A stretch of DNA of 64,000 bases, from the NCBI RefSeq assembly GCF_014280435.1, contig NZ_CP060388.1:3547501-3611500 (forward strand). Reading direction: 5' to 3'. The notes below the pieces were generated by a model. The model had not been told where the DNA came from, did no database searches, and was given only the letters and a program-made list of their open reading frames with translations. This document shows positions 1 to 64,000 of this stretch, one piece after another. Positions within the stretch are counted from its first letter, which is position 1; each line of letters starts with the position of its first letter. Position numbers and translations under genes: made by a program. This DNA comes from Sphingobium sp. KCTC 72723. GTDB lineage: Bacteria > Pseudomonadota > Alphaproteobacteria > Sphingomonadales > Sphingomonadaceae.

Positions 1-1
1 C

Positions 2-112
2 GATTTTCGGCAGATGAAACTGGGCTGGCTGCCGGGGGATGCAGCGGGCGCCAGGGCGCGAAACCTGCTCTACGCCCGCATAGATGCGGAGGTCGGCGCC
101 AAAAGCGCATGA
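2..112 (+). CDS. C-terminal end of an unidentified protein (5' truncated)
   Basis: An open frame enters from the left edge and encodes 36 residues ending in AEVGAKSA before a TGA. Codon use is GC-rich at third positions, and a strong hairpin follows 11 bases after the stop, so this looks like the true end of a plus-strand gene. Too little is present to name a family. The frame was chosen because it is open to the edge and ends just before the hairpin. Confidence 0.5.
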   Translation, partial: DFRQMKLGWLPGDAAGARARNLLYARIDAEVGAKSA

Positions 113-123
113 TGGTTCCGTGC

Positions 124-174
124 GCCCGCCGGGCGAAAGCTGCAACAAGGAGCAACAGCTTTCGCCCGGCGGGC
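124..174. terminator. 19-bp perfect hairpin, probable bidirectional terminator
   Basis: Bases 124-142 are the exact reverse complement of 156-174, with a 13-base loop. The hairpin lies between the stop of the truncated plus-strand gene and the stop of the minus-strand lipoprotein gene, where a shared terminator is expected. There is no clean T-tract, so termination is inferred from stem strength and position. Confidence 0.6.
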
Positions 175-223
175 CGTCCTTTGCTGGCGCACCGATTCAC
201 GCGGTGGGCAGCATAGCCGGGAG

Positions 224-520
224 TCAATTACCGTTGATGACTTTTGCCCGTTCGGCAGGGGTCAGCGCAGCCGCATTCACGTCGGCATCGTCGATCGCTT
301 CCTCGCGCGCATCGCCCGCTTCCCGCGTGGCGTCCGCCTTGGCCTGCATCAAATCTTCGGCGGTGCCGCTCATATTGTCGGCCATCGCGTCCATCTTGTC
401 CGCTTTGTTCTCGGCGGCTTCCTGCGCCTGTTCGCCCAGCTTGTCGTCACCCTTGCCACCACATGCGGCCAGTGCCAGACTTAAACCGATGACCGCTGCC
501 AAAGTGGATGCACGCTTCAT
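224..520 (-). CDS. small alanine-rich lipoprotein
   Basis: A 98-residue protein with an N-terminal signal sequence and a lipobox LAAC whose lipidated cysteine is residue 20, followed by GGKG. The rest is polar and Ala/Asp/Glu-rich with regular Met/Lys/Ala spacing, likely a helical periplasmic domain. The start was set at the Met before the signal peptide because an AGGAGAG ribosome site lies just upstream; a longer in-frame reading (to 610) would bury the signal peptide. It lies downstream of kup on the same strand, separated by about 110 bases. Function unknown; an envelope-anchored helical lipoprotein is as far as the sequence goes. Confidence 0.75.
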   Translation of the reverse strand: MKRASTLAAVIGLSLALAACGGKGDDKLGEQAQEAAENKADKMDAMADNMSGTAEDLMQAKADATREAGDAREEAIDDADVNAAALTPAERAKVINGN

Positions 521-628
521 AATTTCTCTCCTGATAGGGAGCGAGTATAACGGCTTGCTGCCAACTTGGGTCCATGCCCATATTAACGGTGCGGCACGCG
601 GCCGGATCACCAGCGACGACAGGGTCCA

Positions 629-2527
629 TCAGATTTCAACCTGCGATCCCAGTTCGACCACGCGGTTGGTGGGAAGGTTGAAAAATTCCATCGGCGTTTC
701 CGCATTGCGCATCATCCAGGCGAAGAGTTTCTCCCGCCAAATGGCCATGCCCGGCCTTGCCGACGCGATCAGGGTCTGACGGCTGAGAAAATAGCTTGTG
801 TCGCTGACATTGATGGCACCCCCGCACCCGTCCACGGCCTTCATGGCAGCAGGAATGTCGACTTCTTCCATGTAACCGTGACGCAGCAGAACGCGGTAGA
901 AGTCATGCCCGAAATCCGTCACTTGCGCCCTGCCGCTATGTGGCAGGTGGGGAATACGTTCGGTTTGCACGGTCAACACGATGTTCCGTTCGTGCAGAAC
1001 CTTGTTGTGCTTCACATTGTGCAACATCGCTGGCGGTACGCCTTCAACCCGCGACGACAGGAAAATGGCGGTTCCGGGGACACGTTTCAACGATTGGGTG
1101 ACCGATGTGATGAACAGTTCCAACTCCATCGCACCTTCCATCAGATAATGGTGCATGATCTTGCGCCCGGTGGACCATGTCGTCAGCGCAATGAAAGCGA
1201 CGGCCGCAACCAATAGCGGAAACCAGCCACCATCGGGTATCTTGGTCGCGTTGGACGCGAAATATGCGCCGTCGATCAACAGGAAGGTGCCGGTCGCCAG
1301 CCCGGCGAGCCAGGGGTTCCAGCGCCACACGCTGAACGTCAGGACGCCCATCATGCAGGCCGTGATCACCATCGTCCCGGTAACCGCTATGCCATAAGCG
1401 GCGGCCAGATTGCTGGACGAACGGAACCCCAGGACCAGCAGCAGCACAAGGACGAGCAGCGACCAGTTGACCAGCGGGACGTAAATCTGGCCCGCCGCCG
1501 ATGCGCTGGTATGCGTGATGCGCAGGCGCGGCAGGAAACCCAGTTGCACGGCCTGCTGCGTCACGGAAAAGGCACCCGATATGACAGCCTGACTGGCAAT
1601 GATCGTTGCCATCGTCGCCAGAATGACCAGCGGCAGCCGCGCCCATTCCGGCGCGAGCAGAAAGAAGGGATTTTCGGCGGCAGCCGGATTGTCGAGGAGC
1701 AGCGCGCCCTGCCCCATATAGTTGAGCAACAGGCAGGGGAAGGCGGCATAGAGCCAGGAAATGCTGATCGCCTTCCGGCCGAAATGGCCCATATCAGCAT
1801 AGAGCGCTTCGGCCCCCGTCACCGCCAGCACGACCGAACCCAGAGCGAGGAAGGCCAGCTTGGGGTCGATCAGGAAGAAATTGAGCGCCCACAATGGATT
1901 GATGATTCCGACGATATCGGGATGCCGCAGGAGATTGGCGATACCCAGCGCCGCCAGCACCAGAAAATAGACCACCATCACAGGTCCGAACAAAGCGCCA
2001 ACCCGCGCCGTTCCATGTTTCTGGATCAGGAAAAGGCCGATCAGGATGGCAATGGCGATCGGCAGGACAAAGGGCGCAAAGGCAGCATTGACCACCGTCA
2101 GACCCTCTACCGCCGACAGAACCGATATGGCAGGCGTAATGATGGCATCGCCGTAGAAAAGCGCAGTCGCAAGAACGCCCAGCATCGCGACCGCCGGTGT
2201 CCACCGTGTTTCGCCCAGCTTTTGCGAGATCAGCGCGAGCAACGCCATGCTGCCGCCTTCGCCCTGATTGTCCGCACGCATGACGATGAAGACATATTTG
2301 AGCGTGACGATCAAAGTCATCGTCCAGAAAATCAGCGAAAGCACGCCAAAGATATGGTCGCCGTCCACGGCCAGCGGATGGTGCCCGACGAAACTTTCCT
2401 TCAGCGCATAGAGGGGCGACGTTCCGATATCGCCAAAGACGACGCCCAGTGCGCCCAGCGCCAGAACCGGCAGTTTCCCGTGCGCGCCAAATCCCTCGCC
2501 TGAAGCATCGCTCACATCATCTGTCAT
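629..2527 (-). CDS. kup: low-affinity potassium uptake protein Kup
   Basis: 632 residues, the usual length for Kup/HAK/KUP family K+:H+ symporters of the inner membrane. The N-terminal segment contains the family signature [20 protein letters not shown], followed by about 12 hydrophobic segments and a roughly 150-residue cytosolic tail with the typical GTAIFLSS and [10 protein letters not shown] stretches. Kup imports K+ with protons and does not need a second subunit. It is transcribed alone or with the small lipoprotein downstream. The start gives a short hydrophilic N-terminus before TM1, normal for the family. Confidence 0.95.
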
Positions 2528-2738
2528 CGGTGCATATACTCTTCAATCCTGTCCCGGCCATCGCACGGGTCGGCATTTGATTACCATAGGGGCTTTTCGG
2601 CCCGCGCATATGATCGGCATATGATTGGGGGCTATAATCTTCACAATCCTATGCAATTCCAACGGATAGGAGTATTTTCCGCTCTCGAAACCCTATGCCG
2701 TGGTGCGTAGATAAAGCGCCTCCCTGAGAGGTGCTGTC
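2528..2738. other. intergenic region between kup and a small membrane-protein gene
   Basis: This 211-base gap holds the divergent promoters of kup and the small gene to its right. The 9-mer GCATATGAT occurs twice within about 20 bases near 2607-2626, next to an AT-richer stretch with TATAAT-like words. No known riboswitch fold or strong hairpin was recognised. Confidence 0.35.
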
Positions 2739-3035
2739 ATGACCCATTGGCATGAAAAAACTTTTGCAAAGATCGGGCTGCGCCTTGCCGGGCTGGCCCT
2801 GCTGCTATCGGCCGGCGCGGAAGCCACGCTGCTCAATAGCCTTGTCCACCAAAATGCAGGGCAGGACGCAGACCCGACCGCCTTTTTGCTGGCGGCGCTG
2901 TTATGCGCCAGCGCCAGCGCGGGTGCCGCGCTCGCATGTCTGGGCGCGGGCCTCTGGGAGCCAGTTGCACTTTCCGCGCGCTGGACCAGCAACCCGCCAA
3001 AGGCCGATCCGGCAACGCGGCGCCCGGAGCAATGA
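2739..3035 (+). CDS. small hypothetical membrane protein
   Basis: A 98-residue protein with a hydrophobic stretch at about residues 14-28 and another at about 47-70, separated by a short polar loop, and a Pro/Arg-rich tail. A GAGAGG ribosome site sits about seven bases before the ATG. I do not recognise the family; a two-helix inner-membrane protein is the best description. Its stop codon overlaps the first base of the LacI-type operator that precedes the next gene, so it is probably not part of that regulon. Antisense frames here are less convincing because they lack a ribosome site. Confidence 0.5.
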   Translation: MTHWHEKTFAKIGLRLAGLALLLSAGAEATLLNSLVHQNAGQDADPTAFLLAALLCASASAGAALACLGAGLWEPVALSARWTSNPPKADPATRRPEQ

Positions 3036-3047
3036 AAGCGCTTGCAT
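3034..3047 (+). promoter_or_regulatory. LacI-family operator upstream of the EamA-type permease
   Basis: GAAAGCGCTTGCAT is identical over 14 bases to the right half of the double operator at 5260-5288, which lies next to the LacI-family gene. The core AAGCGCTT is palindromic with a central CpG, as expected for this family. It lies 60 bases before the permease start, a repressor position. Confidence 0.75.
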
Positions 3048-3106
3048 AATATCGCTGCAATTTGCTAGGCCGTGCAAATCGCAATCCCCCGGCAGAAGGT
3101 CGATAT

Positions 3107-4159
3107 ATGAAGCGCGCCTCCCTTGAGCAGCTTACGCTGATCTACGCCCTGACATATATTCCCAACATCGCGCTGACGAAATGGCTGGCGACCAGGGCCA
3201 ATGCCGACCTGGGCCGCCCGCTGACCGGGCTGGAACTGCTGCCATCCACGATCATCCTGTCGGCGCTGATGACCTATGCCTTCATCTGGCTGAGCGGCTG
3301 GTGGCGCGACGCGCATCAGGTGAAGGTGGGCAGGTTCAGCCTGCCTTGCCCCACCCGCTGGACGATATTGTCGGGCATCGGCACGTCGCTGGTCCTGTTC
3401 ACAGTGCCGCTGTCCTTCACCTTCGTGGGGGTCAGCATACCGTTCATTCAATTGCTGATGCGTGGCGACCTGCTCATCATCGCGCCGCTGGTCGACCTGA
3501 TCAACGGGCGCAAGGTGCGCTGGTATAGCTGGGCCGCGCTGCTCCTGTGCGGCGTCGGCCTGACCCTGACGATCAGCCAGCGTGGCGGGTTGAACCTGCC
3601 GCCGATCGCGATCGCTACCATCCTGCTCTATACGCTGGGCTATTTCATTCGGCTGGCGGTCATGACCCGCACCGCCAAGGACGAAATCGAAGGATCGGCG
3701 CGGCGTTATTTCGTCGAGGAAAAGATCGTCGCGCTGCCGCTGGCCGTGCTGGCGCTGGCCGCCATGTCATGGCTGGGCCTTGGCGCGCAGGGCGATCAAC
3801 TGCGCTGGGGCTTCGTCACCGTCTGGGGCAGCGACCAGCTGGGCTATATCGCGATGATCGGCTTCACTGCCTTCCTCGTGTCGATCTTTTCCGCGATGAT
3901 CCTGCTGTCCAAGCATGAGAACAGCTATTGCGTCCCGCTCGAACGGTCGGCGAGCATATTGGCCGGGCTGGTTGCCGCTGCCATTTTGGGCGCGACGATC
4001 GGCACGCCGATGCCGACCGGCGCGGAACTGGCGGGGGCAGGGCTGCTGATCGTTGCGATCATCCTGTTGTCGGTCGGTCCGCGTCTGAAACAGCGCGATG
4101 CGGGCGCGGCGCACATTCTGGCTGTCGATCCGGACGCTGGCGTTCCGCCGGTCCGCTAA
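3107..4159 (+). CDS. EamA/DMT-like membrane transporter
   Basis: About 350 residues with roughly ten hydrophobic segments, in the arrangement of drug/metabolite transporter permeases. The substrate cannot be read from sequence. I prefer the start MKRASLEQ because an AGAAGG ribosome site precedes it; an in-frame start 45 bases upstream adds a charged segment that does not look native. A LacI-type operator lies 60 bases upstream and the gene converges on the repressor gene with a four-base overlap of stops. It is therefore probably co-regulated with the P450 operon and may import or export that pathway's substrate or product. Confidence 0.75.
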   Translation: MKRASLEQLTLIYALTYIPNIALTKWLATRANADLGRPLTGLELLPSTIILSALMTYAFIWLSGWWRDAHQVKVGRFSLPCPTRWTILSGIGTSLVLFTVPLSFTFVGVSIPFIQLLMRGDLLIIAPLVDLINGRKVRWYSWAALLLCGVGLTLTISQRGGLNLPPIAIATILLYTLGYFIRLAVMTRTAKDEIEGSARRYFVEEKIVALPLAVLALAAMSWLGLGAQGDQLRWGFVTVWGSDQLGYIAMIGFTAFLVSIFSAMILLSKHENSYCVPLERSASILAGLVAAAILGATIGTPMPTGAELAGAGLLIVAIILLSVGPRLKQRDAGAAHILAVDPDAGVPPVR

Positions 4160-5202
4160 ATATCGGCGCGGGTCGTGCCGCGCGTCACAAGTTCGAACCC
4201 GACATCGACCACGGCGTCCACATCCTCCCCCGCCGCACGGCGCACCAGCGCTTCGACGGCCCGGTTGCCGATACTGTCGCCGGGAATACGCACCGTGGTG
4301 ATGGGCGGCTCCATTTCTGCTGCGAAGGCCAGGTCGCCAAAGCCGATAATGCCCATATCCTGCGGAATATGAATGCCCCTGCTCAATGCTTCGACGATCA
4401 CGCCCTGCGCCAGCCAGTCGGAACTGCAAATGATCAGATCCGGCTGCATCCCGCTATCCATCGCATGGGCAAAACGGCGCCGCCCTTCGCCAAAGCGGGT
4501 GGTGCCGCCCAGATAATCGACCGGCGGCGCGGCCACGCCATGCCCCGCCAGCGCTTCGACGATACCGTCATAGCGACTGCGCGCGCGCTGGCCATCGGCC
4601 GAGATGACCAGCGGATTGCGATAGCCATGGGCGCAGGCAAATTCGCCGATCGCGCGTCCCACGGCGCGATGGGAAAAGCCGACCGCGATGTCGAGCGGAA
4701 CGTCGGGCAAATCCCATGTCTCGATGATGGTGATGCCCGATTGTTCCAGCCGGTGCCGGATCGGCGCTGTCCCCGACGCGGTAATGATGATGCCGTCGGG
4801 CCGCCGCGCAATCGCCGCGTCGACCACGGTCGCCAGCCGCGAGTCATTTTCCCCCGACAGGCCCAGCATCGCGGTATAGCCTGCCACCGACAGCGCCTCG
4901 ACAATCGCGTCGATCGTATCGTTGAAGATCGACAGCGACACGCTCGGCACGATCACGGCCACCAACCGGCTGCGGTTGGAAGCCAGCCCACCGGCCAGCA
5001 GATTGGGAACATAGCCCGTTTCATCCACCGCCTGGCGTATGCGCCGCGCAGTATCTTCCGCGACGATGGCGGGATTGTTCAGATAGCGCGACACCGTAGC
5101 CGACGACACGCCCGCCTTGCGCGCGACATTTTCCAACGTCGGACGACCACTACCGGCATTCCGCGCCTTGTTTGGCCGGGGCGGCGCATCGGCACGGGTC
5201 AT
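4156..5202 (-). CDS. LacI-family transcriptional regulator
   Basis: 348 residues. Residues about 20-45 form the LacI helix-turn-helix and hinge (TLENVARKAGVSSATVSRYL, then NNP). A periplasmic-binding-protein-like effector domain follows, with the usual GIIITASG and GFGDLAFA segments. It is divergent from the P450 operon, and the shared 143-base gap carries two copies of its likely operator; a third copy precedes the convergent permease gene. Such proteins usually repress catabolic genes until a sugar or other small inducer binds. The inducer is unknown, presumably a substrate of the adjacent operon. Confidence 0.92.
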   Translation of the reverse strand: MTRADAPPRPNKARNAGSGRPTLENVARKAGVSSATVSRYLNNPAIVAEDTARRIRQAVDETGYVPNLLAGGLASNRSRLVAVIVPSVSLSIFNDTIDAIVEALSVAGYTAMLGLSGENDSRLATVVDAAIARRPDGIIITASGTAPIRHRLEQSGITIIETWDLPDVPLDIAVGFSHRAVGRAIGEFACAHGYRNPLVISADGQRARSRYDGIVEALAGHGVAAPPVDYLGGTTRFGEGRRRFAHAMDSGMQPDLIICSSDWLAQGVIVEALSRGIHIPQDMGIIGFGDLAFAAEMEPPITTVRIPGDSIGNRAVEALVRRAAGEDVDAVVDVGFELVTRGTTRADI

Positions 5203-5259
5203 GGATGAAACACTTTCACGGCTGTAGGCCTAGCAGAAGCATGGCGCATGAAAAAGAAC

Positions 5260-5288
5260 ATGCAAGCGCTTTCTGAAAGCGCTTGCAT
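5260..5288. promoter_or_regulatory. double LacI-type operator (29-bp perfect palindrome)
   Basis: ATGCAAGCGCTTTC and its exact reverse complement GAAAGCGCTTGCAT flank one central T. Each half contains its own palindromic core AAGCGCTT (5264-5271 and 5277-5284), so two repressor dimers could bind side by side about 13 bases apart. It sits between the divergent repressor and P450 genes, 58 bases before each coding start, suited to controlling both. Confidence 0.85.
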
Positions 5289-5345
5289 AACACCCCGAAC
5301 GCCTTTATCAGCATCCCCACAACAGATGGCATAAGGGGGGAAGGC

Positions 5346-6536
5346 ATGTCGGGTTGCCCGCGACATTCACAATTCGATCCGCTGGCACCGGAAAGCTTCG
5401 ACAGCCCCTATGCGCTCTATGCCGATCTTCAGGCACAATGCCCGGTCGCATGGTCGGATGGCTGGGGCGGCTTCTGGGCCTTGACCCGGTATGAAGATGT
5501 CGCGACCGTCGCGGCGCAGCATGACACCTATATAACGTCGGTCCAGAATGTGATTCCCAAGGTCGCCTTCACCGGCCGCCGCCCCCCGCTCCACCTCGAC
5601 CCGCCCAACCACACGCCCTATCGCCGCGCGCTCAACCCGCTCCTGTCGGAAAAGCGCGTATCGAAACTGGAGCCGGTCGTCCGCCGCCATTGCGCCGCGT
5701 TGATCGCACCGCTGGTCGACGCTGGCGCCAGTGAAATCTGTAGCGATTTTTCCAGCCGCCTGCCCATCCTCGTCTTTGCCGAATGGATGAACCTGCCCCC
5801 TGCCGAAGTGCTGACGCTCGCCGAAACCGGGCGCGTCTATAATCTGGCGGTGCAGGCCAATCAGGACGATGTCGTCAAGGAAAGCAGCCTGGCCCTATAC
5901 CAGATGGCGCGCGATCTGGTCGCAAAGCGCAAGGCGCAGCCGATGGACCCGCTGGACGATGCGACCAGCGCCCTGCTGGCCGCGCGCGTGGATGGCCAGC
6001 CATTGCCCGAAGAAATGATCGTCGGCACCATCCGGCAGGTGCTGGTCGTGGGCATTATCGCGCCGACCGTGCTGTTTGGCAGCATCATGGTCCATCTGGC
6101 CCGCGATCAGACGCTGCAATCGGCTTTACGCGCCGACCTGTCGCGCATCCCCGCAGCGGTCGAGGAGTTTCTGCGGCTCTATACGCCCTATCGCGGCTTT
6201 GCCCGGACGGCCAATCGCGATGTCGAGATTGGCGGGCAGTCGATAGCCAAGGACGAGCCGATCGCGCTGGTCTATGCGGCAGCCAATCGCGATCCATCGA
6301 TATTTGCAAACCCCGATCAGTTCGACGCCGACCGTCCCAATATCGGCGATCATATCGCTTTCGGACGCGGCGCCCACCATTGCCCAGGCGCGCATCTCGC
6401 GCGGCTCCAGATGCGTGTCGCGCTGGAGGAAATGCTGGTCAGGACCAGCCGTTTCACGCTCGCTGGCAAACCCAAACAGACTCGTTTTCCAGAGATCGGG
6501 GCGATGGCCGTCCCCGTCGCCCTGTTCCCCGCATAA
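5346..6536 (+). CDS. cytochrome P450 with atypical I-helix
   Basis: 396 residues, soluble bacterial P450 length. The K-helix ExxR is E274-R277 and the haem loop FGRGAHHCPG places the thiolate ligand at C346. The I-helix segment around G236 reads VGIIAPTV, so the usual acid-alcohol pair is replaced by I238-A239, with P240 and T241 following. The start chosen has a GGGGAAGG ribosome site; a TTG 63 bases upstream lies inside the operator and is rejected. First gene of the operon with a TonB receptor and two exported hydrolases. No ferredoxin or reductase gene is nearby, so redox partners must come from elsewhere. Substrate unknown. Confidence 0.9.
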   Translation: MSGCPRHSQFDPLAPESFDSPYALYADLQAQCPVAWSDGWGGFWALTRYEDVATVAAQHDTYITSVQNVIPKVAFTGRRPPLHLDPPNHTPYRRALNPLLSEKRVSKLEPVVRRHCAALIAPLVDAGASEICSDFSSRLPILVFAEWMNLPPAEVLTLAETGRVYNLAVQANQDDVVKESSLALYQMARDLVAKRKAQPMDPLDDATSALLAARVDGQPLPEEMIVGTIRQVLVVGIIAPTVLFGSIMVHLARDQTLQSALRADLSRIPAAVEEFLRLYTPYRGFARTANRDVEIGGQSIAKDEPIALVYAAANRDPSIFANPDQFDADRPNIGDHIAFGRGAHHCPGAHLARLQMRVALEEMLVRTSRFTLAGKPKQTRFPEIGAMAVPVALFPA

Positions 6537-6578
6537 CTTAAAAAAAACAGCTAAAATACTCTTCAGGAGAGGAAGATC

Positions 6579-9272
6579 ATGCATTCCATTCACCCCCGTC
6601 AGGCCTATCGCTTCACGCTGCTGGCCGGCATCGCCATGTGCGGGATGGTCGCGCCCGCCCATGCCCATATTGCCGATCAGGCTGAAGCGGCTCCAGCGCC
6701 GCAAAATGACGTGGCCGACATCGTCGTGACCGGCACCAGCATTCGCGGCGTCGCGCCGGTCGGTGCGCCGGTGACCAGCCTGGACCAGGAATCCATCCAG
6801 TTGCAGCCAGGGTCGACCACCACCGAATTATTGCGCAACGTCCCCTCCATCGCCAATCTGGGCGCAAGCGACCAATATTTCGGCGCGGCCAACAACAGCA
6901 ACGCCAACATCACCGGCGGCAACGGCATCAACCTGCGCGGGCTGGGCACCGAAGCGACGCTGACGCTGGTCAATGGCCACCGCGTCCCGCCCGCCGGCAC
7001 GCAGGGACAGTTTTTCGATCCGTCGATCATCCCCACCTTTGCCATCGGCAAGATGGAAGTGATGGCCGACGGCGGTTCGGCCATCTATGGATCCGACGCG
7101 GTAGGCGGGGTGGTCAACATCCTGCTGCGCAAGAATTTCAATGGCGTGGAAATTTCCGCCAGGCAGGGTTTCAACGGCGACGTCCACAGCTATCAGGTCG
7201 GGGGCATTGCCGGACACCGGTGGGATAGCGGCAGCATCATGATCGCCTATGAACATAGCGAGCGAACGCCGCTCGCCGCCTCGGCCCGTTCGCTCTACAC
7301 CGACGACCTGCGTCCCTATGGCGGCACCGATCAGCGCTCCTTCAATTCCAACCCCGGCAACATATTGGTGGGGGCGACCCGCTATGGCATCCCGTCGGGC
7401 CAGAATGGCGTCGGCCTGACCGCTGCCCAGATCCGTGCGACTCCCGCCAACCGCCAGAGCGCCTATGAAGGGGTGGACGCCATCCCCGGTCAGAAGCGCG
7501 ATTCCGTCATCGGCATGATCGAGCAGGAATTGACGTCGAACCTGAAAATCTGGGGTCAGGGATTTTACGCCCATCGCGTGCTGGACCGGATCGTCGGTGC
7601 GTCTTCCGCCAACCTGACGGTGCCGCGCGCCAACCCTTTCTTCGTGCATCCGACCAATCCCGCCGCCGCCAGCGTGACGGTCAATTACAGCTTCATCGAC
7701 GATTATGGCGTGCGCGATACCAATGCGTACCAGACCAGCTGGCAGGGTTCGGCCGGTTTCGATCTGGACATCGCCAATAACTGGAAACTTTCAGGCTATG
7801 GCAGCTACGGCCGCAATTCCGAAGAACGCGCGCTTCAGGACATCAATAGCGCGCAGTTGACCGCCGCGCTGCGCGACACCAATCCGTTGACAGCGTTCAA
7901 TCCCTTTGGCGACGGCAGCTTCACCAATCCCGCGACACTGGCCAAGATCCGCGCCTATTCAGCGATCGGGGCCGTCTACACGCTCAAGGATTTCGGCGCG
8001 ACGCTGGACGGCGACCTGTTCACCCTGCCCGGCGGCGCGGTCAAGCTGGCACTGGGCGCGGAATATCAGGATCACAGCCTGCGATCCTATTTCCGCAACA
8101 CCACCGCAGGTGCCGACAACAGCATCGTCGTCTACACGCCATCGCGCACGTCGCGGACCGTGAAATCAGGCTATGCCGAACTGTTCGTGCCGGTCGTGGG
8201 CCGCGACAATGCAATGGCGGGCATGGAGGAACTGTCGCTGTCGGCTGCGTTGCGGCATGATGATTACAGCGACTTTGGCGGCACGACCAATCCCAAATTC
8301 GCCGTCCGCTACAAGCCGTTCGACGGCCTCAGTTTCCGTGGCACCTTCGGCAAATCCTTCCGTGCGCCGACCTTGTCGGACATCGACCCCAAAACGCTGA
8401 CAATCAGCCTTCAGGACTTTACCGACCCCGCCTCCGCGTCCGGCGTTACCCGCACATTGTGGGTGCGCGGCGGTTCCGACACGCTTGGCCCGGAAAAGGC
8501 GACCATCTGGTCGCTGGGTTTCGATTATCAGCCTGGCTTCGCCAGCGGCCTCAACCTGTCGGTCACCTATTTCAACGTCGATTATCGCAACCGGATCGAA
8601 ACGCCCGGTAACAACACGCTGGCGCTGACCCCTGCCATTCAGGCGCAGTTGGGATCGCTGGTCACGCGCAATCCTTCGGCGGCGCTGGTCCAATCCTTCC
8701 TCAACAATCCGCTCTATACCGGGGTGAAGGAAGACCCCGCCAATATTCTGGCATTTGTGGACGGGCGGAAAGTCAATATCGGGCGCCTCAAGACGCAGGG
8801 TGTGGAAGGATCCTTCACCTATGTCGGCGACGTCAGCTTCGGTCAGGTCAGCGCGGGCGTCAGTGGCACCTACAACCTCAATTTCAAACGCAGCACCATC
8901 CCCAATGTCGCGCCGATCGACGTGCTGGACACCATCAACAATCCGCTGGAATTTCGCGCCCGTGGCAATGTCGGCCTGAACAGCGGCGGGTTTGACGGCA
9001 ATGTCTTCGTCAACTATTCGGCGGGCTATCTCAACAATTCCGTCACCCCGGTGCAGCATGTCAAATCCTACACCACCGTCGATCTCTCGCTCCGGCAGAA
9101 GATCGCCGATAATGTCGGGTTCGGGTTGAAGAATGTGACCTTCTCGGCCGATGTGCAAAATCTGTTCAATCGCGCGCCGCCGCCCGTGTTGAACGGCACG
9201 CTGGCCTTCGATCCGCAGGTGGCGAGCATATTGGGCCGCTATTTCACCGTCGGCGTGCGGGCCAGCTGGTGA
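6579..9272 (+). CDS. TonB-dependent outer-membrane receptor
   Basis: 897 residues with a signal peptide ending near APAHA, a TonB-box-like DIVVTG, a plug domain (about residues 50-180 with the RGLGTEATLTLVNG and YGSDAVGGVVNI motifs) and a C-terminal beta-barrel ending in aromatic-containing VGVRASW. This type imports larger organic substrates rather than only siderophores in sphingomonads. It follows the P450 by 42 bases with an AGGAGAGG ribosome site and overlaps the next gene by four bases. It probably brings the operon's substrate through the outer membrane. Confidence 0.92.
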   Translation: MHSIHPRQAYRFTLLAGIAMCGMVAPAHAHIADQAEAAPAPQNDVADIVVTGTSIRGVAPVGAPVTSLDQESIQLQPGSTTTELLRNVPSIANLGASDQYFGAANNSNANITGGNGINLRGLGTEATLTLVNGHRVPPAGTQGQFFDPSIIPTFAIGKMEVMADGGSAIYGSDAVGGVVNILLRKNFNGVEISARQGFNGDVHSYQVGGIAGHRWDSGSIMIAYEHSERTPLAASARSLYTDDLRPYGGTDQRSFNSNPGNILVGATRYGIPSGQNGVGLTAAQIRATPANRQSAYEGVDAIPGQKRDSVIGMIEQELTSNLKIWGQGFYAHRVLDRIVGASSANLTVPRANPFFVHPTNPAAASVTVNYSFIDDYGVRDTNAYQTSWQGSAGFDLDIANNWKLSGYGSYGRNSEERALQDINSAQLTAALRDTNPLTAFNPFGDGSFTNPATLAKIRAYSAIGAVYTLKDFGATLDGDLFTLPGGAVKLALGAEYQDHSLRSYFRNTTAGADNSIVVYTPSRTSRTVKSGYAELFVPVVGRDNAMAGMEELSLSAALRHDDYSDFGGTTNPKFAVRYKPFDGLSFRGTFGKSFRAPTLSDIDPKTLTISLQDFTDPASASGVTRTLWVRGGSDTLGPEKATIWSLGFDYQPGFASGLNLSVTYFNVDYRNRIETPGNNTLALTPAIQAQLGSLVTRNPSAALVQSFLNNPLYTGVKEDPANILAFVDGRKVNIGRLKTQGVEGSFTYVGDVSFGQVSAGVSGTYNLNFKRSTIPNVAPIDVLDTINNPLEFRARGNVGLNSGGFDGNVFVNYSAGYLNNSVTPVQHVKSYTTVDLSLRQKIADNVGFGLKNVTFSADVQNLFNRAPPPVLNGTLAFDPQVASILGRYFTVGVRASW

Positions 9273-10597
9273 TCCGCGCCCTTGCGACCATGCTGGCCCT
9301 GCTCGCGGCCGGCAACGGTAGCGTCGCTGCGGTGGCGCAGACGATCAGCCATGTGGACGGCACGTTGCCGGCGGGCGGACGATGGGTGGTGGAAAAACCC
9401 GCCGACTGGAACGGCACGCTGCTGGTCTGGAGCCGGGGCTATGGCGGCGGCAGGCAGGAGATCCAGATCGCGGCGAATGGCACCCGCGACTGGTTGCTGG
9501 CGCATGGCTATGCGCTGGCAGCGGCGGACTATTCCCGGCCCGGCTGGGCGATAGAGGAGGGCGTGCCAGACCAGATCGCCACGATCGATGCGTTCGTAAA
9601 GCGGTTCGGCCAGCCAAAGCGCACCATCGCCTGGGGCAATTCCATGGGCGGGCTGATCACCATGGCGCTGGCCGAACGCTACCCGGAACGGCTGAGCGCC
9701 GCCATGCCATCCTGCGGGTCCATCGGCGGGTCGGTCGGCATGATGAACATGGCGCTGGATGGTGCCTTTGCCTTCAAGACGCTGATCGCGCCGGACAGTG
9801 CGATCAAGCTGGTCAACATCGATGACGACCGGGCCAATGGTGCGCTGGTGCAGGCTGTGGTGGACAAGGCCCAGACGAGCGCCGCAGGCCGCGCTCGGAT
9901 CGCGCTGGCGGCCGCGCTTGGCGGCCTGCCGGGCTGGAGCGATCCTGCCGCGCCGCAACCGGCCCCGGACGATCACGCCGAACAGCAGCGGCAGGAGGCC
10001 AAATCCTTCAATCGCGGCGTCTTTTTCCCACGCGCCGATCAGGAAAGGCGGGCGGGCGGCAATTTTTCGTGGAATATCGGCATCGACTATGAAGCACGCC
10101 TGAAATCAAGTGGACGGATGGAGCATGTACAGGCGTTGTACAAGGCGGCTGGCCTACAGTTGAAGCAAGACCTGACGACACTCAACAAAACACCGCGCAT
10201 CGCCGCTTTGCCATCAGCGATATCATATATGCGCGCCAATTATGTACCGACCGGCAAACTCACCATACCAATGTTGAGCTATCATGAAATCGGCGATGGC
10301 ATGACTTCGGTCAGTCTCCAGCACGCCTATGTCGACGCTGTAAAGGCTGCGGACAACAGTGCGATGCTGCGCACCGGCTGGGTGAAGGCCGCCGGGCATT
10401 GCGCCTTTACCGCTGCCGAACATATCGCCGCGCTTCAGACGCTCGAACAGCGGCTCGATACCGGACGTTGGTCGGCGGACCCCGCCAAGCTCAATATGCG
10501 CGCGATGTCGTCGGGTCAGGGCAGCGGGCGTTTCATCGCCTATGCCGCCACCCCCTTCCCCCGCCCCTGCACTGCTCGCATGAGGACTTGCCGATGA
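9269..10597 (+). CDS. exported alpha/beta hydrolase
   Basis: 442 residues starting at a GTG that overlaps the receptor stop codon. A signal peptide (cleavage after about residue 23) is followed by a hydrolase fold with the nucleophile elbow GNSMGG, Ser125. A late His in AAGHCAFT is the likely catalytic histidine. The family resembles secreted esterases and oligomer hydrolases, but the substrate is not readable. Translational coupling to the receptor and the next hydrolase suggests stepwise periplasmic cleavage of an imported ester or similar compound before P450 oxidation. Confidence 0.8.
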   Translation: MIRALATMLALLAAGNGSVAAVAQTISHVDGTLPAGGRWVVEKPADWNGTLLVWSRGYGGGRQEIQIAANGTRDWLLAHGYALAAADYSRPGWAIEEGVPDQIATIDAFVKRFGQPKRTIAWGNSMGGLITMALAERYPERLSAAMPSCGSIGGSVGMMNMALDGAFAFKTLIAPDSAIKLVNIDDDRANGALVQAVVDKAQTSAAGRARIALAAALGGLPGWSDPAAPQPAPDDHAEQQRQEAKSFNRGVFFPRADQERRAGGNFSWNIGIDYEARLKSSGRMEHVQALYKAAGLQLKQDLTTLNKTPRIAALPSAISYMRANYVPTGKLTIPMLSYHEIGDGMTSVSLQHAYVDAVKAADNSAMLRTGWVKAAGHCAFTAAEHIAALQTLEQRLDTGRWSADPAKLNMRAMSSGQGSGRFIAYAATPFPRPCTARMRTCR

Positions 10598-11490
10598 CTA
10601 CCCTTCTCGCCCTGCTCGCCGCTGTTGCGGCCCCTGCGCCCACGCCACTTGCCGTGGCATCCCTGACCAGCGGATCGGGCAAAGCCCCTGCCATGATGGA
10701 AAGCGACCCGTCGCTGCCGACCCACACACTCTATCGCCCCATCGACCTGAAAAAGGCGGGCAAATTGCCTATTCTGGTCTGGGGCAATGGCGGGTGCAGC
10801 AACCTTGGCAATTCCGCGCGCAATTTCCTGACCGAAATCGCATCGCACGGCATATTGGTGATCGCGACCGGCACGATCGGCGAATTGCCCAGGCCCAAAC
10901 CGTCCCGCACCACCAGCGATCCCGCGCCCGGCGACGCCAATGGCGTCTGGAGTCCCAAAGTCGCGACGCCCGCGATGATACAGGCGATCGACTGGGCAAT
11001 TGCACAAAACAGCAGCGCCACCAGCAAATATAGAAAACGCATCGACACTGTCCATGTCGCTGTCGCGGGACATAGCTGCGGCGGCCTGCTCGCGCTCGAC
11101 GCCAGCGCCGATCCGCGTGTGACGACAACGATCGTCATGAACAGCGGCGCGCTGAACGATGGCAGGAAACCCGAAGGCATAGACGCGACCAAGGATGGCC
11201 TGCGGCGCGTCCATGGCCCGATATTATATGTCACTGGCGGCAAAGCCGATGTCGCCTTCCCCAACGCGACCGACGACGTCGCCCGCATCCACCATGTTCC
11301 GGTTTTCCACCTCGATCGCAATGTCGGACATAGCGGCACCTATGCCCGGACCAACGGCGGCGCCTATGGGCAGGTCGCGTCGGCATGGCTGGCCTGGCGA
11401 TTGAAGGGAGATCGCGCGGCGGCGGCGGAATTTCTGGATGACGGCTTGGTACGGCGTGACCCGGAATGGCATCTGGACGCGCATTATTGA
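10594..11490 (+). CDS. exported alpha/beta hydrolase (PET-hydrolase/acetylxylan-esterase-like fold)
   Basis: 298 residues. The start overlaps the preceding stop (ATGA). A short Ala-rich signal peptide is followed by WGNGGCSN (oxyanion region), the nucleophile elbow GHSCGG with Ser161, and DRNVGHSGTY carrying the likely catalytic His. The compact architecture resembles secreted dienelactone-hydrolase/cutinase-like enzymes, but no specific substrate can be assigned. It is the last gene of the LacI-regulated operon, and a short hairpin with a T6 tract follows 51 bases later. Confidence 0.78.
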   Translation: MTTLLALLAAVAAPAPTPLAVASLTSGSGKAPAMMESDPSLPTHTLYRPIDLKKAGKLPILVWGNGGCSNLGNSARNFLTEIASHGILVIATGTIGELPRPKPSRTTSDPAPGDANGVWSPKVATPAMIQAIDWAIAQNSSATSKYRKRIDTVHVAVAGHSCGGLLALDASADPRVTTTIVMNSGALNDGRKPEGIDATKDGLRRVHGPILYVTGGKADVAFPNATDDVARIHHVPVFHLDRNVGHSGTYARTNGGAYGQVASAWLAWRLKGDRAAAAEFLDDGLVRRDPEWHLDAHY

Positions 11491-11541
11491 ACCAGCCCGG
11501 CATCGAAATAAGGGGAGGCTGACCGCAAGAGCTGTCGTCCC

Positions 11542-11560
11542 GGCGGGTAACCGCTTTTTT
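11542..11560 (+). terminator. short intrinsic terminator after the P450 operon
   Basis: A five-base-pair stem (GGCGG/CCGCT with one G-T pair) and GTAA loop are followed directly by six T residues. The stem is weak but the T-run and position at the operon end support termination. Confidence 0.45.
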
Positions 11561-11576
11561 GCAACGATCCGTGCAA
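11559..11576. promoter_or_regulatory. candidate LysR-type operator before the purine operon
   Basis: TTGCA and TGCAA form an inverted repeat with eight bases between, fitting the T-N11-A rule of LysR boxes. It lies 47-64 bases before the first purine-operon gene. The words TTGCAAC and TTGCAT also occur in the LysR/TonB-receptor divergent gap. Short and suggestive only. Confidence 0.25.
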
Positions 11577-11622
11577 GTCATTCTATTGGATCGGTAGGGT
11601 CAAGATCGGCATAGAGGGGACT

Positions 11623-12768
11623 ATGGTGCGTGTCCCAAAGCCTTCCTACTTGCCCGACCCCTTTCTGCTCTGCCTGATCGCCACGGTAGCGGGCGCGTCT
11701 TTCGTGCCCGTGCGCGGCGCAGCCATTCCCTGGGTTGAAGCAGCGACGGACACTGCGATTGCGTTGCTTTTTTTCCTGCATGGGGCGAAATTGTCGCGCG
11801 CGGCGGTTCTTCAGGGTGCAGGCAACTGGCGACTGCATCTATATGTTCTGGCTTCGACCTATATTCTCTTTCCCGTAATCGGCCTGGGCCTGGTTGCCTT
11901 GCTGCGCGACTTTGGGGATGGCCTGCTGCTCTCTGGCCTGCTCTATCTTACTTTGCTGCCGTCGACGGTCCAATCATCGATCGCATTTACGGCAATGGCT
12001 GGCGGCAATGTCGCAGCGGCAGTGTGCAGCGCTTCCCTTTCCAACATCATCGGCATCATTCTCACCCCGGTTCTGGTCGGCCTGTTCATGGCGGTGGACG
12101 GCGCAAGCAGCGGCTTTTCCTGGCAGTCGGTTCAGGCGATCGCGCTGCAACTGCTCGTCCCCTTCGTGGCGGGGCATTTGCTGCGGCCGTGGATCGGCGC
12201 GTTCATTGATCGCCACAAGGGCGTGCTGATGCCGGTCGATCGCGGGTCTATCCTGCTGGTCGTCTATTGCGCATTCAGCGCTGCCGTGGTGGGCGGTATC
12301 TGGTCGCAAGTGGGCATTGCCGACCTTTTGCTCCTGCTGCTGCTCAGCCTGGTGATGCTGGTCATCGTGATGGGCGCGAATATGGGGCTTGCGCGGCTGG
12401 TCGGCCTGCCCCGCGCGGATAGGATCGTCCTGCTTTTCTGCGGGTCCAAAAAGAGCCTGGTATCGGGCGTGCCGATGGCAGGCGCGCTGTTCCCGGCGGC
12501 ACAGGTCGGCATGATCATCCTGCCGCTCATGATCTTCCATCAGATTCAGCTGTTCCTCTGCGCCGCGCTGGCGGGCCGGTTTGCGCGACAAGGCGCAACC
12601 GCGCCAATGCCAGAACGTCCGCTCATCCCACGCACCCTAGCCGAAATTGAAAGCACAGCAGACAGGCTGGGCCTGACCATAGCTGACCCATGTTTGGCGG
12701 GCGTCGTCGCCAATCTTGCCCTGCTGGACCGTCATGCCGACACGCTGTTCGCGACGGACAAGTCATGA
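11623..12768 (+). CDS. SLC10A7/YfeH-type bile-acid:Na+ symporter-family transporter with C-terminal AtzG/HpxX-like extension
   Basis: 381 residues. Residues 1 to about 325 are a ten-helix membrane protein with family features such as FFLHGAKLS, LPSTVQSSIAFT and FCGSKKSLVSGVP. The family is usually about 330 residues. The extra 53 residues (from Met329) read like a DUF4089/AtzG small subunit: LGLTI, then GVVANL, ALL and an Ala-Leu-rich end. The next gene is the AtzE/HpxY amidase that normally pairs with such a subunit, and it overlaps this stop by four bases. GAGGGG precedes the ATG. First gene of the purine operon; it may import a purine breakdown product. An internal start at Met329 could also make a free small subunit. 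Confidence 0.8.
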   Translation: MVRVPKPSYLPDPFLLCLIATVAGASFVPVRGAAIPWVEAATDTAIALLFFLHGAKLSRAAVLQGAGNWRLHLYVLASTYILFPVIGLGLVALLRDFGDGLLLSGLLYLTLLPSTVQSSIAFTAMAGGNVAAAVCSASLSNIIGIILTPVLVGLFMAVDGASSGFSWQSVQAIALQLLVPFVAGHLLRPWIGAFIDRHKGVLMPVDRGSILLVVYCAFSAAVVGGIWSQVGIADLLLLLLLSLVMLVIVMGANMGLARLVGLPRADRIVLLFCGSKKSLVSGVPMAGALFPAAQVGMIILPLMIFHQIQLFLCAALAGRFARQGATAPMPERPLIPRTLAEIESTADRLGLTIADPCLAGVVANLALLDRHADTLFATDKS

Positions 12769-14102
12769 GGCAGGCGGTTGACATCGCCGCCGCTGTCCGG
12801 TCGGGACAGATCAGCGCCATGACCGTGGTAGAGGACTGCCTCACCCGATTGACTCACGAAAGCGGGCCACTAGTCGCGATAACCCGCATCCTGGCCGATC
12901 GCGCCCGGACAGAGGCAGCAGCCGTCGATGCCGCCATCGCTGCGGGGCAGGATCCGGGGCCGTTGGCGGGCGTCCCCTATGGCGTCAAGGATCTGTTCGA
13001 CATAGGTGGCCTGCCGACCACGGCGGGGTCGGGCCTCTATGCCGATGCGCCGCCCGCCCAAGCAGATGCGCAGGCCATCGGCCGTCTGCAATCGGCTGGC
13101 GCCATCCTCGTCGCGACGCTGAACATGGATGAGTTCGCCTATGGCTTTGCCACCATCAATGCCCGGCACGGCACGACGCGCAATCCCCATGACCTTGAAC
13201 GGCTGGCCGGTGGTTCATCGGGCGGATCGGCGGCAGTGGTCGCCGCCGGACTGCTGCCTTTCTCGCTCGGCTCCGACACCAATGGATCAATCCGCGTCCC
13301 CGCCAGCCTGACCGGCATTTACGGCCTCAAACCCACGCATGGCGCGCTGCCGATGGACGGGGTTTTTCCCTTTGCCCACAGCTTCGACGACATCGGCCCC
13401 TTCGCCCTGTCGGTGGCGGACATGGCGTGCCTCTGGCAGGTGCTGGGCGGGACCGACACAGCGGCAGGCGATCCGATCCGCGTCGCGCGGCTGGGCGGGC
13501 GTTTTCGTGAAAATGTCGATCCCGACCAGATCGCAGCGATGGATGCCATTGTCCCTGATGCGCCCATCCTGGACCTGCCGGACATCGCCCGCGCGCGATC
13601 GGCCGCTTTCCTGATCACCGCAGCGGAGGGTGGCGCGCTGCATAGCGAAGCCCTTGGTCGCGATGCGATGGCGTTCGACCCGGCCACCCGCGATCGCCTG
13701 CTGGCCGGTGCGCTGCTGCCCGACAGCCTGTATCAGGCGGCACAGGCGTTTCGCGCGCAGTATAAGCAGCGCATCGTAGAAATCATGGCAACCCACGACG
13801 TGCTGCTTGCGCCCGCGACCCCCTGCGTCGCGCCGCTGATAGCGGACCCGCGCATCCTGATCGACGGCGCGCTCTCGCCCGCCCGCGCGGACTTGGGCAT
13901 TCACAGCCAGCCGATCAGCTTTACCGGGCTGCCGTCCTTGTCCGTGCCATTGCGCCGTCCGGGCCGCTTGCCGCTGGGGCTGCAACTGATAGGCAGGCCG
14001 GGGGGCGAGGCGACATTGTTCCGTTTCGCCAGGATGCTGGAAGACAAGGGGCTGACCGGCGTAACATCGCCGACGGGCGCATATCAGGGGGACGCATCAT
14101 GA
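12765..14102 (+). CDS. hpxY: AtzE/HpxY-family amidase
   Basis: 445 residues of the amidase-signature family. The catalytic Lys is in PYGVKDLFD and the Ser-cisSer pair in GGSSGGSAAVVAAG, followed by GSDTNGSIRVPAS. AtzE works with AtzG on 1-carboxybiuret, and HpxY is its counterpart in Klebsiella-type purine clusters. Here it probably hydrolyses a carbamoyl or carboxy-urea intermediate downstream of allantoate, such as oxalurate (inference). No separate small subunit gene exists, but the preceding transporter ends in an AtzG-like segment. The start overlaps that stop by four bases; an upstream in-frame start lies deep in the transporter gene and is rejected. Confidence 0.85.
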   Translation: MRQAVDIAAAVRSGQISAMTVVEDCLTRLTHESGPLVAITRILADRARTEAAAVDAAIAAGQDPGPLAGVPYGVKDLFDIGGLPTTAGSGLYADAPPAQADAQAIGRLQSAGAILVATLNMDEFAYGFATINARHGTTRNPHDLERLAGGSSGGSAAVVAAGLLPFSLGSDTNGSIRVPASLTGIYGLKPTHGALPMDGVFPFAHSFDDIGPFALSVADMACLWQVLGGTDTAAGDPIRVARLGGRFRENVDPDQIAAMDAIVPDAPILDLPDIARARSAAFLITAAEGGALHSEALGRDAMAFDPATRDRLLAGALLPDSLYQAAQAFRAQYKQRIVEIMATHDVLLAPATPCVAPLIADPRILIDGALSPARADLGIHSQPISFTGLPSLSVPLRRPGRLPLGLQLIGRPGGEATLFRFARMLEDKGLTGVTSPTGAYQGDAS

Positions 14103-15460
14103 CGGACGTGAAAACGGACGGGGCGATACAGCCAGGGACGGGGCGGCTCGAACGCTATTTCAGCCTGTCGGAACGGGGCACTTCGGCGCGGACCGAGATT
14201 TTGGCGGGGTTCACGACCTTTCTGACCATGGCCTATATCGTGCTGGTCAATCCCGCGATCCTGGGTCAGGCGGGGATGCCGATCGCGGCTGTGGCAGCCG
14301 CGACCTGTTTCGCTGCTGCCTTTGGCTCCATACTGATGGGGCTGGTCGCCAATACGCCGCTGGCGCTGGCACCGGGGATGGGCCTGAACGCCTATTTCAG
14401 CTTCACCGTCGTGCAGCAAATGGGCGTCCCCTGGCCGATCGCGCTGGGATGCGTCTTCATTTCCGGCATCGCCTTCCTGATCCTGACGCTGACCGGCGTG
14501 CGCCAGATGATCGTGGCGGCCATCCCGATGCATTTGTTCGCGGCGGTGGCGGGCGGCATCGGCCTGTTCATCGGCTTCATCGGCCTGAAGAATGCAGGGA
14601 TCGTCGTCGCCAATCCTGCCACCTTCGTGGCGCTGGGCGACTTGAAGGCACCCGGCGCTGCGCTTGCCCTGTTCGGGCTGCTGGTCATCGGCGTGCTGAG
14701 CGTCTGGAACGTGCGCGGCGCGATGCTGATCGGCATCGTCGCGACGACGCTGGTGGGATGGCTGTTCGGCCAGGTGGTCGTCAGCCCCGAACCCTACAGC
14801 CTCGCCGCCTTGACCGGGACAGCGTTCAAGCTGGACCTTTCGGGGGTGTTCGGCCTCACCGGCAGCCATGGCCTCGGCCTGCTCGAAATCCTGTTCGTCT
14901 TTCTGTTCGTCGACCTGTTCGACAATATCGGCACGCTGGTCGCCGTCACCAAACGCGCAGGGCTGATGGACAAGGCGGGGCGCATCCCCGGCCTCAACCG
15001 CATCCTGATGGCAGATGCCGCCGCTACGGTCGTCGGGTCGGTGGCAGGCACCAGCACCGTCACATCCTATGTCGAAAGCGCTGCGGGCGTACAGGCGGGC
15101 GGGCGCACCGGGCTGACGGCGGTCGTCACCGGCATCCTGTTCCTGATCACCATGTTCGTCGCCCCCTATGCGCAGATCGTCCCGCTGGCGGCGACCGCAC
15201 CTGCACTCATCATCGTGGGCGGCCTGATGCTGTTGCCCCTGACAGAGGTGGAGTGGGAAGATCCGCTCTCGGCCATCCCAGCCTTCCTGACCGTGGCGAT
15301 GATCCCGCTGACCTTCTCGATCGCCAATGGTCTGGCGTTCGGCATTACCGCCCACGCCATCTTGAAATTGCTGCGCGGCACCGCGACCAAGGCCGACTGG
15401 TTCCTGTTCCTGCTCGCCGCCATGTTCGTAGTCCGCTTCATCTGGATGGGTGCGGCCTGA
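14099..15460 (+). CDS. NCS2 purine permease, AzgA/PbuG type
   Basis: 453 residues with about 12-14 membrane segments. The signature FTTFLTMAYIVLVNP near the start and LAPGMGLNAYF are hallmarks of the AzgA branch, which imports hypoxanthine, guanine or adenine with protons. A later VGTSTVTSYVESAAGV-like segment (here AGTSTVTSYVESAAGVQAGG) matches the same branch. ATGA overlap on the 5' side and one-base overlap on the 3' side put it inside the operon. It supplies purine bases to the cytoplasmic deaminases and xanthine dehydrogenase encoded downstream. Confidence 0.92.
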   Translation: MTDVKTDGAIQPGTGRLERYFSLSERGTSARTEILAGFTTFLTMAYIVLVNPAILGQAGMPIAAVAAATCFAAAFGSILMGLVANTPLALAPGMGLNAYFSFTVVQQMGVPWPIALGCVFISGIAFLILTLTGVRQMIVAAIPMHLFAAVAGGIGLFIGFIGLKNAGIVVANPATFVALGDLKAPGAALALFGLLVIGVLSVWNVRGAMLIGIVATTLVGWLFGQVVVSPEPYSLAALTGTAFKLDLSGVFGLTGSHGLGLLEILFVFLFVDLFDNIGTLVAVTKRAGLMDKAGRIPGLNRILMADAAATVVGSVAGTSTVTSYVESAAGVQAGGRTGLTAVVTGILFLITMFVAPYAQIVPLAATAPALIIVGGLMLLPLTEVEWEDPLSAIPAFLTVAMIPLTFSIANGLAFGITAHAILKLLRGTATKADWFLFLLAAMFVVRFIWMGAA

Positions 15461-16374
15461 TGCGCGCGCTCTGCCTAGCCTTGTTTGCGCTGCTGCTGCC
15501 CGTTTCGGCGCAGGCCAAGCCGCTCGACCGGACGCCGCGCACCGTGGTCATGACCGCCTTTGCGCCCGAATGGGATGCGCTGGCCCATTCCATTGCCCGG
15601 CCCAAAACGCACCATGTCAACGGCCTGACCATGCTGACCGGCACCATGGCGGGGAAGCCGGTGCTGCTGATGCAGAGCGGCGTCAGCATGGTCAACGCGG
15701 CGATGAACACGCAGTTGGTGCTGGATCGGTTCACCGTGAAGCGGATCGTCTTTTCCGGCATCGCTGGCGGGGTCGATCCCGCGCTGTCGATCGGCGATGT
15801 CATCGTGCCGGAGGATTGGGCGCAATATCTGGAGGTGTCCTTTGCGCGCCAGACGCCGGCAGGCTGGGTCGTGCCCGAACCCGTGGACGCGGACGCGCCG
15901 CCCCATTTCGGCATGATGTTCCCGCGCGGCGTCCGGCTGGGCAATGCGGCGCAAGCCCCGCGCCGCCATTACCGGCAGGCGGTCGATCCCATGTTGCTGG
16001 CGCTCGCCCGCAAAGTCGCCGTCGGCGTGAAGCTGCGCCGCTGCGTCGATGGACAGGCGACCGCCGCAAACTGCCTGGTCCATGACCCCAAATTCGTCGT
16101 CGGCGGCACGGGGGTCAGCGCCGGTGTCTATGCCGACAACGCCGAATTTCGCGATTATCTGGCCACCGCCTGGAAAGCGCGCGTGCTGGACATGGAAAGC
16201 GCGGCGGTGGTGCAGGTGGCCTATGCCAACAACGTGCCCGTCATCGTGTTCCGCAGCCTGTCGGACCTGGCCGGGGGTGACGCTGGCGCGAACCAGATGA
16301 ACACATTCATGGCGCTGGCATCGGTCAACAGCGCCGACGTCGTGCGCGCCTTCGTCGCCGCGCTGCCGGATTAG
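15460..16374 (+). CDS. exported nucleoside phosphorylase/MTAN-superfamily nucleosidase
   Basis: 304 residues starting with a clear signal peptide (cleaved after SAQA, about residue 19). The mature part shows the MTA/SAH nucleosidase pattern: SGIAGGVDPALSIGD and MESAAVVQVAY, with RSLSD supplying the base-binding Asp. Normal MTAN is cytosolic and about 230 residues; this one is exported and has an insert between the two motifs. It probably splits purine nucleosides in the periplasm so the adjacent permease can import the base. The start overlaps the permease stop (TGATG). Confidence 0.82.
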   Translation: MRALCLALFALLLPVSAQAKPLDRTPRTVVMTAFAPEWDALAHSIARPKTHHVNGLTMLTGTMAGKPVLLMQSGVSMVNAAMNTQLVLDRFTVKRIVFSGIAGGVDPALSIGDVIVPEDWAQYLEVSFARQTPAGWVVPEPVDADAPPHFGMMFPRGVRLGNAAQAPRRHYRQAVDPMLLALARKVAVGVKLRRCVDGQATAANCLVHDPKFVVGGTGVSAGVYADNAEFRDYLATAWKARVLDMESAAVVQVAYANNVPVIVFRSLSDLAGGDAGANQMNTFMALASVNSADVVRAFVAALPD

Positions 16375-16375
16375 G

Positions 16376-17962
16376 ATGATGACGCTTTCCACCATCAGCG
16401 GCACGAACGGCATGGTCACCGCCCCCCATTGGCTGGCCGCGCAGGCGGGGTGCGACGTGCTGAAAGACGGCGGCAATGCGGTCGAAGCCGCCGTCGCCGT
16501 CGCTGCCACGCTGGCCGTCGTCTATCCGCACATGACCGGGATCGGCGGCGACAGTTTCTGGCTGGTGGCGCAACCGGACGGGACGATCGACAGTGTGCAT
16601 GGCTGTGGTGGCGCGGCAGCGAAGGCCGATCTTGCGCTCTATGCGGGCCTTGCCACGGTGCCGACGCGCGGACCGCTCGCCGCCAATACCGTGGCCGGGA
16701 CATTGTCGGGCTGGGCCGCAATGCTGGAAAGCGGCGGCGGCGCGCTACCCTTGTCCCGCCTGTTGCGCGACTCGATCCACCATGCAGAAAATGGCGTGGC
16801 GGTGACTCGTGGCGGCGCGGCAATTGCGGCGGCGAAGGGTGGCGAATTGCGCGGCCAGCCCGGCGCCTATGCCGCCACTTTCGAGCCGGAGGGTCGCCCG
16901 CTACGCGAAGGCGACATGCTGCACCAACCTGCACTGGCCGCCACGTTGCAGGCCATCGCAACAGACGGGATCGCCGATTTCTACAGCGGCGCGCTAGCTG
17001 ATCTGGTGGCGGCAGACCTTGCCGCGCTGGGCAGTCCGGTCGGCCGCGACGATCTGATCGCGCATCGGGCGACCCGGCCCCAGCCGCTGACCACGCGGAT
17101 CGCGGGCATCGACCTTTACAACAGCGCCCCACCGACGCAAGGCTTCGCCTCGCTCATGATCCTCGCTGTGTTCGACCGGCTGCGCGCGACGCAGGCAGAC
17201 GGTTTCGACCATGTCCATGGTCTGGTCGAAGCGACCAAGCAAGCGTTTCTGTTGCGCGATACGCATGTCGGCGACCCGGCTTTCCACGATTTCGATTATC
17301 AGGGGCTGCTGGACGATCCGGCGGCGCTGGACGCAATCGCCGCCACAATCGACCCCACGCGCGCCCTGCCCTGGCCCCGCCCCTCGGCACAGGGCGACAC
17401 TTGCTGGTTCGCAACCGCCGACAAGGATGGACGCATGGTCAGCGCCATCCAATCCACCTATTTCGAATTCGGGTCGGGCCTGGTCCTGCCGCAGACCGGC
17501 ATCACCTGGCAAAATAGAGGCAGCAGTTTCCGTCTGGCAGCGGACGGCTGGAACGCGCTGAAGCCCGGTCGCAAGCCCTTCCACACGCTCAACCCTGCGC
17601 TGGCCCGCTTCGACGATGGGCGCATCATGGCCTATGGCACGATGGGCGGCGAGGGCCAGCCGCAGACCCAAGCCGCTCTGTTCAGCCGTTACGCGCGCTT
17701 CGGCGTCGACCTCCAGCAGGCGATCAGCGCGCCCCGATGGCTGCTGGGGCGAACCTGGGGCGAAGATAGCACGACGCTCAAGCTGGAGGACGGTTTCGAC
17801 GAAGCGCTCTATGGCGAACTTGCAGCGGCGGGGCATGATGTCGAGCGTGTCGGGCCGCTGACCGCAACGATGGGCCATGCCGGTGCCATCGTCCGCCACG
17901 CCGATGGCCGTCTGGACGGCGCGACCGACTCGCGCAGCGACGGGCAGGTGGCGACATGGTGA
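16376..17962 (+). CDS. hpxW: gamma-glutamyltransferase-family amidohydrolase, HpxW-like (oxamate amidohydrolase)
   Basis: 528 residues of the Ntn-hydrolase GGT family. The autoprocessing nucleophile is Thr342 in GDTCWF, and substrate loops such as GTMGGEGQPQ are present. The long N-terminal half forms the large subunit after cleavage. No signal peptide is seen, unlike glutathione-degrading GGTs. In Klebsiella the HpxW member of purine clusters hydrolyses oxamate to oxalate and ammonia. Position next to allantoate amidohydrolase and an HpxY amidase supports that role rather than glutathione turnover. It overlaps the next gene by seven bases. Confidence 0.85.
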   Translation: MMTLSTISGTNGMVTAPHWLAAQAGCDVLKDGGNAVEAAVAVAATLAVVYPHMTGIGGDSFWLVAQPDGTIDSVHGCGGAAAKADLALYAGLATVPTRGPLAANTVAGTLSGWAAMLESGGGALPLSRLLRDSIHHAENGVAVTRGGAAIAAAKGGELRGQPGAYAATFEPEGRPLREGDMLHQPALAATLQAIATDGIADFYSGALADLVAADLAALGSPVGRDDLIAHRATRPQPLTTRIAGIDLYNSAPPTQGFASLMILAVFDRLRATQADGFDHVHGLVEATKQAFLLRDTHVGDPAFHDFDYQGLLDDPAALDAIAATIDPTRALPWPRPSAQGDTCWFATADKDGRMVSAIQSTYFEFGSGLVLPQTGITWQNRGSSFRLAADGWNALKPGRKPFHTLNPALARFDDGRIMAYGTMGGEGQPQTQAALFSRYARFGVDLQQAISAPRWLLGRTWGEDSTTLKLEDGFDEALYGELAAAGHDVERVGPLTATMGHAGAIVRHADGRLDGATDSRSDGQVATW

Positions 17963-19212
17963 GCGCGCTCCCACCCGGTGGCGCAAGAGCGGTCGCGCGC
18001 TGCGACGCGCTGGGCGTCGCGCCCTATAGCGACATGGAAGGCGGGCTGTATCGCGGCTATCTGACACCGGCCTATGATGCCGCGCAGGACGCGCTGGCCA
18101 CTTGGATGGCGGACGCGGGCATGACGGTAAAGCAGGATGCCGCCGCCAATCTGGTCGGGCGCTACGACGGCACCGTCTCCGGCGCGCCCGTGCTGATGAT
18201 CGGCAGTCACCTCGACAGCGTGCGCGATGGTGGCCGCTATGACGGTCCGTTGGGGATCATGCTGGGAGTCGAACTGGTCGATGCGTTCCACCGCGCGGGG
18301 GAACGCCTGCCTTTCCCGATCGAGGTGATTGCCTTTGGCGACGAGGAAGGATCGCGCTTCCCCGCCGCCATGTTCACCAGCCGCGCCGTGGCCGGAACGC
18401 TTAATCCTGCCATGCTCGACGTAGCGGATGCGCAGGGCGTGACGCTGGCACACGCCTACAGCCCACGCCATGGTGACATCGCCCGCTATGGCGAGGCGGC
18501 ACGGCCGCGTGGTTCGGTGCTGGCCTATCTCGAAGCGCATATCGAACAAGGCCCGGCGCTGGAAGCGGACGGACTGGCGCTGGCCACCGTGACGGGCATC
18601 GCCGCGCAACTGCGCCTGTCCGTGACCGTCATCGGCATGGCGGGTCATGCCGGAACGACGTCAATGCCCTTGCGGCGCGACGCTCTGGCAGGCGCGGCGG
18701 AAATGATGCTGGCGATCGAGACGATCGCACGCGACGATGCGTCCGACCTTGTGGCGACCGTTGGCAAGATCATGGCAGCGCCCGGTGCCGCCAATGTCAT
18801 ACCGGGCCATGTGACTTTCACCATTGATATACGGTCCAGCGATGGCGGGCGGCGCGACCGGGCAGCGGAAATCATTATCGACCGGATTGCGGACATTGCC
18901 GATGCGCGCGCGCTCGATTTCAGCATAGAGCGCATCCACGACTTGCCCGCCAGCCCGTGCGATCCGCGCCTCATGAAACTGATGGATGCGGCGATCGCGG
19001 CGGAAGGGCTGCCCCCCCGTCGGCTCGTATCGGGCGCGGGTCATGATGCCATGGTGATGGCCGCTTTATGCCCGACGGCCATGTTGTTCATCCGCTGCCG
19101 CGGTGGGATAAGCCATAATCCGGCCGAGCATGTGGAGCCGGACGATGCCGACGCCGCGCTGCGGGTGATGGTGCAATTTGTAAGGATGCTGGCCAATGAC
19201 CTTGTCCCCTGA
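17956..19212 (+). CDS. hpxK: allantoate amidohydrolase, M20 family
   Basis: 418 residues. The zinc ligands of the allantoate/carbamoyl-amino-acid branch of M20 enzymes are visible: HLDSV, DGGRYDGPLG, the Glu pair in DEEGSRF, EAHIEQGP and HNPAEHV. The dimerisation domain lies in the middle, with AGHAGTTSMPLRRDA. Expected reaction: allantoate to ureidoglycine plus CO2 and ammonia. A ureidoglycine aminotransferase gene follows directly with 17 bases of overlap, matching the order of the pathway. The ATG overlaps the HpxW stop. Confidence 0.92.
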   Translation: MVSALPPGGARAVARCDALGVAPYSDMEGGLYRGYLTPAYDAAQDALATWMADAGMTVKQDAAANLVGRYDGTVSGAPVLMIGSHLDSVRDGGRYDGPLGIMLGVELVDAFHRAGERLPFPIEVIAFGDEEGSRFPAAMFTSRAVAGTLNPAMLDVADAQGVTLAHAYSPRHGDIARYGEAARPRGSVLAYLEAHIEQGPALEADGLALATVTGIAAQLRLSVTVIGMAGHAGTTSMPLRRDALAGAAEMMLAIETIARDDASDLVATVGKIMAAPGAANVIPGHVTFTIDIRSSDGGRRDRAAEIIIDRIADIADARALDFSIERIHDLPASPCDPRLMKLMDAAIAAEGLPPRRLVSGAGHDAMVMAALCPTAMLFIRCRGGISHNPAEHVEPDDADAALRVMVQFVRMLANDLVP

Positions 19213-20431
19213 TCTGTTCGGCGAGATCGACCCGCCGCAACGGCTGCTGATGGGTCCGGGGCCAGTCAACGCCCATCCCCGCGTGCTGCGCGCCATGTCG
19301 GCCGATCTGCTGGGCCAGTTCGATCCCGAAATGACCACCTATATGAATCAGGTCATGGCCCTCTACCGCCCGATCTTCGGGACGCAGAACCAGCAGACGA
19401 TGCTGGTCGATGGTACGGCGCGGGCGGGAATAGAAGCCGCTTTGGTATCGCTGGTGGCACCGGGCGACACTGTGCTGGTCATCAATTTCGGCCGCTTCGG
19501 CCTGTTGCTGGGCGAAATCCTGACCCGTATCGGCGCGGTGATCGCAACGGTGGATGCGCCATGGGGCGAAATCGTGCCGATGGACGCCATCGCCGCTGCC
19601 ATCGAACGCACCGCTCCCAAAGTCGTCGCCTGCGTTCATGGCGACACGTCCACTACCATGGCCCAGCCGCTCGATGGCCTGGGCGACCTGTGCCATGCAG
19701 CCGGCGCGCTATGCTATGTGGATGCGACCGCAACCATTGGCGGCATGGAAATCGCCGCCGATCGTTGGGGCATAGATGTCGTCACCGGCGGCTTGCAGAA
19801 ATGTCTGGGCGGTCCCTCCGGCTCCGCGCCGATCACCATCTCCGACTGCGCAGCCGAAGCCATCTTCGTCCGCCGCCATACCGAAGCAGGCATCCGCAGC
19901 GCCGAAAGCATCGACGGCGCGGGGCCACGGATCGGTTCCAACTATTTCGACCTCGCCATGATCATGGATTACTGGTCGGACAAGCGCTTGAACCACCATA
20001 CCGAAGCCACGTCGATGCTTTATGCCGCGCGGGAATGTGCGCGCGTGATGCTGGGGGAAGGCCTGGCGGCGCGCTATGCCCGGCACGCCGCAGCGGGTCG
20101 GGCGATGAGTGCGGGCCTGCGCGCCATGGGCCTCACGCTCTTTGGCGACGACGCGCATCGCATGACCAATGTGACCGGCGTTTTCATCCCCCAGGGAGTA
20201 GACAATGACCGGGTCCGCGCCGCCATGCGCGACCATTTCGAGATTGAGATCGGCACTGCCTTTGGGCCTTTGCAGGGGCGTATCTGGCGCATCGGCGCAA
20301 TGGGCTATAATGCAATGAAGCATAAGGTGCTGATCACGTTGGGCGCGTTGGAAGCCTGCCTGATGCGTGAGGGGTTTTCCCTACCGCCGGGCGCGGCAGT
20401 CGGCGCGGCGCTGGAAGCATGGGACGCATGA
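19196..20431 (+). CDS. hpxJ: class-V aminotransferase, ureidoglycine-glyoxylate aminotransferase
   Basis: 411 residues of the alanine-glyoxylate/PucG branch. The PLP lysine is K202 in GGLQKCLGG, preceded by the cofactor Asp in VDATATIGG. N-terminal LLMGPGPVNAHPRVLRA is diagnostic of this branch. In purine clusters it transfers the amino group of ureidoglycine to glyoxylate, giving oxalurate and glycine. Immediate coupling to allantoate amidohydrolase upstream and allantoinase downstream supports this. HpxW and HpxY encoded upstream would handle the oxalurate branch. Confidence 0.9.
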   Translation: MTLSPDLFGEIDPPQRLLMGPGPVNAHPRVLRAMSADLLGQFDPEMTTYMNQVMALYRPIFGTQNQQTMLVDGTARAGIEAALVSLVAPGDTVLVINFGRFGLLLGEILTRIGAVIATVDAPWGEIVPMDAIAAAIERTAPKVVACVHGDTSTTMAQPLDGLGDLCHAAGALCYVDATATIGGMEIAADRWGIDVVTGGLQKCLGGPSGSAPITISDCAAEAIFVRRHTEAGIRSAESIDGAGPRIGSNYFDLAMIMDYWSDKRLNHHTEATSMLYAARECARVMLGEGLAARYARHAAAGRAMSAGLRAMGLTLFGDDAHRMTNVTGVFIPQGVDNDRVRAAMRDHFEIEIGTAFGPLQGRIWRIGAMGYNAMKHKVLITLGALEACLMREGFSLPPGAAVGAALEAWDA

Positions 20432-21303
20432 CGCTGCCCCGCGACCTCATCGGCTACGGCTCTACCCCGCCCGACCCGCGCTGGCCCGGCGGCGCGCGCA
20501 TAGCCGTCCAGTTCGTCGTCAATTATGAGGAAGGCGCGGAAAACAACCTCCTCAACGGCGACAAGGGGTCCGAGGCCTTTCTGTCGGAAATGGTCGGTGC
20601 TGCCAGCCACCCGGCGCGCGCCATGGCAATGGAAAGCCTCTATGAATATGGCAGCCGCGCAGGCTTCTGGCGGCTGCACCGCATTTTCACCGAACGCAAC
20701 CTGCCCGTGACGGTATTTGGCGTCGCCAATGCGATGGCGATGAACCCGGCGGCGGTGGGAGCGATGCTGGCGTCGGACTGGGAAATCGCCAGCCACGGCC
20801 TGAAATGGATCGACTATCAACATGTGTCCGAATATCTCGAGCGCGCGCACATATTGGAGGCGATTGCCCTCCACACCCGACTGACCGGCACCCGGCCGCT
20901 GGGCTGGTATCAGGGCCGCACCTCGCCCAACACGGCGCGGCTGGTGCGCGAAGAAGGGGGCTTTGTTTATGATGCCGACAGCTATGCCGACGACCTGCCC
21001 TATTATGCAGAAGGACAGTTGATCGTCCCCTACACGCTCGACGCCAACGACATGAAGTTCGTCGCGCTCAACGGCTTTACCGAAGGCGATCAGTTCTTCC
21101 GCTATCTGCGCGATACGTTCGATCAGTTGCGCAGCGAGGGCGGCCGCATGATGTCGGTCGGCCTGCATGGCCGCATCGCCGGGCGACCCGCACGCGCCGC
21201 CGCGCTCGCCCGTTTCCTCGACCATGTCATCGCTTGTCGAGACGCCTGGGTCGCACGCCGCATCGACATTGCCCACCACTGGATGGAGGTTCACCCCGCA
21301 TGA
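20428..21303 (+). CDS. puuE: allantoinase PuuE, polysaccharide-deacetylase fold
   Basis: 291 residues. IGYGSTPPDPRWPGGARIAV and the following NYEEGAENN are the PuuE signature, and a NodB-like barrel follows with EIASHGLKW and a late SVGLHGRIAGRP. PuuE is the metal-independent type of allantoinase (allantoin to allantoate), unrelated to AllB. An ATG nine bases earlier (20419) is possible, but the chosen one gives the four-base ATGA overlap repeated throughout this operon. It sits between the aminotransferase and HpxZ genes. Confidence 0.93.
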   Translation: MTLPRDLIGYGSTPPDPRWPGGARIAVQFVVNYEEGAENNLLNGDKGSEAFLSEMVGAASHPARAMAMESLYEYGSRAGFWRLHRIFTERNLPVTVFGVANAMAMNPAAVGAMLASDWEIASHGLKWIDYQHVSEYLERAHILEAIALHTRLTGTRPLGWYQGRTSPNTARLVREEGGFVYDADSYADDLPYYAEGQLIVPYTLDANDMKFVALNGFTEGDQFFRYLRDTFDQLRSEGGRMMSVGLHGRIAGRPARAAALARFLDHVIACRDAWVARRIDIAHHWMEVHPA

Positions 21304-21680
21304 CAATCGACGATCCGATCCTGCTCGCCGAAATCACCGCCGCCTTTGCCGAATATGAGCGCGCACTGATGACGGACGATGTGCCGGCAATGGATATGCT
21401 GTTCCACGATGCGCCGACCACCAACCGATACGGTGTGGGCGAAGTATTGTACGGCATCGAGGAGATCCGGGATTTCCGCAAAGGCCGTGGCGGATCGCCC
21501 CAGCGCAAGCTGGGTAAGGTTGCGATCACCGTCTATGGCGACAGCTTCGCCACCGCCGACGCAGAATTTTTCCGCGAAAACAGCGACCGGCGCGGTCGCC
21601 AGACGCAAAGCTGGGTCAAGTTTGCCGATGGCTGGAAGGTCGTGTCCGCCCATGTCAGCCTGGAGGGGAACACGCATTGA
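21300..21680 (+). CDS. hpxZ: HpxZ/AtzH-like protein (DUF3225, SnoaL-like fold)
   Basis: 126 residues with the pattern of the family: an N-terminal helix with AFAEYERALMTDDVPAMDML, then FHDAPTTNRYGVGE and a C-terminal WKVVSAHVS strand. HpxZ accompanies HpxW/X/Y in purine clusters, and AtzH, its relative, hydrolyses 1,3-dicarboxyurea in cyanurate degradation. A similar small carboxy-urea hydrolase role is plausible here. ATGA overlap with PuuE; the next gene starts at a TTG overlapping this stop. Confidence 0.85.
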   Translation: MTIDDPILLAEITAAFAEYERALMTDDVPAMDMLFHDAPTTNRYGVGEVLYGIEEIRDFRKGRGGSPQRKLGKVAITVYGDSFATADAEFFRENSDRRGRQTQSWVKFADGWKVVSAHVSLEGNTH

Positions 21681-22117
21681 GTGCGCTGTTCGAACATAGC
21701 CCCTGGGTGGAGGCGCGCGCCGATGCACGACCTTCGTCGGGCGATCGTCATGTGGACCTGATGGCGGTCGTCCATGACGCGACGCCGGACGAGCAATTGG
21801 CGCTTATCCGCGCCCATCCCGAACTGGCGGGCAAGGCCGCGATCGACCGGACCCTGACCGACGCATCCGCCGCCGAACAGGCGTCAGCGGGCCTCGATCG
21901 TCTGACGCCGCAGGAGTATGAACGCTTCCATGCACTCAACGCCACCTATCGGGCACGGTTCGACTTCCCCTTCATCATCTGCGTGCGGCTGACCGACAAG
22001 GCGGGTATATTGGCGGCCATGGAACAGCGTCTGGACCATGATCGGGACGAAGAGGTCGCAACCGCAATCGCCCAGATCGGCGAGATCGTCCGGCTGCGTC
22101 TGAAGGATGCCGCATGA
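21677..22117 (+). CDS. uraD: OHCU decarboxylase UraD
   Basis: 146 residues with FEHSPWVEARAD, the catalytic HPELAGKA, SAAEQASAGLD and FPFIICVR, all typical of 2-oxo-4-hydroxy-4-carboxy-5-ureidoimidazoline decarboxylase, which makes S-allantoin. It is about 20 residues shorter at the N terminus than usual UraD, beginning nearly at the FEHSPW motif. The only available start is TTG in a TTGA overlap with HpxZ. The missing part normally forms a lead-in helix, so activity is likely retained but unproven. Confidence 0.9.
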   Translation: MSALFEHSPWVEARADARPSSGDRHVDLMAVVHDATPDEQLALIRAHPELAGKAAIDRTLTDASAAEQASAGLDRLTPQEYERFHALNATYRARFDFPFIICVRLTDKAGILAAMEQRLDHDRDEEVATAIAQIGEIVRLRLKDAA

Positions 22118-23544
22118 GCGCGCCCATCGGCCTGCCCGCGCTGGAGGCGGAACTTGCGCGGCAACTCGTCCTGATCGGTCATGGCGGCACAGACTGGACG
22201 CGACCCCGCGCCCACGATCAGGGCCATGTCCATGACGTCGTGATCGTCGGCGGCGGGCAGAGCGGCCTTGCCGCAGCGTTCGGCCTGCTGCGCGAACGGG
22301 TGTCCAACATCCTGGTCATCGACGAAAATCCCGCTGGACAAGAGGGACCATGGGACACCTATGCGCGGATGATAACCCTGCGCACGCCCAAGGAACTCAA
22401 TCCCATCGACTTCGGCATCCCTGCCCTCACCTACCGCGCCTGGTGGGAAGCACAGCATGGCGCGGCAGGTTGGGAGGCGGTCGGCAAAATCGCGCGCGGC
22501 GACTGGATGGCCTATTTGCGCTGGTATCGGCGCGTATTGGCGCTACCAGTGCGCAACGACACCAGCCTTACCCTCATCGAGCCGTTGGGGGACGGCCTTC
22601 ACCGCCTGCATCTCGACGGCCAGCCGTCCTTGCTGGCGCGCAAGGTCGTGCTGGCGACCGGCATACAGGGTGGCGGCGAATGGCACACGCCCGCGATGAT
22701 CCGCGATGCGTTGCCGCGCAGCCTGTATGCCCACACCAGCGAGCCGATCGACTATGCGGCGCTCAAGGGCAAGCGGATCGGCATATTGGGCGGCGGCGCA
22801 TCGGCGTTCGACAATGCCAATGCAGCGCTGACCATCGGGGTCGCGGCCGCCCACGTCTTCATTCGCCGCCCCGTCCTGCCCCGCATCAACCCGATCCGCT
22901 TCATGGAACAGGTCGGCTTTACCGGCCGCTATCCCGCGCTGGACGATGCGGAAAAATATGCGGTGATGGCGTCTTTTCTGGGCCATAACCAGCCGCCGAC
23001 CAATGACACGTTCGATCGGGCGGCGGCCTGGCCGGGATTCTTGTTGCATCTGGGCGCGCCATGGCTGGCGGTCGAACAAACGGACGGCGCGGTGCGCGTC
23101 ACGACGCCGCAGGGATGCCATGATTTCGATTTTCTGGTCCTGTCCACCGGCCTTGTCAGCGACCCCGGCCTCCGCCCGGAACTGCTCCTTGTCGCAGGCA
23201 GCATCGCGCGCTGGGCCGATCGCTTCACGCCGCCGTCCGGCAGCGCCAATGCGCTGATCGACGCGCATCCTTATCTGGGCGACGGCTTCGAACTGCTGCC
23301 CCGGACCGACGATGGCGTGGCGGCGTTGCATGGCCTGTTCGCGTTCAACTATTCCGCGCTCATCAGCCTGGGCCTCTCCGCCTCCGCTTTGTCGGGGCTA
23401 CGAACCGCGCTGCCGCGACTGGTGAAAGGCGTGACCGACCAGCTTTTTCTGGACGATCGCAACGCCCTGATCGCCGACCTTCTGGCCTATGATGACGTGG
23501 AATTTATCGGGCAATGGCCAAAACCCTCAGAGGAAGCCGCATGA
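22114..23544 (+). CDS. two-Rossmann FAD/NAD(P) oxidoreductase, candidate urate hydroxylase
   Basis: 476 residues. FAD motif GGGQSG at residues 46-51, a second dinucleotide motif GGGASA from residue 226, and ATG-type linkers VVLATGIQ and LVLSTGLV. This is the layout of class-B flavoprotein monooxygenases, though the full FMO fingerprint is not visible. It is translationally coupled on both sides between UraD and UraH, and this operon holds every step from adenine to oxalate except urate to 5-hydroxyisourate. HpxO, the known FAD urate hydroxylase, is a one-Rossmann class-A enzyme of about 384 residues, and this protein is not of that type. Assignment as urate hydroxylase is inference from context. 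Confidence 0.7.
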   Translation: MSAPIGLPALEAELARQLVLIGHGGTDWTRPRAHDQGHVHDVVIVGGGQSGLAAAFGLLRERVSNILVIDENPAGQEGPWDTYARMITLRTPKELNPIDFGIPALTYRAWWEAQHGAAGWEAVGKIARGDWMAYLRWYRRVLALPVRNDTSLTLIEPLGDGLHRLHLDGQPSLLARKVVLATGIQGGGEWHTPAMIRDALPRSLYAHTSEPIDYAALKGKRIGILGGGASAFDNANAALTIGVAAAHVFIRRPVLPRINPIRFMEQVGFTGRYPALDDAEKYAVMASFLGHNQPPTNDTFDRAAAWPGFLLHLGAPWLAVEQTDGAVRVTTPQGCHDFDFLVLSTGLVSDPGLRPELLLVAGSIARWADRFTPPSGSANALIDAHPYLGDGFELLPRTDDGVAALHGLFAFNYSALISLGLSASALSGLRTALPRLVKGVTDQLFLDDRNALIADLLAYDDVEFIGQWPKPSEEAA

Positions 23545-23873
23545 TGGCCAGCCTGTCTACTCATGTCCTCGATACCAGCCATGGCTGCCCCGCCGCCGGA
23601 GTCACACTGCGCCTGCTCGATGGCAACGGAACCATCCTGTTCGCCGCTATCACCGATTCAGATGGCCGCTGCCCCGGCCTGCCCGCCGTGACGCCGGGCC
23701 GCTACCGGCTGGAATTTGCGGTCGCTGCCTATTTTGCCGGGCGCGGCGTCGATTTACCGGATCCGCCATTTCTCGACACCGTCCTGCTCGACTTCGGCAT
23801 CGCCGATGCGGGTCATTATCACGTCCCCCTGCTCGTCTCGCCCTATGGCTATTCGACCTATCGGGGCAGTTGA
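23541..23873 (+). CDS. uraH: 5-hydroxyisourate hydrolase UraH
   Basis: 110 residues of the transthyretin-like family. N-terminal LSTHVLDTSHGCPA and the C-terminal tetrapeptide YRGS are the diagnostic catalytic motifs. It converts 5-hydroxyisourate to OHCU, the substrate of UraD. No signal peptide, so it is cytosolic. The start overlaps the flavoprotein stop (ATGA), followed by a second Met; an earlier in-frame start lies within the flavoprotein gene. Confidence 0.95.
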   Translation: MMASLSTHVLDTSHGCPAAGVTLRLLDGNGTILFAAITDSDGRCPGLPAVTPGRYRLEFAVAAYFAGRGVDLPDPPFLDTVLLDFGIADAGHYHVPLLVSPYGYSTYRGS

Positions 23874-23874
23874 G

Positions 23875-25302
23875 ATGAGCGTGCGCTTCCTGCTGGACGG
23901 CGAAGTGGTCGAAATCGCCGATGTCGATCCCACCGCCACGCTCCTCGATCATCTGCGCTATACGATGCGGCGCACCGGCACCAAGGAAGGCTGCGCCGAG
24001 GGCGATTGCGGCGCCTGCACTGTGCTGGTCGGCGATCTGGATGGCGACGCCATAGCCTGGCGCGCGGTCAATGCCTGCATCCTGTTCCTCCCCATGCTGC
24101 ATGGCCGCGCGCTACTGACGGTCGAAAGCCTTGCGCCCGTCGGCGGCCTCAACCCGCTTCAGGCTTGCATGGCGGCCAATGGCAGTTCGCAATGCGGCTT
24201 TTGCACGCCCGGTTTCGTCATGTCGCTTTATGGTCGATGCGTCGGCGCAAGCGGCCATGACCTGCCAGTCGCCGACATAGTGGCGGGCAATCTGTGCCGC
24301 TGTACCGGCTATGGCCCGATATTGGCGGCGGCGGATGCTACCGGCCCGCTGGAACGCGACGACAGCGCGACCATCGCGGCGCTCAAAGCGCTGAAGGAAA
24401 CGCCCGCTGCCTTCGGCCAGCATGGCGACCGCCGCTGGTTCGCGCCGCGCAGTTGCGCCGCGCTCGCCGACCTGCTCGCGCAATATCCAGACGCGCGCAT
24501 GGTTGCGGGCGCTACCGATGTCGGCCTGTGGGTGACCAAGGGGCTGCGCAGCATCGACACGCTGATCTTCCTGGGCGACATCGCGCAATTACAGGGGATC
24601 GAGGAAAGTCCCGCTGGCGTCCGACTGGGCGCGGGGGTGCGTTATGCCGATGCCCATGCAGCCTTTGTGCGCCTCCATCCCGATCTTGGCGAACTGACCC
24701 GGCGGATCGGCGGATTGCAGGTCCGCAACGCAGCGACGGTCGGCGGCAATATCGCCAATGGATCGCCAATCGGGGACGGCCCACCCGCCTTCATCGCCCT
24801 GGGCGCAGAATTGACCTTGCGCAGCCGGGATGGTCGGCGAACGATGCCGTTGGAGGATTATTTCCTCGACTATGGCAAGCAGGACCGCCGTCCGTGGGAA
24901 TTTGTCGAAAGCCTGTGGATTCCCCGGCCCGGCCCCGATTCCGTCATTCATATCGCCAAATTGTCGCGCCGTTTCGACAGCGACATTTCGGCGGTTTGCG
25001 GCGCTTTCCATCTGACCGTGCGGGATCGGCATATCGCCACCGCGCGCATCGCCTTTGGCGGCATGGCCGCCACGCCGCGCCGCGCGCCGCTATGCGAAGC
25101 CGCGCTGATCGGCCAGCCATTCACGCTGGCCACAATGGAGCAGGCCGCCCAAGCCCTGCGCGCCGACTATGCCCCGCTGTCCGATGTGCGCGGGTCCGCT
25201 GCTTACCGGCTCGACGTTGCCGCCAACCTGCTGCCGCGCCTGTGGCACCGGGCGCAGGGCCAGGCCGTGTCGGTGCTGGATCTGGACGCTGCCCATGGCT
25301 GA
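23875..25302 (+). CDS. xdhA: xanthine dehydrogenase small subunit (2Fe-2S and FAD)
   Basis: 475 residues. Residues 1-85 form a plant-ferredoxin domain with C40, C45 and C48. A helical [2Fe-2S] domain follows with CGFCTPGF and CRCTGYGP. From about 180 comes the FAD domain (AGATDVGLWVTKG; NAATVGGNIANGSPIGD) and a C-terminal FAD-associated domain. It passes electrons from the molybdenum subunit, encoded next with an eight-base overlap, to NAD+. The start is one base after the UraH stop. Confidence 0.95.
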   Translation: MSVRFLLDGEVVEIADVDPTATLLDHLRYTMRRTGTKEGCAEGDCGACTVLVGDLDGDAIAWRAVNACILFLPMLHGRALLTVESLAPVGGLNPLQACMAANGSSQCGFCTPGFVMSLYGRCVGASGHDLPVADIVAGNLCRCTGYGPILAAADATGPLERDDSATIAALKALKETPAAFGQHGDRRWFAPRSCAALADLLAQYPDARMVAGATDVGLWVTKGLRSIDTLIFLGDIAQLQGIEESPAGVRLGAGVRYADAHAAFVRLHPDLGELTRRIGGLQVRNAATVGGNIANGSPIGDGPPAFIALGAELTLRSRDGRRTMPLEDYFLDYGKQDRRPWEFVESLWIPRPGPDSVIHIAKLSRRFDSDISAVCGAFHLTVRDRHIATARIAFGGMAATPRRAPLCEAALIGQPFTLATMEQAAQALRADYAPLSDVRGSAAYRLDVAANLLPRLWHRAQGQAVSVLDLDAAHG

Positions 25303-27604
25303 TCGCGATTCCGCCTGGAGCGTGCTGCCAAAGCCATCGCACCCGCACGACAGCGCGCATCTGCATGTCACCGGCGCGGCCCGCTATGCCGATGATGGGC
25401 CGGAACCAGCCGACATGCTCCACCTCGCCTTTGGCCAGAGCGCCCATGCCCATGCCCGCATCCTGTCCATGGACCTGTCCGCCGTCTGCGCTGCCGAAGG
25501 CGTCGTGCATGTATTCACCGCCGCCGACATAAGCGGCGCGAACGACGTCAGTCCGGTGGCGGGCGATGACCGGCTACTTGCCGATGGCGAAGTGATCTGC
25601 GTCGGGCAGGCCATTTTTCTGGTCGCCGCCACCAGCCAGCGCGCCGCGCGAAAGGCCGCACGGCTTGGCAAGATCGACTATGAACCGCTGCCCGCTTGCG
25701 TAACGATCGAGGCGGCACAGGCGGCCAACTCGCTCATCGAACCAACCCAGCGCATGGCACGCGGCGACGCCGACGCCGCGCTGACGACTGCGCCGCATCG
25801 CCTGACCGGCAGTTTCGACATGGGCGGACAAGATCATTTCTATCTGGAGGGGCAGGTCGCTGTCGCGACCCCTGGCGAGGATGGCCAGATCCATCTGCTC
25901 AGTTCCACCCAGCATCCCAGCGAAATCCAGCATCTGGTCGCCCATATGCTCCATCGCAGTTCCGCCGACGTGACGGTGGAAGTACGGCGCATGGGCGGTG
26001 CCTTTGGCGGCAAGGAAACGCAGGCCGCCCTGTTCGCCGCCGCCGCCGCACTGGTGGCCGACAAGACCGGCCGCCTGGCCAAATTCCGCTGCGACCGTGA
26101 CGATGACATGGTGATGACCGGCAAGCGCCACGCTTTCCGCATTGGCTATGACGTCGGCTTCGACGTTTCGGGCCATGTGCTGGCGCTGCGCCTGCGCCTT
26201 GCATCCCGCTGTGGTGCTACGGTCGATCTGTCCCCGGCGATCAACGACCGGGCGATGTTCCACGCCGACAATTGCTACTGGCTGCCTGACGTCGAAATCC
26301 TGTCGGAGCGGTTGAAAACCAATACCGTGTCCGACACTGCCTTTCGAGGCTTTGGCGGGCCGCAGGGGATGCTGGCGATAGAGCGGGTGATGGACGATGT
26401 CGCCGCGCATCTGGGTCATGATCCGCTGGATGTGCGGTGCGCCAATCTCTACGGCCCCGGTCGCGATGTCGCCCCCTATGGCATGACCATCGCCGACAAT
26501 ATCGCGCCGCAACTCATCGCCCGGCTGCGCGCCGACGCTCGGTACGACGCCCGCAAGGCCGCGATCGCCGCCTTCAACGCTGCCAGCCCGATCATCAAGA
26601 AGGGGATAGCGCTTACCCCGGTCAAGTTCGGGATCAGCTTCACCACCACCCACCTCAATCAGGCTGGCGCACTGGTGTTGGTCTATGCCGACGGCTCGAT
26701 TCAGATCAACCATGGCGGCACGGAAATGGGCCAGGGTCTGTATATCAAGGTGGCGCAGGTCGTCGCAGACGTGTTCGCCGTGCCGATCGACCGGGTGCGG
26801 ATCACCGCCACCCGCACCGATAAAGTGCCTAATACGTCCGCCACTGCCGCTTCGTCGGGCGCGGATCTGAACGGCATGGCCGCCTATAATGCCGCGATCA
26901 CGATCCGCGACCGGCTCACCGGCTTCCTCGCTCGCACCTTTGGTTGCGCCGACAGCGACGTCCATTTCACACCCGACGGCATCCGCGCGGGGTCCGAATG
27001 CCTGACCTTCGCCCAGCTTTGCCGCAAGGCGCATATCGGCCGCATATCGCTCGCCGCCACCGGCTATTACGCCACCCCCGGCATTGCCTATGATCGCGCC
27101 GCGCATCAGGGTCGCCCCTTCTATTATTTCGCTTATGGCGCGGCGGTGGCGGAAGTCGCGATCGACACGCTGACCGGCGAACATAAGGTGCTGGCCGTCG
27201 ACATCCTTCATGATGTGGGGCGCTCGCTCAATCCAGTGATCGACATCGGCCAGATCGAAGGCGGCTTCATTCAGGGGCAGGGTTGGCTGACGACCGAGGA
27301 ACTGATCTTCGACGGTCAGGGCCGATTGCTTACCCATTCGCCCGCGACCTACAAGATTCCGACCGCATCGGACCGCCCCGCCCATATGACGATCAACCTG
27401 TGGGACGGCGAGAATGTGGAACCGACGATCAACCGATCGAAGGCCGTCGGCGAACCCCCCTTCATGCTCGCTATCTCGGTATTTTCAGCCCTGACCCGCG
27501 CCGTCGCCGCCGCCGCTCCCGATCGCCGCGCGTTGCCGCGCCTCGACGCGCCCGCCACGCCCGAACGCATCCTGCGCGCGGTGACGGAGCATCGCGCCCG
27601 ATGA
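25295..27604 (+). CDS. xdhB: xanthine dehydrogenase molybdopterin-binding subunit
   Basis: 769 residues, normal for XdhB. Visible motifs in order: GQDHFYLEGQVA, RRMGGAFGGKE, AFRGFGGPQG, GTEMGQGLYIK, GGFIQGQGW and KAVGEPP, where Glu720 is the catalytic base acting at molybdenum. It hydroxylates hypoxanthine to xanthine and xanthine to urate. Eight-base overlap with xdhA and four-base overlap with xdhC. Confidence 0.96.
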   Translation: MADRDSAWSVLPKPSHPHDSAHLHVTGAARYADDGPEPADMLHLAFGQSAHAHARILSMDLSAVCAAEGVVHVFTAADISGANDVSPVAGDDRLLADGEVICVGQAIFLVAATSQRAARKAARLGKIDYEPLPACVTIEAAQAANSLIEPTQRMARGDADAALTTAPHRLTGSFDMGGQDHFYLEGQVAVATPGEDGQIHLLSSTQHPSEIQHLVAHMLHRSSADVTVEVRRMGGAFGGKETQAALFAAAAALVADKTGRLAKFRCDRDDDMVMTGKRHAFRIGYDVGFDVSGHVLALRLRLASRCGATVDLSPAINDRAMFHADNCYWLPDVEILSERLKTNTVSDTAFRGFGGPQGMLAIERVMDDVAAHLGHDPLDVRCANLYGPGRDVAPYGMTIADNIAPQLIARLRADARYDARKAAIAAFNAASPIIKKGIALTPVKFGISFTTTHLNQAGALVLVYADGSIQINHGGTEMGQGLYIKVAQVVADVFAVPIDRVRITATRTDKVPNTSATAASSGADLNGMAAYNAAITIRDRLTGFLARTFGCADSDVHFTPDGIRAGSECLTFAQLCRKAHIGRISLAATGYYATPGIAYDRAAHQGRPFYYFAYGAAVAEVAIDTLTGEHKVLAVDILHDVGRSLNPVIDIGQIEGGFIQGQGWLTTEELIFDGQGRLLTHSPATYKIPTASDRPAHMTINLWDGENVEPTINRSKAVGEPPFMLAISVFSALTRAVAAAAPDRRALPRLDAPATPERILRAVTEHRAR

Positions 27605-28517
27605 CCGACTGGCTGGACTGGTTGCGCGCCGTCGCAGGCAAGGAAGCGTGCGCGCTGATCAGCATCGTGGCGAGCGAAGGCTCCGCGCCGCGCGGCGCAG
27701 GTACGCGGATGCTCGTTACCGCCGACACGCTCCATGGCACAATTGGCGGCGGACAGCTTGAATATCGCGCGGTGGAGCAGGCCCGCGCCATTCTGGACCA
27801 TCCACCGGGACATTGGCGGGTGCAGGATTATCCGCTGGGACCGTTGCTGGGACAATGTTGTGGCGGGCGGGTGCGGCTGCTGATCGAGCATATCGCCCCG
27901 ACTGCGATGGACTGGCTGGCGGACGCAGCCGACGAGCGCATCCTCGTTTCGACCTTCATGCCCGACCGGGTGGAACGCCACGTCAACGACCATGCCATCC
28001 CATCCAGCCTGTCGGCGCGCGGCGACCGCCCCCGCACGGGTGACAGCGTGGTGGAGAGCATCGGCCAGCATCGCAGACCGATCTATCTGTTCGGGGCCGG
28101 CCATGTGGGGCAGGCGATTGCCCGCCACGCCGCCAACCTGCCCTTCCGCCTCGCCTGGTTCGACACGCGCCCGGTGTTTGAAACGATCGAAGGCGTCGCC
28201 GTGGTGCCGGAGGCCGCAATCGAGCAATGCGTTGCGGACGCACCCGATGACGCCGCCATTCTCATCCTGACCCACGACCATGCACTGGATTATCGTCTGA
28301 CCCTTGCCGCCGTCCGTCGCCCGCCCTGCGCCTTTACCGGCCTCATAGGTTCCGCCACCAAGGGCGCGCGCTTTCATGCCCGGCTGACGCGCGACGGCAT
28401 CGACGCACAGGCGCGCGCACACCTGACTTCGCCGATCGGCGTGCCGGGCGTCTCGGGCAAGGAACCCGATGTCATCGCCATCGCCGTGCTGGCCCAATTG
28501 CTCCAATTGAGGGCGGT

Positions 28518-28521
<4 letters not shown>
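27601..28521 (+). CDS. xdhC: XdhC molybdenum-cofactor insertion chaperone
   Basis: 306 residues. N-terminal SIVASEGSAPRGAGTRMLV and GGGQLEYRA, the conserved GQCCGG cysteines, and a C-terminal Rossmann part with FGAGHVGQAIA. XdhC binds Moco, presents it for sulfuration and inserts it into XdhB. It is not part of the final enzyme. ATGA overlaps on both sides. Confidence 0.95.
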
Positions 28522-31953
<3,432 letters not shown>

Positions 31954-31962
31954 GATAGGGCC

Positions 31963-32658
31963 ATGACGATCAAGCTCATCTGTCTCGATGCCGACGACAC
32001 GCTGTGGCACAATATGCGGCATTTCAATGCGACCGAAGAAGCGCTGGTGGCCATGCTCCAGCCTTTTGCCGACGCCCATATCGCCCGCGACATGCTCAAC
32101 GCCTGCGAAGGGCGCAATCTCAAACTCTATGGCTATGGCGCGAAGGGTTTCACGCTTTCGATGATCGAAACGGCAGCGGAACTGGCCGGCGACCATCTGT
32201 CCAAAGGGATGATCGAGGATATTCTTGCCGCCGGGCGTGCGCTGCTGGCGCATCCGGTCGATCTGTTTGACGATGTGGCTGACACGCTGGCGGCGCTGGC
32301 TCACCGGGGCCAGTTGGTCCTGGTGACCAAAGGCGACTTGCTGCACCAGGAATCGAAACTGGCTGCCTCAGGCCTGGGCGATCTGTTCAGCGGTATCGAA
32401 ATCGTCAGCGACAAGACGGAAAATACGTTCCGCCGCGTGTTCGGCCAATATAGCGTGGCCGCACATGAAGCGATCATGGCGGGCGATTCCCTGCGGTCGG
32501 ACATTCGCCCCGCGCTGGAGGCCGGTGCGTGGGCCGCCTATATTCCGCAGGAAGGTGCCTGGGTCCATGAAATTGCGGACACGCCGTCCGACCATCCCTG
32601 TTTCCGTCAGCTAGACCGCCTCGCCCAGCTACCCGACGTCATCGACGCGATCGGTTAA
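31963..32658 (+). CDS. HAD-family phosphatase
   Basis: 231 residues. HAD motif I is LDADDTLW, motif II lies in LVLVTKGD, and a late GDSLRSDI is motif IV. A helical cap lies between I and II. Resembles YjjG-like small-molecule phosphatases; a 5'-nucleotidase role would suit the operon but is not proven. It begins nine bases after the nucleoside hydrolase gene and converges with the next minus-strand gene, the two stops overlapping by four bases. Confidence 0.8.
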   Translation: MTIKLICLDADDTLWHNMRHFNATEEALVAMLQPFADAHIARDMLNACEGRNLKLYGYGAKGFTLSMIETAAELAGDHLSKGMIEDILAAGRALLAHPVDLFDDVADTLAALAHRGQLVLVTKGDLLHQESKLAASGLGDLFSGIEIVSDKTENTFRRVFGQYSVAAHEAIMAGDSLRSDIRPALEAGAWAAYIPQEGAWVHEIADTPSDHPCFRQLDRLAQLPDVIDAIG

Positions 32659-33233
32659 AGATCGTCGGCACCCAGCCAATGTTCGGTCTGCGGCGGCAGA
32701 TATTGGGCCATGCGGTCCAGCAGGACTTGCGGATCATTGTCGATCAGCAGCATCGCGCGGTGGCGGGGCTGTAGAAAGCCTTCCTCCACCACGGAGTCAA
32801 TGAAGGTGGACATCGGCGTATAGAAGCCGTTGACGTTGAGCAGCCCGCACGGCTTTTCATGATAGCCAAGCTGCGACCAGCACCAAGCCTCGAATATCTC
32901 CTCAAGCGTGCCGATGCCGCCGGGCAGGCACAGGAATCCGTCGGCAAATTGCGCCATCATCGCCTTGCGCTCGTGCATCGTCTTGACGACGTGCAACTGG
33001 GTCAGCCCCGGATGATCATGCTCCCGCGCGCGCAGCGCTTCGGGAATGACGCCAATCACTTCGCCGCCAGCCGCGCAGACCGTGTCCGCTATCACGCCCA
33101 TGAGCCCGACGGTGCCACCACCGTAGACAAGGCCGATGCCTCGCTGCGCCAGCAACCCGCCGACCCGCTCGGCGGCTTCCCGATAGACCGGGGAATTGCC
33201 GGGCGACGACCCAAGATAGACGCAGATCCGCAT
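32655..33233 (-). CDS. LOG-family nucleoside 5'-monophosphate phosphoribohydrolase
   Basis: 192 residues with the diagnostic PGGIGTLEEIFE motif and GGGTVGLMG near the N terminus. Enzymes of this family (TIGR00730/LOG) split AMP or cytokinin ribotides into base and ribose 5-phosphate. An AAGGGG ribosome site precedes the start. It lies 16 bases after a phosphoribosyltransferase gene that would catalyse the reverse type of reaction, and both follow the LysR gene. Confidence 0.88.
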   Translation of the reverse strand: MRICVYLGSSPGNSPVYREAAERVGGLLAQRGIGLVYGGGTVGLMGVIADTVCAAGGEVIGVIPEALRAREHDHPGLTQLHVVKTMHERKAMMAQFADGFLCLPGGIGTLEEIFEAWCWSQLGYHEKPCGLLNVNGFYTPMSTFIDSVVEEGFLQPRHRAMLLIDNDPQVLLDRMAQYLPPQTEHWLGADDL

Positions 33234-33249
33234 ATTGTCCCCTTCGCTC

Positions 33250-33780
33250 TCAGCCCAGCCGTTCAGGCACGGACAGCGCTTCCTCGACGATCGCGCCCTT
33301 GGTGGCGACCGCTTCCCAGGGGAATACGAACCAGCGCTTATCCTCGTCCCGGTCGATGATCTGCGACCAATAATCTACCGTCACGCGCGACCGGCTGTTG
33401 GTGATGATGACGGCAAAGCGCAGATTGTCCGCCCGACATCCATTGTCCGCCAGCAATTGCCGCACATAATCGATCGTGCCGCCGCTATCGTTTATATCGT
33501 CGATAAACAGCAGGCGCAGCCCCGCGGCACTTTTTGCCGCCACCTTGGCCAGCAGTTCGTCGGCAAAGCCAGGCACCTTGGAACTATGGTCGATCGACAG
33601 CATCGGCAGCGCGGTCTGGTGCGAGATATAGACCGCCGGGACCAGCCCGCCCCGCCCGATGCCGATGACGAAATCCGGCTTCCAGTCGCCTTGTTCGATC
33701 GACTGCGCCAGGCTCTGCACATCGGCCAGAAAAGCGTCGTTGGTAATATAATGAAGTTGTGGCTCAGCCGATTCGTGCAT
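33250..33780 (-). CDS. purine-type phosphoribosyltransferase
   Basis: 176 residues. The PRPP-binding motif is LLFIDDINDSGGT, and GIGRGGLVPAVYIS supplies the substrate loop. Length and motif match bacterial xanthine/guanine phosphoribosyltransferase (Gpt-like) enzymes. It would salvage bases to nucleotides while the neighbouring operon degrades them. It lies 82 bases after the LysR gene. Confidence 0.85.
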   Translation of the reverse strand: MHESAEPQLHYITNDAFLADVQSLAQSIEQGDWKPDFVIGIGRGGLVPAVYISHQTALPMLSIDHSSKVPGFADELLAKVAAKSAAGLRLLFIDDINDSGGTIDYVRQLLADNGCRADNLRFAVIITNSRSRVTVDYWSQIIDRDEDKRWFVFPWEAVATKGAIVEEALSVPERLG

Positions 33781-33862
33781 GACGATATAGTCCGTTGGCG
33801 ATCAGGAAATTAGCCCGTTATCGGGTCTGCACGCATTGGGCAATTGGCAGGGTGCGCTATGC

Positions 33863-34798
33863 TCAGTCTTTGGCAGCCCCATCTATGGATATTGGATAGC
33901 TGAGTTGCGGGAATCCCGTCTCAATTTCCTGCAACACGATTCCCGCCGCATAAGAGGGCGTGCGTGCCGACGCAGTGCATAGCGCCAGCGTCATCGGCCG
34001 CAGGACCGGGTCTGAAATTTTGGTAAAGCACAGGATCCCGCGCCGCACTTCGGTAATGACGTCAAGCGAGGTCAATATGCCGATGCCGACCCCTTGCGTG
34101 ACGAGCGAAGTGATCATCTGGATATTGTCCGACGCAACGGCCCGGTCGATTTCCACCCCCGTTGCCCCTTCCAGCACGCTGATCTGTTCATATACGGCCA
34201 GCGGCTCGGCCGGGACGATCAGCTTGGATCCGACGCAACTGGAAAAGCGCGCTTCCCGCTTCATGCCCAGCGCATGGCCCGTCGGCGTGACGAAGCCCAG
34301 CACGACCTCGACAAAGGCGCGCACCGCCAGATCGCGGACCGTCTGCGGCTCAAAGAAAATGCCGAAATCCACCTCGCCCCGCGCCGTTGCCCGGCGCACG
34401 GCGTCATTTTCCAGCACGCGCACGCCAATCGTGATGCCGGGATATTTGGTCTGGAGCGCCTGAATCGCTGCCGGGATATAGCCTTTGGCCAAAGCGTCGA
34501 TGACCGCGATGTCGACATGCCCACGCTTTAGGCCGCGCAGATCTTCTATCTGCGCGCGGACATCGACCATATTCTTTTGCCACTTGCTGCCCGCCGCCAT
34601 CATGATTTCGCCCGCCGCGGTCAGGCGCAGCCCGGTCGGCAACCGCTCGAATAATGGCATCCCCAGATTGGCTTCGACGTTCAAAATCTGTCGATCGATC
34701 GCGGACGCCGATACATTCAGCTCATCCGCGGCCCGCCGGATCGATCCTAAACGGCCTACTGCTATGAAATAGCGCAGAAATCTTGAAAGCGCCGGCAT
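33863..34798 (-). CDS. LysR-family transcriptional regulator
   Basis: 311 residues with an N-terminal winged helix-turn-helix (FIAVGRLGSIRRAADELNVSASA) and a substrate-binding domain. The ATG is preferred over a GTG six bases upstream because AGGG then lies at normal spacing. It is divergent from the TonB receptor gene and sits between two purine gene sets, so it is the best candidate for control of both. The effector is likely a purine or urate, by inference only. Confidence 0.9.
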   Translation of the reverse strand: MPALSRFLRYFIAVGRLGSIRRAADELNVSASAIDRQILNVEANLGMPLFERLPTGLRLTAAGEIMMAAGSKWQKNMVDVRAQIEDLRGLKRGHVDIAVIDALAKGYIPAAIQALQTKYPGITIGVRVLENDAVRRATARGEVDFGIFFEPQTVRDLAVRAFVEVVLGFVTPTGHALGMKREARFSSCVGSKLIVPAEPLAVYEQISVLEGATGVEIDRAVASDNIQMITSLVTQGVGIGILTSLDVITEVRRGILCFTKISDPVLRPMTLALCTASARTPSYAAGIVLQEIETGFPQLSYPISIDGAAKD

Positions 34799-35238
34799 AC
34801 CCACCCTATTTTTTGCAACACTGCGTCGAATTCATTGCATTTGATCGCATCAGGTCAAGCCCCTAGTTGCAATACACGTCACAGCGCCTTGTGACGTGTC
34901 CGACAGGTCACGGCTGTGCAGATCGTGCGGACAGGGGCTGCGGCATGGCACCGCATGGGGAGAAGCATAGTGACGCAGTTGCACGAGCATAGCCTGCGTC
35001 TTTGCCGCTGTTCGACTGCGGCTGCTCACACGGCGCCCGGCTCTGGTCCTGTCGCGGCATTTACGCACCCGCATCGCCAGAAACCATAAGCCACGATGCA
35101 GACTGCCTGGCCGATGACGAACCACAAGACATGCCCGTAAAAATATAAAATCACACAAGAAAATGGAGAGGAAAAGGAGAATTAACCAGCAGGGCGATCC
35201 TATTTTGCCGCTCCTGCTCAAAGGGGGGTTTTATATAA
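34799..35238. promoter_or_regulatory. divergent regulatory gap, LysR gene / TonB receptor gene
   Basis: This 440-base gap has no convincing gene; a 123-residue minus-strand frame in it is Cys/Arg-rich and lacks a ribosome site. It contains a perfect palindrome at 34874-34899, several TTGCAAC/TTGCAT words between 34811 and 34873, and an AAGGGGGG stretch shortly before the receptor ATG. Dual control of both genes by LysR from here is likely. Confidence 0.5.
34874..34899. repeat. 10-bp perfect inverted repeat in LysR divergent promoter
   Basis: ACACGTCACA and TGTGACGTGT flank a six-base loop. It is 76-101 bases before the LysR start and about 340 before the receptor start. It could be an operator for a second regulator or an RNA hairpin in a leader. 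Confidence 0.6.
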
Positions 35239-37710
35239 ATGGCGAAATTTCACCGATTGCACGCACCGAATAACGGCCGGTCGCACCGCACATTGGCTCT
35301 GATGGCCACCGGGCTGCTGTCCTGCACCGCGCTGACATCGCCGGTTCTGGCCCAGGCACCGGCCCCGGCCGACGCAGCGGAACAAAGTGCCGAAATCGTC
35401 GTCACAGGCGCACTCGAAGCGCTGCCGCTCAAGGATGTCGGCTCCATCTTCGGCTTTAACAAGACACTGCTGGAAACCCCGCGCTCCGCCTCTACCATCA
35501 GCAGCGAACAGATCGAACGCTTTGGTATCACCAACATCTATGATCTGGTCGCGCAATCGCCCGGCACCTTCACCAACAGCTTCTTTGGCGTCGGCGGCGC
35601 GCTCGACATTCGCGGCACGCCCGGCGAAGTCTTTTTCCGTGGCGTTCGCCGTCTCGACAATCCGGGCAACTATCCAACGCCGATCGGCGCGTCCGAACGG
35701 ATCGACATCGTGCGCGGCCCCTCCTCGCCCATTTACGGCCCGTCCAAGACCGGAGGCTACATGAATTTCGTGCCAAAATCGGCGCGCGTCGCCGGTGGCG
35801 CACTGATGAGCGCACCGGAAGGCGAAGTCAGCTATACCCGTGGCAGCTGGGACTATAACGTCCTCAAAGCGCAGGTGCGCGGCCCCGCCAAAATCGGCGC
35901 GACGGAACTGGGCTACAGCCTCTATGCCGAAATCGAGGATTCCGGCAGCTATTACGACAATATGTCGACCAAGCAGACGATCCTGCAAGCTGCCTTCGAC
36001 AGCCAGATCACTGATAGCATCCGCATCGAATTCGGCGGCATGTACCATAATTTCAAGGGTCAGCAGAATGGCGGCTGGAACCGCCTGACGCAGGATCTGG
36101 TGGATAACGGCACCTATATCACCGGCAGCGCCAAGCCGCTCGATACCAATGGCGACGGCCAGCTTTCACAATCGGAATTTCGCGCCGGCGGCAATTTCAA
36201 CCCGTTCGGCACATTTGGCTGCGCCGCTGGCACGGCGACGCCGGGAATATCTGCTGCCAATTTCACCGACGCCTGCCTGAACGCCAGCTTCTCCAATCTG
36301 GCGTTGCAGAATGTCGGCACCACCACGCTTAGTCGCCGCAAAACCCTGACCGGCAAGGACGATCGCCTCGATAACATCGCGAAAACCGGCTATTTCGACA
36401 TCATCTACAATGCCGAGAGCGGGCTTGAAATCAAGAATCAGCTCTTTTACGACGGTATCGAGAATATCAACGAGAACAGCTATGGATTCTCACAATTCCA
36501 CAAATCCTGGGTGATCGAAGACAAGATCGTCGCGTCCAAGACCTTCGACAGTTCGGCCGGCAAATTCTCGTTCCAGCTTTCACCGTCGATCCGCTACACG
36601 AAATTCCTGCACGGCGACGATTTCAACTTTGAATATTTCCACCGTGTCGACCTGACACAGGGCTATACGCCCTTGTCGGACCGGCTGCTTTCGACCGAGT
36701 GCGACTGCAACTATACCAATTATCTCAAGGGCCATTATACCGACCTGGGCTTCGCCGCCCTCACCGATCTCGATTTCAATTTCGGCCTGGATGTCGTCCT
36801 TGGCGCCCGTTACGACAAGGTGAAGGTCAATTCGACCAACATCGTCGAAAAGCTGCAAACCGCGCCCGGCGTCGTGACCGGGAAAGGATCGAAGGGCGGC
36901 TGGTCTTGGAATGCCAGTGCATCCTACAAGCTGCCGTTCGGCGTCATCCCTTATGTAACGGCGTCACGCCAAACCACCGTGATTGCAGGTCAGGGTTCGG
37001 AAATCGACCCCGGCACGGCCGTCGGCGACACATTCCTGACCGCGTCCAAACTGATCGAAGGCGGCATCAAGGGCAGCTTTCTCGACAACATGCTCTACAC
37101 CGCCGTGTCGGTGTATAAGCAGGAGCGGACCGACCATAATATCCAGTCCTCGACCGTCAACCAGTCGGTCGAAACAAAGGGTGTAGAGGCGGAATTCCGC
37201 TGGTCGGTCGACAAGCATTTCCTCATCACTGGTGCCTATACCCACACGGTCGTCACCAATTTGAGCTTCCTCGACGCCGGGACGACTTTCAGCTTCTTTG
37301 GTATCGAAGATCTGATCAACGTGTCCAACCCTGCGGCAACGCTGGGTGGGCAGGTCGGCGGCCTTGTCCCCATTCCCAACAAGGCGGCGGCCGCGCGGGC
37401 GGGCATTCCCAAAAATCTCTACTCGCTGACCGGCACCTATTCGTTCGACAATGGCCTCGCTTTCTCTGCCAGCGTGGTCAAGGTGGACTCGGTCTTTTCG
37501 GGCCAGTCGCGGGTCGTGAAACTGCCTGCCTACACGCTGGTCGATGTGGGGGTTTCCTACGAGATGGACAGTTGGCTGTTCCGTCTGAACGTCAAAAACC
37601 TGACCAACGAAACCTATTATCGCGCCAACTTCACCGAACTGTTCGGCAGCACGATTGTCCTGCCCGAACGGCCACGCAGCTATCAAGCGACGATTTCGTA
37701 TAAATTCTGA
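35239..37710 (+). CDS. TonB-dependent receptor with EF-hand-like loop
   Basis: 823 residues. Signal peptide ends near VLAQA; TonB-box-like EIVVTG follows. Plug motifs include ASTISSEQIERFG and RIDIVRGPSSPIYGPSKTGG, and the barrel ends in ISYKF. Residues 302-313 read DTNGDGQLSQSE, a textbook 12-residue EF-hand calcium loop within an apparent extracellular loop. The gene is divergent from LysR and precedes purine genes on the same strand, so nucleoside, nucleic-acid fragment or purine uptake is a reasonable guess; siderophore import is the alternative. Confidence 0.9.
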   Translation: MAKFHRLHAPNNGRSHRTLALMATGLLSCTALTSPVLAQAPAPADAAEQSAEIVVTGALEALPLKDVGSIFGFNKTLLETPRSASTISSEQIERFGITNIYDLVAQSPGTFTNSFFGVGGALDIRGTPGEVFFRGVRRLDNPGNYPTPIGASERIDIVRGPSSPIYGPSKTGGYMNFVPKSARVAGGALMSAPEGEVSYTRGSWDYNVLKAQVRGPAKIGATELGYSLYAEIEDSGSYYDNMSTKQTILQAAFDSQITDSIRIEFGGMYHNFKGQQNGGWNRLTQDLVDNGTYITGSAKPLDTNGDGQLSQSEFRAGGNFNPFGTFGCAAGTATPGISAANFTDACLNASFSNLALQNVGTTTLSRRKTLTGKDDRLDNIAKTGYFDIIYNAESGLEIKNQLFYDGIENINENSYGFSQFHKSWVIEDKIVASKTFDSSAGKFSFQLSPSIRYTKFLHGDDFNFEYFHRVDLTQGYTPLSDRLLSTECDCNYTNYLKGHYTDLGFAALTDLDFNFGLDVVLGARYDKVKVNSTNIVEKLQTAPGVVTGKGSKGGWSWNASASYKLPFGVIPYVTASRQTTVIAGQGSEIDPGTAVGDTFLTASKLIEGGIKGSFLDNMLYTAVSVYKQERTDHNIQSSTVNQSVETKGVEAEFRWSVDKHFLITGAYTHTVVTNLSFLDAGTTFSFFGIEDLINVSNPAATLGGQVGGLVPIPNKAAAARAGIPKNLYSLTGTYSFDNGLAFSASVVKVDSVFSGQSRVVKLPAYTLVDVGVSYEMDSWLFRLNVKNLTNETYYRANFTELFGSTIVLPERPRSYQATISYKF

Positions 37711-37717
37711 TCGGAAG

Positions 37718-37747
37718 GGGGGACGTCGGGCTGCGCTCGCGTCCCCC
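37718..37747 (+). terminator. hairpin between TonB receptor and NUP gene
   Basis: GGGGGACG and CGTCCCCC pair around a 14-base loop, seven bases after the receptor stop. No T-tract follows, so it may attenuate or stabilise the transcript rather than end it. Confidence 0.4.
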
Positions 37748-37767
37748 TCTCATCGCAAGGACAGACT

Positions 37768-38871
37768 ATCATCATCCGCTTACCCACATCTGCCGTCTGG
37801 CTTGCCAGCGCCTGCCTTGCCTTACTGCCGCTGACCCCGGCACAGGCCGCGCCTGCCGCCATCGCGCAATGCGCGCCCGGCGCAGCCTGCGCCACGCCAA
37901 TGCCAGTCCGTGTCGTCATCGTCTCCATGTTCGAAATCGGCGAGGATAGCGGCGACAAGCCGGGCGAATTCCAGCTCTGGAAGGAACGGCGGCATCTCGA
38001 CATGCGCATTCCCTTCCCCCAGTCCCATCATGACCTCTATTATGATCCCAAGACGCAGGTGCTGGGCATGGTGACTGGCATGGGCAACATCAAATCGGCA
38101 ACGGCCACCATGGCGCTGGGTCTGGACCAACGGTTCGACCTGTCCCACGCCTATTGGCTGGTCGCGGGCATTGCGGGCATCGACCCGCAGGATGCCTCGA
38201 TCGGTTCGGCGGCCTGGGCGCGCTATCTGGTCGATGGTGACCTCGCCCATGAAATCGACGCGCGGGAAATTCCTGCCGATTGGAAAAGCGGCTATTTCCC
38301 GCTGCATAGCAAAGGTCCAAACGACCCCAGCCCGCCGGTCGGCCAGGGCGAAATCTTCGAAATCAACCCCGCCTTGCGCGACTGGGCCTATGACCTGACC
38401 AAGGACATGGTGCTGCCCGACGATCCTTCGATCCGCAAGGAGCGGGCGCGCTTCACCAACCATCCCATGGCCCAACGCCCGCCTTTCGTGCTGAAGGGCG
38501 ATCAACTGGCCGCCATAACCTTCTGGCACGGCGCGCGGATGACTGACTGGGCCAATGACTGGGTGCAATATTGGACACAGGGGAAGGGCGAATTTGTCAC
38601 CTCCGCGATGGAGGAAACCGGCACCTATCAATCGATCGTCTATCTCGACCAGATCGGCCGGGTGGACAAGGACCGCTTCATGGTACTGCGCGCGGGCAGC
38701 AACTTCACCATGCCGCCGCCCGGCGACACTGCCGCCCATTATCTGCTGACCGAAAATGAGGGCTATGCCGGCATGACCGCCGCGCTGGAAAGCCTCTATC
38801 TGGTCGGGTCCAAAGTGGTGGACGAACTGGTCGGCCATTGGGATCGTTACGAAAAGACCGTGCCGCAATAG
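37768..38871 (+). CDS. exported NUP-family protein (purine nucleoside permease/nucleosidase-like), probable ATC start
   Basis: The body (from GTGMGNIKSATATMALGLD through the WHGARMTDWANDW region) matches the NUP/purine nucleoside permease family, which shares the nucleoside-phosphorylase fold. The first standard start (ATG 37900) would remove the N terminus. In frame upstream of it lies a complete signal peptide, RLPTSAVWLASACLALLPL followed by TPAQA, and an AAGGA site six bases before three consecutive ATC codons at 37768-37776. No ATG, GTG or TTG exists between the receptor stop and 37900. I therefore set the start at ATC. Likely a periplasmic purine-nucleoside-cleaving or binding protein. 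Confidence 0.75.
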   Translation: MIIRLPTSAVWLASACLALLPLTPAQAAPAAIAQCAPGAACATPMPVRVVIVSMFEIGEDSGDKPGEFQLWKERRHLDMRIPFPQSHHDLYYDPKTQVLGMVTGMGNIKSATATMALGLDQRFDLSHAYWLVAGIAGIDPQDASIGSAAWARYLVDGDLAHEIDAREIPADWKSGYFPLHSKGPNDPSPPVGQGEIFEINPALRDWAYDLTKDMVLPDDPSIRKERARFTNHPMAQRPPFVLKGDQLAAITFWHGARMTDWANDWVQYWTQGKGEFVTSAMEETGTYQSIVYLDQIGRVDKDRFMVLRAGSNFTMPPPGDTAAHYLLTENEGYAGMTAALESLYLVGSKVVDELVGHWDRYEKTVPQ

Positions 38872-38872
38872 C

Positions 38873-40234
38873 ATGACCCTTACCGTCATCCGCAACGCCG
38901 ACGTCCTCGTCTGCATGGACGATCCCCGGCGGGAGATAGCCGACGGAGCCGTCGCGTTTCGGGATGGGGTTATATTGGCGGTCGGGACCACGGTGGACCT
39001 GGCATCCTGGCTGGCCGAAGCGGATGCGGTGGTCGACGCGCGCGGCTGCGTCCTCACCCCCGGCCTCGTCAACACCCACCATCATCTTTACCAGTCGCTG
39101 ACCCGCGCTCTGCCCGGCGCGATCAACGCCTCGCTGTTCGACTGGCTCAAGCGGCTCTACCCCATCTGGGCGCAATATCGACCCGAAGACGTGTTCGCCG
39201 CGACTCAGCTTGGCCTTGCGGAACTTGCTTTGTCGGGCTGCACCCTGACCTCCGATCATCTTTACCTCTTCCCCAATGGCGTGACGCTGGACGACACCAT
39301 CGCCGCCGCGCAGGGCATTGGCATCCGCTTCCACCCCACGCGCGGCGCGATGAGCGTGGGGGAAAGCGACGGCGGCCTGCCGCCCGACAGCCTGGTCGAG
39401 GATGAGCGCGCGATCCTGAACGACACGATCCGCGTGATAGACCGTTTCCACGACGCCAGCGAAGGGGCCATGGTCCGCGTCGGTGTCGCCCCCTGCTCAC
39501 CCTTTTCGGTCAGTCAGGGGCTGATGCGCGATGCCGCTTTGCTCGCCCGTGACAAGGGCGTGATGCTGCACACGCATCTGGCCGAGGATGCCGACGATGT
39601 CGCCTTCTCGCTCGAACGGTTCGGCTGCCGCCCCGGTGACTATGCCGAAAGCCTGGGCTGGGTCGGCCCGGACGTATGGCACGCCCATTGCGTCCAGCTC
39701 GACGCGCGCGAAATCGCCCTGTTCGCACGGACCGGCACCGGCATCGCCCATTGCCCCTGCTCCAATTGCCGCCTCGGCTCCGGCATCGCTCCGCTCAAGG
39801 CGATGTTCGATCAGGGCGTGTCCCTTGGCCTTGGCGTCGATGGATCGGCCTCCAGCGACAGCGGTAACCTGCTGTTGGAAGCACGGCAGGCGATGCTGCT
39901 CCAGCGCGCGATCGGTGGACCCGCCGCCTTCGATCCGCGTGACGCCCTCTACATCGCCACTCGTGGTGGCGCACAGATGCTCGGTCGCCATGACTGCGGC
40001 GCGATAGAGGCGGGAAAACGCGCCGATATCGTCCTTTGGGACGGTGTGAACTTCGCCTCCATGGGTGTCTGGGACAAGGTTGCAGGCCTTATCCTCAGTC
40101 CGCCCACAGGCGCGCGCGATGTGTTTGTCGAAGGCCGAGCGGTCGTGCGCGACGGGCAATTGGTGCAGGCCGACCGCGCCACCATCCTGCGTGCGGCAAA
40201 CCGCTCGCTCACTCGCCTGATGAGCCTGGCCTGA
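38873..40234 (+). CDS. 8-oxoguanine deaminase
   Basis: 453 residues of the amidohydrolase superfamily. TPGLVNTHHHLYQSLTRA, HTHLAED, HAHCVQLD and the diagnostic CPCSNCRLGSGIAP identify the branch characterised in Pseudomonas as 8-oxoguanine deaminase, which yields urate. Isocytosine-type substrates are alternatives. One base after the NUP gene. It feeds urate into the same pathway as xanthine dehydrogenase. Confidence 0.87.
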   Translation: MTLTVIRNADVLVCMDDPRREIADGAVAFRDGVILAVGTTVDLASWLAEADAVVDARGCVLTPGLVNTHHHLYQSLTRALPGAINASLFDWLKRLYPIWAQYRPEDVFAATQLGLAELALSGCTLTSDHLYLFPNGVTLDDTIAAAQGIGIRFHPTRGAMSVGESDGGLPPDSLVEDERAILNDTIRVIDRFHDASEGAMVRVGVAPCSPFSVSQGLMRDAALLARDKGVMLHTHLAEDADDVAFSLERFGCRPGDYAESLGWVGPDVWHAHCVQLDAREIALFARTGTGIAHCPCSNCRLGSGIAPLKAMFDQGVSLGLGVDGSASSDSGNLLLEARQAMLLQRAIGGPAAFDPRDALYIATRGGAQMLGRHDCGAIEAGKRADIVLWDGVNFASMGVWDKVAGLILSPPTGARDVFVEGRAVVRDGQLVQADRATILRAANRSLTRLMSLA

Positions 40235-40268
40235 TGGCCCAGCCGCCTGCCAGCCTTTGGAGCGCCCC

Positions 40269-41657
40269 ATGACAGCAACCGCTTTCCCAGTCTCCGAAGG
40301 CAGCACTGCCCACGCCACCGGGATCATGACGGCGGACCAAGCCCGCGATCCCGATCATTTCCCCGGCCTATCCGTCGCAATTCCCTTGGGTATCCAGCAT
40401 GTGCTGGCGATGTTCGTCAGCAACCTGACCCCGGCGATCATCGTGGCGGGCGCAGCCGGTTTCGGCTTCGGATCTGCCGATCCTGCCCCCATGATCTACA
40501 TGATCCAGATGGCGATGCTATTTGCGGGCATCGCGACCCTGATGCAGACGATCGGCATCGGCCCGGTCGGCGCGCGCCTGCCGATCGTTCAGGGTACCAG
40601 CTTCGCCTTCCTACCGGTCATGATCCCGATCGTCGCGGGACAGGGGGTGGCGGCGATGGCGCAACTTACCACCGCTGCCATCGTCGGCGGCCTGTTCCAC
40701 GCCTGTGTCAGCGCGTGCATCGGTCGTATCCGCTTTGCCCTGCCGCCCATGATCACGGGTCTGGTCGTCCTGATGATCGGCCTGTCGTTGATGCGGGTGG
40801 GTGTGCAATATGCCGCCGGGGGCGTCGCGGCGCAGGGAACGCCAGCCTATGGCGCAGGCATCAGCTGGCTGCTGGCGGGCATCGTTGTGGTCGTGACGCT
40901 GGGCCTCAGCTTTTACGGGCGGGGGCTATGGTCGACTGCCTCGGTGCTGCTCGGCCTCGTGACAGGCTATGCCGTCGCCGCGCTGATGGGTCGCGTATCA
41001 CTTGCGCCCGTGGAGGCAGCCGGATGGGTCATGCTCCCCCAACCCTTCCATTTTGGCTTTGCCATATCGCTACCGGCGATCCTGGGCTTTTGCCTGATGG
41101 GTTTTATTTCCGCGATCGAATCCATCGGCGCAGTCTCCGCCATTTGCGAGGGCAGCGCCGGACGCCCTGCAACTGACCGGGAACTGATCGGCGCGACGAG
41201 CGCAGATGGCCTGGGCACGGCACTGGCCGGTATTTTCGGCGCGATGCCCAACACCTCCTTCAGCCAGAATGTCGGACTGATCGCGATCACCGGGATCATG
41301 AGCCGTCATATCGTCACCATCGGCGCACTGTTCCTGATCCTGTGCGGCCTGGCCCCCAAGATCGGCGCATTCATCACCACGATCCCGATCGAAGTGCTGG
41401 GCGGCGGGGTGATCGTGATGTTCGGCATGGTCGCTTCTGCTGCGCTATCGATCCTGTCGGGCGTGGACTGGTCGCAGCGTAACATGTTGATCTTCGGCGT
41501 CGCCCTGTCGATCGGTATCGGGCTGGAACTGGAACCGGGCGCGGTGTCGCATCTGCCCGACACCGCGCGCATGATCCTGACGTCGGGCGTTCTGCCCGCC
41601 GCGGTGGTCGCGGTCATCCTCAACCTTGTCGTGCCCAACCGGATCAGCGCGGGATAG
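40269..41657 (+). CDS. NCS2 urate/xanthine permease (UacT/XanQ type)
   Basis: 462 residues and about 14 membrane segments. IPLGIQHVLAMFVSNLTPAI and GTSFAFLPVMIPI near the start, ATSADGLGTALAGIFGAMPNTSFSQNVGLI in two halves later, are hallmarks of the xanthine/urate branch, distinct from the AzgA-type permease of the first operon. The ATG has GGAG six bases before it; a TTG twelve bases upstream is rejected. Ends overlapping the convergent adenosine deaminase gene by 14 bases. Confidence 0.92.
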   Translation: MTATAFPVSEGSTAHATGIMTADQARDPDHFPGLSVAIPLGIQHVLAMFVSNLTPAIIVAGAAGFGFGSADPAPMIYMIQMAMLFAGIATLMQTIGIGPVGARLPIVQGTSFAFLPVMIPIVAGQGVAAMAQLTTAAIVGGLFHACVSACIGRIRFALPPMITGLVVLMIGLSLMRVGVQYAAGGVAAQGTPAYGAGISWLLAGIVVVVTLGLSFYGRGLWSTASVLLGLVTGYAVAALMGRVSLAPVEAAGWVMLPQPFHFGFAISLPAILGFCLMGFISAIESIGAVSAICEGSAGRPATDRELIGATSADGLGTALAGIFGAMPNTSFSQNVGLIAITGIMSRHIVTIGALFLILCGLAPKIGAFITTIPIEVLGGGVIVMFGMVASAALSILSGVDWSQRNMLIFGVALSIGIGLELEPGAVSHLPDTARMILTSGVLPAAVVAVILNLVVPNRISAG

Positions 41658-43158
41658 CCTCGAATATCTCCAGCTCACGCTCCAGCTTCGCCTGGCTCGC
41701 AGCCTTCGGATTGGCCGCCAGCCAGGCCTTGCACCCCGGTGCAGCCATGATGGCGCACGCTGCGACGCGGCCGCCGCCTGCCCGGTCCTGCCACAGGCTG
41801 GCACCCGGCAAGAAATTATAGTGCAAACCGTCCCGCACGATTTGCTTGAGATCGGCATAGCGCAGCCCCTGCTCCGTCACGGCGCGCAGATATTCGTTGG
41901 TCATGTCGCTGCGCGATACGCCTTCGTCGTCGGTGGACAAAACCACCGGCACGCCCGCCGCACGGTAAAGCGAAAGCGGGTGATCCTGTCCTTTCACACC
42001 CAGGATGACGGCATTGCTGGTCAGGTTGATTTCCACCGCCACTTGCTCTTTCGCCATCCGGGCGAGCAGCGAAGCGGCGTCCGTTTCATAGGCAATGTCG
42101 ATACCATGGCCGATCCGCCGCGCACCGGCGACCTCCACCGCATCGCGAATATGAAACGCCAGATCGCGCGACGGCACCAGCCCCAATGTCAACTCCCCCG
42201 CATGAAGCGACAGATTGACCTTGGGATGCCGCGCCTTGAGGAATGCGATCATCCGCATGTGCAGCGCATAGTCCCGCACAGCCACGGGATGATGCTCCGG
42301 TGCCGCGATATTGATGCCGACGAAACGCGAATCGGCCTCTGCCAGCGCAAAGCCGAAGGCCAGCTGCGCAAACACCTGCGCGGGCGGACTGGTACGGATC
42401 GCAGTGTAGAGATAGCGCATCTCCACTCCACAGGCCGATTTGGCATTTGCTGTGCCGCACCCGTCTATCGCCGCACCCTGCGCATCATAGCCGTCATAAT
42501 CGGCTCGCGCGCTGGCTATCGCGTCGGGCAACAGCGGCGCTATCTTGGCATGAAGAGCGGCAAAATCGCTTGCGTCCGCATCGGCCATCTTCAGGCCCAG
42601 CATCCAGCCCGCCCGCGCACCGCTGCCCAGTTCGACATAGGATACATGATCGGCCGCCGCCTGCTGGCGCGTCAAAGCCATGGCTTCCCCCACATGCCGA
42701 CTATAGGCAGCGCCGAACGCATCGAAAGTCGCAAAGAAGCGATCATAGCCCGACACCGTTGGATCACCCACGCCTGCCTCGAACCCGCGCGTCGAGAAAG
42801 CGTCGATCGCGTGCGAGTAACGGGGATAGTCGCGCTCCAGCCCGGTGGCCGCGATCCGGCCCGGACTATCGCAGGGCGGTTCGACGATATGATAATTATC
42901 GGTCGCAATGCACAGGCCGTCCGTCGCCGCCCAACGCAGATAATCCTCGGCAAAATTCGCGCCGCCCGCATGATTATGCAGGTCGCCTCCCTTGGGCATG
43001 GCCTGTAGGAAGATGCGCAGGCGCGGCGGGCTATCGGCGATCCGATCCAGATAGGCGGCTGTCCGCGCTTCGTCGGACACAGCGCCCGCCGGTGCCCGCG
43101 CCATGACTGGCCCCGCGCCCATCAGCAGCGCGATCAACAGTGCAGCCATCCGCATCAT
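41644..43158 (-). CDS. exported adenosine deaminase-family protein
   Basis: 504 residues with a signal peptide (cleaved after VMARA, about residue 21). PKGGDLHNHAGG has the zinc His pair, SLHAGEL the catalytic Glu, RIGHGID a zinc His and LSTDDEGVSRS the terminal Asp pair, as in secreted ADGF/CECR1-like deaminases. It has the long N-terminal extension of that group. It would deaminate adenosine to inosine in the periplasm. A GGGGGT ribosome site precedes the start. Confidence 0.88.
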   Translation of the reverse strand: MMRMAALLIALLMGAGPVMARAPAGAVSDEARTAAYLDRIADSPPRLRIFLQAMPKGGDLHNHAGGANFAEDYLRWAATDGLCIATDNYHIVEPPCDSPGRIAATGLERDYPRYSHAIDAFSTRGFEAGVGDPTVSGYDRFFATFDAFGAAYSRHVGEAMALTRQQAAADHVSYVELGSGARAGWMLGLKMADADASDFAALHAKIAPLLPDAIASARADYDGYDAQGAAIDGCGTANAKSACGVEMRYLYTAIRTSPPAQVFAQLAFGFALAEADSRFVGINIAAPEHHPVAVRDYALHMRMIAFLKARHPKVNLSLHAGELTLGLVPSRDLAFHIRDAVEVAGARRIGHGIDIAYETDAASLLARMAKEQVAVEINLTSNAVILGVKGQDHPLSLYRAAGVPVVLSTDDEGVSRSDMTNEYLRAVTEQGLRYADLKQIVRDGLHYNFLPGASLWQDRAGGGRVAACAIMAAPGCKAWLAANPKAASQAKLERELEIFEAIPR

Positions 43159-43474
43159 GATACCCCCATGTGGCGGCCCTTCTGACGAGGACGGCTATGA
43201 TGTTCAATGACGATATTACGGACATCGCGTTGCCGAAATCAGAGCGCTTGGCACCATTGCCGTGCCTGAGACGGAATCGACATGGCCTTTGCCCAAGCGT
43301 CCTAATTTTGCGTCTCCGCCGTCCCGTTAACGGCAATGGACGCCATGGGGATTCCTCCATAGGCCAGCGCTGATCTCCATTTGAGGGAAGAAGGTGGACT
43401 GCGGGTCGCCATCCGTTGTGGGGAAATGAGGGAGGTGGCGCACCGCTGCCTGTGGGACGATAGGATTGCAATTG
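43159..43474. other. intergenic gap before the DUF1592 operon
   Basis: This 316-base gap separates divergent genes and must hold their promoters. I saw no strong hairpin, no repeat and no small gene with a ribosome site; a 67-residue plus-strand frame here is not convincing. Confidence 0.4.
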
Positions 43475-45907
43475 ATGGACCTGCGCTGGCGTCCGACTTT
43501 GCATGCTTGCGTGCTGGCGCTCAGTGCGCTCGTCGCAACGGCGTCGGTCCTTGCGCGGCCCGATGATGCGCATCCCTTGCCCACCGCTGCCGCCGCAATA
43601 GCACCGCAAGCTGCGCCTGCCATATTGGGCGATTATTGTTCGCGCTGCCATAATGACAGCGACAGAATCGCCAGCCTCTCGCTGGACGATCTGCAACATG
43701 CCGACCTGTTGCATGGTGCCAATCTCGACATCTGGGAAAAGGTGCTGCGCCGGACGCGGCAGGGCGAAATGCCGCCGCTCAACAAGCCACAGCCCATGTC
43801 CGCTGCCAGAGCCGCGTTCGTCCAATGGCTGGAAAATGGGCTGGATAGTTATGCCGCCGCCCACCCCGATCCCGGCCGCTCGACCATCCGCCGCCTGAAT
43901 CGCGTGGAATATGCCAATGCCGTGCGCGACCTGCTGGCGCTCAAGGTCGACGTCAGCCGGGAATTGCCACAGGATAATTCGGGCTATGGCTTCGACAATA
44001 TCGCCGATGTGCTAAGTGTCTCGCCGACCCTGATGGACCGCTATATCGCGGTTGCCGGCAAAGTGGGACGGATGGCGACCGGCCTCACCTCCCGCCGCGA
44101 ATTTGTGACATCCTATGAAATCCCCAAGGACGGGTCGGTGATGAACTCCGGCCGCCCGGCTTATAATGAGCGGGCCAGCGACGACCTGCCGCTCGGCTCG
44201 CGCGGTGGCGGGGCGTTCACTTATTATGCCCGCTACGATGCGACCTATGAAATAAGCGGCTGGCTGAATGCCAATACCAACAATGAAACCGATCGGCAGA
44301 AGGAGGACAAGGTCAGCGTCCGCGTGCCGCTCAAAGCGGGCGCGCATGTCATCGGCCTGTCCTTCCGCCGCCAGATCGCCCCCGACGAAAGCGTCCAGAC
44401 TCTGCGCAATGATCTCGACAAGGTGCCGGTCCCAACCGACGCCCCGGTAATGCTGCCGATGGACGTGCTGGTCGACGGGGTGCGGGTCAAATCGGTCAAG
44501 GTGCCATCCTACCGCATGTCGCCACGCTATTCGCAGCAGAATTTCCCGCGCGATGCGCTTCAGATCGACGTCGCCGGACCGATTGCGCCACACGGCATCG
44601 GCAAGACGCCCAGCCGCGAACGCATCTTCCTGTGCAATCCCTCCCGCGCCACGGCACAAGCCGCGTGCGCCCGGCGCATCGTTGCCACGCTCGCCCGCCG
44701 CGCCTATCGTCGCCCGGTCACGGACAGCGATATACGGCCCCTGATGCGCGTCTACGACACCGAACGGGCGCAGTCCGATTTCGAACATGGCGTCGAAGCG
44801 GCAGTGGAGGCGATCCTTGTCTCCCCCAACTTCCTGTTCCTGGTCGAGCAGGATCCGGTCGGCAGCGCCCCAGGCAGCGTGCGTCGCCTGACCGACCTGG
44901 AACTGGCGTCGCGCCTCTCTCTCTTCCTGTGGAGCAGTATCCCCGACGAAACGCTGCTGCGTCTGGCCGAAACCGGGCAGTTGCAACAATCCGCTGTGCT
45001 AGATGCGCAGGTCACACGGATGCTGGCCGATCCGCGTGCTGATGCCCTGACGAAGAATTTCGCGGGCCAGTGGCTATATCTGCGCAATCTCGATCAGCAA
45101 CGGCCAGACATCGCGATATTCCCCAAATTCGACACTCGCCTGCGCAGCGCCATGGCCCGCGAGACGGAGATGTTCTTCAGCTATGTGCTGCGCACCAACC
45201 GCAGCCTGCTGGATTTCATTGCAGCAGACTACAGCTTCCTCAACCAGCGACTAGCCGACCATTATGGCATAAACGGCGTCAATGGTCCGGCTATGCGGCG
45301 GGTCAATCTGGATCCTGCGTCGCATCGCGGCGGGCTGCTGGGTCAGGCCAGCATCCTGACCGTCACTTCCTATGGCAACCACACTTCGGTCGTTAAGCGG
45401 GGCAAGTGGATTCTCGACAACCTCCTCGCTGCGTCGCCCCCGCCCCCGCCGCCCGATGTGCCCGCCCTTCAGGACAAGCATGACGGCCGCAGCTTGACCG
45501 CACGCGAGCAATTGGAATTGCACCGCAAAAGTCCGGCCTGCGCGGCCTGCCACGTCAAGATGGACCCGCTGGGCTTCAGTCTTGAAAATTTCGACGCGAT
45601 CGGTGCTTTTCGACAAAATGATGCAGGTCAGGTAATTGATGTGTCGGCAAGGATGCCGGACGGGACGCAATTTTCGGGCCTTGCCGGGCTTCAAAAGATT
45701 TTGCTGGCGAGCAAGGATGAATTCGCCAACGCCTTTACCGAACGGCTGCTGACCTACGCGCTGGCTCGCGGCGTCGATGCCCGCGACATGCCCGCCATCC
45801 GCACGATTGGCCGGGGCGCTGCGCAGGACGGCTACCGCATCCAGACGATCGTCAAGGGCATCGTACATAGCGATCCCTTCACCCTGCGAAGGACGAATGG
45901 GAAATGA
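43475..45907 (+). CDS. secreted DUF1592-family c-type haem protein
   Basis: 810 residues. Signal peptide at residues 1 to about 28, then a haem c site CSRCH and DIWEKVLRRTRQGEMPP, typical of planctomycete-type cytochrome domains. The DUF1587/1592/1588/1585 series follows (STIRRLNRVEYANAVRDLL; SRLSLFLWSSIPDETLL; RRGKWILDN-like segment; ACAACHVKMDPLGFSLENFD). The second CAACH could bind another haem. Start ATG rather than the TTG nine bases upstream, since ATAGGA then has good spacing. First gene of a five-gene secreted redox set; biochemical role unknown. Confidence 0.88.
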   Translation: MDLRWRPTLHACVLALSALVATASVLARPDDAHPLPTAAAAIAPQAAPAILGDYCSRCHNDSDRIASLSLDDLQHADLLHGANLDIWEKVLRRTRQGEMPPLNKPQPMSAARAAFVQWLENGLDSYAAAHPDPGRSTIRRLNRVEYANAVRDLLALKVDVSRELPQDNSGYGFDNIADVLSVSPTLMDRYIAVAGKVGRMATGLTSRREFVTSYEIPKDGSVMNSGRPAYNERASDDLPLGSRGGGAFTYYARYDATYEISGWLNANTNNETDRQKEDKVSVRVPLKAGAHVIGLSFRRQIAPDESVQTLRNDLDKVPVPTDAPVMLPMDVLVDGVRVKSVKVPSYRMSPRYSQQNFPRDALQIDVAGPIAPHGIGKTPSRERIFLCNPSRATAQAACARRIVATLARRAYRRPVTDSDIRPLMRVYDTERAQSDFEHGVEAAVEAILVSPNFLFLVEQDPVGSAPGSVRRLTDLELASRLSLFLWSSIPDETLLRLAETGQLQQSAVLDAQVTRMLADPRADALTKNFAGQWLYLRNLDQQRPDIAIFPKFDTRLRSAMARETEMFFSYVLRTNRSLLDFIAADYSFLNQRLADHYGINGVNGPAMRRVNLDPASHRGGLLGQASILTVTSYGNHTSVVKRGKWILDNLLAASPPPPPPDVPALQDKHDGRSLTAREQLELHRKSPACAACHVKMDPLGFSLENFDAIGAFRQNDAGQVIDVSARMPDGTQFSGLAGLQKILLASKDEFANAFTERLLTYALARGVDARDMPAIRTIGRGAAQDGYRIQTIVKGIVHSDPFTLRRTNGK

Positions 45908-45917
45908 GGGTGGCACG

Positions 45918-47258
45918 ATGATAATCCTGCGCAAACCGCTCAACCGCCGCACCATGTTGCGCGGTGCAGGCACGATGATGGCACTGCCGTTGCTGGAGGC
46001 TATGCTGCCTTCTGCCAAGGCGGCCGACATAGCCGCCCGTCCCAAGCGGCTCCAGATATTCTATTCCCCCAACGGCATGATGATGAACCAGTTCCTGCCG
46101 ACAACGCAGGGGCCAGGCTTCGCCCTGCCGCCAACGTTGGAGCCGCTGGCGGCCCACCGCGCGCAGATCAGCGTTATCACCGGCCTTGGCCATCCCAGCG
46201 CTGCGGCCATGGGCGATCGTCCCGCCGGACATGGTCGGTCCTGCCCCGCCTTCATTACCGGCGTCCATGTCAAACAGACCGAAGGCACGGATATACGCTG
46301 CGGCATTTCAGTCGACCAGGCCTATGCCGATCATCTGGGCGACGCGACCCAGCTTAGTTCGCTGGAACTGGGGATAGATCAGGCCAGCCTGCTGGGCAGC
46401 TGCGACATCGGCTATAGCTGTGCCTATACCAATGGCATAAGTTGGCGGAACCCGACCGTGCCTCTGCCCGTCACTGCCAATCCGCGCGATGTGTTCGAAC
46501 GCCTGTTCGGAGATGGCGATGCGCTGGACGCAAACAGCCGCCTCGCGCAGTTGCGGCGGCAATCGAGTATCCTCGACTTCGTGATGGACGACAGCGCCCG
46601 CCTGTCCAGATCGCTCGGCATGGAGGATCGTCACAAGCTTGGCGAATATCTGGAAGCGACCCGCGATATCGAACGGCGCATCCAGCGCGCGATCGCATCG
46701 GGGGGCGGCGTGCAAACCGCCGATCTTGAGCGCCCGGCTGGCATTCCCGACAGTTTCGACGCGCATGTGCGCATGATGATCGACCTGCAAGTGCTGGCGA
46801 TGCAGGCTGACATCACGCGCATCGGCAGCTTCATGATCGGCCGCGAACTGTCGAACCGCACCTATCCCGAAATCGGCGTGCCGGATTCACACCATATGCT
46901 CAGCCACCATGGCAACAACCCGGAGAAAATGGCGAAGCTGGCGCGCATCAACCGACATCATATGGAATATTTTGCCTATTATCTGGACCGGATGAAGGCG
47001 GTCAAGGATGGCGAAGGGTCGCTGCTGGACCGCACATTAGTGCTGCGTGGATCGGCCTTTGGCGACCCTAACGAGCATGATCATATGGACCTGCCCGTCA
47101 TCGTCGCCGGGGGACTGGTGCCGGGCGACCGTCATGTCGTCGCGCAGAAGGGGACGACGATGTCGAACCTGTTGCTGAGCGCGCTGCAACTTCTGGACGT
47201 GCCTGCAACGCGCTTCGGCGACAGTACGGAACCGTTCAAGGTGCTGACCGATGCATGA
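45918..47258 (+). CDS. Tat-exported DUF1552 protein
   Basis: 446 residues. The N terminus has NRRTMLRGAG and a hydrophobic stretch, a twin-arginine export signal. Family hallmarks include PKRLQIFYSPNG, GLGHP, SCPAFITG and SIDQA-type segments, and a C-terminal HHMLSHHGNNPEK. DUF1552 proteins are nearly always encoded next to DUF1592 proteins. Tat export implies folding in the cytoplasm, often with a metal cofactor; histidine-rich segments could hold it. It overlaps the ankyrin gene by eight bases. Confidence 0.9.
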   Translation: MIILRKPLNRRTMLRGAGTMMALPLLEAMLPSAKAADIAARPKRLQIFYSPNGMMMNQFLPTTQGPGFALPPTLEPLAAHRAQISVITGLGHPSAAAMGDRPAGHGRSCPAFITGVHVKQTEGTDIRCGISVDQAYADHLGDATQLSSLELGIDQASLLGSCDIGYSCAYTNGISWRNPTVPLPVTANPRDVFERLFGDGDALDANSRLAQLRRQSSILDFVMDDSARLSRSLGMEDRHKLGEYLEATRDIERRIQRAIASGGGVQTADLERPAGIPDSFDAHVRMMIDLQVLAMQADITRIGSFMIGRELSNRTYPEIGVPDSHHMLSHHGNNPEKMAKLARINRHHMEYFAYYLDRMKAVKDGEGSLLDRTLVLRGSAFGDPNEHDHMDLPVIVAGGLVPGDRHVVAQKGTTMSNLLLSALQLLDVPATRFGDSTEPFKVLTDA

Positions 47259-48612
47259 TGGCGTCCGCCCGGCACTCGCTTTTGCGCTATGCCTCTGGGC
47301 GGCCAGCGCGCAGGCGTACCCTGTCGATGATGACAGGCTGCGGTCCGCCATCCGCGCCAATGACGTTGCTGCAGTCCAGACAGCACTGGAACAACAGGCC
47401 GATCCCAACCAGCCGCTCGCTTTTGGTGCAACACCGCTCGCCTGGGCAGTCAATACCCAGAATCCTGCACTGGTCGATACACTCCTCGCACATGGCGCGA
47501 CGCCCAACAGGGCCGATCAGGACGGCGTCACGCCGCTGTCGCTCGCCTGCGAACTCGGCGACGCCACCATCATTGCTCGGCTGCTCGATGCCCGTGCCAA
47601 TGTTCATGCTTTGCGTTCCGACGGCGCGTCCCCGCTGGCAGTCTGCGCCCGCTATGGCCCGGCCGATGCCGTCGCGCGGATGCTGGCGTTGGGCGCGGCG
47701 CCGGACAAAGCCGACAGCCGCCGCCAGACCCCGCTGATGTGGGCCGCGTCCTCCGGGCGGACCGATGCGATCACCCTGTTGCTAAAGGCCGGGGCGGATG
47801 CCAACCGCGTGTCGAAGGGTGGCTTCACCCCACTATTCTTCGCGATCAAGAGCGGCGTCGTATCGGCAACCCAGGCACTGCTAGATGCAGGCGCGGACAG
47901 CCGCTATCGCGGACCGGAAAATAGCAGTGCGGCGCAACTTGCCCTCTACCAGAAAAATTATGGTGCTGCTGCCCTTCTGGTATCGGGCGACGCCGATCTC
48001 ACCGAACGGGACCGGACCGGCGAGCAATTGCTGCATGGCGCAGCGGGTGGTGGTGATACCGACCTGATCCGCCTGCTGCTGGCAAAGGGGGCCGATCCCA
48101 ACGCCCTGACCGGCCCATCGCGCATTACATGGGTGACGGAGGCGAATTTTGGCGTCGCCCCGCCGCCCGTCCCGCCGACGCCGCCGCTGCTGATCGCCGC
48201 TGCCAATGGCCATGAAGCAGCGATGAAGCTGTTAGTCGCGGCCAGGGCCGATGCGCGCTTCGTCGCAGCGGATGGAACCAATATCGTTTTGGCAGCGGTG
48301 CGGGGCGGCGACGCTGCCACGCTCGACTATGCCCTTCGCCTCGCCCCCGACGTCAATGTCGCCAATGCGCGCGGCATGACTCCGCTGCATCTGCTGTTGG
48401 GGAGCGGCGTTCAGCCCGCTTTGGAAGCCATGCTGCGTGTCCTTGCCGCCCATGGTGCCCGCACCGACATCCCCAGCAAGTCTGGAGCTACCGCTGCCCA
48501 GATTGCCGATGGCGGCCTGACCGAAGTGAAGCAGATTTTCCGCAGCGTCTTCCCAAACAGCGCGCCGATCATAGTGGCGGACACCGCGCCACGAACCGTT
48601 CCCCACAACTGA
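47251..48612 (+). CDS. secreted ankyrin-repeat protein
   Basis: 453 residues with a signal peptide ending at AQAY. About nine ankyrin units follow, for example GATPLAWAVNTQNPALVDTL, GVTPLSLACELGDATIIARL and QTPLMWAASSGRTDAITLL. A longer insert with VAPPPVPPTPP interrupts the array near residue 310. Ankyrin proteins commonly accompany DUF1592/DUF1552 pairs and may scaffold them in the periplasm. No enzymatic domain is seen. Confidence 0.88.
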   Translation: MHDGVRPALAFALCLWAASAQAYPVDDDRLRSAIRANDVAAVQTALEQQADPNQPLAFGATPLAWAVNTQNPALVDTLLAHGATPNRADQDGVTPLSLACELGDATIIARLLDARANVHALRSDGASPLAVCARYGPADAVARMLALGAAPDKADSRRQTPLMWAASSGRTDAITLLLKAGADANRVSKGGFTPLFFAIKSGVVSATQALLDAGADSRYRGPENSSAAQLALYQKNYGAAALLVSGDADLTERDRTGEQLLHGAAGGGDTDLIRLLLAKGADPNALTGPSRITWVTEANFGVAPPPVPPTPPLLIAAANGHEAAMKLLVAARADARFVAADGTNIVLAAVRGGDAATLDYALRLAPDVNVANARGMTPLHLLLGSGVQPALEAMLRVLAAHGARTDIPSKSGATAAQIADGGLTEVKQIFRSVFPNSAPIIVADTAPRTVPHN

Positions 48613-48638
48613 CAGCATCAAGCAGGATAGATTATCGC

Positions 48639-49136
48639 ATGACCATTGCATCCGCCATTCGCCTCCCGATGCTCGCCCTGCTGGGGCTTCCTTTCGCGGC
48701 ATTACCGATGTTAACGGGGCAGCTGACAGCCGCCGCCACACCCGGTCCCGCGCCCAAAGCCGCCATCGTCGCGCGCCAGATTGGATACAAGAAAATGGGC
48801 GCGGCCATGAAGGCGTTGAACGACCAGCTAAAGACCGATGCCCCGGCAAAGAGCATAATGGCTGGCGCGGCGCAGACTTTGGCCACGACCGCGCGTGAAC
48901 AGCCCAGACTTTTCCCGGCGGGCAGCGGCCCGACGGCGGGCATTGCCACCGACGCGCTACCCAACATCTGGACGGAGCGCGCCACTTTTGACGCACAGAT
49001 GGCCAAGTTGATTACGGAATCCGGCAAATTGATAGCTATCGTTAATCAGGGCAATCCCGACGCGATCCGCGTTCAGGCTAAGGCGACTGGTGCGACCTGC
49101 GCCGCCTGCCATCGCCAGTTCCGTGCCGACACATGA
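48639..49136 (+). CDS. cytochrome c' (class II c-type cytochrome)
   Basis: 165 residues with an export signal and a C-terminal haem site CAACHRQF, the class II arrangement. Four amphipathic helices precede it. It is likely a periplasmic electron carrier or NO/haem protein. The next gene, a b-type membrane cytochrome, overlaps it by four bases, so the two probably work as an electron pair. Confidence 0.9.
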   Translation: MTIASAIRLPMLALLGLPFAALPMLTGQLTAAATPGPAPKAAIVARQIGYKKMGAAMKALNDQLKTDAPAKSIMAGAAQTLATTAREQPRLFPAGSGPTAGIATDALPNIWTERATFDAQMAKLITESGKLIAIVNQGNPDAIRVQAKATGATCAACHRQFRADT

Positions 49137-49819
49137 CCGATCATCCTGAGCAGGTCGTTGCTCAATCCCGGCATATTTTGGTCTGGGATATTTATATTCG
49201 GCTGTTTCACTGGCTGCTTGTCGCGTTGCTCGCCTTTTCCTGGTGGAGCGGCGAACAGCATGAAATGGAATGGCATCGCCGCTCAGGCTATGCCATTCTC
49301 TTCCTGCTGGTTTTTCGCCTGTATTGGGGATTTTTTGGCGCGGGAACAGCATGTTTTGCGCAATTCCTGCGGGGGCCACGCGCGGTTATCGCTTATATTC
49401 CCAGCGTCACCAAACGCCCTTATCACGCGACTACGGGTCATAACCCCATCGGCGGCTGGAGCGTGCTGCTGATGCTCGCCACGCTGATCGCGATGGTCGC
49501 GGCGGGCCTGTTCGCGGTGGATGTAGACGGCCTGGAATCCGGTCCGCTGGCAGACTATGTCAGCTTTGATCAGGGCCGCATCGCCTCTGACCTGCATGGA
49601 TGGCTGTTTAATATACTGCTCGCACTCGTGGCGCTGCATGTCGTTGCAATCCTCTATTATTTACTACGCCTGCGACATAATCTGATCGGCCCAATGATCC
49701 ATGGCCGCCGCACCGCGGAAAGCGGCGATGCAGTCGACCTTCGCCCTGGATCGCCTTGGAAAGTCCTGCTCGGCCTTCTCATCGCTGCTGCCTGCGTCTG
49801 CGCAATTGCCTTTCGATAA
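49133..49819 (+). CDS. cytochrome b561-type membrane protein
   Basis: 228 residues and four to five membrane helices. WDIYIRLFHWLL starts the first haem helix; HRRSGY, LHGWLFN and LVALHVVAILYY provide further His ligands, a layout of bacterial cytochrome b561/Ni-hydrogenase b-type families. It could link the quinone pool to the periplasmic cytochrome c' and DUF1592 haem protein. Confidence 0.9.
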   Translation: MTDHPEQVVAQSRHILVWDIYIRLFHWLLVALLAFSWWSGEQHEMEWHRRSGYAILFLLVFRLYWGFFGAGTACFAQFLRGPRAVIAYIPSVTKRPYHATTGHNPIGGWSVLLMLATLIAMVAAGLFAVDVDGLESGPLADYVSFDQGRIASDLHGWLFNILLALVALHVVAILYYLLRLRHNLIGPMIHGRRTAESGDAVDLRPGSPWKVLLGLLIAAACVCAIAFR

Positions 49820-49846
49820 TCTGAAATATCGTCTGATGAGACGTAA

Positions 49847-49990
49847 GCACCGAAGAACGACGTTGGTGCCAACTTCTCGGCGCTGGAGCCTGCGATAAAC
49901 CCGGTGTGGTTCATCCAGCCGCAAACGCTGGTGAGCCAAAGACTGACCCAACGGCCAATTGCACGAACTGTAGCCTGTGCCATCCTTTGA
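49847..49990 (+). pseudogene. possible decayed phage capsid-gene fragment
   Basis: The frame reads APKNDVGANFSALEPA then INPVWFIQPQTLVS, which resembles the C-terminal part of HK97-type major capsid proteins. It has an in-frame stop just upstream and no start, so it is not a working gene. The match is from memory of the family pattern only and could be chance. Confidence 0.25.
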
Positions 49991-50020
49991 ACCAAATCGA
50001 ACAGTTTGGGAGTAGGACAG

Positions 50021-50131
50021 ATGCTGCAACAGGCGATGGAGCGGTTCACCGGCAAGATGATGCTCGACCATTATCAGCAAACCAAAAACCGCCTCGTCAG
50101 CTACAGCCCGAAGGCATTCGGTTTCTTCTGA
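50021..50131 (+). CDS. possible 36-residue small protein
   Basis: ATG with AGGA seven bases upstream, 36 codons with mostly G/C third bases, TGA, and an intrinsic terminator about 60 bases later. The peptide starts MLQQAMERFTGK and ends SYSPKAFGFF. No family recognised. It may instead be the tail of a broken gene belonging with the decayed segment to its left. Confidence 0.35.
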   Translation: MLQQAMERFTGKMMLDHYQQTKNRLVSYSPKAFGFF

Positions 50132-50191
50132 AGGCTTCCTTTCCCTTCGAAGCGCTGCCTTCCCTCTCCTTTCCTGGCGCTTCGTACCTTC

Positions 50192-50222
50192 GGCGGGCAT
50201 CCTGCAAGATGCCCGCCATTTT
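50192..50222 (+). terminator. intrinsic terminator
   Basis: GGCGGGCATC pairs exactly with GATGCCCGCC around a six-base loop, followed by ATTTT. A clear factor-independent terminator on the plus strand, just before the DUF3422 gene. Confidence 0.75.
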
Positions 50223-50234
50223 GGCCCGAAGGAC

Positions 50235-51566
50235 ATGATCCATGGTCGATCTGACGCATTGCCGGACATGATGCGCTTCATCGAACATCCTGAGCGACGC
50301 CAGGTGGTTGGCGAGATGCATCTGCGTCGCTTCCCGCGCCTTGCCCTGCCGACCCAGGCGATCCAGCTGGCGCGGCTGCTCGACGCGGACGACCGTGAGG
50401 CAGAAGCGGCCGCGCTGGCGGTTTGTCCTGTGCCGACACAGGCGGATGGCGCTCGTCATCTGGAGGGCCATTGGTCCGACGATATTCGCATGGCATGGGA
50501 ACGTCACAGCGAAGCCAGCACGATCACGCTGACCTTCACCGGCGATGCAGCGCAGCCGCTGGTGTGGACGCATCCCGATGACGACCCGCGCGCCGCCGCG
50601 ATCCGATGGGTCGAGTCTTTGCCGGGCCGGGTCATTCGCGCAACCCATGTCATGATGGTCGCCGATGACATTGCCGCCGCGCCGCTTGTCGATAGCGCAG
50701 GCTTCCGCGCCTCTCATCTGGTGTCATGCCATGTCGCGGGCGGTGCGCGGGTGTGGGGCGATTTTCGTATTCATGACGATGGCTATGGCCGGTTGGTGGT
50801 CGCGGCCAACGGCCTGGCTGCCGGAGATGTCGCGCGTTGCGTGCAGCGCCTTCAGGAACTGGGCAATTATCGCAATATGGCCTTGCTCGGCCTGCCCGTC
50901 GCACAGGCAGGCTGGGCCGCTCTGAGCCGGATGGAAGGGCAACTGGAACAGACTGCGCAGTTTTTGCAGGGCGGGGCGGAACGCGACGATGCGTTGCTGG
51001 CCCAACTGTCCGCACAGACGGCGACCCTGCTTGCACTGGCGGGGGACTGCGATTTTCGCCTGAGCGCCACGGCTGCCTATGCGCGGATCGTGACCGACCG
51101 GCTGGACGAGCTGGATGCACGCCCGATCGCCGGGTTCCAGTCGCTTCCCGATTTTGTCGGGCGGCGCTTTCATCCAGCGATGCGCACCTGCATGGCCTTT
51201 TCGGGGCGGCTGCACCTGCTGGGGGAGCGGACCGCCCAGTTTACCGCCTTGTTGCGCACGCGCATCGAGACGCATATCGAAAATCAGAATGCGCACCTGC
51301 TGGCATCCATGGATCGCAGCGCACGGATGCAGTTGCGCTTGCAGCATCTGGTCGAGGGATTGTCGGCCGTTGCCATCAGCTATTATGCGCTTGGCCTGCT
51401 ATCCTATACGCTCAAGGCGGTCGAGAAACTGACGCCCGGATTTTCCGCAACGCTGGTTTTGGGCGTGGCTGCGCCGATGCTGATGGCCACCGTTTACGTC
51501 ATGATGGGCCGGGTGCGGCGGCGGCTCGTTTCCGGGGATGATGCGCATGGCGACGAGGGCGCATAA
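50235..51566 (+). CDS. DUF3422 membrane-anchored protein
   Basis: 443 residues. The N-terminal half has the DUF3422 features HPERRQVVGEMHLRRFP and SAGFRASHLVSCHVAGGARVWGDFRIHDDGYGRLVV in parts; a helical region and two C-terminal membrane segments (about residues 375-425) follow. The family is found in many proteobacteria without known function. The first ATG has its AAGGA very close, so a start 33-36 bases later is possible. Confidence 0.88.
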   Translation: MIHGRSDALPDMMRFIEHPERRQVVGEMHLRRFPRLALPTQAIQLARLLDADDREAEAAALAVCPVPTQADGARHLEGHWSDDIRMAWERHSEASTITLTFTGDAAQPLVWTHPDDDPRAAAIRWVESLPGRVIRATHVMMVADDIAAAPLVDSAGFRASHLVSCHVAGGARVWGDFRIHDDGYGRLVVAANGLAAGDVARCVQRLQELGNYRNMALLGLPVAQAGWAALSRMEGQLEQTAQFLQGGAERDDALLAQLSAQTATLLALAGDCDFRLSATAAYARIVTDRLDELDARPIAGFQSLPDFVGRRFHPAMRTCMAFSGRLHLLGERTAQFTALLRTRIETHIENQNAHLLASMDRSARMQLRLQHLVEGLSAVAISYYALGLLSYTLKAVEKLTPGFSATLVLGVAAPMLMATVYVMMGRVRRRLVSGDDAHGDEGA

Positions 51567-51708
51567 GCGTCGCGTCACACTCCACAGGTCAGCGGCATGA
51601 GAAAAAGCCAGGCCGTTCCGATAGCATCGACGATATTATGTAGGACAGCCCGTCAGCGGCCAATGGATGGTCGGCGGCGGCCATTACTCGTTTCATCATT
51701 CCAACGAT

Positions 51709-51744
51709 GAAGGGGGTGGCAAGTTGCGACTTGCCACCCCCTTC
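51709..51744 (-). terminator. strong hairpin terminator of the PQQ dehydrogenase gene
   Basis: Fifteen perfectly paired bases (51709-51723 with 51730-51744) around loop TTGCGA, 21 bases past the dehydrogenase stop on the minus strand. No T-run, but it also separates the convergent DUF3422 gene, so it may serve both directions. Confidence 0.65.
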
Positions 51745-51765
51745 GCAATCATCGTCCATGCTGCC

Positions 51766-53508
51766 TTATTTGGGCAGTTTGAACACCCAGAGCGATCCGC
51801 CCTGGTTGATGTCCTTGAAGGATTTGGCGACTTCGCCACCCCACAAAGGCACCGCGCCGCCCCAGCCGGACATGACGGCGACAAATTGTTCGCCATCCTG
51901 TTCCCAGGTGATGGGCGATCCGACTACGCCCGAGCCGGTCTGGAATTTCCACAATTCCTTGCCGGTCTTGGCATCGAACGCCTTGAGATAGCCTTCGGGC
52001 GTGCCAGTGAACACCAGATTGCCCGCCGTGGTCAGGACGCCGCCCCAGAGCGGTGCCTTGTTCTTATATTCCCACACGATCTTGCCGGTCTTGGGATCCA
52101 TCGCCCGCAATGCGCCGATATGATCTTCGGCGATCGGTTTGATGGTGAAGCCCGCGCCCAGATAGGCCGCGCCCTTTTTATAGGCGATCGGTTCGTTCCA
52201 GATGTCCATGCCCCAGTCGTTGGACGGGATGTAGAACAGGCCGGTGTCCTTGCTATAGGCCATCGGCATCCAGTTCTTGCCACCCAGGAAGGATGGCGAG
52301 GAAAAGACGACGCTGCCCTTTTCAGTGCCGTTAGGCGCGCCGGGGCGGCCGGCTGGGATCACCTTGGGCTTGCCCGCCTTGTCGAAACCATCGGCCCAGG
52401 TCGTCTGCATCACGAATTTGTTGGCGCTGATGAATTTGCCGTTGGTGCGGTCGAGGACGAAGAAATAGCCGTTGCGGTCGGCCTTTGCGCCCAGTTTCAT
52501 GGCCTTGCCGTTGATGGTGGCGTCGAACGGGATGAATTCGTTCACCCCGTCGAAATCCCAGCCGTCATGCGGGGTCGTTTGATAATGCCATTTGATGACG
52601 CCGGTCGCCGGGTCGATCGCCAGCGTCGAGGCGGAATAGAGATTGTCGCCGGGGCGCAGATGGCTGTTCCAGGGGGCCGGGTTGCCGGTGCCAAAGAAGA
52701 GCAGATTGGTGTCCGGGTCATAGGTGCCGCCCAGCCAGGTCGCGCCGCCGCCGGTTTTCCACTGGTCGCCCTGCCATGTGGCGTTGAGCTTGCCGGTGAT
52801 GCCATTATCCTTGCCGCGCAACGTACCCATATTGCCTTCGATGACCGGGCGGTGCCAGATCAGTTCGCCGGTATCGACGTCACGCGCATCGACCGCGCCG
52901 ACGACACCGAATTCGCCGCCCGAATTGCCGGTGATGACCATGTTGTTGACGATCAGCGGCGCAGCAGTCGCGCTGTAGCCTGCCTTATAATCGGCGATCT
53001 GCTTGTTCCAGACGACCTTGCCGGTCATGCGGTTGAGCGCGACCAGACGCGCGTCGAGGGTCGCGAAGATGATCTTGTCGCCATGGATGGCCGCACCGCG
53101 ATTGACGACATCGCAGCAGGGCATGATGTCGTCGGGCAGGCGGGCATTATATTCCCACTTTTCCTCACCCGTGCGCGCGTCGAACGCATAAAGGCGCGAG
53201 TAGGAGCCAGTGACGTAGATCGTGCCGTCATAGACCAGCGGCTGCGATTCCTGGCCGCGCTGCTTTTCGCCACCCAGCGAGGAGGAGAAAGCAGGCACCA
53301 GCTTTGCCACATTGCTGGCATTGAGCGTGGTCAGCGGGCTGAAGCGATGACCCTGCGGACTCATGCCATAGGTCAGCACGTCGCCGGTGGAGGCTGCGTC
53401 GCCCATCAGATCGGCGTCGGTCGGCCCGGTGGCCAGCGACGGCGCACCTGCGGCGAGCAGCGCCATGGCGAGCGCGCCTGCCAGCGAACGTGTGAAACGT
53501 CCCTTCAT
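51766..53508 (-). CDS. PQQ-dependent alcohol dehydrogenase, lanthanide type (XoxF/PedH-like)
   Basis: 580 residues with a signal peptide (ending SLATG region, about residue 28) and an eight-bladed quinoprotein propeller. The vicinal disulfide C131-C132 in DIMPCCDVV contacts PQQ. The active-site segment [12 protein letters not shown] gives D318 and, two residues on, D320. The second Asp marks lanthanide-dependent enzymes; calcium-dependent ones have Ala, Ser or Thr there. It oxidises alcohols in the periplasm, passing electrons to cytochrome c. GGGAGG precedes the chosen start; a 59-residue upstream extension lacks the signal peptide at its front. Confidence 0.92.
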
Positions 53509-53579
53509 AATCATCCTCCCTTGTTGCGGGCGCGGTCGGCGCCTTCGGTCTTGCAGACTATGGGGTGAGGCGGACGGGA

Positions 53580-53596
53580 CAATTGGACCTTGGGTC
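53580..53596 (-). promoter_or_regulatory. shared PQQ-regulon motif, site A (before dehydrogenase gene)
   Basis: On the minus strand GACCCAAGGTCCAATTG lies 72-88 bases before the dehydrogenase start. Related copies precede four other transcription units of the cluster. The TCCAAT end could be a -10-like element. Confidence 0.5.
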
Positions 53597-53900
53597 GGGC
53601 AGTGCGCAATTGCCCGTTCAGGCCGCGATATGCCGGGTGGCCGAAGTTCACACCGTTGTCGGGCTTTTGGGGCCAGTTGCAACATAAACGCATCGCCAAA
53701 GCTACGCTAAAGTAACGGCGAAGCGACGGCGGCGTCACAGCGACGCGGCGAGTGGCTGATGCAGGCGTAGCGGCGCATATGCGGGCGAAATGATCTTTCA
53801 CCTGACAGGATAAATCAGATGAAATCCTATTATGGAAGGGGGATTTTTCGGGCGCCTTGGTGCAGTTGGGCGACGGGATGTAGATTTGCTTGCCCCGGCA

Positions 53901-54023
53901 TCCTCCCCTTTGCAGGGGAGGTGGATGGCCGAAGGCCAGACGGTGGGGCGTCATCCCCTCGACAGGGCGACACCCCTCCACCACCAGCTTCGCTGGCGGT
54001 CCCCCTCCCCTTGCAGGGGAGGA
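53901..54023. repeat. interspersed repeat with inverted ends
   Basis: The ends TCCTCCCCTTTGCAGGGGAGG and, 100 bases on, CCTCCCCTTGCAGGGGAGGA are each palindromic and nearly copies of one another. Between them are GGCCGAAGGCC and CCAGCTTCGCTGG, two more small palindromes. This is the look of non-coding repeat families scattered in sphingomonad genomes. It lies between two minus-strand genes and may fold in the transcript. Confidence 0.6.
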
Positions 54024-54034
54024 TTTTTATATGC

Positions 54035-54889
54035 TTACCCGGCGCGGGGCTTTTGGTAGGTTACGCCATGGACCTTGAAGATGGCTTCCATTTCGCCCGA
54101 CCCAGTCATCGTCGCCAATATGGCTTCGACCGCGTCGCCAAGATTGCGGCTGTTTTCCTTGACCGCCATGCCGATGTCCCATCCCGTCGATGTGAAGGCG
54201 GGCAAGGGCATGGTGCGGCGGGCGATGTTGGTGGCGGCCGTGTCGTGCAGGATCGCATCGATCTGGGCGCGGCTGGCCAGCACGCCATCGGCCTGCCCCT
54301 GCGTCACGGCCAGAACCGCTTCCGCCCCGCCGGGATAGTGGACGACGTCCTTTGCCAGCGCGCCGCCCGCCGTGCCGATCAGATAGAAGTCGGGGATGGA
54401 GTCTATTTCGACCGCCAGTCGCTTGCCACGATACTGGTCGGGCGCGGCGTTGACGTCCATTTCGCCCTTCACGGCGGCGAACTGGAAATTTTCGCGATAA
54501 TAGGGCGCGATGATCGCCACCTGATCGTTACGGGCGGCAAAGACGCGGTCGAAGGGGACGTGGAGCATGATGTCGGCAGGCTGGAACCCCAGCAATCCGC
54601 CCTTCCACACGCCATTGCGCAAATCATCGTCGGCGCTTTCGTCCGCGACCAGCTCGGCAATGTCGGCGCGCACGCCAAGCCCCCTGGCCAGCGCCTGGGC
54701 CAGGTCGACGTCGATGCCGACGAGTTTGCCATCCTTGCGCCAGGACCAGGGGCGATTATCCTTATAGACGGCGACCCGAAGGACACCCAGATCCTTGACC
54801 TTGCCAAGCGGCGCGGCCTTTGCGGCCTGCGATACTAATCCCAGCAGGGCGGCCACCGCCGCGCTGCTCAAAAAGGCGCGACGGTGCAT
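54035..54889 (-). CDS. XoxJ/MxaJ-like periplasmic binding protein
   Basis: 284 residues with a signal peptide (RRAFLSSAAVAALLGLVS, cleaved before APLGKV). The mature part is a solute-binding-protein fold (LRVAVYKDNRPWSW; GIDVDLAQALARGLG; AVEIDSIPDFYL). Such proteins accompany quinoprotein alcohol dehydrogenases and are thought to help load or activate them. Six bases after the cytochrome gene on the same strand. Confidence 0.88.
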   Translation of the reverse strand: MHRRAFLSSAAVAALLGLVSQAAKAAPLGKVKDLGVLRVAVYKDNRPWSWRKDGKLVGIDVDLAQALARGLGVRADIAELVADESADDDLRNGVWKGGLLGFQPADIMLHVPFDRVFAARNDQVAIIAPYYRENFQFAAVKGEMDVNAAPDQYRGKRLAVEIDSIPDFYLIGTAGGALAKDVVHYPGGAEAVLAVTQGQADGVLASRAQIDAILHDTAATNIARRTMPLPAFTSTGWDIGMAVKENSRNLGDAVEAILATMTGSGEMEAIFKVHGVTYQKPRAG

Positions 54890-54895
54890 GACAGC

Positions 54896-55324
54896 CTACT
54901 CCTGATGCTTGGTTTCGAGCCAGGCGCGGATCGCCCAGCCGGCTTTCTGGCCCAGCACGTCGCCCATCGGCGGCATATAGACTTTGCCGTCATGGCTGGA
55001 GCCGTGCTGGAAGCGTTGAATATACCATTCGTCGCCCGTGTCGCCCACTTCCAGATAGCGCAGGTCAGGGGCAATACCGCCGCTTTCGGCGTCCAGCCCG
55101 TGGCAGCGCGCGCAATTCTGGCCATAAGCGGATTCGCCGATTTTGGCCGCTACTGCGTTGCCGCGATAGGGATTATGGGGCAGCCAGTCGGTGCCGATTT
55201 CCGGCAATCCTGCGGTATCGACGGCCTGTGGCGTAACATTGCCATGCGCCAGCAGCGCGGGCGTGACCGACGCGCCCAGTACGCAGGCTGCGCCCAATAA
55301 TGCGATATGACCGAAATTCCTCAT
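54896..55324 (-). CDS. PedF-type cytochrome c
   Basis: 142 residues with a signal peptide and one haem site CARCHGLDAESG; the axial Met is probably in YMPPMGD. It matches the cytochrome c-550 PedF group, electron acceptors of PQQ ethanol dehydrogenases. First gene of the minus-strand unit with the XoxJ-like gene. Confidence 0.9.
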   Translation of the reverse strand: MRNFGHIALLGAACVLGASVTPALLAHGNVTPQAVDTAGLPEIGTDWLPHNPYRGNAVAAKIGESAYGQNCARCHGLDAESGGIAPDLRYLEVGDTGDEWYIQRFQHGSSHDGKVYMPPMGDVLGQKAGWAIRAWLETKHQE

Positions 55325-55409
55325 CCCAAACCCTCAATCCGTGCGCCGACCCTGTCGGCCGCGCGTCACCCCTGTCGTCCATCAGTGTAGGGGACGGAGA
55401 AGAAGCGCC

Positions 55410-55425
55410 CCATTGGCCATTGGTA
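55410..55425 (-). promoter_or_regulatory. shared PQQ-regulon motif, site E (before cytochrome gene)
   Basis: Minus strand TACCAATGGCCAATGG, 86-101 bases before the cytochrome gene. It matches the other sites with one base deleted. It is the weakest of the five copies. Confidence 0.35.
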
Positions 55426-55494
55426 CTATCTCGCGGGATGGGCGCGGGCAGTAGAAGCGGTGCATAATATAGCTGCGCCACGGGAGAGAATGTC

Positions 55495-56457
55495 ATGAAC
55501 AGGGCCATATTCGCCGGGCTGACGCTGATTGCGGCGATGCCCGTGGCACAGGCGCAAACACTGTATGTTTCCAACGAGCGCGGAAACAGCATCAGCGTGA
55601 TCGACGCAGCGACGATGAAGCCGATCGCGACATGGCCGGTGGGCGGGCGCCCGCGCGGCATCACGATGACGCTGGACGGCAAATATATCCTGCTGTGCGC
55701 CAGCAACGACCATGCGGTGCAGATGATCGACCGCGCGACGGGCAAGGTCGTCGCCGACCTGCCATCGGGCGAAGACCCCGAACAGTTTTTCCTGTCGCGC
55801 GACGGCAGGATGCTGTTCGTGGCCAATGAGGATAATGCCGCGCTGACCGCGATCGACCTGGCCAGCCGCAAGGTCGCGTTTCAGGTCGATGTGGGCAAGG
55901 AACCCGAAGGCGTGGCGCAAAGCCCGGACGGCAAATGGGTGGTGGTGACTTCGGAGGATGAGGGCGTCGTCAACTGGATCGACCTTTCGACCAAGATGAT
56001 GGTGGACGCGACGGAAACGGACCAGCGGCCCCGCCATGTCGAATTTACCGCCGATGGCAAGGAATTGTGGATCGCAGCGGAAATCGGCGGGACGGTGCAG
56101 ATTGCCGATCCGGCGACTCGCAAGATCATCGACACGATCCGCTTTGCCATTCCCGGCGTGCAGGAGCATCTGATCCTGCCGTGCGGCATCCGCTTTACGC
56201 CCGATGGCAAGACGGCGGTGGTGGCGCTGGGCCGGGGCAACCATATCGCGCTGGTCGATGTCGCGACGCGAACGGTGCGGGCCTATGTGCCGGTCGGCAA
56301 GCGGGTGTGGCATGTCGCGATTAGCGCCGATGGCGCGCGGGCCTATGCCGCCAATGGGTTGTCGGACAGCGTTTCGGTCGTGGATCTGGCCAGCGCCGCT
56401 GTGGTCGGAACCGTAGCGACGGGTGCTGGCCCGTGGGGGGTCGTAGTCGGGCCGTAA
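55495..56457 (+). CDS. YVTN beta-propeller protein associated with PQQ catabolism
   Basis: 320 residues, signal peptide ending AQAQT, then about seven YVTN-type blades: LYVSNERGNSISVIDA, RPRGITMTLDGKYIL, MLFVANEDNAALTAIDL, RAYAANGLSDSVSVVDL. This family is consistently encoded next to PQQ alcohol dehydrogenases, function unknown. Divergent from the cytochrome gene. Confidence 0.9.
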   Translation: MNRAIFAGLTLIAAMPVAQAQTLYVSNERGNSISVIDAATMKPIATWPVGGRPRGITMTLDGKYILLCASNDHAVQMIDRATGKVVADLPSGEDPEQFFLSRDGRMLFVANEDNAALTAIDLASRKVAFQVDVGKEPEGVAQSPDGKWVVVTSEDEGVVNWIDLSTKMMVDATETDQRPRHVEFTADGKELWIAAEIGGTVQIADPATRKIIDTIRFAIPGVQEHLILPCGIRFTPDGKTAVVALGRGNHIALVDVATRTVRAYVPVGKRVWHVAISADGARAYAANGLSDSVSVVDLASAAVVGTVATGAGPWGVVVGP

Positions 56458-56468
56458 ATGTAACCTGC

Positions 56469-56511
56469 GACCCAAGGCCTGACCCAAGGGACGAGAACCA
56501 AAGTCCAATTT
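56469..56511 (+). promoter_or_regulatory. shared PQQ-regulon motif cluster, site B (before porin gene)
   Basis: Two copies of GACCCAAGG twelve bases apart (56469, 56481) and then GAACCAAAGTCCAATT (56495-56510). The last lies about 68 bases before the porin start. Tandem copies suggest several bound protein dimers. Confidence 0.45.
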
Positions 56512-56578
56512 CGGATCGCCCCGCCCCAACGCACTCTCCGCCCGGCTGGCTCGACCAGTGATAAATGGGAAGGATGAT

Positions 56579-57979
56579 ATGGCAAGGGGAAAATTCCTCG
56601 GGGGCGCCGCCATGGCGCTGATGTTCGCGGCAAGCGCGACCCCGGCGATGGCGGGAACGACCGCCGATCTGCTCAAGCGGCTGCATGAAAAGGGCATCCT
56701 GACCGACGAGGAATATCAACAGCTGGTCAGCCAGGACGAAGCGCAGATCGCCACCGCGCCTGCCGCAGCGCCCGCGCAAGCCGCAGCCGCGTCGCTGGAC
56801 GACAAGCGGATCGTGCGGATGGCCAATAGCGGCGTCGGCATGGAAGTGGGCGGCGTGACGGTCAAGATTTCCGGGTCGGTCAACGGTTTCTATACCCATG
56901 AAAATGGCCAGAAAGCCGGGCCGAACACAGCGGTCACGGGCGGCGTGGTGCCAGTGGGCGGCAACAGTTCGTCGATCCGCAACGGACTGCTGCCCGGTTA
57001 CCTGAAATTCGATGTGACGACCAACCAGGGCGGCTGGGACGTTGGCGCGCATTTCGGCATGTATCCCGGTATCAACAGTGCGACCTATGCGGCGGGCGGC
57101 GGCGCGAACAGCGGCGGGCAGAACACCGCGCTCCAGACCGCAGGCATTGATTTCCGCCAGACTTACCTGACGATCGGGCGGGCGGGCTTTGGCGAGGTCA
57201 AGATGGGCCGCGACATCGGCCTGTTCGGATCGGAAGGCATTTTGAACGACATCACCTTGTTGTCGGTAGGGTCCACCGGCGGCAATGTCGCGCCGTCCAA
57301 TACTTCGCTCGGTCGCATCGGTGTCGGCTATATCTACACCGATTTCCAGCCGCAGATCACCTATACATCGCCCAACCTGTCGGGCTTCCAGGTCACGGTG
57401 GGTATATTCGAACCGTTGCAGTCGCTGACGGGTCCCGGTGAGACGAGCAAGTCGCCCGCCTTCCAGGGCAAGATCGTCTATGACGGCAAGTTCGGCGATG
57501 TTTCGACCCGTGCCTGGCTGTCGGGCATTACCCAGAAGCATGACCGGGTGGACGGCGTATCCTATACCGGCAGCGGTTTCGATACCGGGGCCAAGATCGG
57601 CTATGGTCCGATCATGCTGACCGGCTATTATTATAGCGGGTCGGGCCTTGGCACCACGGCGCTGAACCTGTTCGATACCGATGCGAACGGTGCCAAGCGC
57701 GACAGCGACGGTTTCTACCTTCAGGGGCTGGCCACGTTCGGCAAATTTTCCGTCGGTGGCAGCTATGGCGAAAGCAATCTGGACTATGCCAACGCTGCCG
57801 ACGCGCTGGCCAATCCGACGCTGGTCGCCAAGAATAGCAGCTATGTCGGGCAGGTCCGTTATGGCCTGACCAGTTGGGTTACGTTGCTGGGCGAATATAT
57901 CCGCACGAAGTCGCAAGCGCATAACGGCAACGAGGCGAAGGCCGATACCGTTGCGGCGGGCGCCATCCTGTTCTTCTGA
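56579..57979 (+). CDS. outer-membrane porin
   Basis: 466 residues. Signal peptide ends TPAMA, followed by an N-terminal helix pattern LLKRLHEKGILTDEEYQQL and then a beta-barrel (SGSVNGFYTHENG; GFGEVKMGRDIGLFGSEG; last residues AGAILFF). The barrel resembles trimeric porins for small anionic or organic solutes. An AAGGA site precedes the ATG. It probably admits the alcohol or aldehyde handled by this cluster. Confidence 0.88.
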   Translation: MARGKFLGGAAMALMFAASATPAMAGTTADLLKRLHEKGILTDEEYQQLVSQDEAQIATAPAAAPAQAAAASLDDKRIVRMANSGVGMEVGGVTVKISGSVNGFYTHENGQKAGPNTAVTGGVVPVGGNSSSIRNGLLPGYLKFDVTTNQGGWDVGAHFGMYPGINSATYAAGGGANSGGQNTALQTAGIDFRQTYLTIGRAGFGEVKMGRDIGLFGSEGILNDITLLSVGSTGGNVAPSNTSLGRIGVGYIYTDFQPQITYTSPNLSGFQVTVGIFEPLQSLTGPGETSKSPAFQGKIVYDGKFGDVSTRAWLSGITQKHDRVDGVSYTGSGFDTGAKIGYGPIMLTGYYYSGSGLGTTALNLFDTDANGAKRDSDGFYLQGLATFGKFSVGGSYGESNLDYANAADALANPTLVAKNSSYVGQVRYGLTSWVTLLGEYIRTKSQAHNGNEAKADTVAAGAILFF

Positions 57980-58005
57980 TCGCAAGGCATCCGCGTGACG
58001 GAGGG

Positions 58006-58037
58006 GGGCCGCATCCTGAAAAGGGTGCGGCCCTTTT
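58006..58037 (+). terminator. intrinsic terminator after porin gene
   Basis: An 11-base-pair stem (GGGCCGCATCC with GGGTGCGGCCC, one G-T pair), loop TGAAAA and TTTT, 27 bases after the porin stop. Confidence 0.8.
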
Positions 58038-58060
58038 GCGTTGGCAGGAAAAAGCGGGAT

Positions 58061-58077
58061 GACCCAAGGTATAATGG
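58061..58077 (+). promoter_or_regulatory. shared PQQ-regulon motif, site C with TATAAT (before TonB receptor gene)
   Basis: GACCCAAGGTATAATGG, 56-72 bases before the receptor start. Its right part is a perfect -10 hexamer TATAAT (58070-58075). No good -35 lies 17 bases before it, so an activator bound at GACCCAAGG is plausible. Confidence 0.55.
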
Positions 58078-58132
58078 AGGGTGCCATCGCCGCCGCATAA
58101 TCATGGCTTCAACAAAAATATGGGAGAGCGAT

Positions 58133-60445
58133 GTGCGAGGGATGAAGGCGTTGCTGGCGGGGGCGGCCATGCTGTGGGCCGGGCAGGCATGGGCGCAGCC
58201 GATGATGGACGACGACCAGCGCCAGCCGATCACCGTGACTGCGCCGGGCGGGGCCATCGACGCCGACGATGCGCTGTCCTTGTCCGCCGCCGACATCAGC
58301 CGTGCAGGCACGCCTGACCTGCTGGGCGCCCTGACCCGCACGATAGCAGGTGTCACGTTACAGGATGCACAGGGCAATCCGTGGCAACCCAATCTGATCT
58401 ATCGCGGTTTTGCCGCGTCCCCCCTGCAAGGGCAGGCACAGGGAATCGCCGTCTATCTGGACGGGGCGCGGTTCAATCAGCCGTTCGGCGATATCGTCGC
58501 CTTCGACCTGCTGCCCGAAGCGGCGATCCGCAAGCTGAGCATATTGGACGCCAGCCCGATTTATGGCCTTAATGCCCTGGGCGGCGCGATGCTGGTGGAA
58601 ACGCGCAACGGGGCGGCCGATCCGGGGCTGGAAGCGAGCATGACCGGAGGGCGTTTCGACTATCGTGAGGCCAGTATAGCGGGCGGGTTCGCGAAGGGCG
58701 ATTTCAGCGCTTTTGGTGCGTTTCAATATAGCCATGAGGATGGCTGGCGCGATTTTTCGCCATCCCGCCTGTATAATGGCTATCTCGACCTGGGCTTCGA
58801 CACCGCGACCGGCGGTTTGCACATGAAGCTGATCGGTGCCGACACCGACCTGACCGGCAATGGCGTCGCCCCGGTCGAATTGCTGGCAGCCGACCGGCGG
58901 GCCGTGTTCACCTGGCCCGACAACAGCCGGTCGCGCTATGGCCGGGTCAGCCTGCACCCCTGGGTCGCACTGTCGGACCAGACGCGGATCGAAGGCACGC
59001 TCTATGCGCAGCGGCTGACGCTGCGCACGGTCAACGGCGATGCCGCCGATATCGAAGGGTGCGAGGATGACGATGCCGCCGGTCTGGTCTGTTTGGAGAC
59101 GGTCGGCGGGGACGATGAAGAAGAAGCGCAGACGATCCTGACCGATGCGGCCGGCAACGCCATTGCCGATACGATCGGCGGGGAAGGCTATGGCGTCCTG
59201 AACCGTGGCCGCACCCGCACCGATGCCATGGGCGCGCTGTTCCAGATCATCGACACGCGCCCCATGCTGGCAGGCGACAATCATTTCGCGCTGGGCATGA
59301 GTTACGACAGCAGCCGCACGCGGTTCGACACGTCGGTCGAGCTGGGCGCGCTGACCGACGAACGCAGCGTCGACGGGCTGGGCCGCTTCATCGTGCAGGC
59401 GGACGGGGCCATCGCGCCGGTCGGGCTGGTCGCGCACGCCGACTATTGGGGCATATTCGCGCAGGACCGGCTGCCGATCGCGCCGGGCCTCTCCGCCGAA
59501 ATCGGGCTGCGTTATAATCATGCGCGGGTCGTTTTGCAGGACCAGATCGGCACCGCGCTAAACGGGCGGCACAGTTTCAACCGGATCAATCCGGGGGTGG
59601 AATTGGACTATAGGGTCAGCAATGCGCTGTCGCTGCGTGCGGGCTATGCCGAAACCAACCGTGCGCCGACCCCGGCGGAATTGTCCTGCGCGGACGAAAA
59701 TGCGCCGTGCAGCCTGACCAATTTCTTCGTCGCCGACCCGCCGCTCAAGCAGGTCGTGGCGAAAAGCTGGGAATTGGGGGCGAGCGGGATGGCGCGGGCG
59801 GGCGGAGTTCATATCGCATGGCTGTTGTCAGCCTATGGCACGCGCAACAGCAACGACATTCAGTTTGCCGCGTCCGACATTCGGGGGCGCGCCTATTTCC
59901 GCAATATCGGCAGCACGCGGCGACAGGGGGTGGAAGCCAGCGTCAAAGCGTCGCGTGGCGGCCTGACCGCCAATCTGAGCTATGCCTTTAGCGATGCGAC
60001 CTATCGTGCGCCGCTGACGCTGAGCAGCCCGGCCAATCCGCAGGCCGACGACGACGGCACCATCGCGGTGGCGCGGGGCGACCGCCTGCCCGGCATCGCG
60101 CGCCACAGCGCGACGTTGAGCGTCGATTATGCCGCAACCGGCTGGTCGATCGGTGGCGATGTCATCGCGCGGTCGGGCCAATATCTCGTCGGGGATGAAG
60201 GCAATGACAATGCGAAACTGGGCGGCTATGCGATCGTCAACCTGCGCGGCAGCGTGACCATCATCAAGGGCGTCAGCCTGTTTGGCGAACTGCGCAACGC
60301 ATTCGACCGGCAATATGCGACTTTCGGCGCATTCAGCGAAGTGGACGAGATCGCGCTGGAGGAAGCCCCCGGCGCATCCAATCCGCGCGCCTATGGGCCG
60401 GGTGCGCCGCGCCGCTGGTATGTTGGCGTGAAAGCGCTATTTTGA
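58133..60445 (+). CDS. TonB-dependent receptor of the PQQ/lanthanide cluster
   Basis: 770 residues. GTG start chosen because GGAGAG lies four bases upstream and it leads straight into a signal peptide (LLAGAAMLWAGQAWA). The plug has LLGALTRTIAGVTLQD and DASPIYGLNALGGAM; the barrel ends YVGVKALF. Residues 310-331 form an acidic loop: C310, EDDD at 311-314, C320, and DDEEE at 327-331, suited to binding a hard cation. With a lanthanide-type dehydrogenase nearby and a shared promoter motif, lanthanide-chelate uptake is a good hypothesis. Confidence 0.88.
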   Translation: MRGMKALLAGAAMLWAGQAWAQPMMDDDQRQPITVTAPGGAIDADDALSLSAADISRAGTPDLLGALTRTIAGVTLQDAQGNPWQPNLIYRGFAASPLQGQAQGIAVYLDGARFNQPFGDIVAFDLLPEAAIRKLSILDASPIYGLNALGGAMLVETRNGAADPGLEASMTGGRFDYREASIAGGFAKGDFSAFGAFQYSHEDGWRDFSPSRLYNGYLDLGFDTATGGLHMKLIGADTDLTGNGVAPVELLAADRRAVFTWPDNSRSRYGRVSLHPWVALSDQTRIEGTLYAQRLTLRTVNGDAADIEGCEDDDAAGLVCLETVGGDDEEEAQTILTDAAGNAIADTIGGEGYGVLNRGRTRTDAMGALFQIIDTRPMLAGDNHFALGMSYDSSRTRFDTSVELGALTDERSVDGLGRFIVQADGAIAPVGLVAHADYWGIFAQDRLPIAPGLSAEIGLRYNHARVVLQDQIGTALNGRHSFNRINPGVELDYRVSNALSLRAGYAETNRAPTPAELSCADENAPCSLTNFFVADPPLKQVVAKSWELGASGMARAGGVHIAWLLSAYGTRNSNDIQFAASDIRGRAYFRNIGSTRRQGVEASVKASRGGLTANLSYAFSDATYRAPLTLSSPANPQADDDGTIAVARGDRLPGIARHSATLSVDYAATGWSIGGDVIARSGQYLVGDEGNDNAKLGGYAIVNLRGSVTIIKGVSLFGELRNAFDRQYATFGAFSEVDEIALEEAPGASNPRAYGPGAPRRWYVGVKALF

Positions 60446-60469
60446 ACAGGACAAGACAGGAGAGAAGCC

Positions 60470-60760
60470 ATGACCGCCTATTTCATCGCCGTGCGCAACG
60501 CCGTTACGGACCCCGCCGCCATGGACATATATGGCGCGCTGGCCGGCAAATCGACCGCCGGTCACGCCGTCACGCCGCTGGCCTTTTACGGCAAGACGCG
60601 CAGCACGGACGGCCCGGCGACCGACAGCGCGGTCATTCTGGCGTTCCCGACATTTGCGGAAGCCGAGGCATGGTATGACAGTCCAGCCTATCAGGACGCG
60701 CTGCCCCATCGGTTGAAGGGTGGGGATTATCAGACATTCATCGTTCAGGGCGTCGATTGA
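60470..60760 (+). CDS. DUF1330 protein
   Basis: 96 residues with a ferredoxin-like alpha/beta pattern: AYFIAVRNAVTDPAAM at the start and AVILAFPTFAEAEAWYDSPAYQ in the middle are the DUF1330 core. Function unknown. 24 bases after the receptor gene with AGGAGAG, so probably co-transcribed. Confidence 0.88.
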   Translation: MTAYFIAVRNAVTDPAAMDIYGALAGKSTAGHAVTPLAFYGKTRSTDGPATDSAVILAFPTFAEAEAWYDSPAYQDALPHRLKGGDYQTFIVQGVD

Positions 60761-60761
60761 T

Positions 60762-61709
60762 TCAGCCGTCAGGCAGGTCGATGCGCGGCAGCAACTGCGC
60801 CTCGATCGCCGGATAAAGGTGGGACACGCTGCGTTGCAGTTCGTAGCGGGCAGCGGCCATGGTGGCGAAGCGGGCGGGGATCGCCAGTTCGCCCGCTTCC
60901 ACCATGTCGAGGCCGTCGCCGACCGCCTGTGTCAGGGCGCCATCCAGCCAGTCGATCCAGTCGCGGGTCTGGGCGATGGCCGCCACGCCGCCGGGATCGA
61001 ACGGGCCATGGCCGGGAATGAGGCCGCCATGCGCCAGCGCCTTCAGCCGGTCGAGGCTGGCGCGCCAGAGCGGCAGGTTGGCCGTGGGCGTGCTGGGCGC
61101 GCGGTCGTGAAAGACCAGATCGCCCGCGATCAGCAGGCCCGTTTTTTCGTCAAGCAAAGCCAGGTCCGCGCCGCTATGCCCCGACAAGGCCAGCAGGCGC
61201 AGCGCGCGACCGCCGAAATCGTCGCGATCGATAGTGATCGCCCTGCCCGGCAGCGCCACGTCCGTGCCGCGCATCCAGTCGTTGAGGATGCGATACATGG
61301 CATCGGCAAACCCCTGCCCCTGCCCCCGCAGCGCGTCGATGGTGCCGGGCAGCGCGGCGACGATCGCGGGATCGAAAGCGGCCGTGCCGAGGCCATGGTC
61401 TGGATGGAGATGGGTTACATAGACGCGCGCCACCCGCTTGCCCGTCAACGCTTCCGCCACGCTTTTCAATGCGCGCGCATAGCGGAAAGACGGGCCGCAA
61501 TCGCACAGCACGACGCCCGATGGCGTGTCGATGATCGTGATGTTGGCGATGGCACCGCCATTGGCCGGTTCGATCGGCCCATCGACGCCATGGACCATCC
61601 AGATGCCGTCGCCTACCGCGACCGGACGGATGCTATAGTCGGTCGCGGCATGGGTAATGGCGGGCGTGGCCGCCAGCCCCGCCAGCAGGGCTCGGCGCGA
61701 CAGGATCAT
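60762..61709 (-). CDS. quinoprotein-relay metallo-beta-lactamase-fold hydrolase
   Basis: 315 residues with an export signal (SRRALLAGLAATPAITHA). THLHPDHGLG is the zinc-binding HxHxDH, and LSGHSGADLALLDE and HGPF follow. It belongs to the group found with SoxYZ-like carriers and PQQ dehydrogenases, role unknown. The start overlaps the carrier gene (ATGA); a longer reading starts inside that gene and is rejected. Confidence 0.88.
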   Translation of the reverse strand: MILSRRALLAGLAATPAITHAATDYSIRPVAVGDGIWMVHGVDGPIEPANGGAIANITIIDTPSGVVLCDCGPSFRYARALKSVAEALTGKRVARVYVTHLHPDHGLGTAAFDPAIVAALPGTIDALRGQGQGFADAMYRILNDWMRGTDVALPGRAITIDRDDFGGRALRLLALSGHSGADLALLDEKTGLLIAGDLVFHDRAPSTPTANLPLWRASLDRLKALAHGGLIPGHGPFDPGGVAAIAQTRDWIDWLDGALTQAVGDGLDMVEAGELAIPARFATMAAARYELQRSVSHLYPAIEAQLLPRIDLPDG

Positions 61710-62509
61710 CGGGCTGGCGCGGGCGACTGTTTCGCCACATCCACCTGCGCGCGATAGGCGCGTCCGTTTGTGTCGCGCGCGTCGATCGTCAGCCGGTCCC
61801 CTGCCTTGGCCATCGGCATCAGGGTAATGGCGGGATCCTCCGCTACGCTGGCCCATATCTCCATGTCTCCCAGCGCCCGTCCGCCAGCATCCTGCACACG
61901 CAGGGTTTCGAGATGATAGGTCGCGATGTTGGCGACGAAGCCTGTATCCATCGGGTGGCGGAAGGACAGGCGCAAACGCGCGTCGCCCCCGGCCAGCGGC
62001 CATGCCTCGCCCCGTATTTCGCCCAGATGCTGCGCCCAGTCGCCCTTGACCCGGCTGACCGGCGGGGCCGAACAGCCGCCGCCTGCCGCGTCGATCCAGC
62101 CGCCCGACACCAGCCATTGCCCGTCCGCCAGTTGCACCGCGCCGCGAACGGGCGTGCGCTGGTCCAGCTTTATGCGAGTAGCGATATAGGCCTGGGCATG
62201 ATCGGGCCGATAGTCGATCGCCAGCGGAATGGGATTGAGATCGGCGAACAGGACCATGCGCCGGACGCCGGGGATGGCGCGGGCGTCAATCGCGACCGGA
62301 AAGGCGCGCTGATTTTCCGCGATCGGAGGAAAGAGGACTTTGACGCGCGGATCAAAACGCACCGGATCGTCGCCGAAGATCGTGCGCGCATGGGCCGTCC
62401 ACATCGGTGACCCCAGCGGATCGGCGGGATAGGCCGCCCCGGCGGGCAGCGCAGGCGCGGCAAGCAGCGCCAGAACAAGCGCCACAAGCATGGTGACCCA
62501 GGGTTTCAC
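61706..62509 (-). CDS. quinoprotein-associated SoxYZ-like carrier protein
   Basis: 267 residues with a signal peptide (cleaved after LPAGA). The N-terminal domain has a SoxY-like GGGCSAPP, whose Cys would carry a substrate in a thio-linked form; the C-terminal domain (LRLSFRHPMDTGFV; GDRLTIDARDTNGR) is SoxZ-like. A fused SoxYZ of this kind is typical of PQQ alcohol clusters. Upstream motif D is in its promoter. Confidence 0.9.
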   Translation of the reverse strand: MKPWVTMLVALVLALLAAPALPAGAAYPADPLGSPMWTAHARTIFGDDPVRFDPRVKVLFPPIAENQRAFPVAIDARAIPGVRRMVLFADLNPIPLAIDYRPDHAQAYIATRIKLDQRTPVRGAVQLADGQWLVSGGWIDAAGGGCSAPPVSRVKGDWAQHLGEIRGEAWPLAGGDARLRLSFRHPMDTGFVANIATYHLETLRVQDAGGRALGDMEIWASVAEDPAITLMPMAKAGDRLTIDARDTNGRAYRAQVDVAKQSPAPAR

Positions 62510-62554
62510 ATCCTTCTCCTTAAGTGTGGGTCTATAGCGGTAGCGTGCGTGCTA

Positions 62555-62571
62555 CCATTGCACCTTTGGTC
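62555..62571 (-). promoter_or_regulatory. shared PQQ-regulon motif, site D (before SoxYZ-like gene)
   Basis: Minus strand GACCAAAGGTGCAATGG, 46-62 bases before the carrier start, 14 of 17 identical to site A. It lies in the short gap shared with the divergent CXXCW gene, which it may also influence. Confidence 0.5.
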
Positions 62572-62591
62572 CCAGGGACGAGGGAGAGGAT

Positions 62592-63146
62592 ATGCGGTCA
62601 GGATTGCAGCTTGCCGCCATGCTGATGATCGCCGCTTCACCGGCAGCGGCGCAGAGCGGGCCGTCTTTCGGCGCAGACGGATATCGCATCGCGCATTACC
62701 GCGCGCCGACGCGCCGCCCGCCCGATGGAGTGACGCGGATCGCGCCCGCCGCCGCCGCGCAGTTGCGCCCGGATCGCGACGCGCTGTTCATCGACGTGAT
62801 GCCGGCGGAGGGCGGCCAGAGGGAAGCCGATGGCCGATGGCGGCTGGCGTCGGTGCGACACAGCATCCCCGGCGCGCACTGGTTCCCCGAAAGCGGGCGC
62901 GGGGTGCCTGATCCCGCCATCGAAACCTGGTTCGTGCGGGGCGTGCAGCGATTGGTCGGGGGGCGCAAGGACCGGCCGATCATCGTATTTTGCCTGGCCG
63001 ATTGCTGGATGAGCTGGAACGCAGCGCGACGGTTGAAGGCGCTTGGCTATACGCAGGTCTGGTGGCTGGCGGAGGGGACGGACGGCTGGCGCGACCTTGG
63101 CCTGCCGCTGCGCCCGGTCCTGCCCGAAAGTGGGGCCAGAGGTTGA
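62592..63146 (+). CDS. PQQ-catabolism CXXCW-type rhodanese-like protein
   Basis: 184 residues with a signal peptide ending AAAQS. A rhodanese-like fold with FIDVMPAEGG, a middle HSIPGAHWFPESG, and IVFCLADCWMSWNAARR, whose two cysteines and Trp name the family. It is known only from association with PQQ alcohol oxidation. GAGGGAGAGG precedes the start. Confidence 0.9.
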   Translation: MRSGLQLAAMLMIAASPAAAQSGPSFGADGYRIAHYRAPTRRPPDGVTRIAPAAAAQLRPDRDALFIDVMPAEGGQREADGRWRLASVRHSIPGAHWFPESGRGVPDPAIETWFVRGVQRLVGGRKDRPIIVFCLADCWMSWNAARRLKALGYTQVWWLAEGTDGWRDLGLPLRPVLPESGARG

Positions 63147-63207
63147 TGCGGGATTGACCCGACTTTCCTGTCGAAATGCGGGCGCTGATCGCCAGCCTGA
63201 CGGAACG

Positions 63208-64000
63208 TCAGAGCCGCGCCAGCACCGCTTCGTCCGAACCCCCTGCCCAACTTTTGCGATAGAGCGCCAGCGTCCGGTCGCTCGCCACCCGGTCGCCCAG
63301 CCTGGCTTCGGCCTCTGCGCGGCCACGCAACGCCCAGCCATTGCCGGGCCGCCGGGCCAGAGCGCGATCGAACGCCAGCTTTGCGCCGCGCGCGTCGCCA
63401 TTGCGCAACAACAGCGCGCCCAGCGCCGCATCGACCGGCTGATGCCAGAGCGGCGGTTCGTTATAGGCGAATTTGCTTTCGATCCCGGCGGCCGCCTGCA
63501 ATAGTCGCGCAGCTTTGCGGCGCTGTCCCTCGCCCTCCGCGATCCGCGCCAGCGCAATGGTTTCGGCCAGCTTGACCAGCGGCAGATAGTTTTTCCGTAG
63601 CGCCCCCTTGCCCCGCGCCGCCCGCATCGCCACGATTTCGCGCATCGCATCGGCCTTGCGCCCTGCCCGGCCCAACCCTTCGGCCCGCAACGCCCACCAG
63701 ATTTGCCGCATATGGGGCAAGCGTGCATCGGGCTGCGGAATGGCCAGCAAGGCTTGAAGATCGTGCGCGAATTGCGCGCGGGCCTGAAGCGCTGAAATAA
63801 GGCGGCCTTCGAAACGGGGTTCCACCGCCACCTTCGCCGGGGTGATTGCCGCTTCAAGCCCGTCGGCCGCCTTCAACGCGGTATCGCGATCGCCGATCTG
63901 CTCCGCCGCCGACAGCATGAAGTGGCTATGGTGCGTGAAATAGCCATAATATTGGGGATCTTCATTCAACCGCCGCGCCATATCCTCATCGACCACGATA
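63208..64000 (-). CDS. TPR-type protein, N terminus beyond the right edge
   Basis: At least 264 residues remain; the frame is open to the edge. Helical repeats with the alternating small/large pattern of tetratricopeptides are visible, for example ALGALLLRNGDARGAKLAFDRAL and GWALRGRAEAEARLGD. HTHHSHFML-like wording near the edge (YFTHHSHFMLSAAEQIGD) resembles large TPR proteins of unknown role. Its link with the PQQ cluster is uncertain. Confidence 0.7.
   Translation of the reverse strand, partial: IVVDEDMARRLNEDPQYYGYFTHHSHFMLSAAEQIGDRDTALKAADGLEAAITPAKVAVEPRFEGRLISALQARAQFAHDLQALLAIPQPDARLPHMRQIWWALRAEGLGRAGRKADAMREIVAMRAARGKGALRKNYLPLVKLAETIALARIAEGEGQRRKAARLLQAAAGIESKFAYNEPPLWHQPVDAALGALLLRNGDARGAKLAFDRALARRPGNGWALRGRAEAEARLGDRVASDRTLALYRKSWAGGSDEAVLARL

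Follow-up and report, generated by a model that had tools for sequence, protein, structure and literature searches.

A flavoprotein gene between uraD and uraH in a purine gene run

The window analyzed here, a stretch of 64,000 nucleotides from Sphingobium sp. KCTC 72723, contains a run of purine salvage and degradation genes that spans positions 12690 to 31953 on the + strand. The run begins with an AtzE-type amidase, a xanthine/uracil permease, a PNP/MTA-nucleosidase-like protein, a gamma-glutamyltranspeptidase family member and an allantoate amidohydrolase, continues with a class V aminotransferase, PuuE, HpxZ, UraD, the flavoprotein open reading frame (ORF) studied here (hereafter the hpyO-type ORF), UraH, XdhA, XdhB and XdhC, and closes with guanine deaminase, an adenosine deaminase family protein and a nucleoside hydrolase. 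The annotated features are as follows; for xdhA, xdhB, xdhC and the adenosine deaminase, the scores were obtained from longer ORFs, and the starts were set separately.

12690..14102, + strand, AtzE-type amidase (NF006631, 548.6 bits; cut-off 461)
14099..15460, + strand, xanthine/uracil-type permease (PF00860, 143.2 bits)
16376..17962, + strand, gamma-glutamyltranspeptidase family (PF01019; TIGR00066, 314.7 bits, below the cut-off of 357.85)
17956..19212, + strand, allantoate amidohydrolase (NF006775, 589.2 bits; cut-off 479)
19196..20431, + strand, class V aminotransferase (PF00266; no NCBIfam equivalog over its cut-off)
20419..21303, + strand, puuE, allantoinase (TIGR03212, 496.5 bits; cut-off 424.6)
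21300..21680, + strand, hpxZ, oxalurate catabolism protein, AtzH-like (PF11533; NF033625, 149.3 bits; cut-off 135)
21677..22117, + strand, uraD, OHCU decarboxylase, TTG start (PF09349; TIGR03164, 174.4 bits; cut-off 96.25)
22114..23544, + strand, predicted hpyO-type FAD/NAD(P)H urate hydroxylase, 476 amino acids (open frame, Pfam, alignment, structure model)
23541..23873, + strand, uraH, 5-hydroxyisourate hydrolase (PF00576; TIGR02962, 108 bits; cut-off 87.45)
23875..25302, + strand, xdhA, xanthine dehydrogenase small subunit (TIGR02963, 559.7 bits; cut-off 467)
25295..27604, + strand, xdhB, molybdopterin-binding subunit (TIGR02965, 1194.5 bits; cut-off 849.5)
27601..28521, + strand, xdhC, xanthine dehydrogenase accessory protein (TIGR02964, 264.9 bits; cut-off 161.6)
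28518..29828, + strand, guanine deaminase (TIGR02967, 518.4 bits; cut-off 375.4)
29825..30829, + strand, adenosine deaminase family (NF006850, 529.9 bits; cut-off 419)

The class V aminotransferase is probably of the ureidoglycine-glyoxylate type, and the gamma-glutamyltranspeptidase family gene probably encodes an HpxW-like oxamate amidohydrolase. The AtzE-type amidase is presumably HpxY-like, with a role in the oxalurate branch. Between guanine and the oxalurate branch, every step has a candidate enzyme, some of them putative, with the exception of urate oxidation, and the hpyO-type ORF is therefore left for this step. As the preliminary description of this DNA had stated, the ORF encodes a 476-residue flavoprotein and shares four bases with each of uraD and uraH. 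Inspection of the sequence itself showed these overlaps at the uraD stop and the uraH start.

Several other features of the run and its surroundings were observed. The 641-residue ORF with a PNP domain (14449-16374) is over-extended, given that its first half is crossed by the permease gene in another frame; the probable start of the nucleosidase-like gene is near 15457. Directly before the AtzE-type amidase lies an ORF for an SBF-like transporter (11623-12768) with a weak C-terminal AtzG-like match (22.2 bits; cut-off 24), which may represent the fusion of a transporter with an AtzG/HpxX-like subunit. The run is flanked by genes for TonB-dependent receptors with Plug domains (6579-9272 and 35239-37710 of the window), which may import purines or related compounds.

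Sequence families and predicted fold

The hpyO-type protein carries an FAD motif, GGGQSG, near residue 46 and a second dinucleotide motif, GGGAS, near residue 226, both located by alignment, and matches the Pfam families NAD_binding_9, Pyr_redox_3, DAO, Lys_Orn_oxgnase and Pyr_redox_2. The structure model (pLDDT 90.5, pTM 0.90) has the fold of the class-B N-hydroxylases PvdA, KtzI and SidA, a single chain combining an FAD and an NAD(P) dinucleotide fold in a PvdA/SidA-like arrangement, in agreement with the earlier designation of the protein as class-B-like. These flavin N-hydroxylases are, however, only 15-18% identical to the hpyO-type protein, and their substrates are amines, not purines.

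The protein is likewise not of the HpxO type, a point on which the preliminary description holds: FAD_binding_3 (PF01494) is not matched at E ≤ 0.001, and NF033623, the HpxO model, is absent among the NCBIfam matches at the same threshold, let alone scoring over 500 bits. HpxO, the class-A FAD urate hydroxylase of Klebsiella (PDB 3rp6-3rp8), catalyzes the same reaction as that proposed here; however, it has the PF01494-type fold with a single Rossmann domain and about 380 residues. Uricase (PF01014) and PuuD (PF06181) act at the same pathway step and are unrelated proteins, and the Pfam scan of the ORF gave no match to either.

In NCBIfam, no model reaches its own cut-off on the hpyO-type protein, and no sequence relative in the PDB scores above about 41 bits; its relatives appear in annotated plasmid records under the names "NAD(P)/FAD-dependent oxidoreductase" or "hypothetical protein." Because of these generic names and the lack of an NCBIfam model over cut-off, the family could be thought undescribed. 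The NCBIfam and PDB results would fit an ORF that represents a new family of urate hydroxylases, separate from HpyO, the enzyme of Xanthomonas campestris; we nevertheless consider it highly improbable in view of the Xanthomonas loci described below.

Other candidates for urate oxidation in the genome

The assembly (4.43 Mb, 2 contigs, completeness listed as 100%) was searched for other urate-oxidizing enzymes. There were no matches to uricase (PF01014) and none to PuuD (PF06181) at E ≤ 0.001, which led us to reject a true PuuD in this genome. The best score against NF033623 was 121.3 bits, compared with the cut-off of 500. This score belongs to a protein encoded 6-7 kb upstream of the window for which PRK06847 is the better model (407.2 bits; cut-off 372), and the idea of an overlooked HpxO in another part of the genome was accordingly rejected. 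The preliminary description had noted that all three enzymes are missing from the sequence; at these thresholds, the same holds for the genome. A second copy of the hpyO-type ORF was not found in the genome at E ≤ 0.001.

The presence of this PRK06847-type class-A hydroxylase is compatible with a different assignment, in which the substrate of the flavoprotein is a different purine derivative, such as a xanthine or an 8-oxo-purine, and urate is oxidized by an unrecognized enzyme encoded elsewhere. UraH, however, needs 5-hydroxyisourate, which is supplied by a urate oxidase or hydroxylase step, and the conserved linkage to uraD and uraH and the complementarity with PuuD, both presented below, also speak against this assignment. 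We regard it as very improbable and favor urate as the substrate.

Related loci and conserved linkage

Relatives were collected in a single scan of the genome_contigs collection, and 80 of 103 were kept, some of these loci ending early at contig ends. In the fetched flanks, UraH was found at 76 of the 80 loci, UraD at 73, PuuE and the aminotransferase at 71 each, HpxZ at 68 and allantoate amidohydrolase at 67. At 12 of the 20 loci inspected at the junction, the stop of the gene overlaps the start of uraH as ATGA. Linkage to uraD and uraH occurs in sphingomonads, xanthomonads, one metagenome-assembled genome (MAG) of Caulobacteraceae and one Bacillota plasmid, that is, in Alphaproteobacteria, Gammaproteobacteria and Bacillota, a point against another substrate for the enzyme.

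Xanthomonas contributed 20 of the 80 loci, with residues 5-474 or 5-476 aligned; the identity is 69% for X. massiliensis and 64-66% for the other 19. All 20 have UraD and UraH adjoining the hpyO-type gene, in the order allantoate amidohydrolase-aminotransferase-PuuE-HpxZ-UraD-gene-UraH (one locus was read in sequence). In the tree, the hpyO-type ORF and the Xanthomonas proteins fall within the same 20-row clade with a support of 100/100. The ORF is therefore a full-length orthologue of the Xanthomonas gene located between uraD and uraH. The Sphingobium run is longer than the Xanthomonas stretches: beyond uraH it continues with xdhABC, guanine deaminase and adenosine deaminase, which the latter do not show.

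Outside these groups, plasmid p5 of Priestia filamentosa (Bacillota; L096) carries a nucleobase symporter-uraD-uraH-gene row at 59% identity, and Niveispirillum has the order uraD-gene-uraH at 49% identity, with PuuE nearby. A Tn3 transposase lies about 4 kb from the urate cassette on the Priestia plasmid, and the two together suggest horizontal spread. By contrast, and counting against the urate hydroxylase reading, the relatives from Paenibacillus, Domibacillus and one Paenibacillaceae MAG (62-64% identity) showed no match to UraD, UraH or PuuE in the fetched stretches; uricase was not found in the Paenibacillus and Domibacillus genomes (L064 and L071).

Complementary distribution with PuuD, uricase and HpxO

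A sample of 147 genomes from the order was searched for UraD, PuuD, uricase and the hpyO-type gene, which were found in 30, 29, 0 and 2 genomes, respectively, where PuuD was counted only as a near-full-length match (E ≤ 2.8e-119). Among the 30 genomes with UraD, 27 encode a full PuuD, 2 carry the hpyO-type gene without PuuD, and 1 (G013), which has the weakest UraD (108.6 bits), has neither. PuuD and the hpyO-type gene do not occur together in any genome (Fisher's exact test, P = 0.007, a small test with only two carriers). Two genomes, G014 and G082, encode PuuD without UraD. At E ≤ 0.001, PF06181 matched in 85 of the 147 genomes, and the 56 with short matches only were left out; these matches mostly cover profile positions from about 145 to 282, in frames mostly of about 160-230 residues, and may come from a membrane protein shorter than PuuD that resembles a portion of it.

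The same question was addressed in 47 carrier genomes of unstated completeness derived from the 80 loci (L082 was left out), for which the searches were given 48 loci for PuuD, 48 for uricase and 47 for HpxO, with thresholds of E ≤ 1e-20 for PuuD and E ≤ 1e-60 for the HpxO search. Uricase was found in none of the 47. Among the 32 HpxO candidates scored per genome (each genome had more), none passed the cut-off, the best being a Plesiocystis protein at 242.4 bits. PuuD was found in a single genome, that of Falsiroseomonas (L087), so that 46 of the 47 lack both full PuuD and uricase. The hpyO-type homologue of Falsiroseomonas shows only 45% identity and is situated outside any purine operon, its neighbors being genes for an amidohydrolase, an HpaB-type hydroxylase and an amidase; this exception therefore fits a paralogue with another role. 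The anticorrelation that the preliminary description had proposed as a check is thus seen. Across its own genome and the 47 carriers (0 uricase, 0 HpxO over the cut-off, 1 PuuD), the hpyO-type gene stands in for the three enzymes.

Nine Xanthomonas genomes (L046, L051, L053, L056, L060, L061, L062, L067 and L068) bear directly on the alternative of a family distinct from HpyO. In all nine, the hpyO-type gene lies between uraD and uraH, and uricase, PuuD (E ≤ 1e-20) and HpxO over its cut-off were not found. It is hard to see which gene other than this one could encode the X. campestris HpyO, reportedly an FAD-dependent protein without homology to HpxO.

Distant homologues

Homologues at 40-46% identity show a different picture. 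Those at 41-45% (L097, L099, L102, L103, L104 and L105) are located on plasmids of rhizobia and other bacteria, and the neighbors of some of them include amino acid transporters, a xanthine dehydrogenase-like enzyme and an annotated 8-oxoguanine deaminase. No match to UraD, UraH or PuuE was detected at L097, L099, L101, L102, L103 and L104. UraD and UraH were not detected at L105 either, where a PuuE-like match (43%) accompanies the annotated 8-oxoguanine deaminase. Two loci at 46% identity (L084 and L085) fall outside the main clade, yet UraD and UraH are encoded some kilobases away, and allantoicase is also present at L084. In view of these loci and of L087, the homologues at 40-46% identity were left unassigned rather than accepted as certain urate hydroxylases. 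A specificity motif separating purine-linked from other homologues was rejected as well: the scan gave only I184, S209, R262 and G428, which are partly shared.

The homologues without adjoining uraD and uraH raise the possibility of several functions across the wider family, the second point compatible with a substrate other than urate. A broader proposal, which we offer tentatively and consider rather unlikely as a whole, is that the HpyO family forms a large branch of flavin hydroxylases with the class-B fold that has moved between phyla, in part on plasmids, and in which HpyO turns an amine-N-hydroxylase fold on a purine carbon and the branches at 40-46% identity hydroxylate other azaheterocycles.

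Relation to HpyO and proposed function

An FAD-dependent urate hydroxylase of X. campestris, named HpyO, was reportedly described by Michiel et al. in Environ Microbiol Rep in 2012. Replacement of hpxO in Acinetobacter baylyi ADP1 with the X. campestris gene is said to have restored urate catabolism, and HpyO was reportedly called a non-homologous isofunctional enzyme of HpxO. The enzyme is further said to oxidize urate in an NAD(P)H- and O2-dependent manner with Michaelis-Menten kinetics. The orthology reported here was drawn from Xanthomonas species other than X. campestris, no locus with that title being among the 80 kept. The hpyO-type ORF resembles HpyO in being predicted to be FAD-dependent, in its non-homology to HpxO and in the uraD-gene-uraH arrangement shared with these other Xanthomonas species at 64-69% identity; it differs in host lineage, its closest relatives among the 80 being from Sphingobium. 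Judged by the Xanthomonas orthology and the reported work on HpyO, the ORF looks like an orthologue of X. campestris HpyO. The preliminary description had regarded the protein as a new solution for urate oxidation; this is very probably wrong, and the enzyme type is very probably already known.

Operon position, the uraD/uraH linkage in three lineages and the complementarity with PuuD give good support to the reading of the protein as a urate hydroxylase that is not homologous to uricase, PuuD or HpxO. We are confident that the ORF at 22114..23544 encodes HpyO, a predicted FAD-dependent, NAD(P)H-using monooxygenase that would convert urate and O2 to 5-hydroxyisourate, with UraH and UraD leading on to allantoin and PuuE and the rest of the run degrading it. 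We infer the catalytic activity and mechanism as follows. NAD(P)H, occupying the second of the two dinucleotide folds, would reduce FAD, and the reduced FAD would react with O2 to form a flavin C4a-hydroperoxide. This species would hydroxylate C5 of urate, yielding 5-hydroxyisourate. UraH and UraD, the products of the genes that overlap the ORF on either side, would then form allantoin, the substrate for breakdown by PuuE and the remaining enzymes encoded in the run.

Unrelated enzymes have arisen more than once as solutions to urate oxidation. A family model for HpyO would close a false gap in the pathway reconstructions of genomes such as this one, and the class-B-like fold of the HpyO-type protein raises a mechanistic question.
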